Shown piece by piece: positions 1 through 35,975 of a DNA stretch of 35,975 bases; position 1 is the stretch's first letter, and every line of letters starts with the position of its first letter. The stretch covers positions 1-35,975 of the forward strand of contig NZ_JAQMTY010000070.1 in assembly GCF_028330765.1 (NCBI RefSeq), given 5' to 3'. This stretch comes from Spirulina subsalsa CS-330 (GTDB lineage Bacteria > Cyanobacteriota > Cyanobacteriia > Cyanobacteriales > Spirulinaceae). A model generated the notes under the pieces. It was not told where the DNA came from, made no database searches, and saw only the letters and a list, made by a program, of their open reading frames with translations. The position numbers were made by a program, and so were the translations under genes.

Positions 1-125
1 ATTAAAGGACTCGCTGTCGCTCGATTTGTTTGTTGGTGCAAATTCATCTCGCCACTAAAAGGCACGTCCGCCGTTACCTTCGGTAACTCTACTCGGACTC
101 GCTTTATAGTGGGAGTCTTCTTTGC
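1..125 (+). mobile_element. Possible right end of an IS200/IS605-type element (3' end of tnpB plus hairpins), cut by the window edge
   Basis: Three nested inverted repeats are visible: CCACTA 52-57 with TAGTGG 107-112, GTCCG 66-70 with CGGAC 94-98, and GTTACC 73-78 with GGTAAC 82-87 around a 3-nt loop. The sequence entering the outer stem (AATTCATCTC) and leaving it (GGGAGTCTTCTT) resembles the hairpin at the 3' end of cyanobacterial tnpB elements, where the guide-RNA scaffold lies. One plus-strand frame is open from position 2 and stops at 56-58, inside the outer stem, as a tnpB 3' end could. The rest of the element would lie to the left of the window. No transposase domain is visible, so this rests on structure and recalled similarity only. 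Confidence 0.4.
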
Positions 126-130
126 ACATT

Positions 131-1318
131 TTAAGATAAATGACGCGACTCACTCCCTAACGCAAGCATCACGCTAAACAGCATCCATACGGTTAAACCC
201 ATGCCATAGGTACGGATCGCTTTGCACATGGGTTGCCAAAGGAAGGTGATCAAAATAATCAGTGGCCCCCAATAGAGGACATGGGCCAGCCAAAAGACAC
301 CCGGTTGTAGAATGCTGGTTAAAATCCGCAGATAGAGATTATGACCGAAGGTTGAGTCGTTGCCGGGGGCGGTGGCTAATTGGCCAGTGGCATAGTCGAT
401 CGCGCCTAAAAAAATGAGGGTGATGTAGAAGGATTTCGAGGTGAGATAGGATCGCCACGCCGACCATTGAATTAAGCGTTGATCTTTTAGCAGTTCGGCA
501 AGACTGAAAAAGAGGTAGGCGACGGCGATCGCCGCACTCAGATACCCCACAGACTCGATGGGAACGCCGCGATTGAGGTAGTCATGTTCCCCCGGAATGA
601 GGGCGTGCATATAGATGAACGCGCCGATACTGGGCAATGCCGCGAGGGCGAATCGCCAGGGCCAGCGGGTGATCGGTTGCGGGGCCAGAGCCGGGCGATC
701 GTCACGGGGAAACAGCAGAAAAAAACCGCCCATATAGATCGCCGATGACCAGGTAAATGAACCGATGAGGGTTAAGCCGTAGAGGGCGAGGGTGTTGCGG
801 GTGAGATAGGCATAGAACATCGCGATGCCGATCGCATAGGCGACGGCATCGGTGCGCACTGAAATGTAGGTTAATTCCTTCAACACAAAGAAATTGAGAA
901 AGAGGGCGATCGCACCGAACCAAAACCCCAGGGACTGTAAACGCAACAGGTCACTAATCTTCAACCACATCCAGGCCACCACCCCCACACTGATCGTATT
1001 GAGCAGGATAAACGCCGTAATCACATGGTCGGGGGTTGGCGACACAAAACTCATTTTGAGCAGCCCATACACCAACAACGACGGAAAACTTCGCGCTAAC
1101 CAAAACCGATTCACCCCTGCTGCCATACGTCCTGGAAAATCCTGCGCCAATTCCCCATAGAGCACATCAAACCCAAACCCCTGATTGATATTGATGCGAT
1201 CCGCATTCACCAGCGTCCACAGACCCCACAGCAGCACCCCGCCGATGAGCACCACAGCGCGTCGCTGCGGGTGTGACTCTAAACGGTTGAGGAGTGGGGT
1301 GATAACGGGGAGTGACAT
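131..1318 (-). CDS. Polytopic membrane protein of unknown function, possibly C-terminally truncated
   Basis: This 395-residue protein is mostly hydrophobic, with roughly nine or ten predicted membrane segments; the first is near residues 22-40 and the last ends just before the C-terminus. I recognise no catalytic domain. The general layout recalls integral membrane proteins of sugar or polysaccharide metabolism, but that is a guess. It ends abruptly after a final hydrophobic segment with GSESRHLS. In many membrane proteins of this kind an ESRH-type motif is followed by another membrane helix. The stop codon lies next to the IS-like hairpin element at 1-125, so the original C-terminus may have been lost to an insertion. 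Its start is 127 bp from the end of hisB, which reads the same way. Confidence 0.6.
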   Translation of the reverse strand: MSLPVITPLLNRLESHPQRRAVVLIGGVLLWGLWTLVNADRININQGFGFDVLYGELAQDFPGRMAAGVNRFWLARSFPSLLVYGLLKMSFVSPTPDHVITAFILLNTISVGVVAWMWLKISDLLRLQSLGFWFGAIALFLNFFVLKELTYISVRTDAVAYAIGIAMFYAYLTRNTLALYGLTLIGSFTWSSAIYMGGFFLLFPRDDRPALAPQPITRWPWRFALAALPSIGAFIYMHALIPGEHDYLNRGVPIESVGYLSAAIAVAYLFFSLAELLKDQRLIQWSAWRSYLTSKSFYITLIFLGAIDYATGQLATAPGNDSTFGHNLYLRILTSILQPGVFWLAHVLYWGPLIILITFLWQPMCKAIRTYGMGLTVWMLFSVMLALGSESRHLS

Positions 1319-1444
1319 GGTGCGACTGGCAAAATGAACAGGATTTCATTATGCCTGAATTTGATGCCTCTCCTGCTGCGATCGCAAGGGTCGGTCATGA
1401 TGAGGGTGCATCCCAGTCATGCAACCCGTCACTGTCTTTTCCCT

Positions 1445-2071
1445 CTAGAGCACGCCTTTAGAGCTAGGGATTTGGTGGGCGCGGCGGGGATCGACTTCGA
1501 CGGCCATGCGGAGGGCGCGGGCGAAGGCTTTGAAGGTGGCTTCAATGATGTGGTGGGAGTTGACCCCGGCGCGTTGGGTGATGTGGAGGGTGAGTTGGCT
1601 ATGGTTGACGATCGCCACGAAAAACTCGCGCACCAGTTGCGTATCGTAAGTGCCGACGCGCTCGGTGGGAATCTCCAGGCCATAACTGAGGTGGGGCCGT
1701 CCGGAAAAGTCGAGCACTACTTCGACGAGGGCTTCGTCAAGGGGGGCGATGAAATGGCCGAAGCGGTGAATCCCTTTGCGATCGCCCAAGGCTTGGGCCA
1801 AGGCCATGCCGAGGGTAATCCCCACATCTTCGTTGGTGTGGTGGTCGTCAATTTCCCAATCGCCGTGGGCGTGGATGTCGAGGTCTACCAAGCCGTGGGA
1901 GGCGATTTGATGGAGCATGTGGTCAAGGAAAGGAATTCCGGTTTTGGTGCGACATTGACCTGTGCCATCAAGGGTAACGCTGACTTGCACATCCGTTTCG
2001 CCGGTTTTGCGGTGAACGCTGGCGGTGCGGTGCAGGCTGGGGACGGTGGCGGGGCGATCGCTAAGTTGCAT
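1445..2071 (-). CDS. hisB: Imidazoleglycerol-phosphate dehydratase
   Basis: It dehydrates imidazole glycerol phosphate to imidazole acetol phosphate in histidine biosynthesis, in the cytosol. The 208 residues match the usual length of the monofunctional enzyme. The two metal-binding signatures that define the family are present: HHTNED at about residues 77-82 and HHIIEA at about 173-178. [13 protein letters not shown] near 49-60 is also conserved. No phosphatase domain is fused, unlike the bifunctional enterobacterial enzyme. It lies 51 bp downstream of folP on the same strand, so the two may be co-transcribed, though their pathways are unrelated. Confidence 0.96.
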
Positions 2072-2122
2072 AGGGTTTGATGAGGAATGAGCAAGAATTA
2101 AAGATCTAGTATACGCAATGGC

Positions 2123-2977
2123 TCAACGCCACAACGCATCAGCGACGCGACAGACATCGCGGAGTTCTGGCACATCATGGACGCGCAGAATGTCGCAACG
2201 AGTGGCGATCGCCCCACAGGCCGCCGCCGCCGTGCCCCACACGCGCCGTTGTGGGTCGGGTTGATCGAGGATTTTACCGATAAAGCTTTTTCGGGACGGG
2301 CCCACGAGGAGCGGTGTATTCAGCCGGTCAAAGTCCCGCAGTTTTTGGATCAGTTCCACATTTTGCGCAGCGGTTTTGGCGAAACCAATGCCCGGATCGA
2401 GGATGAGGTGCGATCGCGCCACCCCCGCCGCCTCAGCCCTAGCGATCTGATGCTCAAAAAAGGCCCCAATCTCAGCGGTGAGGTCGGCGTAATCCGTCAG
2501 GGTTTGCATTGTGGCGGGAGTGCCGCGCAGGTGCATGAGGATATACGGCACGCCAAGCTGGGCCACGGTGGCGAATATCTCCGGGTCGAACGTGCCGCCG
2601 GAAATGTCGTTGACCAGATCCGCCCCGGCCTGAATCGCCGCTTCGGCCACGGCGGCGCGGGTGGTGTCAATGGAAATGGGGCGATGGGTGATCGTGCGGA
2701 TGCGTTCGATCACGGGAATCGTGCGGCTCAGTTCCGTTTCTAGAGAAATTTGTTCAGCGCCGGGGCGGGTGGATTGGCCGCCCACATCGATAATGTCCAC
2801 GTCGGCGGTGAGCATGGCTTGCACTTGCGCGATCGCAGCTTCGGGGCGATCGAACTGGCCGCCATCACTAAAACTATCGGGGGTGACATTGAGAATCCCC
2901 ATGATGTAAGTGCGCGACCCCCAGGCAAAGGTGCGATCGCGCAGCGTCAAAGGCGTTAAGCGTCGTGGATCATTCAT
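2123..2977 (-). CDS. folP: Dihydropteroate synthase
   Basis: It joins p-aminobenzoate to hydroxymethyl-dihydropterin diphosphate in folate synthesis. Conserved blocks appear in order: MGILNVTPDSFSDGG near residues 26-40 (pterin-site loop), DVGGQSTRPGAE (substrate loop 2), DPGIGFAKT, GPSRKSFIG, and a C-terminal LRVHDV. The frame is open to a GTG at 3034. I prefer the ATG at 2977 because it gives 284 residues, normal for the family, and an N-terminus (MNDPRRLTPL) like cyanobacterial homologues. The extra 19 residues of the longer form look unconserved. It follows tpiA on the same strand. Confidence 0.95.
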   Translation of the reverse strand: MNDPRRLTPLTLRDRTFAWGSRTYIMGILNVTPDSFSDGGQFDRPEAAIAQVQAMLTADVDIIDVGGQSTRPGAEQISLETELSRTIPVIERIRTITHRPISIDTTRAAVAEAAIQAGADLVNDISGGTFDPEIFATVAQLGVPYILMHLRGTPATMQTLTDYADLTAEIGAFFEHQIARAEAAGVARSHLILDPGIGFAKTAAQNVELIQKLRDFDRLNTPLLVGPSRKSFIGKILDQPDPQRRVWGTAAAACGAIATRCDILRVHDVPELRDVCRVADALWR

Positions 2978-3094
2978 CTCGCGTTTGATCACAGTGGTAT
3001 TCAGGGAGGCAGACCGCCGGGACAGCAATCCCACCAGAGCCTGAAACCCTGGCGGCTTCTGGCCTAAGCCTCTAGCCCATTTTCCCCTAGCTGA

Positions 3095-3820
3095 TTAGTG
3101 ATAGTTGACAATCCGCGCAAAATCATCTGCTGCCAGGCTCGCACCGCCCACTAAGGCCCCATCAATTTCCGGTTGTGCCATAATCTCATCCACATTTTCC
3201 GGCTTCACCGATCCCCCATATTGGATCGAAACACTAGGGTTCGTCAGTTGGTCACGAATCAGCCCGATCACCCGATTCGCCTCATCAGCGGCGCAGGTGT
3301 CTCCCGTTCCAATCGCCCAAATCGGTTCATAGGCAATCACCAAATTACTCTGATCAATGCCAGCCAGATCCAGGGCTAATTGCTTGCTGATCACGGCTTC
3401 AGTTTCCCCGGCATCGCGCTGGGCCTTCGTTTCACCCACGCAGAGGATCGGCGTTAACTGATAGCCCTGGGCAGCCTTGAGGCGAAGATTCACCGTCTCG
3501 TCCGTTTCCCCGAAATATTGCCGCCGTTCGCTATGGCCAATAATCACATAGCTCACCCCGACTTCCTTTAACATCGGCCCGGACACTTCACCGGTATAGG
3601 CTCCCACTTCTTCCCAGTGGACATTCTGCGCCCCCAGGCGAACCCGACTCCCGTGCAGATTTTGGGACATCGAATCGAGGGCCGTAAAGGGGGAGCAGAG
3701 AATAATCCCACGGGTGGGGTCTGTCTCTTCAATGGCCGGTAAAAAACTCTGGAGAAACGCTTTCGCTTCTGCCTGAGTTTTATACATTTTCCAGTTTCCC
3801 GCGATCAGAATTTTGCGCAC
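3095..3820 (-). CDS. tpiA: Triose-phosphate isomerase
   Basis: It interconverts dihydroxyacetone phosphate and glyceraldehyde 3-phosphate in glycolysis and the Calvin cycle. At 241 residues it is a full-length TIM barrel. AGNWKM at residues 7-12 carries the catalytic lysine, IIGHSERR holds the electrophilic His96, [11 protein letters not shown] holds the catalytic base Glu165, and YGGSV near the end is the phosphate-binding loop. The start is a GTG at 3820; the family-typical N-terminus [12 protein letters not shown] begins exactly there. It heads the tpiA-folP-hisB run and is divergent from idi, sharing a 176-bp upstream region. Confidence 0.97.
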
Positions 3821-3922
3821 AGTTAAACAGAATGGTTAAGTGAATTTGTGATTTTATCAGTTTAAGTTGTTGTGGGTGTTAAGGCTAGCGGGCAGGTGAT
3901 GGAACTGACAAACTGCACGCGG

Positions 3923-3958
3923 TCAGCATCTCCATCTATATCAGCATCTCCATCTATA
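3923..3958. repeat. Perfect 18-bp tandem duplication between tpiA and idi
   Basis: The unit TCAGCATCTCCATCTATA occurs twice head to tail at 3923-3940 and 3941-3958 with no mismatch. It lies in the divergent promoter region, 39 bp before the idi start. It could be a duplicated regulatory site or a recent slippage event; the sequence alone does not decide. Confidence 0.9.
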
Positions 3959-3996
3959 GTGGATCTGTTGACACTCGCCCCTGACTCACACCATCC

Positions 3997-5031
3997 ATGA
4001 CCCCCACGACTCAGACCCGTAAAGCGGAACATATTCGGATTTGTCTGGAAGAGGATGTTCAATGCCGCCAACAAACCACGGGCTTTGAACAGTATCGCTT
4101 CAATCATCATTGCTTGCCGGAACTGGACTACGATGAAATTGACATTAGCACGTCGTTTTTGGGTAAATCCCTCAACGCGCCCCTGCTGATTTCCTCGATG
4201 ACCGGCGGCACGGAGGAAGCCCACCGGATTAATCACAATTTGGCGGCGATCGCTCAAGAATACGGCCTCGCCATGGGGGTGGGTTCTCAGCGGGTGATGG
4301 TGGAACGGCCGGAGGTAACGAAAACCTTTGCAGTGCGGACGGTGGCCCCGGATATTCTCCTGTTTGCGAACCTTGGCGCGGTGCAGCTTAACTACACCTA
4401 CGGGATTGATCAATGTCGCCAGGTGGTGGATTGCCTCGAAGCCGATGCCCTGATTCTCCATCTCAACCCGCTGCAAGAATGTATTCAGCCCAATGGCGAT
4501 CGCAATTTTCGCGGTCTACTGCAAAAAATCGAAACGGTTTGCCATCAATTGCCCGTGCCGGTGATTGCCAAAGAAGTGGGCAATGGGATTTCGGCGGCGA
4601 TGGCCCAACGGCTGTTAAACGCAGGGGTGAAGGCGATCGATGTGGCCGGTGCGGGGGGAACCTCCTGGGCTAAGGTGGAAAGTGAGCGGGCTGAAACCCT
4701 GTTGCAGCGCCGCTTAGGGCGAACATTTTCAGATTGGGGGCTGCCGACGGCGGAATGTTTGGTGACGGTGCGCCATCTCTTGCCCCAGTTGCCGTTGATT
4801 GCGTCGGGTGGCATTCGCGACGGGCTAGAGGGGTCGAAGGCGTTGGCCTTGGGGGCGGATTTGGTGGGGTTGGCGATGCCCTTTTTGCGGGCGGCAGCGG
4901 AGTCGGAAACAGCGGTGGCGGAATTGGTGCAACTGCTCCAGGCAGAAATCGCTACAGTATTATTCTGTACAGGCAACCGCACGATCGCAGACTTACAACA
5001 ATCTCAATCGTTGCGTCACTTATCAGCATAA
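3997..5031 (+). CDS. fni: Type 2 isopentenyl-diphosphate isomerase (FMN-dependent)
   Basis: It interconverts IPP and DMAPP, balancing the precursors of carotenoids, phytol and quinones. The 344 residues match the type II (Fni/Idi-2) TIM-barrel flavoprotein family, not the Nudix-type Idi-1. Characteristic stretches include LISSMTGGT near residues 65-73, the glycine-rich [27 protein letters not shown] with the conserved Gln/Glu of the active site, [17 protein letters not shown], and the FMN phosphate-binding IASGGIRDG. It is 16 bp upstream of sppA on the same strand, so the two probably share a transcript. Confidence 0.95.
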
Positions 5032-5047
5032 GCAGGATTTAAAAGCG

Positions 5048-6832
5048 ATGTGGAAGTTTTTGCGGGATGTGAGTGCGAGCGCGATTGGAACCATTACTGC
5101 TGTGGTGTTCCTGGTGTTGCTCGGTACGGGGGCGGGTTTGGTGGTGGTGGTGGCATTGTTGGCGACGACGGAGGATGTGGAAGAACCGACGGTGCGCGAT
5201 CGCTCCATTCTCGTCCTCGACCTCTCCACCCCGATCCGCGACAGTCAATTACTCGATGAATTCACCGAAGCGATCGCCGTCGAAACCAATACCATCACCC
5301 TCCGCCAAGCAAAAATTGCCCTCGCCGAAGCGGCCCAGGATGATCGCATCGTCGGACTGCTGATCGATGGAAGCGGCGGTGAAGCGGGGATGGGGTTTGC
5401 GACGGCCCAAGCTCTACGCCCTGCCCTGACTGCCTTTCAAGAATCGGGTAAGCGGGTGATGGCCTATGACGTGGATTGGAGCGAGGGGGATTACTACCTC
5501 GGTTCCGTGGCGGATACGGTGGTGATTAATCCCATGGGCGAGTTGGAATTTAATGGCCTCGGTGCAGAGCAAACCTTTTTAACGGGAGCTTTGGAAAAGT
5601 TCGGCGTGGGGGTGCAGGTGGTGCGGGCGGGGAACTATAAATCAGCGGTCGAACCGTTTATTGAAACGGAATTTAGTGCCGCGAGTCGGGAACAGTTGAC
5701 GGCCCTTTTAGGGGATCTATGGCAGGAATTTTTAACAGCGGTGGGGCGCGATCGCAACCAAACCCCCGCCGCCCTGCAACAGATTGCCGCCACCCAAGGC
5801 TTCCTTTTACCCGAAACCGCCGTCCAAGCGCAACTCGTCGATCAAGTCGCCTATTTTGACGAAGTTGCCGCCGAACTGCGTACCCTCACGGAACAAGAGG
5901 AGGAGCCAAAACAGCAATTTCGCCATGTCACCTTGGCCAACTATCGCAGCGAAGTGGCCGATGCGATCGCCGGAGACGATGCCGAGCAAAAGATCGCGAT
6001 TCTCTACGCTGCCGGGGAAATCGTCTACGGCGAAGGCGAAGTGGAGCAAATCGGGAGCGATCGCCTCATTCGCCAGATTCGAGACCTGCGCCGCGATGAG
6101 GATGTCAAAGCGATCGTGTTGCGGATTAACAGTCCGGGGGGGAGTGCCACCGCGTCAGACCTGATTTTGCGAGAACTCCAACTCACCCGTGAACAAAAAC
6201 CGATCATCGTTTCTATGGGGAATGTTGCCGCGTCGGGGGGCTACTGGATTGCCCTAGAGTCCGATCGCATCTTTGCCGAAAGCACCACGATCACCGGTTC
6301 CATCGGTGTATTTGGTCTCTTGCCCAACTTGGAAGGCATTACCACCGAAAACGGCATCACCTGGGACAGCGTCAAAACCGCGCCCTTTGCCGATATTGAC
6401 ACCATTGCCCGCCCCAAAACCGAAGCCGAACTCGCCACCATTCAGCAATTCGTGGATCAGATTTACAATCTGTTTCTGGATAAAGTGGCGCGATCGCGAT
6501 CCATGCCTCGGTCTGAAGTGGCGGCGATTGCCCAAGGGCGAGTCTGGTCGGGCAGTGATGCGGCGGCCAATGGATTGGTGGATCAGATTGGCGGTTTGGA
6601 AGATGCGATCGCCTACGCCGCCGCAACCGCCGAATTGGGGGACGATTGGCAAGTGGAAGAATATCAAAACGAACTCACCTTTGAAGAATTCCTTTTCCGC
6701 ACCTTCTCCATCCAAGACACCACGCCCCTCACCCAAGAATGGGTTAAACTCCACACCCAACTCCAACAACTCACCCGCTTCAGCGACCCCCGCCACCTCT
6801 ATTCCATCGCCCCCACCCTCACCATCCGCTAA
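5048..6832 (+). CDS. sppA: Signal peptide peptidase SppA, long (67K) type
   Basis: This membrane-bound serine protease degrades signal peptides; in cyanobacteria SppA has also been linked to thylakoid and phycobilisome turnover under light stress. At 594 residues it is the duplicated long form, with one N-terminal membrane anchor (about residues 10-40) and two tandem S49 domains. The catalytic dyad is visible: Lys198 in AGNYKSAVEPF of the first domain and Ser396 in NVAASGGYW of the second. INSPGGSATASD near 360-370 is the family substrate-binding block. A strong hairpin terminator follows within about 20 bp, suggesting that the idi-sppA unit ends here. Confidence 0.94.
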   Translation: MWKFLRDVSASAIGTITAVVFLVLLGTGAGLVVVVALLATTEDVEEPTVRDRSILVLDLSTPIRDSQLLDEFTEAIAVETNTITLRQAKIALAEAAQDDRIVGLLIDGSGGEAGMGFATAQALRPALTAFQESGKRVMAYDVDWSEGDYYLGSVADTVVINPMGELEFNGLGAEQTFLTGALEKFGVGVQVVRAGNYKSAVEPFIETEFSAASREQLTALLGDLWQEFLTAVGRDRNQTPAALQQIAATQGFLLPETAVQAQLVDQVAYFDEVAAELRTLTEQEEEPKQQFRHVTLANYRSEVADAIAGDDAEQKIAILYAAGEIVYGEGEVEQIGSDRLIRQIRDLRRDEDVKAIVLRINSPGGSATASDLILRELQLTREQKPIIVSMGNVAASGGYWIALESDRIFAESTTITGSIGVFGLLPNLEGITTENGITWDSVKTAPFADIDTIARPKTEAELATIQQFVDQIYNLFLDKVARSRSMPRSEVAAIAQGRVWSGSDAAANGLVDQIGGLEDAIAYAAATAELGDDWQVEEYQNELTFEEFLFRTFSIQDTTPLTQEWVKLHTQLQQLTRFSDPRHLYSIAPTLTIR

Positions 6833-6842
6833 CCCCCCGCGC

Positions 6843-6879
6843 AAAAAAACGCTCCCCTGATTCCACAGCGGAGCGTTTT
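6843..6879. terminator. Rho-independent terminator after sppA
   Basis: AACGCTCC at 6848-6855 pairs with GGAGCGTT at 6870-6877 around a 14-nt loop. Seven As precede the stem and Ts follow it, so it can work on both strands. It starts 11 bp after the sppA stop. Confidence 0.85.
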
Positions 6880-6924
6880 CGGTTCAACGAGTCCAGATCG
6901 GGCATCGGTTCAATGCAGTCTAGT

Positions 6925-7045
6925 GCAGCGTCAATGCAAAGAATTAGGATGTTGGTAGGGTGCTGTTAGCGAAGCGTAACGCACCGTCACGTTGAGTGTT
7001 GGACATTCAATACAATCCGAATATTAAGTCTTGACTCTGTACTAG
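6925..7045 (+). repeat. Dispersed repeat, copy 1 (about 120 bp, uninterrupted)
   Basis: The block starting at GCAGCGTCAATG and containing GTAGGGTGCTGTTAGCGAAG, TAACGCACCGT, TTGGACATTCAA and AAGTCTT is present again near 26149-26386. The two copies agree over most of their length with scattered substitutions, but the second has about 107 bp inserted. The core GTTAGCGAAGCGTAACGC is an imperfect palindrome. Both copies start shortly after the 3' end of a gene. Confidence 0.85.
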
Positions 7046-7051
7046 GACAGG

Positions 7052-7071
7052 CAAGGGGCTTAAGCCCCTTG
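7052..7071. repeat. 20-bp palindrome CAAGGGGCTTAAGCCCCTTG, copy 1
   Basis: This is a perfect palindrome, preceded by AGGACAGG and followed by TTCC. The same 20 bases recur exactly at 18562 and 34925, with degenerate forms at 10600 and 15485. All copies lie between genes. Confidence 0.9.
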
Positions 7072-7146
7072 TTCCTAGACATACCCTTGTCCTAAGCAAC
7101 CTAACTACGGCTATATAGCGAATTACGAAAAGAGGAGAACACCACC

Positions 7147-7177
7147 TCCCCCTTTTTAAGGGGGATTGAGGGGGATC
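7147..7177. repeat. Intergenic CCCCCTT/AAGGGGG hairpin repeat, copy 1
   Basis: TCCCCCTTTTTAAGGGGGATTGAGGGGGATC forms a short G/C-clamped hairpin followed by a second GGGGGATC. Related sequence occurs several times at 10470-10555 after uvrA. Such elements are common between cyanobacterial genes. Confidence 0.8.
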
Positions 7178-7545
7178 TCTTGTGAGTATTGTGTCTAATT
7201 AAGATCGAGATTTCCTCCCCTTGTTTGCTCACTTTCGCTGATTCACATGGTATTGAGAATGATGATCATCTTTCCCCAATTCAGACAAAATTTCTTCATT
7301 ATCAAACAGAATTAGGCATTAATCTATTACATCAATCTTCAAAAATTCTACAGGGTTAATCAAAAAAGAATTCTATCCGTTGATGTTAACTAAACCCTCT
7401 TACCGAGTAGGCCATTCATCATCCGTATTAACGTTCATCGAAAAAAAAAGGAAACTCACCGCAGAGCGGAGGGCCGCCCGCCCCGCCCTGAACAAAGCGA
7501 TCGCAAGGGGCTAGAATTGTTAAGGACTGTTAACCCCCTGCCCCT

Positions 7546-10419
7546 ATGTCAGAGCCATTGAACCTATCCGACTCGCTGCCGATGCCTGCTGATCCCGCAG
7601 GAACCGCCCGGAATGTGATTCGGATTCGTGGCGCACGGCAGCATAATCTAAAAAATATTGACCTGGATTTACCCCGCGATCGCCTCATCGTCTTTACCGG
7701 GGTATCGGGTTCGGGGAAGTCGTCCCTCGCCTTTGATACGATTTTTGCTGAAGGGCAGCGGCGGTATGTGGAATCCCTCAGCGCCTATGCGCGGCAGTTT
7801 TTGGGGCAGTTGGATAAACCCGATGTGGATGCGATCGAGGGGTTGAGTCCCGCCATTTCCATTGATCAAAAGTCCACCTCCCACAATCCACGCTCGACGG
7901 TGGGCACGGTGACGGAAATTTACGACTATTTGCGGCTGCTGTTTGGGCGGGCGGGGTTGCCCCATTGCCCCCACTGCGATCGCAGCATTGCCCCCCAGAC
8001 CATTGATGAAATGTGCGATCTGGTGCTGGCCCTGCCCGATCGCACTCGCTTTCAAGTCTTAGCCCCCGTGGTGAAAGGGAAAAAAGGAACCCATAAAAAA
8101 CTCCTCTCCAGCCTAGCCAGTGAAGGATTTGTGCGGGTGCGAATTAATGGTGAAATTCGCGAACTCAGTGATGCGATCGAGTTAAAAAAGAATCACAGCC
8201 ATTGCATCGAAATTGTGATTGATCGCCTGATCAAAAAAGAGGGTCTTCAGGAACGATTAGCAGACTCCCTCGCCACCGCCTTAAAACACGCCGAAGGCAC
8301 AGCAATTATCGCCACTGATGACCAAGAATTGGTCTTTTCAGAAAACTTTGCTTGCCCGGAACATGGGGCGGTAATGGATGAATTGTCGCCGCGTTTATTC
8401 TCGTTCAATTCCCCCTACGGCGCTTGTCCCCATTGTCACGGCATCGGCAGCCTCCGCACCTTCACGCCGGAATTAATTATTCCTGACCCAACCCAACCGC
8501 TGTATAGTGCGATCGCGCCTTGGTCTGACAAAGACAACGCCTACTATCTCTCACTGCTCCACAGCATCGGCCAAGCCTATGATTTTGAAATCCAAACCCC
8601 CTGGGATCGCCTCAGCGACGAACAACGCCACGTCTTGCTTTACGGTGCAGACCAACCGATCCAGATGGAATCCGACCCCTATCGCGGCAAAGGCTACTAC
8701 CGTAATTTTGCGGGCATCCTGGCCATGCTCGAACGCGCCTATGCAGACACCAGTTCAGAAACCTATAAACAAAAACTCGAACAATATATCGTCTTTCAAA
8801 CCTGCGAAATCTGTCACGGGCAACGCTTAAAACCCGAAAGCTTGGCCGTGCGTCTGGGGCAATACAACATCATTGAACTGACGAGCATGCCGATCCGCGT
8901 TGCCCTCGATCGGATCAATCATCTTGACCTCACCCCACGCCAAGCGATGATCGGCACCTTGGCGTTAAAAGAGATTCGCGATCGCCTTCAATTCCTCCTT
9001 GATGTGGGCTTGGATTATCTCACCCTCGATCGCGCCGCCATGACCCTCTCCGGCGGTGAAGCCCAACGCATCCGCCTCGCCACCCAAATCGGTTCCGGCC
9101 TGACGGGGGTGCTCTACGTCCTCGATGAACCCAGCATCGGCCTCCACCAACGAGATAACGATCGCCTCCTTGGGACATTGCGCAAACTCCGCGACCTCGG
9201 CAACACCTTGATCGTCGTCGAACATGACGAAGACACGATCCGCGCCGCCGATCACATCGTTGATATTGGCCCCAAAGCCGGGGTGCATGGGGGTGCGATC
9301 GTCTGTGCCGGGAGTTTTGACGATCTGCTCCAGACCGAAGCCTCCTTAACCGGGGCCTATCTCTCCGGACGGCGCACCATCGACACCCCCCCCGAACGCC
9401 GTAAAGGGAACGGTCGCACCCTCAAACTCAAAGACTGCCACCATAACAACTTGCAGCATCTCGATGTAGACATTCCCTTGGGTAAATTAGTCGCGGTGAC
9501 CGGGGTATCGGGTTCGGGAAAATCCACCCTCGTGAATGAACTCCTCTACCCCGCCCTGCAACACCATTTCACCAAAAAGACCCCCTTTCCCACCCATCTC
9601 GGCAAAATCGACGGCCTCAACGCCGTGGATAAGGTGATCGTCATCGATCAATCCCCCATTGGCCGCACCCCCCGCTCCAACCCCGCCACCTATACCGGCA
9701 TTTTCGACTCAATTCGCGCCCTCTTCGCGGAAACCATCGAAGCCAAAGCGCGGGGCTACAAGCAGGGGCGATTCTCGTTCAATGTCAAGGGGGGACGCTG
9801 TGAAGCCTGTAGCGGCCAAGGGGTGAACGTGATTGAGATGAATTTTTTGCCCGATGTCTATGTGCAGTGCGAAGTGTGCAAGGGCACGCGCTATAACCGC
9901 GAGACGTTGCAGGTGAAATACAAAGGGTTTTCCATTGCCGATGTGTTGGGGATGACCGTTGAAGAGGCGTTACAAACCTTTGAAAAAATCCCCAAGGCGG
10001 CCACCCGGTTACAAACCCTGATGGATGTGGGGTTGGGCTATGTACGCCTCGGTCAACCTGCGCCGACGCTGTCCGGTGGGGAAGCGCAGCGGGTCAAACT
10101 TGCGTCGGAACTGTCGCGCCGCGCCACGGGTAAGACGTTGTACCTGATTGATGAACCGACGACGGGGCTATCGTTTTACGATGTGCATCACTTGCTCAAT
10201 GTGTTGCAGCGGTTGGTGGATAAGGGCAATTCGGTGCTCGTGATTGAGCACAATTTAGATGTGATTCGCTGTGCGGATTGGTTGATCGACCTGGGGCCGG
10301 AGGGGGGCGATCGCGGCGGCCAAATTGTGGCGATCGGCACACCGGAAACCGTGGCGGCCCATGGAAAATCCTACACCGGCCAGTATTTGCGATCGGTGTT
10401 GAAGTCGGCCCAACCCTAA
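7546..10419 (+). CDS. uvrA: Excinuclease ABC subunit A
   Basis: It is the damage-recognition ATPase of nucleotide excision repair and loads UvrB on lesions. The 957 residues are full length, with two ABC modules. The first Walker [10 protein letters not shown], is at about residues 52-60, and the first signature, [12 protein letters not shown], near 503. The second Walker [10 protein letters not shown], is near 655, and the second signature, [12 protein letters not shown], near 844. Zinc-finger cysteines appear as CPHC near residue 143, CPHCHG near 294 and CEAC/CEVC near 751-780. The ATG gives a short unconserved leader before the conserved [16 protein letters not shown]. No other repair gene is adjacent, which is usual for uvrA. 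Confidence 0.98.
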
Positions 10420-10469
10420 CCCGTGCCTAGGAACCTACTGCTGATACACAACTTGCAAATACTGACATT

Positions 10470-10560
10470 GATCCCCCTGAATCCCCGATCCCCCTGAATC
10501 CCCCTTAAAAAGGGGGACTTTGAATGACTCCCCCTTTTTTAAGGGGGGCTGGGGGGAATC
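10470..10560. repeat. Cluster of GGGGGATT/CCCCCTT repeats, likely also the uvrA/ycf3 terminator
   Basis: AAAAAGGGGGA at 10507-10517 pairs over 11 bp with TCCCCCTTTTT at 10529-10539, with an 11-nt loop. CCCCCTTAAAAAGGGGG at 10500-10516 and CCCCCTTTTTTAAGGGGGG at 10530-10548 are additional self-complementary units. The first three ATCCCCCTGAATCCCC-type units are tandem. The cluster lies between the convergent uvrA and ycf3 ends, so it could terminate both. Confidence 0.75.
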
Positions 10561-10599
10561 GAGTTGAAATCGATTGAGGATAATCAGTAGGCCTAGAAA

Positions 10600-10619
10600 C
10601 AAGGGACTGAAGCCCCTTG
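10600..10619. repeat. 20-bp palindrome family, degenerate copy 2
   Basis: CAAGGGACTGAAGCCCCTTG differs from the perfect palindrome at two positions. It is preceded by CCTAGAAA and followed by CCTCATCC. It lies 26 bp from the 3' end of ycf3. Confidence 0.75.
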
Positions 10620-10644
10620 CCTCATCCTGCGCGTTGTTCAACGC

Positions 10645-11166
10645 TTAGAAAAACACATCCATTTCTGAGCGGCCCGTGGTTTTTAACCAGTTTTGCGCTT
10701 CGATGTAGTTATTGGGGGTGATGCGGATGGCTTGTTTCCAATATTCGGCGGCGCGATCGTAGAACGATTCAGCCAGGTCGCTGTTGCCCGCTTCCTGAGC
10801 CTGATCCCCTTGGTAGTGGTAGATCACGGCGATGTTATTGAGGGCTTGGGGCATGTTGGGGTTGAGTTCGATCGCCTCGTGATAGTAGCGCAGGGCGACT
10901 TCATGATCGCCGTTGCTGGCGTGAATCAGGCCGATGTTGTAGAGGATATAGCAGCGATCGGCCGCTTCATCTTCGAGTTTCAGGGCTTCGTGATAGTTGT
11001 CGAGGGCTTCGGCATATTCGCCATCGGCTTGGGCAGACATCCCATCACGATAATAGGCAAAGGCTTCTTTGGATTTTTGATTGGTGGGCAGAATCTTGAG
11101 GATGATGTCTGCCATGACGGTAAAGCTTTTATCAATAAAGTTATCGTTGCGTTGGGTGCGTGGCAT
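10645..11166 (-). CDS. ycf3: Photosystem I assembly protein Ycf3
   Basis: Ycf3 is a thylakoid-peripheral TPR chaperone needed to assemble photosystem I, contacting PsaA and PsaD. The 173 residues match the family. The N-terminus [20 protein letters not shown] is diagnostic. Three TPRs follow: about residues 35-68 ([20 protein letters not shown]), 72-105 ([20 protein letters not shown]) and 109-150 ([18 protein letters not shown]). The C-terminus ([13 protein letters not shown]) is also typical. It is transcribed alone and is divergent from the DUF4336 gene, with 158 bp between the starts. Confidence 0.97.
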
Positions 11167-11324
11167 AGGGATAAATTGAGAATTTCAATCGGAATTGTGT
11201 ATTTAGTGTAGTGTATGCCAGCCGCCCGTTGAATCGCACGGTCTTCACCTGGGAACAGCAACCCCCTAAATCCTTCAACCACTCCGATAAAATGAAAGGC
11301 TGAACCCTTGGTAACTGACTGGGC

Positions 11325-12506
11325 ATGACCAAAACCGCCGCAATTTCCGCGCAAACCGCCGATCGCCGCTGGCCCTATTGGCCGATTGTGCCGATTTATC
11401 CCTACGGGCAACGCCGCACCCTGCGCCGGGAGCTAGTCCCGGATTGGATTTGGGTGTTTGAGCAGGTGCAGGGGATTTTTTATGTGGTGGTTCCGATTCG
11501 GATGACGGTGGTACGACTGGAGGCGGGGGGCTTGTTGGTCTATGCGCCGGTGGCTCCGACGGGGGAATGTTTAGGGTTATTGCGGGAACTGTGCGATCGC
11601 TTCGGGGACGTGCGCTATATTATCCTGCCGACGATTTCCGGCATCGAGCATAAGGTATTCATTGGCCCCTTTGCCCGTCGGTTCCCGGCTGCAACGGTGT
11701 TTGTGGCCCCCGGTCAATGGAGTTTTCCGGTGAATTTACCCCTGAGTTGGTTGGGCTGCCCCTGGGGACGCACGGAAATTTTGCCCCCGGAACGCTCCGC
11801 AACGCCCTTTGCGGCTGAGTTTGATTATGAAATTTTGGGGCCGTTACCGTTGGGATTGGGGAAATTTGGCGAAGTGGTGTTTTATCATCGGCGATCGCGC
11901 ACTCTCCTGGCCACGGATACGATCCTCTCCGTCCCTCCCGATCCGCCGGAGGTGGTGCAGCTTGACCCCTACCCCCTCCTCTTCCACGCCAAAGACGGAG
12001 CCGCCGACCCGATCCGCGACACCCCCAGCAACCGCCAAAAAGGTTGGCAGCGGATCTGTCTCTTTGCCCTCTATTTTCGCCCCGCGACCTTGGAAACGAT
12101 CGAGCTTGGCCCCGCCTGGCAGGAGGCAAAACAGGGGAGCGATCGCACCCGCCGGGCTTATTTCGGCCTCTATCCCTTCGCCTGGCAAGCCGGATGGCGC
12201 GACACCTTCGCCGCCCTCAGCCATAACGAAACCCTGCGCGTTGCCCCCATCCTCCAAACCCTGATTTTGAACCGCGATCCGGTAGCGGTTCGGAGTTGGT
12301 GCGATCGCGTCGCCCGCTGGCCCTTCGAGCGGATTATTCCCTGTCATTTCAGCGCTGCGATCGCCGCCACCCCCCACGATTGGCGCGAAGCCTTTCAATT
12401 CCTCACCCCCAACCCCGCCCAAACGTTACCCGCCGCCGATCTCCAAGTCCTACGGGATATCGATCGCCGCCTCATCGATCTCAAGGTCACGCCCCCGCCT
12501 GCGTAA
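11325..12506 (+). CDS. DUF4336 domain-containing protein
   Basis: This 393-residue soluble protein belongs to a family widespread in cyanobacteria and plants. Conserved stretches include WIWVFEQVQGIFYVVVPIRM near residues 43-63, YIILPTISGIEHKVFIGPF near 104-122, and APGQWSFPVNLP near 132-143. A two-strand core followed by an H-x-V/E-type segment has led to comparison with the metallo-beta-lactamase fold, but the usual HxHxDH zinc motif is absent. I therefore assign no reaction. The second half, HIP1-rich and proline-rich, is less conserved. There is no operon partner: ycf3 is divergent and the next plus-strand gene starts 128 bp downstream. Confidence 0.75.
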   Translation: MTKTAAISAQTADRRWPYWPIVPIYPYGQRRTLRRELVPDWIWVFEQVQGIFYVVVPIRMTVVRLEAGGLLVYAPVAPTGECLGLLRELCDRFGDVRYIILPTISGIEHKVFIGPFARRFPAATVFVAPGQWSFPVNLPLSWLGCPWGRTEILPPERSATPFAAEFDYEILGPLPLGLGKFGEVVFYHRRSRTLLATDTILSVPPDPPEVVQLDPYPLLFHAKDGAADPIRDTPSNRQKGWQRICLFALYFRPATLETIELGPAWQEAKQGSDRTRRAYFGLYPFAWQAGWRDTFAALSHNETLRVAPILQTLILNRDPVAVRSWCDRVARWPFERIIPCHFSAAIAATPHDWREAFQFLTPNPAQTLPAADLQVLRDIDRRLIDLKVTPPPA

Positions 12507-12634
12507 TCGGTGGGCTTGACTGGGTGGGGTAGGCGCGATCGTGTTTGCCGACTGAACATTGCAAAGCGTTGCGGGGGGACAGTCTCCCGGAAAAAACTGG
12601 ATCATAATAGGGCTGGTATCAGTTCACGGGTTGA

Positions 12635-14425
12635 GTGGCTATGGTGTGGCAGTCAGTGCGGACGGGTTTGGGTGGTTTGATGGTGTTGGCTTTGGTGGGT
12701 TGTGAGGAACATTGCAAACCCCTTGAGCGTGGTGTTTTGCTGGCCCAGATTCAGCCGAGTGTAGTGCGGATTACCTACGGGGATCAAAAGGGGCAGGGGA
12801 CAGGGTTCATCATTGCGGGGGAGGCGGGGGTTTGTACGGTGGCGACTTCGGCTCATGTGGTGAAGCCGAGTGATTTGATTTCGATTTCGCCCCATGATGT
12901 GGATACGGTGAGTCCGGGGGGGTTCCCGGCGCGGGCGGTGCAGTCGTCAGCGAATGGGATGGATGTGGCGATTATTACGTTTGATGCGCCGGGGGAGGGC
13001 TGTCCCTATGCGGCGTTGCCGTTGGGGGATTCGAGTCTGATTCAGCAGTTGGATCTGGTTTATCTGTTTGGTTTTCCGGATGGGGGTGAGAAGGCGCTTT
13101 ATCAGCAGCAGGTGGCGACGGGGGAAATTTCGGCGGTGGATGCGGGCAATGAGGGGGGGTATGACATCACCTATACGAGTACATCGGCGGCGGGGATGAG
13201 TGGGGGGCCGTTGGTGAATTTATGTGGTGGGGTGGTGGGGGTGCATGGTCAGGAGGATGCGGGGTTCCGGTTGGCGGTTCCGATTGCGAAGTTACAGGGG
13301 GAGTTGGCGGGGATGTTGGCGCAGTTGCCGGTGGTGGCGGTGGGGACGGCGAAGGCGTTGTATGAGAAAGGAGCGGCGTTGCTCAATGAGAAAAAATATG
13401 AGGAGGCTCTACCCTATTTTGCGCGGGCTTTGGCTCTCGATTCGAGCGATGCCGTGACCTGGTTTGAGCAGGGTTTAGCATCATATCATTTAGAGAAATA
13501 TCAAGAATCAATCGCCTCCTATGACAGAGCGATCGCCATTAATCCTAACTATACTTTCGCTTGGCATAACCGTGGCGTTTCATTCAGTAAGTTAGAACAA
13601 TATCAAGAAGCGATCGCCTCCTATGACAAAGCGATCCTGATTAATCCCGATTATGCTTTGGCTTGGAATGGACGTGGTGCTGCGTTCGCAAAGTTAGAGC
13701 AATACCAAAGCGCGATTTTTTTCTACGACAGAGCGATCGCCATTAATCCTGATTTTGCTGAGGCTTGGTCTAACCGTGGTGCTTCGTTAGCAGCGTTAGG
13801 GAAACACGAAGAAGCGATCGCCTCCTATGACAAAGCGATCGCCATTAATGAAAATTATGCCGATGCTTGGGTTGCCCGTGGCATTTCGTTACGCAATTTA
13901 GAGAAATACGAAGACGCGATCGCCTCCTATGACAGAGCGATCGCCATTAATCCTGATTATGCTGATGCTTGGGTTGCCCGTAGCATTTCGTTACGCAATT
14001 TAGAGAAATACGAAGACGCGATCGCCTCCTATGACAGAGCGATCGCCATTAATCCTGATTATGCTGATGCTTGGGTTGCCCGTGGCGTTGCGTTACGCAA
14101 TTTAGAGAAATACGAAGAAGCGATCGCCTCCTATGACAGAGCGATCGCCATTGATCCTGCTTATGCTATGGCTTGGTATAACCGTGGCCTTTCGTTACGC
14201 AAGTTAGAGAAATACGAAGAAGCGATCGCCTCCTATGACAAAGCGATCGCCATTAATCCTGATTATGCGCATGCTTGGGTTAGTAAAGGATGGAGTTTAC
14301 ATTTGCTGAATCGTAATCAAGAAGCACTCGTTGCTACCGATAAAGCACTAGCAATTGATCCAAATAATACATACGCCCAAAACAACCGCAAAACCATCCT
14401 CGCAAAACTCAACCCCTCCCCCTAA
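12635..14425 (+). CDS. Lipoprotein with trypsin-like protease domain and C-terminal TPR array
   Basis: The 596-residue protein has a signal peptide ending in a lipobox-like LVGC (Cys23), so it is probably membrane-anchored outside the cytoplasm. Residues 35-225 form a trypsin-like S1 domain with a readable triad: His74 in VATSAHVV, Asp110 in NGMDVAII and Ser189 in GMSGGP. Residues about 240-590 are roughly ten TPRs of 34 residues each, with consensus AWVARGISLRNLEKYEDAIA followed by SYDRAIAINPDY. The units from 13862 to 14167 are nearly identical at the DNA level. Base composition changes at about 13370: the protease part is rich in GGG/GTG codons and the TPR part is A/T-richer, suggesting a modular origin. 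The natural substrate is unknown. The TPRs probably bind partner proteins. Confidence 0.85.
   Translation: MAMVWQSVRTGLGGLMVLALVGCEEHCKPLERGVLLAQIQPSVVRITYGDQKGQGTGFIIAGEAGVCTVATSAHVVKPSDLISISPHDVDTVSPGGFPARAVQSSANGMDVAIITFDAPGEGCPYAALPLGDSSLIQQLDLVYLFGFPDGGEKALYQQQVATGEISAVDAGNEGGYDITYTSTSAAGMSGGPLVNLCGGVVGVHGQEDAGFRLAVPIAKLQGELAGMLAQLPVVAVGTAKALYEKGAALLNEKKYEEALPYFARALALDSSDAVTWFEQGLASYHLEKYQESIASYDRAIAINPNYTFAWHNRGVSFSKLEQYQEAIASYDKAILINPDYALAWNGRGAAFAKLEQYQSAIFFYDRAIAINPDFAEAWSNRGASLAALGKHEEAIASYDKAIAINENYADAWVARGISLRNLEKYEDAIASYDRAIAINPDYADAWVARSISLRNLEKYEDAIASYDRAIAINPDYADAWVARGVALRNLEKYEEAIASYDRAIAIDPAYAMAWYNRGLSLRKLEKYEEAIASYDKAIAINPDYAHAWVSKGWSLHLLNRNQEALVATDKALAIDPNNTYAQNNRKTILAKLNPSP
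13500..14280 (+). repeat. 102-bp tandem repeats (TPR-coding) carrying paired HIP1 octamers
   Basis: The 102-bp units encode one 34-residue TPR each. I count 13 intact GCGATCGC octamers between 13529 and 14252. In most units two octamers sit about 21-23 bp apart and encode the AIA of AIASYD and of AIAIN. Three consecutive units (about 13862-13963, 13964-14065, 14066-14167) differ at only a few bases, which points to recent duplication or gene conversion. Confidence 0.9.
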
Positions 14426-14429
14426 CCCC

Positions 14430-14648
14430 ATGGACTACCAAACCCTCATCACCATTGAACCCGACAAACGCAGCGGTAAACCCTGCATTCGAGGAATGCG
14501 CATCACCGTTTACGACATCCTCGAATACTTCGCAGGCGGCATGACCGAAGCCGAAATTCTCGAAGACTTCTCTGAATTAACCCCTGAAGATATTAAAGCC
14601 TGCGTCATGGCTACGGACAGCGAACAATCATCTCACCCCAAAGAGTAG
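14430..14648 (+). CDS. DUF433 domain antitoxin-like protein
   Basis: This 72-residue protein matches the DUF433 family: ITIEPDKRSGKPCIRGMRIT at residues 7-26, then VYDILEYFAGGMTEAEILED and a final LTPEDIKAC. DUF433 proteins are small helix-turn-helix proteins, usually encoded just upstream of a PIN-like DUF5615 toxin. Here no DUF5615 gene follows; a 57-residue ORF does. The frame is open upstream to 14355, inside the TPR gene, but the ATG at 14430 gives the family N-terminus and begins 4 bp after the TPR gene stop. That spacing suggests co-transcription with the protease/TPR gene. It may be an orphan antitoxin or a plain regulator. Confidence 0.8.
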   Translation: MDYQTLITIEPDKRSGKPCIRGMRITVYDILEYFAGGMTEAEILEDFSELTPEDIKACVMATDSEQSSHPKE

Positions 14649-14654
14649 ACACAG

Positions 14655-14828
14655 ATGAAAACAACTAAGCTCAATGTTGACTTCATGGCCCACCGTGAAC
14701 AGTGCAACATCCAAACCTATCAAGCCGTTCACGGTAAACCCTACAGCGATCAAATTAACTATGATCGTGAGCAAATTGCCCAGAGCCGACTCGCTCAACT
14801 TTGGCAATCACTCAATCACAACGCCTAA
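14655..14828 (+). CDS. Small hypothetical protein, 57 residues
   Basis: The frame runs from ATG 14655 to TAA 14826-14828. It starts 6 bp after the DUF433 stop and ends directly next to the stop of the convergent COP23 gene, with no base between them. The translation begins MKTTKLNVDFMAHREQCNIQ and is polar, rich in Gln, Asn and His, with no membrane segment. I do not recognise it. Its position, where a DUF5615 toxin usually sits, makes it worth noting, but it is too short for and unlike that PIN-like fold. Confidence 0.5.
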   Translation: MKTTKLNVDFMAHREQCNIQTYQAVHGKPYSDQINYDREQIAQSRLAQLWQSLNHNA

Positions 14829-15395
14829 TCAATCCTCCGCCAACACACCCGCTAACGGAATACTCGCCGGTTGCTCCAGCGTAATCTCCGCCGAACTTTG
14901 ATAACTCCCCGGATTCCCCGGCATCAACGCCCCCGCCACCCGCTGCAACGCCGCCATTGCCTCCGCCTCATCCCCCGGCACAAGCGTCACCACAGGCGGA
15001 CAGCCCTGCGTCACCTTCGTTCGCGCACAGATCACCCATTGCTTCGGTGTATTCTCATCCGGACGATACTCAAACGACAGTAGCCCCGCCTCCTTATAGA
15101 TGTTCATACGATCCGAGATGTCACGACAGCGAGACTCTGTATTCCAACCGTCGCCCATTTCCTCCACCATGTACAGCCACTCCTTCGGCTGCTTGCCCGG
15201 CCTTTCATACAACACCGTCCAAATTTGCTGGGCCGTAGTGGAATTCGGGTTAGATCGTAACGAACAAATAAACTGACTCTCCACCGAAACCGTTAACGGC
15301 ACTCGACCCGCATACATCGTCCAACCGAGTGTCACTAAGCCCAACACCAAGCCCGCAATCCCAATCCATACTGTTTTCTTCTCTTCAGCCGCCAT
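14829..15395 (-). CDS. COP23 domain protein (circadian oscillating protein family)
   Basis: The 188-residue protein has an N-terminal membrane segment at about residues 10-28 (VWIGIAGLVLGLVTLGW) that anchors it. The outer domain has the family pattern: FICSL near 44, a central WTVLY, ESRCRDISDRMN near 86-97, a GLLSFEY strand, WVICART near 118, and QGCPPVVTLVPGDEAEA near 129-145. The spaced cysteines in these blocks are typical of COP23, named for a 23-kDa circadian oscillating protein of Cyanothece. The biochemical role is unknown. It is transcribed toward the 57-residue ORF, and the two stop codons touch. Confidence 0.78.
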   Translation of the reverse strand: MAAEEKKTVWIGIAGLVLGLVTLGWTMYAGRVPLTVSVESQFICSLRSNPNSTTAQQIWTVLYERPGKQPKEWLYMVEEMGDGWNTESRCRDISDRMNIYKEAGLLSFEYRPDENTPKQWVICARTKVTQGCPPVVTLVPGDEAEAMAALQRVAGALMPGNPGSYQSSAEITLEQPASIPLAGVLAED

Positions 15396-15484
15396 GATTC
15401 CCCAGGGGAACGTTGATTTTTAGAAAACTACAATCCCAATTCATTGTATTCCATAGCACCATCCAAACAGATATAGGAACCGAA

Positions 15485-15504
15485 CAAGGAGCTTCAGCCC
15501 CTCG
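15485..15504. repeat. 20-bp palindrome family, degenerate copy 3
   Basis: CAAGGAGCTTCAGCCCCTCG is a diverged copy, preceded by AGGAACCGAA. It lies in the gap between the COP23 gene and the first toxin-antitoxin module. Confidence 0.6.
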
Positions 15505-15542
15505 CCATCGGGAGCATCTCACTTTGGCAAGTGACCCATCCG

Positions 15543-15578
15543 CCCTCATCCCCGGCCCTTCTCCCCCAGGAGAAGGGA
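15543..15578 (+). repeat. Intergenic CCCTCATCCCC-type hairpin repeat, copy 1
   Basis: This block reads CCCTCATCCCCGGCCCTTCT then CCCCCAGGAGAAGGGAG, with CCCTTCTCC pairing to GGAGAAGGG. The inverse form, CCCTCTCCTGGGGGAGAGGG then TTGGGGTGAGGG, is at 18631-18667. Both resemble a repeat family common in cyanobacteria. Confidence 0.75.
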
Positions 15579-15596
15579 GCCGTTAGCCCTGCCCTC

Positions 15597-15661
15597 CACC
15601 GCCCCCAGTCTAGCCCAGATGTTAGGAGCGGCGCGATGGGTTTCAAAAACTGTAACGAGCG
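15597..15661 (+). repeat. Island repeat, copy A (diverged)
   Basis: CACCGCCCCCAGTCTAGCCCAGA at 15597-15619 is identical to the core of copies B (16312) and C (17165). The following GCGCGAT, CAAAAAC and GTAACGAGCG also align loosely with copy C. It lies 3' of toxin gene 1, just beyond its stop codon. Confidence 0.75.
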
Positions 15662-15663
15662 GA

Positions 15664-15924
15664 CTAACCCTCATAAATATCTCGACGATGCCCCACCTTG
15701 ATTACCCGGATGATCAAGGCGCGATCTTCCACCTGATAGATAATGCGGTAATTGCCCCAACGCAAACGATACTCATCCGCTCGTCCCTTTAACTTTTTGC
15801 ACCCCGCAGGTCTCGGATCAATTGCGAGATTTTCGATCACCGCGATCAATGCTTTTTGGACTTCAGGGGTCAGCTTCTTCAATTGCCGCTGTGCCGCTGA
15901 CTGGATGACGATTTGATAGCTCAT
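15664..15924 (-). CDS. RelE/ParE-family toxin, module 1
   Basis: The 86-residue protein has the family layout: a start MSYQIVIQSAAQRQLKKL, the helix VQKALIAVIENLAIDPRP, a GCKKLKG strand, then the C-terminal block YRLRWGNYRIIYQVED and the terminal VGHRRDIYEG. These Arg/Tyr positions are typical of the RelE/ParE superfamily. Members either cut mRNA at the ribosome (RelE) or poison gyrase (ParE); I cannot say which from sequence. Its ATG overlaps the antitoxin stop by 4 bp (ATGA), the coupling usual in such modules. Confidence 0.9.
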   Translation of the reverse strand: MSYQIVIQSAAQRQLKKLTPEVQKALIAVIENLAIDPRPAGCKKLKGRADEYRLRWGNYRIIYQVEDRALIIRVIKVGHRRDIYEG

Positions 15925-16157
15925 TCTAAACCGAGTGTTTGCTTGAAGCTAGCCAAAGACACTTCTCCCGGTTCTGCCAACGCAACTGCGGCATCAAAAC
16001 TATCGATTTCATCCTCTAAAACTTCAAGACATTGCTCAAAATCCAAGCCGTATTTGAATTGTAGATACTGTAAAAAATGATAAATTTCATCGATCGCAGC
16101 GCGATTTAAGGCAGGTAACGTCAGGGTAATCGGTTCAGTGCGAGGTAAAGTCGTCAT
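15921..16157 (-). CDS. Antitoxin of module 1
   Basis: A 78-residue acidic protein encoded directly upstream of the toxin and overlapping it by 4 bp. Its sequence (TEPITLTLPALNRAAIDEIY near residues 7-26, then FLQYLQFKYGLDFEQCLEVL) fits no named antitoxin family that I can assign safely. The acidic composition, small size and gene order support the antitoxin role. No good ribosome-binding site precedes the ATG. By analogy with other modules it probably represses its own promoter. Confidence 0.75.
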   Translation of the reverse strand: MTTLPRTEPITLTLPALNRAAIDEIYHFLQYLQFKYGLDFEQCLEVLEDEIDSFDAAVALAEPGEVSLASFKQTLGLE

Positions 16158-16281
16158 TATAATTCAGGAGAAAATAAACGGACTCTTCTAGGCTAGCATT
16201 GGCCCATCATCACTATTGGCAACCTGAGCTATTTCCATCGTCGCAAAGCTCAACACCAGCAATGGCGTAATTAGCCCGTTA

Positions 16282-16349
16282 ATCGCTGCATCACCCTACC
16301 CCACAGCAAAACACCGCCCCCAGTCTAGCCCAGAGGTTGGGGTGCGATC
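16282..16349 (+). repeat. Island repeat, copy B
   Basis: The 61 bases 16282-16342 (from ATCGCTGCATCACCC to GAGGTTGGGG) are identical to 17135-17195. After one mismatch GCGATC also matches. Copy B lies in the divergent region between the two modules, just upstream of the module 2 promoter. Confidence 0.95.
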
Positions 16350-16374
16350 AGTTCGTTACCGAAATTGCAACCAA

Positions 16375-16380
16375 TATAAT
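16375..16380 (+). promoter_or_regulatory. Consensus -10 box (TATAAT) for toxin-antitoxin module 2
   Basis: A perfect TATAAT lies 29 bp before the antitoxin ATG. The -35 region at the usual spacing is TTCGTT (16352-16357), a weak match to TTGACA. That would fit a promoter controlled by the antitoxin-toxin complex. The -35 call is uncertain. Confidence 0.55.
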
Positions 16381-16409
16381 AGTCAGTATTACCTCTTCCC
16401 GATCACACC

Positions 16410-16601
16410 ATGACCGAACTCCTGCAAGCGGCGATCGCACAACTGCAACAACTCCCTACCCAAGAACAAGACCGCATTGCCAGCCGTTTACTCGATGAAC
16501 TCGAAGAACTTGCTGACATTCGTGCCTACGATACAGCCAAGCAGGCTCCTGATGAAGTTATTTCCTTCGAGCAGGCAATCCGCGAAATTGAGCGTGCATG
16601 A
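16410..16601 (+). CDS. Antitoxin of module 2 (RelB-like)
   Basis: The 63-residue acidic protein starts MTELLQAAIAQLQQLPTQEQ and continues DRIASRLLDELEELADIRAY. The N-terminal helix-rich part with the LP..EQ..IA..LLDELE pattern and the C-terminal DEVISFEQAIREIE segment are typical of small RelB-like antitoxins, whose C-terminal tail wraps around the toxin. It overlaps the toxin gene by 4 bp. The module is on the opposite strand to module 1 and diverges from it. Confidence 0.8.
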   Translation: MTELLQAAIAQLQQLPTQEQDRIASRLLDELEELADIRAYDTAKQAPDEVISFEQAIREIERA

Positions 16602-16852
16602 GCTATCAAATCAACATTTTGCGCCACGCTCAAAAATCTCTGAGCAAACTGCCGCAGGATGAATATGAACGCATTAAAGAGACAATTCAGTTGTTAGCGA
16701 CAACTCCTCGGCCTAACGGTAGCCGAAAGCTTACAGGACGTGAGGGTTGGCGACTTCGTGTGGGTGACTATCGTGTGATTTATGAGATTGATGACCCTCA
16801 AAAAACAATTACAGTGCTTTCCATTGGTCATCGGTGCGAAATATACCGTTGA
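16598..16852 (+). CDS. RelE-family toxin, module 2
   Basis: The 84-residue protein reads MSYQINILRHAQKSLSKLPQ at the start, has the helix EYERIKETIQLLATTPRPNG, the strand SRKLTGREGWRLRVGDYRVI, and ends LSIGHRCEIYR. The RVGDYRVIYEID block and terminal GHR.EIY are the RelE/ParE signature. It is a distant paralogue of the module 1 toxin: both begin MSYQI and both end in GHR.(D/E)IY, but most of the sequence between differs. That argues for separate acquisition or old duplication, not recent copying. Confidence 0.92.
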   Translation: MSYQINILRHAQKSLSKLPQDEYERIKETIQLLATTPRPNGSRKLTGREGWRLRVGDYRVIYEIDDPQKTITVLSIGHRCEIYR

Positions 16853-17287
16853 ATCTCTGAAACTCTATTAACCCCAACGCAAATAACGGAAACGGCACAA
16901 CCACCACATCACCCTTTACAAATTGCGCCATGCTTGATCCTCTTCCGGTTTCAGCCCGTCCCTTTAACTTTTCCCGTGAAGATCCAGAACCGCCCCGCGC
17001 CCTGGTTTAGGAAATTTGCCGATGGATGTACTCAAGGCAATACAAAGCGCGATCGCCTATACACTCAACCTCAAACTGAGCTAAAACCCTCAGTCTAATG
17101 GGAACGCCGCAAGACTCGACACCAGAGAGGCGCGATCGCTGCATCACCCTACCCCACAGCAAAACACCGCCCCCAGTCTAGCCCAGAGGTTGGGGCGCGA
17201 TCGCACCGTTGCAAAAACCGTAGCGATCGCCCCCAATCCCAAAAATCGTTGGGGTGCAAACCGCTGGGGGGTTCAACCCTAGGGGGG
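16853..17287. other. 435-bp gap with island repeat C and possible gene remnants
   Basis: I find no intact gene. A 27-codon frame begins at ATG 16930 (MLDPLPVSARPFNFSREDPE) and stops at TAG 17011-17013. Another begins at ATG 17022 (MDVLKAIQSAIAYTLNLKLS) and stops at TAA 17082-17084. Either could be a degraded gene, perhaps another small module. Copy C of the island repeat follows, then a HIP1-rich stretch up to the end of ycf54. Confidence 0.5.
17135..17202 (+). repeat. Island repeat, copy C
   Basis: Identical to copy B over 61 bases (17135-17195) and 853 bp from it. The two copies bracket module 2 as direct repeats. The bases after it (GCACCG, GCAAAAACCGTAGCGATCG) align loosely with copy A. 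Confidence 0.95.
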
Positions 17288-17614
17288 CTAAGCCGTAACT
17301 AACGATGCCAAGGGGTCGGGAATGGCGGCGCTGGGTGCTTCAAATTCCCCAGTGAGGACAAATTCTAGGCGTAATTTGAGCCAGGTGATAAATTGCTTGT
17401 TTGTGGAAACGATCGCAACAGCGGGTTTGGGACATTGGGCGTTGGCAGCAGCGAGTTCAGGGGCATCAAGGAAAGCCGGCTGCTTGACAAGCCAAAAATC
17501 AATCTCTTTCTGTTGTTCCCCGTAGTGGCGGGTGCGTTCTTTGAGCACTTCTTCGAGGGGTTCTTCTTCGAGTAAAAATTTCTGACTGGCAGCCACGTAA
17601 TAATAAGTCGTCAT
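17288..17614 (-). CDS. ycf54: Ycf54 (Mg-protoporphyrin IX monomethyl ester cyclase assembly factor)
   Basis: Ycf54 supports assembly or stability of the oxidative cyclase that forms ring E of chlorophyll. The 108 residues match the family (formerly DUF2488). The N-terminus MTTYYYVAASQKFLLEEEPL and the following EVLKERTRHY, EIDFWLV and WLKLRLEFVLTGEF blocks are diagnostic. It is 63 bp downstream of pdxJ on the same strand. It shares no pathway with its neighbours, except that PLP-dependent glutamate-1-semialdehyde aminotransferase opens tetrapyrrole synthesis; that link is inference. Confidence 0.95.
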   Translation of the reverse strand: MTTYYYVAASQKFLLEEEPLEEVLKERTRHYGEQQKEIDFWLVKQPAFLDAPELAAANAQCPKPAVAIVSTNKQFITWLKLRLEFVLTGEFEAPSAAIPDPLASLVTA

Positions 17615-17677
17615 AATTAGTTACAAATTCTCCGTATTCCATTGTTGTGGGTCGTGACCGGGTTTAGGGGCGATCGT

Positions 17678-18400
17678 TCACAATTCTCCACGCATGGCTT
17701 TTTTCATGTCCTGCACAGCTCGCTCCATCCCGATCAGGGAAGCGCGGCTGATGATGGTATGGCCGATGTTGAGTTCTTCCATGTGGGGGATGGAAGCCAC
17801 GGGATAGACGTTGCGATAGGTCAGGCCGTGACCGGCATTGATGCGGAGGCCAAGGCTGCGGGCGAGTTCTGCGCCCTGGGTGAGGATGGCCAATTCGCGA
17901 TCGCAGTCCTCCTCGCGGGTGGCGTTGGCATAGGTTCCCGTGTGGAGTTCGATAAACTGGGCTTGGGTTTTGGCGGCGGCGGCGATTTGATCTGGGTCGG
18001 CATCAATGAACCAACTGACGGGAATGCCTGCCGATTGGAGGCGATCGCACACCTGACAATACCGATCCAAATCCCCCAACAGATTTAACCCGCCCTCAGT
18101 GGTCACCTCTTCGCGCTTCTCCGGCACGAGGGTCGCATAGTCCGGCTTCACCTCTAGGGCAATCTGCACCATTTCATCCGTCGCCGCCATTTCCAAATTC
18201 AAATGAGTCTGTACGGTTTCCCGCAAGAGGCGAATATCACGATCCTGAATATGGCGGCGATCTTCGCGCAGATGGGCCGTAATGCCATCCGCGCCGGCGA
18301 GTTCTGCCAAAAAAGCCGCAGCAACGGGTTCCGGCTCAATGGTGCGGCGGGCTTGGCGAATCGTGGCAATGTGGTCAATATTAACGCCGAGGGTCAACAC
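17678..18400 (-). CDS. pdxJ: Pyridoxine 5'-phosphate synthase
   Basis: It condenses 3-amino-1-hydroxyacetone phosphate and deoxyxylulose 5-phosphate into pyridoxine 5'-phosphate, the last ring-forming step of the DXP-dependent vitamin B6 route. At 240 residues it is a complete TIM barrel. [16 protein letters not shown] at residues 3-18 with the active-site His, the HLREDRRHI loop near 43-51, the catalytic Glu in VTLVPEKR-like [15 protein letters not shown], and the C-terminal [14 protein letters not shown] block are all present. Its 5' end is separated from accA by a 275-bp gap with repeats, so it may have its own promoter. Confidence 0.96.
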
Positions 18401-18561
18401 AGGACTGAACTTTTAAACACAATAGGTACTGTATCTTACACCGAAAATTCACGGGAATGGGCCACGCAACCCATCCACAGGATCAAAATTCTGCGTCAGT
18501 TCTGCGCCTTCACCTCTAATACCAATTTTCTAAAGGAAAACCACAGAGAACGTGATTCAGG

Positions 18562-18581
18562 CAAGGGGCTTAAGCCCCTTG
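18562..18581. repeat. 20-bp palindrome CAAGGGGCTTAAGCCCCTTG, copy 4
   Basis: An exact copy, preceded by ATTCAGG and followed by TTCCGTAG, in the accA-pdxJ gap. Left and right flanks resemble those at 7052 (CAGG and TTCC), so the repeated unit is longer than the palindrome. Confidence 0.9.
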
Positions 18582-18630
18582 TTCCGTAGCCTAAATTTTA
18601 AGAATTGGTAACCCAGGGAGAATGAAGCCA

Positions 18631-18667
18631 AGAAGCCCTCTCCTGGGGGAGAGGGTTGGGGTGAGGG
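18631..18667 (-). repeat. CCCTCATCCCC-type hairpin repeat, copy 2 (inverse)
   Basis: CCCTCTCC at 18636-18643 pairs with GGAGAGGG around CTGGG-type loop bases, then TTGGGGTGAGGG follows. It ends 9 bp from the accA stop on the minus strand and may double as its terminator. Confidence 0.75.
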
Positions 18668-18675
18668 AATGGCGG

Positions 18676-19656
18676 TTAAGCGCTGAGGTCGTGGAATTGA
18701 CCGATGGCCCGGAATTTTTGATAGCGGGCTTCGCGGCGTTCAGCCGGGGTGAGACTGAGTAAGACTTCAAGATTTTTGAGCAAACTGGCTTTCAAGCCCT
18801 GAGCCGCACCGATGGGGTCAGAATGAGCACCGCTTGAGGGTTCGGGGAGAATTTCATCGAGAATGCCGAAGTTTTTTAGATCCCAGGCGGTAATTTTCAA
18901 GGCGGCGGCGGCTTGGGGGGCTTTGGCGGCATCTTTCCAGAGGATGGCGGCGCAGGCTTCGGGGGTGGCGACGGTATAGACGGCATGCTCGAACATGAGA
19001 ATGCGATCGCCCACACCAATCCCCAACGCGCCCCCCGATCCGCCTTCGCCGATCACGGTACAGAGAATCGGCACATCAAAACTAAACATTTCCCGCAGGT
19101 TGTAGGCGATCGCTTCCCCCTGGCCGAGTTTTTCCGCCTCAACCCCCGCCCAAGCCCCCGGCGTATCAATAAAGGTCAAAATCGGCATCCCAAACCGATT
19201 CGCATGTTCCATCAACCGCAAGGCCTTCCGGTAGCCCCCCGGTGATGCCATGCCAAAATTACGCAGGACATTATCTTTCGTATCCCGGCCCTTTTGATGG
19301 CCAAGCATCACCACTGGCATCCCGCCCAAACGAGCCACCCCACCCACCAACGCCGGGTCATCATTGCCGCTGCGATCGCCATGGAGTTCAAGCCACTCAT
19401 CACACATCGCCTGAATATAGTCCAACGTCGAAGGACGACGCGGATGCCGCGCCAACTGAAGCCGCTGAGCCGGAGTCAAACTACTAAAAATTTCTTGGCG
19501 CAACTGGTCTGCTTTCGCCTCCAACTCCCGGATTTGCTCAGACACATCGACGTTATTTTCACGGGCAAGTTCTCGAATCTGCTCAATCCGCGACTCTAAC
19601 TCGCAGAGCGGCTTCTCAAACGTGAGCAGAAACGGACGGTTTTTAGTGGCACTCAT
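18676..19656 (-). CDS. accA: Acetyl-CoA carboxylase carboxyltransferase subunit alpha
   Basis: With AccD it moves CO2 from biotin-BCCP to acetyl-CoA, giving malonyl-CoA for fatty-acid synthesis. The 326 residues match the family. The N-terminal coiled region ([20 protein letters not shown]) is followed by [13 protein letters not shown] near residues 70-82, the crotonase-fold core with GRDTKDN and [11 protein letters not shown], and [20 protein letters not shown] near 205-224. It lies 35 bp downstream of aar on the same strand. In many cyanobacteria ado, aar and accA adjoin, joining substrate supply to hydrocarbon output. Confidence 0.97.
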
Positions 19657-19691
19657 AGGGAAATAAAGGGGTAAAACAAAACAGTGGGGGG

Positions 19692-20714
19692 CTAAACAGT
19701 CAGCAGCGGCTGGAAACCATGCTTCACCGATGCCGCTCCAATTTGCTCCATTTTTTCCACCGTAATTTGATTCCGGCCCCAGGAAAAATTAGTGTGCCAT
19801 TGTTCAAACTCCAGCAGCATCGCCTCGGCAAAACAGGCAAAAAATTGTCGTCCGGGCACATCCATCTCGACAATTTCCATAATTTTCCAATCAATATCCA
19901 AACTATGCTCCACAATTCCACCCTTGAGGACACAAACACCCTCTTGGGCCAGCTTGGTATCAAGATTTTTCGGATAGCCCCCGTCAATCAAAAGACAAGG
20001 GTTTTTCAACGGAATCGCGCTGATATCCACACCCTGGGGCATACTCGCCACCCAAACCACGATATCCGCCAGGGGTAACGCCTCTTCTAGGCCGAGAATC
20101 TTGCCGCGCCCCAATTCCGTTTGCAAATTGTTGAGTCGCTCTTGATTGCGGGCAATCAGGAGGAGATCTTGGACATCCGTTTTGCGATCGAGCCAGCGAC
20201 AAACCGCGCTGCCAATATCCCCGGTAGCACCGCACACCGCCACGGTTGCCTCGGAGAGCTTGATCCCCAGTTTGGCGGCGTATTGTTCCACTTGGCGACA
20301 GATGATGTAGGCGGTGTGGGTGTTGCCGGTGGTGAAACGGCTGAAGTCGAGTTCGACATTGCGCACCTGTTTATTGGCGCTCAAATTAAAATTTTCAAAA
20401 ATAATCGAGGAAAATCCGCCGAGGGCAGTGATGTCGAGGTGTTCTTTTTGAGCACAGGCCATCGCGTTGAGGATTTTCCGAATCGCGGTCTTGATCCGTC
20501 GTTGCGACAGCATTTCCGGCAGGAAAAAGGATTCAACGTATTTGCCTTCAATTTTTTGTCCGGTCGCACTGGTGACGGTAATGTGATCGACAACTTGAGG
20601 CGGAGCAGCACACCAGAGGTCTAGCCCTTGTTCACTCTCTTCGAGATAACCGAGTTCGTGGGCTTTGGCGTGGGCGTGTTCAAGATTGGTAAGGTGACCG
20701 ATAAGACCAAACAT
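19692..20714 (-). CDS. aar: Long-chain acyl-ACP reductase
   Basis: It reduces acyl-ACP with NADPH to a fatty aldehyde, the substrate of Ado. The 340 residues match the cyanobacterial enzyme exactly in architecture: an N-terminal thioester-binding part starting [10 protein letters not shown], a Rossmann NADPH-binding motif [10 protein letters not shown] at residues 161-170, and Cys294 in [12 protein letters not shown], at the position of the catalytic cysteine that forms the acyl-enzyme in the Synechococcus elongatus protein. It lies 205 bp downstream of ado and 35 bp upstream of accA. The hairpin between ado and aar may uncouple their expression. Confidence 0.97.
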
Positions 20715-20861
20715 GGGCAGGTTGTTTGAATGGGCCCGTGAGATTCAGCGAGCGATGAATTTACGTAAAGAAAAAGTAAAGACTTTTAACGATAGTACCA
20801 AAAACGGGGACTGAGGATAGAGAACGGTTTGGATTTTCGCAGAATTCAGCCAGAGAAGATC

Positions 20862-20898
20862 AAGGTAGTGACTAGCAGCTAAGACTAGTCACTACCTT
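20862..20898 (-). terminator. Perfect 14-bp hairpin between ado and aar
   Basis: AAGGTAGTGACTAG (20862-20875) and CTAGTCACTACCTT (20885-20898) pair without mismatch around a 9-nt loop. It begins 22 bp after the ado stop. Reading in the gene direction there is only a modest T-rich tail (GATCTTCTCT), so it could be a terminator, an attenuator that lowers aar relative to ado, or a 3' stabiliser of ado mRNA. Confidence 0.75.
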
Positions 20899-20919
20899 TG
20901 TGCTGAACTTGAATGGGGG

Positions 20920-21615
20920 TTAGGCGGCAGTGAGTCCGTAGGAAGACATTCTCATGATTTCACGGGTGTTAAAACCAATGTTGCCGAGGGCATCACCGTA
21001 GCTCACCATGAAGTCTTCGACGAGGGCCGCTTTTTCCATCCCTAGGACGGCGGCATCATCCTCGACTGCGTTGAGCATTTGCCAAACGATGGGGAGGTTT
21101 TCTTTGTTGGCAGCTTCGAGGGCGGCTTTGGATGCCTCGAAATGCTCGTTGAGCCAGACTTCACCGAAGTTGAGGTGTTTGTACTCGTCTGTGACCACGC
21201 CTTCGGTGATTTTGCGGGCGAAGTCGTCGGCGACGGGGATGTAGATGTTGTAGGCGGCGATCGCAAAGGCTTCGATGATCAAGGATTGGATCACGAAGCA
21301 GGCGACGACATTGCCTTCCGCATGGGCGGTTTTGAAGTTGCCATGGAGACGAGCAAAGTACTGTTTCGCAAATTCCATGTCCGGGGTCACGGTGAGATTA
21401 CGACCACAGGCTTGAAACCCTTTCATGTGGCGCTTTTCCATTTTCGCCAAGGTGGTCAGTTCATCTTTGTGCTCGGGGAGTAGTTCACCCATCGCAATAT
21501 AGTTGTTGTAGGCTTCTTGTTCGCCCTCAATCACGATCGCATTAATGCGGCTATATGCGTCTTTGTACGTTTCACTCGTAAAGTCTAGTTCAGGGCGGAC
21601 TGCAAGTTCCTGCAT
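20920..21615 (-). CDS. ado: Aldehyde-deformylating oxygenase
   Basis: This non-haem di-iron enzyme converts fatty aldehydes to odd-chain alkanes (mainly C15 and C17) and formate, using O2 and ferredoxin. The 231 residues match the family, and every iron ligand is in place with standard numbering: Glu32, Glu60 and His63 (EKRH), Glu115, Glu144 and His147 (EYKH). AGGAG lies about 10 nt before the ATG. Upstream, TTGTTA, 17 nt, TATACC is a possible weak promoter. It heads the ado-aar-accA run. Confidence 0.98.
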
Positions 21616-22116
21616 CAGTGGGTTGTCTCCTAATTGATTTTACGTTCATCCCAATCCTAGCGCTTGGCTAGACTGGGAACAATTGCGGCCTAAAGACTAA
21701 GGTTAAAGCAAACATCGCTCTAACGATTAGGATTTTCTTCTAATAGGTATATGGTAACGATTTTACTTTAACAATCATATTGTTGCTTAACTGCAAATAA
21801 CTTATCTAAAACAGGACTTCGACAGAAAATACTTATCATTTCAAGGGAAATCGATAGATGGTATGGCATCACACAGATTTTCGTCCGGGTTGATAGTAGG
21901 GGGGAAATACGCGAGATGCCGCGCTCAATTGCCATTTCAGACGAAAGGGGTGGGTGAACGGTCAGGGTTTTCAGGCTGGAACAGTGGGTTTTGATGGCGA
22001 TGGGGTTTGCTCGGTCTGGATGGCTGAAATGCGCCTGCTGGGCCGTGGGCGATCGCACTCCCTTTATTCTATCGCTGTTGCGATCGCCCTGCCGCATCCC
22101 CCGCCCCCAACCGGGA
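21616..22116. other. 501-bp gap upstream of ado
   Basis: No gene is supported. The half next to ado is AT-rich (about 21710-21800) and probably holds its promoter. The half next to the phosphatase gene is GC-rich with HIP1 octamers. I see no repeat family member, tRNA or strong hairpin. Confidence 0.6.
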
Positions 22117-23544
22117 TCAAGTTGACCCTTTGCCCTCCTGACTGGCTTCCAATTGGAGCACCACGAGGGTCATATCATCCTTGTAGGTGTCGCCGTCCCC
22201 GACAAAGCGCTGCACCTGATCAAAAAGATGATCCAGGATCGCCTGAGCGCCGTAACCTTCTTGGCACGCCCATTCAAAGGCCGTGTTAAAGCGGTCTTCA
22301 TCAAAGCGATCGCCCGATTGACTCATCGCGTCCGTGAAGCCATCGGTGAAGTACACCACCGTATCCCCCGGCGCGAGTTGGATTTGAGCATCTTCATAGA
22401 CCGAATCGATATCGAGGCCGATCAGCATGCCCCAGGTATCGAGCTTCCGGAGCGATCGCGTTTGCGCCTGCCAGAGCAGGGGGGGATGGTGCGCCGCATT
22501 GGTATAGGACAGCAGCCGCGTTTGGGGGTTGTATTCGGAATAGAACAGCGTCAGGAAACGATGGGAATTGTCAAGATCCGCGTACATCACCTGATTGAGG
22601 TGCTGGACAATTTGGGCAGGACTGTGGCGGTTCAACACTTCCGCCCGGAGCATTCCCCGCGTCATCGTCATAATCAACCCCGCCGGAACCCCTTTACCCA
22701 TCACATCCCCGATCACAATACTCCAGGGCGAAGTCGTCAGCACAGGGTCTTCGTGGCTAAATTGATCGTAGGTGGTGGGAATAAAGTCGTAGTAGTCGCC
22801 GCCGACCCGATTCGCAGTTTTACAACTGGCGGCAATGTTGACCCCGGCAATGGTGGGGCAGTGATGGGGCAAGAGGTGATCTTGGATTTCTGAGGCAATT
22901 TCTAGCTCGCGATCGAGGCGTTCTTTTTGGCGGAGTTCGTTGGTCATGTCTTGGTTAGCGATCGCCACCGCCGTTTGATCCGCCACCAACTGCACCAACT
23001 TGCGCCGCGTCGAAGTCCATTGATAACTCGCGTCATCACTGAAAATATAGAGCCGGCCCCGCTCTTGATTTTTCACCAAAATCGGCGTGCCAAACAACTG
23101 CACCGTTTGCCCAAAATAGTCTTGCAGCCGTTGATCCAAAACCGCCGACTGAAATCCTGCCGATTTAGCAGCGATCGCATCTTGGTTTTGGTCAAACGTG
23201 CGGGTAATCGTTTCCAAGGCCCGCCGAATATCACGGCAGGCATGGCCCTCTTGGCAGTGCAATTGTTCTAGGCGGGGCTTCCCGTCAGGGCGCACCAACA
23301 CCAACGCCCCCCCATCAGCATCAGTCACCCGCGCCGCCATTAACGGCACGATCTCTAAAAACTGATTGAGATTATTAAAACTGCGCAGGGCAAAACCCAA
23401 GGAACTGAGCAGGTTTTGAATCCGGTTTTGTTCTCGATACAACCGCGCTACGAGTTCCTTGAGAGCAGCAACCGCAGTCGCCTCAGGGGTTCGAGTTGAG
23501 GCGAGATCTGAATTGGAAGAGGGGGGAAGCGGTGCGGCCATCAT
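22117..23544 (-). CDS. GAF-domain serine/threonine phosphatase (PP2C/SpoIIE type)
   Basis: The 475-residue protein begins with a short coiled segment (about residues 25-50), then a GAF-like sensory domain (about 55-205), a linker helix containing LRQKERLDRELEIASEIQDH near 206-225, and a SpoIIE/RsbU-type phosphatase domain (about 235-470). The linker is the usual signalling helix before SpoIIE domains. Metal-binding aspartates appear in GGDYYDF near 248 and in the IGDVMGKGVPAGL block near 275-287. TVVYFTDGFTDA near 398 is the family GxTD-type motif. Such enzymes usually dephosphorylate anti-sigma-factor antagonists. No partner gene is adjacent. Confidence 0.9.
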   Translation of the reverse strand: MMAAPLPPSSNSDLASTRTPEATAVAALKELVARLYREQNRIQNLLSSLGFALRSFNNLNQFLEIVPLMAARVTDADGGALVLVRPDGKPRLEQLHCQEGHACRDIRRALETITRTFDQNQDAIAAKSAGFQSAVLDQRLQDYFGQTVQLFGTPILVKNQERGRLYIFSDDASYQWTSTRRKLVQLVADQTAVAIANQDMTNELRQKERLDRELEIASEIQDHLLPHHCPTIAGVNIAASCKTANRVGGDYYDFIPTTYDQFSHEDPVLTTSPWSIVIGDVMGKGVPAGLIMTMTRGMLRAEVLNRHSPAQIVQHLNQVMYADLDNSHRFLTLFYSEYNPQTRLLSYTNAAHHPPLLWQAQTRSLRKLDTWGMLIGLDIDSVYEDAQIQLAPGDTVVYFTDGFTDAMSQSGDRFDEDRFNTAFEWACQEGYGAQAILDHLFDQVQRFVGDGDTYKDDMTLVVLQLEASQEGKGST

Positions 23545-23586
23545 TGCTGTTGAGTTGTGCAGGCACAGGGAATTTTAAATCAAACA

Positions 23587-23606
23587 GAAGCCTCACTGGA
23601 GGCTTC
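23587..23606. terminator. Hairpin terminator in the ftsY-phosphatase gap
   Basis: GAAGCCTC (23587-23594), loop ACTG, GAGGCTTC (23599-23606). On the minus strand the stem is followed by TGTTTGATTTAAAATT. It probably ends the ftsY transcript, although it lies about 130 bp after the ftsY stop. Confidence 0.75.
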
Positions 23607-23733
23607 ATGATCAGCGAAGCTTCAACGCCTATTGGGGGGACAGAGGCGAGGCAAGTCGCGCTTAGGATCATGAGGTAGTCTCAAAATCAATAGCACACCT
23701 CAGCGTTTCTGTCAATTTCTTGAGGCGGTATTT

Positions 23734-25245
23734 TTACTCACTGAGCAGCGCTTCGACAAATTCATAGCTAGAGAAGGGGCGCAGGTCTTCAATCCCTTCC
23801 CCAGCCCCAATAAACCGGATGGGTAGGTTTAATTGTTGGGCAACGGCGAGGGCGACTCCTCCCTTGGCTGTGCCGTCCAGTTTTGTGAGAACAACACCGC
23901 TTAACTGGGCGGATTCCGAAAAGACTTGGGCTTGGCGCAGTCCGTTTTGGCCCAGGGTTGCATCCAGGACAAGGAGGGATTCAATCACGGCGTTGGGGGC
24001 TTTTTTGTCGATGATGCGGCGAATTTTACTGAGTTCCTCCATCAGGTTTTGCTTGTTTTGGAGGCGGCCAGCGGTATCAACAAGCAGCAGTTGGGTGTTG
24101 CGGGCTTGGGCAGCGGCGATCGCATCATAAACCACCGCCGCCGGATCGGTATTTTTGCCGGGGTTGGCAATCACGGCGGTTTGGGTGCGATCGCCCCACA
24201 CTTTCACCTGTTCCACGGCGGCGGCTCGGAAGGTGTCCGCAGCGGCAATCAGGCAGGGATAGCCGGACTTTTGGGCCAGGTTAGCCAATTTGCCGATGGT
24301 GGTGGTTTTCCCGGCCCCATTCACCCCGGTCATCAGCCAAATATTCAGACAATCATCAACGGGGACAAGGGCGGCATTGTCCGGATCGGGGAGGGGTTGA
24401 TCGAGAATGCTACAGAGAATTTCTTTGAGGTAGGCGATCGCTTCATCCGGCGGTAACGCATCTTCCCGCAGGCGATTTTGCAGGGTTTCAATAATATGAT
24501 CCGTCGCCACTACCCCCACATCAGCTTGCAGCAAGAGGGCCTCAATTTCCAGGACGGCTTCGTCATTGAGGGGGCCTTGACCCACCACCGCTTTTAACTG
24601 GTTAACCAAGCTGCGCCGCGTCTTACCGAGGCCGTCCCGCAACCGTTTGAGCCAGCTAATTTCTTCGAGGTCGATATCTTCGGGGCGGCGACCCTGTTCA
24701 GCGAGAATCTTCGCCGACCACATAAAGTCATCGTCAAAGGCCATCGCGGCTTCGGGTTCATCGTCAGCGATCGCCGTTTCCTTCAGACGTTCCAAGCCAT
24801 CGGATTTTTTCATCCATGCCGGTTGGGGCGAACTGGGAGCGGGTTCCGGTTCCGGCGTAGGTTCTGGTGCGATCGGCTCCGTTGGTTCTGGCTCCGGTTC
24901 GAGCATTTCTACGGCGGCGGCCGGTGTGGGTTCAGAGTCCTCGGCGACGGGGTCGGGTGCGGAAGAGTCCGGCTCGGAGCGTTCCGGTTCCGGGTCGGCG
25001 GGAGGGGTTGGCTCGTCGGGTTCTGGCTCCGGTTCAGCCGTAGCGGTTGGGGCGGCTTCGACTTGCTGACTTTGGATGTTTTGATAAGCGGCCTTGGCCC
25101 ATTGGAGATAGTCAAGCGCAGGATCAGCCTCCTCCGATGCTGGGGCAGGCTCCTCGCTGGGGGTTTCCTTCACCTCCGGCTGGGGTGAGTCTGAAACCGG
25201 GTCGTCTTGCTTTTTTTTGCGCTTGAACCAATTAAACACGGGCAT
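23734..25245 (-). CDS. ftsY: Signal recognition particle receptor FtsY
   Basis: FtsY is the GTPase that docks SRP-bound ribosomes to the membrane. The 503 residues divide into an acidic, Pro/Glu-rich N-terminal region (about 20-165), a four-helix N domain (about 175-290) and the G domain. G-domain motifs: GVNGAGKTTTIGK near residues 305-317, DTFRAAAVEQ, the Walker B region DTAGRLQNKQNLMEEL, and TKLDGTAKGG near 455. The short basic start (MPVFNWFKRKKKQ) may help membrane contact. The N-terminal region is long and repetitive, with PEPEP and DPEPERSEP stretches. Neighbours are functionally unrelated. Confidence 0.96.
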   Translation of the reverse strand: MPVFNWFKRKKKQDDPVSDSPQPEVKETPSEEPAPASEEADPALDYLQWAKAAYQNIQSQQVEAAPTATAEPEPEPDEPTPPADPEPERSEPDSSAPDPVAEDSEPTPAAAVEMLEPEPEPTEPIAPEPTPEPEPAPSSPQPAWMKKSDGLERLKETAIADDEPEAAMAFDDDFMWSAKILAEQGRRPEDIDLEEISWLKRLRDGLGKTRRSLVNQLKAVVGQGPLNDEAVLEIEALLLQADVGVVATDHIIETLQNRLREDALPPDEAIAYLKEILCSILDQPLPDPDNAALVPVDDCLNIWLMTGVNGAGKTTTIGKLANLAQKSGYPCLIAAADTFRAAAVEQVKVWGDRTQTAVIANPGKNTDPAAVVYDAIAAAQARNTQLLLVDTAGRLQNKQNLMEELSKIRRIIDKKAPNAVIESLLVLDATLGQNGLRQAQVFSESAQLSGVVLTKLDGTAKGGVALAVAQQLNLPIRFIGAGEGIEDLRPFSSYEFVEALLSE

Positions 25246-25521
25246 TACCTTCTGACGATGTTCATCTCAATTAAAATCGCTACTCTATAGACTAGTATGC
25301 CGGAAGCCGCGATCGCACCGGATCAAACCACAGGTTTCCCCCCTTGACAAGCTCGATATCTCCCGGCATGGGATCTTCCCGAAAGCCAGGCGAGCAGGAC
25401 GCGATCGCCATGACACGACATCACAGGAATGCAGCGGCAATGGGTGCAGGGGTTCCGGGCATTCTGGTAGACTCTGGGAGCTTGCCCGATCGCACCCATT
25501 GGATCAGCCTCATGAACCCTA

Positions 25522-26145
25522 ATGATTAACACTGTCATTCTCTTAACCGCAGACGCAGGATCAGAGGCGATCGCCTCCCACCTGCACGCCGCAATTCAGG
25601 CGATGAATCCTGAGGTAACCATAACCCACCAGGTCGCCGCCCCAAGGTATCCCGCCGCCACGCCTGCCACCCTGATCTGTCCCCTCAGCCTTGATCTGCC
25701 CGCCGCCGCCCCACGCACCTATACCCAATGGCAAGATCTTGCCGCCCAACGCACCTGGGCAACACAGTTAGACTATGCCACCGGGGACGGCGATCTGTGG
25801 CTGCCGATTATCTGGACGGCCAAAGGCCCCCTGTATGGCGAAGCAATTGACCCGTCCGACCATGCACCCTATCCCCACCACCTCAACGATGCCCAACGCC
25901 AACCCCTCTACGCCCTCGCCTACCAACTCTTGAGCCATTATCAGGCGATGCCGTCGGTGTATATGCTGGGGTTTCGGGTGGTGGGGGATCTGGAGATTCA
26001 GTTTGATCGGGTGATTCCCTTTCCGAATTCGGCGGCGATCGCGTCTCTCGGTCGCCAAACCCCAGATCTATTCGTCTGTCATTGGCTCTGTCTCACTGGG
26101 CAACCGATCCGCGATGTAACGGTCTTACCCGCAGCGATCGCCTAG
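25522..26145 (+). CDS. Conserved-looking hypothetical protein, 207 residues
   Basis: I cannot assign a family. The protein is soluble, with no signal peptide or membrane segment. The N-terminal half (TVILLTADAGSEAIASHLHA, then CPLSLDLPAA) could be an alpha/beta fold. The C-terminal half contains MLGFRVVGDLEIQFDRVIPF, then AAIASLGRQTPDLFVCHWLC and LTGQPIRDV. The latter blocks look constrained and might be a substrate-binding part, but I name no reaction. It stands alone on the plus strand between ftsY (minus) and a repeat, with no operon partner. HIP1 sites within it show that it has long been resident in this genome. Confidence 0.65.
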   Translation: MINTVILLTADAGSEAIASHLHAAIQAMNPEVTITHQVAAPRYPAATPATLICPLSLDLPAAAPRTYTQWQDLAAQRTWATQLDYATGDGDLWLPIIWTAKGPLYGEAIDPSDHAPYPHHLNDAQRQPLYALAYQLLSHYQAMPSVYMLGFRVVGDLEIQFDRVIPFPNSAAIASLGRQTPDLFVCHWLCLTGQPIRDVTVLPAAIA

Positions 26146-26148
26146 CCC

Positions 26149-26386
26149 AGCGTCAATGCCAAGAATGAGGATACTTGTAGTGCCGTGGCACGTCTTAATC
26201 GGTGGGTTACGGCGGATTGCTAGATTGCAGTAATAGTCTGTATTTAAGCCGCCTAACCCACCCTACAATTCAGCATTATTTTAGCTGTGCCGTGGCAGTA
26301 GGGTGCTGTTAGCGAAGCGTAACGCACCGTTCCATTGAGCATTGGACATTCAAGACGATCCGAAGATGAAGTCTTAACGCTGCTAG
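26149..26386 (+). repeat. Dispersed repeat, copy 2, interrupted by a hairpin insertion
   Basis: The left part (AGCGTCAATGCCAAGAATGA, then GGATACTTG) and the right part (GTAGGGTGCTGTTAGCGAAG through GTCTTAACGCTGCTAG) match copy 1 at 6925-7045. Between them lie about 107 extra bases (26180-26297). Confidence 0.85.
26180..26297. mobile_element. 107-bp hairpin insertion (MITE-like) inside dispersed repeat copy 2
   Basis: The direct repeat GTGCCGTGGCA occurs at 26180-26190 and 26287-26297, bounding the extra segment. Inside, GGTGGGTTACGGCGG (26201-26215) pairs with CCGCCTAACCCACC (26249-26262), with one unpaired base. No ORF is inside. The absence of this segment from copy 1 supports insertion, although deletion from copy 1 is also possible. 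Confidence 0.65.
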
Positions 26387-26388
26387 CC

Positions 26389-27462
26389 CTACAAATCCGG
26401 GCCGTAGGGGAAATAGTAGAGCACCTGTCCTAACTCGTTGCGGAGGATGGTGGTGGTATCGGGGTTGTCGAGGCGTTGGGAAACAGCGATCGCATTTTCG
26501 TAGAGTTCCCGCGCCTTGGGCCAACGCCGCAACAGCACATGATACTGAGCATAGAGGTGTAACGCCCGTAATTCGCGCCGAGGCTGCTCCGTTTGGCGAG
26601 CTAAGGTGATCCAATCATCCAACGCCTGGAACGCATTCACCCAGCGCTGGGTTCGCCCGTAGGAATAGGCCAACCCTTCAAAGGCGCGGAACTGGTTGTG
26701 AATGTCCCCCTCTTCTTCGGCATACCACCGGGCGAGGCGATATTCTGCCAGGGCTTGATCATGGCGATCGAGGGCTTGGTAGGCATCCCCCACATTATTC
26801 AGGGTGTAGGCATGGCCGCCGATGTGGGGATAGCGTCGCCGCAGGGGCCAGGCGATTTCGTAGGCCGCGATCGCCCCCGTATAGTCCCCCATTTGCGCCT
26901 TCGCCAGCCCTAAATTACTCAAGCTCAACCCCTCCCCGGCCTCGCTGCCAATGGTCTGGGCTAACTCCGCCGCCTCCGCAAAACTGGCCGCCGCACTTTG
27001 GGGATCGCTGCGATTGAGGAGCATCGTACCGAGATTATTCAAGGCATACACTTGACGAAACGCATTGCCCACATCCCGCGCTGCCCCCAAACTTTGGCGA
27101 AACGAATATTCCGCCTCGTTGAAATAGCCCAACTGGAGATAGGCAATCCCCAGATGCTCATGCACCACCCCGATCGCCCCCAAATCTTGCAATTCCGTAT
27201 ATTGCACCAAGGCCCCCCGCCACAGTTGCACCGCCTTGGCCAGTTCGCCCACCTCTTCTGCGGCTTGGGCCAGTTGAAAGAGGCGATTGGCGGCGGCGTG
27301 GGCGGGGGTGTTGGGTTGATCCACCGGGGGAAGCTCAAGCTGTTGATCGAGAAAATCAATGCCTTGGGCGATCGCAGGCGACGACAGGCCGACAGTGGCC
27401 AGGAGCGCGATCGCGCTCCGCACGCTCCAGAGTTGAGCAAGACGAGAAAAGCAAGCCGTCAC
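26389..27462 (-). CDS. Secreted TPR-repeat protein
   Basis: The frame extends upstream to 27573, but I choose the GTG at 27462. GGAGGG precedes it by 6 nt, the next residues form a signal peptide (VRSAIALLATVGLSSPAIAQ) with likely cleavage after AIA, and this start avoids overlapping ugd. The resulting 357-residue protein has about seven TPR-like units from about residue 55 to 335, such as GVVHEHLGIAYLQLGYFNEA and VYALNNLGTMLLNRSDPQSA, and a final RWPKARELYENAIAVSQRLD. No enzyme domain is seen. It is probably a scaffold outside the cytoplasm. It is 37 bp downstream of the ugd stop on the same strand. Confidence 0.85.
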   Translation of the reverse strand: MTACFSRLAQLWSVRSAIALLATVGLSSPAIAQGIDFLDQQLELPPVDQPNTPAHAAANRLFQLAQAAEEVGELAKAVQLWRGALVQYTELQDLGAIGVVHEHLGIAYLQLGYFNEAEYSFRQSLGAARDVGNAFRQVYALNNLGTMLLNRSDPQSAAASFAEAAELAQTIGSEAGEGLSLSNLGLAKAQMGDYTGAIAAYEIAWPLRRRYPHIGGHAYTLNNVGDAYQALDRHDQALAEYRLARWYAEEEGDIHNQFRAFEGLAYSYGRTQRWVNAFQALDDWITLARQTEQPRRELRALHLYAQYHVLLRRWPKARELYENAIAVSQRLDNPDTTTILRNELGQVLYYFPYGPDL

Positions 27463-27499
27463 GATGATCCCTCCGGTGAATTCCCTAGCAACCCTAAGC

Positions 27500-28858
27500 C
27501 TAATGCCCGACCCCAATATAGCGGAAGCCCGCCGCCTCGGCAGCCTTGCGATCGAGGAAATTCCGACCATCAATAATCACCGGGGTATGCATCAACGTTG
27601 CGAGTTTTTGATAGTCCAACGCCGCGAACTGTTGCCAGTCCGTCACCAACACCAAGGCATCACAGCCATCGGCCAAACGGTCGATATCGGTTTCCACCAT
27701 CACCCCGGACAGGCCTTGACCAATGCCGGTTTGGGACACGATCGGGTCGTAGGCTTTCACCTTCGCGCCGAGGCGGTTGAGTTGTTCGATCAAGTCCAGG
27801 GAGGGGGCATCGCGCATATCGTCGGTGTCGGGCTTGAAGGTTAAGCCCAGGAGGCCCACCACTTTCCCTTTGAGGATTTTGAGTTCCTGTTGGAGTTTTT
27901 CTAAGGTGATCAACCGTTGGCGTTTGTTGACGCTGACGGCGGATTTTAAGAGTTCGGCATCATAGCCGTAGTCGTCGGCGGTGTGGATCAAGGCGGATAC
28001 ATCTTTCGGGAAACAGGAGCCGCCCCACCCTAAGCCGGCTTGGAGAAATTTGGAGCCGATCCGGGAATCGAGGCCGATCCCTTCAGCGACTTGGGTGACA
28101 TCTGCACCGACGCGATCGCAAATATTCGCGATTTCGTTAATAAAACTAATCTTCGTCGCCAAGAAAGAATTGGCCGCATATTTGATCATCTCCGCCGAAT
28201 TGAGATCCGTCGCCACCACCGGCACGGGCGGCAGGGTTTGATCATCGGCAAAGGTGCGGTCTACCAAGGGTTGATAGAGTTCCTTCATCCGATCAATGGC
28301 CTGTTGGCTGTTGCTGCCGAGGACGATGCGATCGGGGTTGAAGGTGTCAAACACCGCCGACCCTTCCCGCAAAAATTCCGGGTTACTGACCACATCAAAG
28401 GGCGCATCCGCCTCGGATACGGTGCTGTTGGTCTGTTCCGACAGCCCATCAAGGACAATCATCCGCACCCAATCCCCCGACCCGATCGGCACAGTGGACT
28501 TATTGACAATCACCTTATAGCCGCCTTTGAGATGTTGGCCGATCCCCTTCGCCACGGCTTCCACGTAGCGGGTATCGCTTTCTCCCGTCGGCAAGGCGGG
28601 GGTTCCCACGGCGATAAACAGCACCTCGCCATGCTCCACGCCATAGCCTAAATCTGAGGTGAATTCTAACCGGCCGGCTTCCATGCAGGATTTCATCAAT
28701 TCCGACAAGCCCGGCTCATAGATGGGGGATTGACCCGATCGCATCAATTGCACTTTCTGCTCGTTGTTATCCACGCAAATCACATGGTGGCCAATCTGCG
28801 CCAGGCAAACCCCAGTCACTAACCCTACATACCCTGTTCCAATTACACACACTTGCAT
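27500..28858 (-). CDS. ugd: UDP-glucose 6-dehydrogenase
   Basis: It oxidises UDP-glucose twice with NAD+ to UDP-glucuronate, a precursor for surface polysaccharides. The conserved N-terminus MQVCVIGTGYVGLVTGVCLA holds the NAD-binding glycine loop, and GLGWGGSCFPKD near residue 280 holds the catalytic cysteine. LTFKPDTDDMRDAPSL near 330-345 is also typical. The frame can begin at a GTG at 28867, three codons earlier, but the ATG at 28858 gives the standard start. It is immediately upstream of the TPR gene and 62 bp downstream of the uxs stop, so uxs-ugd probably form one operon. Confidence 0.96.
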   Translation of the reverse strand: MQVCVIGTGYVGLVTGVCLAQIGHHVICVDNNEQKVQLMRSGQSPIYEPGLSELMKSCMEAGRLEFTSDLGYGVEHGEVLFIAVGTPALPTGESDTRYVEAVAKGIGQHLKGGYKVIVNKSTVPIGSGDWVRMIVLDGLSEQTNSTVSEADAPFDVVSNPEFLREGSAVFDTFNPDRIVLGSNSQQAIDRMKELYQPLVDRTFADDQTLPPVPVVATDLNSAEMIKYAANSFLATKISFINEIANICDRVGADVTQVAEGIGLDSRIGSKFLQAGLGWGGSCFPKDVSALIHTADDYGYDAELLKSAVSVNKRQRLITLEKLQQELKILKGKVVGLLGLTFKPDTDDMRDAPSLDLIEQLNRLGAKVKAYDPIVSQTGIGQGLSGVMVETDIDRLADGCDALVLVTDWQQFAALDYQKLATLMHTPVIIDGRNFLDRKAAEAAGFRYIGVGH

Positions 28859-28920
28859 GGCTTTCACTCATTCCTAATGGCTGTACAACAATTTCAGATC
28901 GCGGTGACACGCTTGCACCC

Positions 28921-29853
28921 CTACGGAGTTTGGAGGCGATCGCGGAAATAGGCGATCGTTTTCGTTAACCCCTCATCCAGAGGAATCGTCGGCTCCCAAC
29001 CCAACCAATTTTTAGCACGGGTAATGTCCGGTTGCCGCTGTTTTGGATCATCTTGGGGCAATGGTTCAAACACCAGATCCGCCTCCGGATTAATCCGCTG
29101 TTGGATCGTTTGCGCCAACTCTAAAATCGTATATTCCCCCGGATTACCAATATTCACCGGCTCTGTATGATCACTGGCCATCAAGCGCAAAAACCCCTCC
29201 ACCAAATCCGACACATAACAAAAACTCCGGGTTTGCGACCCATCACCATACACCGTCAAAGGCTTACCCTGTAAGGCTTGAACAATAAAATTACTCACCA
29301 CCCGGCCATCATTGGGCAGCATCCGAGGGCCGTAGGTGTTGAAAATTCGCACCACGCGCACCTCTAAGCCATGCTCGCGGTGGTAGTCATAGGTCAAGGT
29401 TTCCGCCATCCGTTTCCCTTCGTCATAGCAGGCGCGAATCCCGATGCAGTTCACGTTACCGCGATAGTCCTCGGATTGGGGATGCACATCGGGATCGCCA
29501 TACACCTCCGAAGTGGATGCCAGAAAAAAGCGAGCACCCACTCGTTTAGCCAGCCCCAGCATATTGATCGTCCCCAGCACATTGGTTTTGACGGTTTTAA
29601 TCGGGTTGAACTGATAATGAACGGGAGAGGCGGGACAAGCCAGGTGATAGACTTGATCCACTTCAAGGCGAATCGGTTCCGTAATATCGTGGCGAATCAG
29701 TTCAAAATTGGGATTGTTGAACCAATGCAAAAGATTGCGTTTATTCCCGGTATAGAAATTATCTAGGCAAATGACTTCATGATCTTGCTGCATGAGGCGA
29801 TCGATGAGGTGAGAGCCGAGAAACCCTGCACCACCCGTCACTAGAATTCTCAT
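28921..29853 (-). CDS. uxs: UDP-glucuronate decarboxylase (UDP-xylose synthase)
   Basis: It converts UDP-glucuronate, the product of the adjacent ugd gene, to UDP-xylose with NAD+. This is a 310-residue extended SDR protein. GGAGFLGSH at residues 7-15 is the NAD-binding loop, [13 protein letters not shown] near 69-81 is a UXS-type marker, and the catalytic YxxxK is in [10 protein letters not shown] near 142-151. [10 protein letters not shown] and [12 protein letters not shown] are the usual substrate-binding blocks. It could also be called a dTDP-glucose 4,6-dehydratase-like protein, but the PASP motif and the ugd neighbour favour UXS. Confidence 0.93.
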
Positions 29854-30034
29854 AGGGCTAATGTTGACAATTTTGGCTTCAATCTTAAGCTATTCTTCGG
29901 GCGGTTGGGGCGGCGAATCGGGTCTGGGCTTCAAATTTTTTTAAATCTGCTGGGGGGAATTGCGTTCCTGGGTGGGCTGTTCACGGTGAGCGGTGTAGGA
30001 CAGGTGGGGGATGATCCGATGGGGTGCGGATGGA

Positions 30035-30063
30035 TTGCACAGACCTCCACTGGGGGGTATGAT
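30035..30063 (+). promoter_or_regulatory. Sigma70-type promoter of the rpmH cluster
   Basis: TTGCAC (30035-30040) and TATGAT (30058-30063) are separated by exactly 17 bp. The expected start near 30070 gives a leader of about 47 nt with AGGAGG (30105-30110) 6 nt before the rpmH GTG. An earlier TTGACA at 29864 has no comparable -10. Confidence 0.75.
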
Positions 30064-30116
30064 AAAAGACTGTGTTTTTGTCAAGGTATTTAGCCGAATA
30101 GTGTAGGAGGATTACG

Positions 30117-30254
30117 GTGACTCAACGAACTTTGCGCGGCACGAACCGCAAACAAAAGCGTCAATCAGGGTTTCGCGCTCGGATGCGCACCCACAATGGC
30201 CGACGTGTAATTGCAACCCGTCGCCGCAAAGGGCGGCATCGCTTAGCGGTTTAG
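30117..30254 (+). CDS. rpmH: 50S ribosomal protein L34
   Basis: This 45-residue, very basic protein reads [20 protein letters not shown] then [20 protein letters not shown], ending HRLAV. That is the standard L34 sequence. The start is GTG, with a strong AGGAGG at 30105-30110. It opens the conserved rpmH-rnpA-yidC region and lies 47 nt from the predicted transcription start. The gap from uxs (29854) to the promoter holds nothing else that I recognise. Confidence 0.97.
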
Positions 30255-30277
30255 AAGCTTGAGCAAACGGTGGCAAC

Positions 30278-30652
30278 GTGGGGTTAGCCAACTGCAATCG
30301 GCTCAAGCATCGACGTGAGTTCCAAGCAGTGTACGAACGGGGCGATCGCATTCACGGTCGATATCTCACCGTGCGTTATTTGCCGATGCCATGCCCCGAA
30401 GCCCCGCCCAAAATTGGGATCACGGTGGGGAAGCGAGTTAGTAAAAAGGCTGTGGTGCGGAACCGCATTAAACGTCAAATCCGAGCCATTTTTCGCCAAA
30501 TCTTACCCCAAATTGTTCCCGGCCACTGCTTGGTTGTGAATGTCAAGCCCCAAGCAATGACGTGCGAATATGAACATTTTTTGCGAGAATTAAAGCAGTT
30601 ATTGACAAAAGCCGAGGTATGGCATGGGTATAAAAGAAACAGCATTTTATGA
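30278..30652 (+). CDS. rnpA: Ribonuclease P protein component
   Basis: RnpA is the protein subunit that helps the RNase P RNA remove 5' leaders from tRNA precursors. The 124 residues match the family. MGLANCNRLKHRREFQAVYE at the start and the RNA-binding block near residues 53-70 (KRVSKKAVVRNRIKRQIR) are diagnostic. The start is GTG at 30278, 23 bp after the rpmH stop. The last 29 bp overlap the next gene in another frame. Confidence 0.97.
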   Translation: MGLANCNRLKHRREFQAVYERGDRIHGRYLTVRYLPMPCPEAPPKIGITVGKRVSKKAVVRNRIKRQIRAIFRQILPQIVPGHCLVVNVKPQAMTCEYEHFLRELKQLLTKAEVWHGYKRNSIL

Positions 30653-31016
30653 AGGTGGCCCCCATATTGGCGACTTGATTTTGAATATTTTGTTAGGGTT
30701 TACGGTGATTTGTTTACCCTTAACCGTCGGGGCCGTGGTGCGGGCCCTGTGGCTGCGTTATCGGATTACCGATCGCCGGGTCTCGGTGACGGGGGGATGG
30801 CAGGGGCGCGATCGCACTGATGTCGTCTACGCGGAGGTCGCCAAGATCGCCAGCGTGTCCCGTGGGATTGGCCTCTGGGGTGATATTGTGTTGACCCTCC
30901 GGGATGGTAATCGGCTTGAATTACGAGCCATTCCGAAATACCGTCAAATTTGTGACCACATTGCCGAGCGTACCGCCGAAAAAACCGGCATTTCCGTCGA
31001 TCGGATTCGGATTTAA
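30624..31016 (+). CDS. PH-domain membrane protein
   Basis: The 130-residue protein starts MGIKETAFYEGGPHIGDLIL and has one membrane segment at about residues 16-45 (LNILLGFTVICLPLTVGAVV). A bacterial PH-like (bPH2, DUF304) domain follows, with YRITDRRVSVTGGWQGRDRT near 47-66 and DIVLTLRDGNRLELRAIP near 88-105. It is found at this place, between rnpA and yidC, in many cyanobacteria. The function is unknown. The N-terminus is too conserved-looking to discard, so the 29-bp overlap with rnpA is probably real and may couple translation. Confidence 0.85.
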   Translation: MGIKETAFYEGGPHIGDLILNILLGFTVICLPLTVGAVVRALWLRYRITDRRVSVTGGWQGRDRTDVVYAEVAKIASVSRGIGLWGDIVLTLRDGNRLELRAIPKYRQICDHIAERTAEKTGISVDRIRI

Positions 31017-31115
31017 TCCCCCTCCCCTCGCTTGTGTGTCTGGACCACTGCTTCTAAAAGCGACTCCACACTGCGTATTCACCCCACTTGTCCACCCAGC
31101 AGGCTCTCAATAGGC

Positions 31116-32279
31116 ATGGATTTAGGTATCGGTTTCATCTCAACCAACATCATGTTGCCAATCCTGGATTTTTTCCATGAGATTGTGCCCAGTTACGGCT
31201 TTGCGATCATTGCCCTCACATTGGTAATTCGCTTTGCCGTCTACCCCCTCAGTGCCGGCTCCATTCGGAATATGCGCCGCACTCGCATCGCCCAACCGGT
31301 GATGCAAAAACGGGTTAAAGAAGTCCAAGAACGCTACAAAGACGACCCGAAAAAGCTTCAAGAATCGATGAGCGAAATCTACAAAGAGTATGGCAACCCC
31401 CTGGCGGGCTGTCTGCCCTTGTTGTTGCAATTGCCGATTCTGTGGGCTTTGTTCACCACCCTGCGGGGATCGCCCTTTGCGGATATTAACTACACCGTGG
31501 ATCTGCAAATCTTCCCCAGCGAAGCCACCGAACAGATTCAACCCCAAATTTTCAAAACCAAACCCCAAAACATCTATCTCAATGAAGATGTTCACTATCG
31601 CCTCGCGGCGGTGATTCCCACGGGCAATCGCCTCACAGTGGGCGAGACGATTCACCCGGAATTCCAATCGGAAGAAGGGACTAGTTTTGCGAGTCTGCGG
31701 CAGGAATATGAAACCAGTCAGGTGACCCCGGCATGGACGGTTACGAAGGGTGAAGGCAATGTGGAAATTGCCCCCGATGGGACGGTGACAGCGATCGCCC
31801 CCGGTGAAGTGACCCTCCAAGGCACGATTCCCGGTCTTGCCGCCAATGAAGGTTTCCTCTTCATCAATGCCCTCGGCCGCGTCGGGGCGAAGGGTGAAAA
31901 CGGTGCGATCCACTGGGATATTGTCGGCATGGTGCTGTTCTTTGGGGTCAGTACTTACATCAGTCAACAACTCACCGGCGCATCGGGGGGCAGTGGCCCG
32001 CAAAACGAGCAGCAGCAAACCATTAGCAAAATCACGCCGATTCTGTTTACGGGGATGTTTCTCGTCTTTCCCTTACCGGCGGGGGTGCTGATGTATATGA
32101 CGGTGGCGAACGTGTTCCAAACGGCGCAAACCTTCATTTTGATGCGGGAACCGTTACCGGAAAACCTGCAAAAACTTGTCGAACAGCAGGAAAAACAAGA
32201 AGAGCGCGATAAAGGTGGCCGGGGGGATTTGCCCTTTGAGCCGAAGCGATCGAAGAAGAAAGAAAAAGCCTCTGGTTAA
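31116..32279 (+). CDS. yidC: Membrane protein insertase YidC/Alb3 (cyanobacterial type)
   Basis: It inserts and folds proteins in the plasma and thylakoid membranes. The frame is open to 31032, but the ATG at 31116 gives the normal start [20 protein letters not shown] and 387 residues; the 28 extra residues look unlike protein. Features in order: membrane helix near 10-45, a cytoplasmic loop with [20 protein letters not shown] near 55-74, the helix [20 protein letters not shown] near 93-112, a long loop (about 118-265) with an Ig-like (BIG2) stretch, the helices [18 protein letters not shown] and [20 protein letters not shown], and a basic tail ending in [11 protein letters not shown]. Confidence 0.95.
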
Positions 32280-32384
32280 GGGGTGATCTGCCATGGCGAG
32301 CGAGTTGATGATGCGGGTATTGTGATCGCTTGTCTGCCATGGCTTGGTAATTAATGGCAGGCGCACGAGCGCGTCAGGATGAGT

Positions 32385-32870
32385 ATGAGTGAGCAAATCG
32401 AACAGGGCCAACTGTGGCTAACCCAGTTGTTGACCCTGATGGGGGTTCCCTGTGGGGTGGAGTGCAGTCAATCGGCAAAAGATGGGGCCTATTGGCTAAC
32501 GATCGCAGAACAGGATCTCAAACCGGAACAGGTTGAATGGTTGATTGGCGATCGCGGCAAACTGATCGATACGATCCAATACCTCGCCAATACCCTGTTG
32601 AATGCGAGCCACGATCGCCCGGTGCAGCATCCCTATACCGTGGAATTGGCGGACTATCGGATACGCCGTCAGGCGGAACTTGAAGCCCTGGTGGATCAGG
32701 TGGCGCAGAAGGTACGGGCAACGGGGCAGGAGGTGGAGTTGATGGATCTATCCGCCGCTGAACGTCGCCAAATTCATACTTTGTTTAAAGAGAGCGAAGA
32801 TTTAACGACGGAAAGCCGGGGCGCAGAACCCCACCGCCGTTTGTTTGTGTTGCGCCGTAAGCTGAGCTAG
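32385..32870 (+). CDS. jag: KH-R3H RNA-binding protein (Jag/KhpB-like)
   Basis: The protein has a KH-like part (about residues 25-80) with the LIGDRGKLIDTIQYLANTLL motif (the GxxG loop is GDRG) and a C-terminal R3H domain with LSAAERRQIHTLFKE near 120-135 and RRLFVLRRK at the end. Jag/KhpB proteins bind RNA and commonly follow yidC. I favour the second ATG (32385) because AGGA overlaps the first ATG (32379) and sits at a better distance from the second. The N-terminal Jag_N domain is absent, as is usual in cyanobacteria. Confidence 0.9.
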   Translation: MSEQIEQGQLWLTQLLTLMGVPCGVECSQSAKDGAYWLTIAEQDLKPEQVEWLIGDRGKLIDTIQYLANTLLNASHDRPVQHPYTVELADYRIRRQAELEALVDQVAQKVRATGQEVELMDLSAAERRQIHTLFKESEDLTTESRGAEPHRRLFVLRRKLS

Positions 32871-32886
32871 CAGCGGGAGGGACTGA

Positions 32887-33390
32887 ATGCAGCCAATTTT
32901 TATTCCGAATCTGTTGCAGCTTCCGGAACGAACGGAAGAGTTTGAACTGGAGGAGTTTATTGAGGGACTAGAAACCCTCACCCCGGTGCGAGGCAGCCTC
33001 AGCGTCACCCACCAAAGCACCTATTTGGATGTGCGATCGCAGGCGGAAACCATCGCCACCTTGGTCTGTCATCGCTGTTTAGCCCATTACAACCACCGTT
33101 TGCAAGTTGACACCCAAGAATTAATCTGGCTCGAAGCGACGAAACCCGATCACCCCAGCGCCGACGAAAATCAAGGTGATGAACTCCTCGAAACCCTCGC
33201 CCCCAACGGGCATTTTGACCCCCAAAACTGGCTCTATGAGCAGTTGAGCTTGGCGTTGCCGTTTCAGCAGGTCTGTAGTGATGACTGTCCAGGGATCGCG
33301 GTGGAGACCCCCCAGGAGAGCGCCGATGTGGATAGTCGGTGGGCGAGCTTGGCAAGTTTAAAAGAACAACTCTCGCAACGCGAGGATTGA
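32887..33390 (+). CDS. yceD: YceD family protein (DUF177)
   Basis: This 167-residue acidic protein has the DUF177 layout, with a central strand-rich part (SVTHQSTYLDVRSQAETIAT near residues 39-58), CHRCLAHYN near 61-69, and a C-terminal CSDDCPGI near 130-137. The paired cysteines may bind metal. In other bacteria YceD is encoded beside rpmF (L32) and affects 23S rRNA processing; here it sits in the rpmH/yidC cluster. It starts 16 bp after the jag stop and ends 4 bp before the ycf46 start, which indicates one transcript. Confidence 0.88.
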   Translation: MQPIFIPNLLQLPERTEEFELEEFIEGLETLTPVRGSLSVTHQSTYLDVRSQAETIATLVCHRCLAHYNHRLQVDTQELIWLEATKPDHPSADENQGDELLETLAPNGHFDPQNWLYEQLSLALPFQQVCSDDCPGIAVETPQESADVDSRWASLASLKEQLSQRED

Positions 33391-33394
33391 CGGC

Positions 33395-34885
33395 ATGGCC
33401 TTTCGAGATGAGTTTGAGTTACTACTGCGGGCCTGCTATCCGCTGATCTACATCCCAACGGCGGAGGAAGAACGCCTTGAGAGTGCGATCGCCGCCTCGG
33501 CCCAAACCGTGGGCAATCGCACCGTCTACCTGTGGGATTTTGTCGAAGGGTATCAAAGTAATCCGAATCATCAGGGCGTGGGGCGGCGCAATCCGTTGCA
33601 GGCCTTGGAATTATTGGAAAAACTCCCGGAACAGGCGGCAGGGGTCTTTATTTTGCGGGATTTTCATCGTTTTTTAGAGGATATTTCAATCACGCGAAAA
33701 TTACGAAATTTGGCGCGATCGCTCAAATCCCAACCGAAAACCCTCGTCGTCGTCGCTCCCTCGATCTCCATCCCCCCCGAACTCACCGAAGTCTTTACCA
33801 TCGTTGATTTTCCCCTGCCCACGGCGGCGGAATTGCGGGGAGAAATGCAGCGGCTCTTGGTGGGGCAATCTCTGCCGGAAACGCTCCTAGATGCCTTGGT
33901 GCGAGCCTCCCAAGGGCTGCCCCTCGAACGGGTGCGGCGGGTCTTGACGCGGGCGATCGCTGCCCATGGCAAGCTCGAAGCCGATGATGTGGAATTGATC
34001 CTCGCGGAAAAACGCCAATCAATCCGCCAAACCCAAATCCTCGACTTTTACCCCGCCACGGAACAGATCACCGACATCGGTGGCCTCGATAACCTCAAAG
34101 ATTGGCTGCTGCGGCGGGGCGGGGCATTCAGCGATCGCGCCCGCGCCTACGGGTTGCCCCATCCTCGCGGCCTGCTCCTGGTGGGGATTCAAGGCACGGG
34201 AAAATCCCTGACGGCGAAAGCGATCGCCCACCATTGGCACTTACCCCTCCTGCGCCTCGATGTGGGGCGACTCTTCGGCGGTCTCGTCGGCGAATCGGAA
34301 TCCCGCACCCGCCAAATGATCACCCTCGCCGAAGCCCTCTCCCCCTGCATCCTCTGGATCGACGAGATCGACAAAGCCTTCGCCGGAGCCGATGGTAAAG
34401 GCGATTCCGGCACAACCAGCCGTGTGTTTGGCACGTTCATCACCTGGCTGGCGGAAAAAACCTCCCCCGTCTTCGTCGTCGCCACCGCCAACAACATCCA
34501 AAGCCTCCCCCCGGAAATGCTCCGCAAAGGTCGCTTTGATGAAATCTTTTTCGTCGGTCTGCCGTCCCAAGCGGAACGCCAGGAAATCTTCACCGTCCAT
34601 CTCAGCCGTCTCCGCCCCCATAATTTGAAAAGTTACGATTGCGATCGCCTCGCCTACGAAACCCCCGACTTTTCCGGCGCGGAAATCGAACAAACCCTAA
34701 TCGAAGCGATGCACATCGGTTTCAGCCAAAACCGCGACTTCACCACCGACGACATCCTCACCGCCGCCAGCCAAATCATCCCCCTCGCCCGCACCGCCAA
34801 GGAACAAATCCAATTCCTCCAAGCCTGGGCCGATGCCGGGAAAGCGCGGCTTGCGTCGCGGCGCGGCTCTCTCGGTTCGTTGTAA
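33395..34885 (+). CDS. ycf46: AAA ATPase Ycf46
   Basis: This 496-residue AAA+ ATPase is conserved from cyanobacteria to red-algal plastids. Residues 1-190 are the Ycf46 N-terminal domain ([20 protein letters not shown] near 7-26, [17 protein letters not shown] near 125). The AAA module holds Walker A GIQGTGKS near residue 265, Walker [12 protein letters not shown] near 320, and [20 protein letters not shown] near 365, with sensor 1 and the arginine finger. In Synechocystis Ycf46 has been tied to CO2-uptake regulation. It is 4 bp downstream of yceD and closes the cluster. Confidence 0.95.
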
Positions 34886-34924
34886 ACAGACGCAATCCCT
34901 CTGCTCAAGATTCAGCCGACCGAA

Positions 34925-34944
34925 CAAGGGGCTTAAGCCCCTTG
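34925..34944. repeat. 20-bp palindrome CAAGGGGCTTAAGCCCCTTG, copy 5 (inverse flanks)
   Basis: Exact copy after ycf46, flanked by CGAA on the left and CCTGTCCT on the right. This is the inverse orientation of the copy at 7052, where AGGACAGG is on the left. It may also act as the terminator of the rpmH-ycf46 cluster. Confidence 0.9.
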
Positions 34945-35006
34945 CCTGTCCTCACCAACCTGTTCCCTGCGATACCATTGAATTGCTCAACCTGCCTGCA
35001 CGCATC

Positions 35007-35657
35007 ATGCAAACTCTGCCCATTGAACGTCATCTGCAAACCCTGGCGCAACTCCAGGCAGAGTTTGGCTTACAACGGGCTGAGGCTGAAGACTTTTTTG
35101 AGGAGTGGCTGACGGGGTTGCCCAGCTTGACAGTGGAGGAACAGACCGCCCTTGACCAGATTCGGGAGCGATACCATTACCAGTTTTCGGAAGGGCGTTT
35201 AGGTGAGGAGACGATCAAACTGATTGTCCTTTCGCCCGTATTACAATTGGCAGGTTTTTATAATCCCCCCTTTCAGCTTTGCGCTGAGGAAACCATTTAT
35301 TTGGAAATTGAAGCGGATGAACGCCGTTATCGCGGTCGCATTGATGCGTTGATTTTGCAAGATCGCTTTTGGGTTGTTGCAATTGAGGCGAAAGATGCAG
35401 GGTTTTCTCTAGGTCTCGCCATTCCTCAACTCCTGGCCTATTTACTCGCAAGTCCGAACGAAACCAAACCCGTTTACGGGATGGTGACGAATGGGGAAAG
35501 TTTCACCTTTACAAAGTTGCAGGGTGGAACTACACCGCAATATGAAATGTCTGATGTGTTTTCCCTAATACCTCGTCGGAATCGCCTGTATGATGTGCTG
35601 CAAATCCTCAAACGGATGGGGCAAGTGGTGTTAGACGTTCCGACCCCCTCATTCTGA
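35007..35657 (+). CDS. PD-(D/E)XK nuclease-like protein, type I restriction HsdR N-terminal type
   Basis: The 216-residue protein contains the HsdR-N-like fold: RGRIDALIL with Asp113, then VVAIEAKDAG with Glu127-x-Lys129, and Gln141 in AIPQLLAYLLAS, matching the order D...ExK...Q of these nucleases. No helicase region is present, so it is a stand-alone form seen often in cyanobacteria. The frame is open to 34833, but the ATG at 35007 avoids overlap with ycf46 and excludes the palindrome. An MmeI-like gene starts 124 bp downstream, so it may belong to a restriction cluster, or be a solitary nuclease of unknown role. Confidence 0.78.
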   Translation: MQTLPIERHLQTLAQLQAEFGLQRAEAEDFFEEWLTGLPSLTVEEQTALDQIRERYHYQFSEGRLGEETIKLIVLSPVLQLAGFYNPPFQLCAEETIYLEIEADERRYRGRIDALILQDRFWVVAIEAKDAGFSLGLAIPQLLAYLLASPNETKPVYGMVTNGESFTFTKLQGGTTPQYEMSDVFSLIPRRNRLYDVLQILKRMGQVVLDVPTPSF

Positions 35658-35781
35658 AACTGAAGCCAATGTGTAGGATAGTCGTCTCGGCTGTCCGGTC
35701 GTTTCGGAGAGTGAACGAGCTAGAAGCCCATCCCACAAGATTAATTTTTGGACAGTCACATTATATTTTGAGGGTTTGATC

Positions 35782-35975
35782 ATGTCTATTGCGGAACAGT
35801 TACAGGGTTTTGTGCAGTTTTGCCAAGCTCACATTACGGGGGATGAAAAGGGCGAGGCTCAGGTGTTTCTCGATCGCTTCTTTGTGGCATTTGGCCATGA
35901 GGGGGCGATGCAGGCGGGGGCGGTGTTTGAGAAGCGGATTGAGAAGGGGAGTAAGAAGGGAAAAACGGGGTTTGC
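35782..35975 (+). CDS. MmeI-like type II restriction-modification enzyme, N-terminus (runs off the window)
   Basis: The first 64 codons are MSIAEQLQGFVQFCQAHITG then DEKGEAQVFLDRFFVAFGHE and continue with VFEKRIEKGSKKGKTGFA. GEAQVFLDRFF..FG and the FEKR..KGSKKGKTGFA block match the N-terminal nuclease region of MmeI-type enzymes (fused nuclease, methylase and specificity parts, usually around 900-1,100 residues). The next residues in the family hold the catalytic D...ExK, beyond the window. A GAGGG at 35769-35774 lies 8-12 nt before the ATG. The rest cannot be judged. Confidence 0.7.
   Translation, partial: MSIAEQLQGFVQFCQAHITGDEKGEAQVFLDRFFVAFGHEGAMQAGAVFEKRIEKGSKKGKTGF

Follow-up and report, generated by a model that had tools for sequence, protein, structure and literature searches.

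Our results suggest that the two toxin-antitoxin modules in the window, by which we mean the whole 35,975-nucleotide stretch of Spirulina subsalsa CS-330 DNA that was analyzed, are part of a wider and little-described cassette habit. We consider it probable that modules 1 and 2 are toxin-antitoxin cassettes bracketed by direct repeats and one instance of a practice found more widely in the genus. The 4.70-Mb genome that contains the window is referred to as G000 and three other genomes of the same genus as G001, G002 and G003, the last being a Spirulina MAG. In the window, module 1 lies between repeat copies A and B and module 2 between B and C, and the three copies have one common core, CACCGCCCCCAGTCTAGCCC, which is exact at 15597, 16312 and 17165, always on the plus strand. 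The features of the array are as follows:

15597 to 15656, plus strand: repeat copy A, consisting of the core and a diverged dyad, GTTTCAAAAACTGTAAC
15664 to 15924, minus strand: module 1 toxin of the ParE family, 86 aa (PF05016, E 6.2e-13)
15921 to 16157, minus strand: module 1 presumed antitoxin, 78 aa, upstream of the toxin, without a family match
16197 to 16300, minus strand: relic of a secreted-protein start to the left of B; visual inspection gave its extent and the broken frame in the window
16282 to 16371, plus strand: repeat copy B, consisting of box 1 and the dyad GTTACCGAAATTGCAAC
16410 to 16601, plus strand: module 2 presumed antitoxin, 63 aa, upstream of the toxin, without a family match
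16598 to 16852, plus strand: module 2 toxin of the ParE family, 84 aa (PF05016, E 2e-12)
16885 to 16956, minus strand: mazEF relic between B and C, comprising the end of mazE and the start of mazF, 94% identical over 72 nt to G000:C173:4896-4967
17135 to 17222, plus strand: repeat copy C, consisting of box 1 and the dyad-like GTTGCAAAAACCGTAGC

The first-pass annotation had placed A, B, C and both modules correctly, and its description of a core exact in all three copies, of B and C as direct repeats 853 bp apart and of the toxins as distant paralogues was confirmed. B and C are identical for 61 bp from 16282, and their similarity extends to 83 nt at 90%; copy A matches B and C over 30 nt at 93%, in addition to its diverged dyad. 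Both toxins score above the curated PF05016 cut-off and have a small gene upstream, so that by sequence the modules have the features of type II toxin-antitoxin systems of the ParE family, with toxicity as a predicted property. The presumed antitoxins gave no Pfam or NCBIfam match and show no significant likeness to each other, and the two toxins are 45% identical. The relic to the left of B has a counterpart in G002 with an open short frame, MQQLTGLIALLLVLSLATMGMAQ, and the relic at 16885-16956 matches the overlap of mazE and mazF on contig C173. The array is flanked by a COP23-family gene to the left and by ycf54 and pdxJ to the right. Searches of the window against Rfam (gathering threshold) and for tRNAs gave no matches, and the region 15590-17230 had no match in the plasmid and phage sets, leaving carriage by a phage or plasmid unsupported.

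The suggestion that identical flanks allow cassette-like gain or loss is borne out, as regards gain and relocation, by the related genomes. Module 1 together with both of its repeats (15599-16373) is found in G002 at 1,876,453-1,877,229, and the ycf54-pdxJ locus of that genome (1,639,160), which is 237 kb from module 1, contains one repeat and no module. Contig C185 of G003 has module 2 between the same repeats with its toxin gene cut. The first-pass annotation had raised the case of an island without variation among relatives; the related genomes differ at this island. Common boundaries, which it had proposed as a check, are also seen. In the four ParE or recG-locus units that were compared, identity inside the unit was 0.91, 0.91, 0.75 and 0.77 (the boundary comparison for module 2 covers its first 431 nt only), and in all four it dropped within the 100 bp outside to 0.39-0.52, the level of the shuffled means (0.43-0.47). 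An XisHI unit with another repeat type, common to G002 and G003, is less sharply bounded, being only 0.56 identical inside and with similarity that continues past the left repeat (the 60 nt to the left of the core are 0.85 identical). That homology ends at the repeats in other genomes supports cassette-like gain and relocation. No clean empty site was found: to the left of the window array, synteny with G002 is broken (LysR in G002, COP23 in the window), and for window positions 1-15456 we saw only paralogue-like matches of 80-84% in that genome, except for a 216-nt stretch at 94%.

Simple insertion was considered and rejected for the repeat copies at C194 and dxs. Their G002 counterparts are alike only from about the octamer GCGATCGC onward and have other DNA upstream, which gives them the look of rearrangement junctions rather than of clean empty sites. 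The same octamer, a common palindrome, is the approximate point at which two copies without toxin-antitoxin genes (L107, about 619; L057, about 357) join G002-like DNA, as if at a rearrangement junction.

Arrays of the same kind but built on other repeats are found at other loci. The recG-subtilase locus contains a second repeat, with four copies and three units in G000 and five copies and four units in G002. The G000 copies, at 3026, 3632, 4365 and 5138, surround an aspartyl-protease gene, ParDE-a and ParDE-2, and the five G002 copies surround ParDE-2, DUF4160 with DUF2442, ParDE-b and the protease gene; the two units common to both genomes, the aspartyl-protease gene and ParDE-2, are on the same strand and in reversed order. 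These shared units are 75-77% identical between G000 and G002, compared with 94% for recG and 82% for the subtilase gene, which suggests that they were acquired separately or lie in rapidly changing DNA rather than being simply inherited vertically. In G002, the ParDE-2 toxin contains a stop. A run of seven repeats in G002 sets apart MazEF, Rpn, XisHI and ParDE units, and on contig C22 of G000 three copies of a third repeat bracket a ParDE unit and an antitoxin-HNH unit. Units and repeat copies number 2/3, 3/4, 4/5 and 2/3 across the arrays, that is, n units to n+1 copies. Because Rpn, HNH and protease units are bracketed as well, a toxin is not required.

Two further loci suggest where a repeat can come from. 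At L197 in G002, the end of a DUF1667 gene is copied as a 67-bp repeat (98.5% identity) on the other side of the ParDE pair. At L228, on a plasmid of Pseudanabaena, a 192-bp repeat (96.9%) is formed by the start of a recD-like gene, and its copies are 852 bp apart from start to start. At both loci a long direct repeat of the target gene is present on the two sides, one copy in the intact gene and the other a remnant. The ParE protein of L228 is, among the matches listed, the best plasmid match of the module 1 toxin. Three other Pseudanabaena plasmids have a single recD start per record, with different upstream regions.

The extent of bracketing was surveyed by comparing the left and right flanks of the toxin, in direct orientation and with a threshold of 55 bits. 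The four genomes contain 33 PF05016 rows (14 in G000, 2 in G001, 11 in G002 and 6 in G003), and 30 loci were compared; the C173 module, which is bracketed by a diverged repeat pair, is among the three rows left out. At 14 of the 30 ParE loci the toxin was spanned by a direct repeat scoring 55 bits or more, mostly a repeat other than that of the window, and at the other 16 there was none. Two of the 14 (L214 and L217) resemble gene-scale duplication and minisatellite, and the 12 clean loci occupy nine sites and are not independent; one of them, L201, passes the threshold only narrowly (56.3 bits). Contig ends shortened six of the 30 loci, one of which is bracketed. The controls came from gene-rich regions originally fetched for other purposes: none of 197 overlapping sliding windows from the same genus reached 45 bits (best, 44.6), none of 58 intergenic-centered controls reached 55 bits and one reached 45, and of 26 pdxJ/ycf54 controls from other genera, one reached 55 (57.2 bits) and two reached 45. 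Bracketing is thus in excess over the controls, with a Fisher p of 2.3e-8 that serves as a guide only, since loci share arrays. Among eight cyanobacterial plasmid ParE loci, drawn from 15 cyanobacterial matches among the matches listed, one was bracketed.

The repeat in the window is longer than the core. Most copies have a box, CGCCCCCAGTCTAGCCCAG, followed after 33-34 nt by a dyad, GTTRCnnAAAnnGYAAC, which varies on both arms between repeat types (GTTAC/GTAAC, GTTGC/GCAAC). The conserved hairpin that we looked for in the repeat was rejected (z +1.36 for A, -2.10 for B and -4.58 for C). The core is rare: the 20-mer is exact at four places in the 4.70-Mb genome (A, B, C and C194:331), and allowing up to three mismatches gives six matches versus two for the reversed pattern. 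A first repeat profile, run on 14 genomes at E < 1e-5, detected copies only in G000 (4), G002 (9) and G003 (2), so that the core is clear in three of the genomes profiled. A second profile, which is partly circular because it was trained on 17 copies, was run on 8 of the 14 genomes and at E < 1e-4 gave 7 copies in G000, 11 in G002, 3 in G003 and none in G001; its best matches in other genera were 3.7e-4 and weaker, mainly to the dyad half. The 19-mer CGCCCCCAGTCTAGCCCAG was found in one Spirulina MAG contig out of 84,980 genomes, a set that possibly excludes records of the window's own genome, together with two matches within coding sequence that we read as chance, and in no viral contig.

The first-pass annotation had also considered that this repeat might repeatedly flank addiction modules, and as stated this part of its interpretation is not supported. 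The repeat flanks 3 of 14 ParE rows in G000 (including the diverged pair on C173), 1 of 11 in G002 and none of the 2 in G001 or the 6 in G003, and is carried by only three of the 12 clean loci (L201, L204 and L206); ParE genes are not usually flanked by it. Of the repeat copies, 5 of 7 in G000, 10 of 11 in G002 and 3 of 3 in G003 adjoin a toxin-antitoxin, XisHI or Rpn gene or relic, as judged by reading. The copies with no toxin-antitoxin neighbor are those on C53 and C194 in G000 and the ycf54 copy in G002. The core is, moreover, often upstream DNA of a gene for a secreted protein: translation revealed a signal-like start directed outward from 8 of 22 copies, so that in part the repeat is a duplicated upstream region.

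The explanation that we favor would work as follows. A unit of about 0.6-0.85 kb, consisting of one repeat copy and either a toxin-antitoxin pair or another small gene, lies between copies of a repeat of about 55-200 bp that differs by locus, giving arrays of n units and n+1 copies. Recombination between two copies, possibly of the RecA type, would release a unit in circular form. Such a circle, or incoming DNA, with one copy would then integrate where the same repeat is already present, in matching orientation; the two steps would lead to the gain, loss and reordering of units. The repeat is often a duplicated gene end or upstream region and not a dedicated element. Of this scheme, the bracketing, its excess over the controls, the common unit boundaries and, at one locus, a different order and content are observed; the circle, the RecA-type step and retention through addiction are inferred. 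Recombination between direct repeats would account for the orientation, the n+1 copies, the shared boundaries and the reordering, and toxin-antitoxin genes would be frequent there because segments between direct repeats are easily deleted and an addiction module punishes deletion. No recombinase, circle or transfer was seen for these arrays. More tentatively, cyanobacterial chromosomes may keep integron-like arrays without an integrase, in which addiction cassettes are captured successively at a locus-specific repeat derived from the end of a neighboring gene, exchanged between strains by recombination there and stabilized by addiction. It is a long-standing question how solitary chromosomal toxin-antitoxin pairs can move in the absence of a mobile element, and a unit order that differs between near relatives points to a direct and testable route, recombination at locus-specific repeats; addiction would explain which genes survive between the repeats.

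It is possible, if unlikely, that each module instead arrived through a single event of an unknown, transposition-like kind that left 55-200 bp of the target duplicated. Restriction-modification genes of Helicobacter insert with long target duplication, and the work of Nobusato and others in 2000 and of Furuta and others in 2010 is said to describe such insertion for restriction-modification genes. The likeness is that in both cases long direct copies of the target enclose addiction genes, and the gene ends at L197 and L228, each with an intact copy and a remnant, are what this explanation expects. Single duplications do not, however, give the same repeat three to seven times in arrays, at different loci and in different genomes, and here there are arrays of n units and n+1 copies, with units shared between loci. 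Nothing on target duplication was found in the available part of PMC4176335.

Somewhat more doubtful is the view that the repeat is nothing more than the promoter and upstream DNA of secreted TPR-CHAT genes of one family, and that toxin-antitoxin pairs lay between tandem paralogues whose TPR genes were later deleted, with no cassette involved. In its favor are the 8 signal-like starts (10 when B and the second copy on C173 are counted by eye), two of which continue into TPR-domain proteins, one also with CHAT. Repeat types with unrelated spacers retain box 1, the gap of 33-34 nt and a dyad in which both arms have changed, as expected of a regulatory site. This view leaves unexplained why other modules have other repeats (recG locus, C22, DUF1667 end and recD start), why homology in other genomes stops at both repeats and why the order is reversed at the recG locus.

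An integron-like array, with the repeats as attC sites worked by the genus's IntI integrase, is very improbable, even though the shared units are on the same strand in changed order, the recG-locus repeat has a hairpin and IntI scored above the curated cut-off in two of the four genus genomes (469.5 bits in G002, 460.8 bits in G001) and in none of 14 control genomes:

G002:C2:2699159-2700103 (L176): intI, above cut-off
G001:C467:2135-3082 (L177): intI, above cut-off
G000:C226:1015-1236 (L178): intI fragment

The attC box motif, RYYYAAC / GTTRRRY, was present in 1 of 30 repeat copies, compared with 2 of 1000 random segments, and on this basis the identity of the repeats with attC was rejected. 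No direct-repeat array was found beside intI in the fetched flanks (G002 at 2.699 Mb and G001:C467), the window's genome has an intI fragment only, and a hairpin is not conserved across A, B and C. CALINs lack intI by definition.

Among known systems, the closest is a ParE/ParD-like module of Microcystis aeruginosa PCC 7806, located between two 152-bp direct repeats and with a neighboring gene that differs between strains (PMC7935541). It resembles the loci described here in being a ParDE-type pair in a cyanobacterium with long identical direct repeats on either side; it is one locus with one unit, and the available part of that report describes no array or reordering. One such locus is therefore already known, and we found no report of toxin-antitoxin direct-repeat arrays or of unit reordering in the open-license literature. 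Integrons and dif modules work in a similar way, but the arrays here differ from each in a feature that was tested. The plasmid dif (pdif) modules of Acinetobacter, in the part of the source available, often contain toxin-antitoxin genes and are reshuffled between short sites of 28 bp, bound by XerC/XerD and alternating in orientation (PMC13141974), whereas our repeats are long, locus-specific and, within any one array, all oriented alike. Integron cassette arrays and CALINs, in the available part of PMC8618304, likewise contain toxin-antitoxin cassettes with a site at each, in contrast to the arrays here, in which attC boxes were not found and beside which there is no integrase.

Several minor observations concern the repeats. 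Without box 1, the dyad GTTACCnAAAnnGnAAC is also present upstream of further genes of the genus (L105, 5989; L108, 245; weaker in L077, L091, L101 and L150), and similar sequences are present in two other genera, making it a candidate regulator binding site. An element of about 120 bp next to CTAG (L055, 11690-11890; L133, 4230-4370), MITE-like by eye, interrupts one of the repeat copies and occurs again at a different locus of G002. Elsewhere in the window, eight overlapping 300-nt repeat matches in 102-nt steps (13386-14399) lie within the TPR part of a protease-TPR gene, and an 85-nt interspersed repeat is present at 6955-7039 and 26298-26382 with 87% identity.
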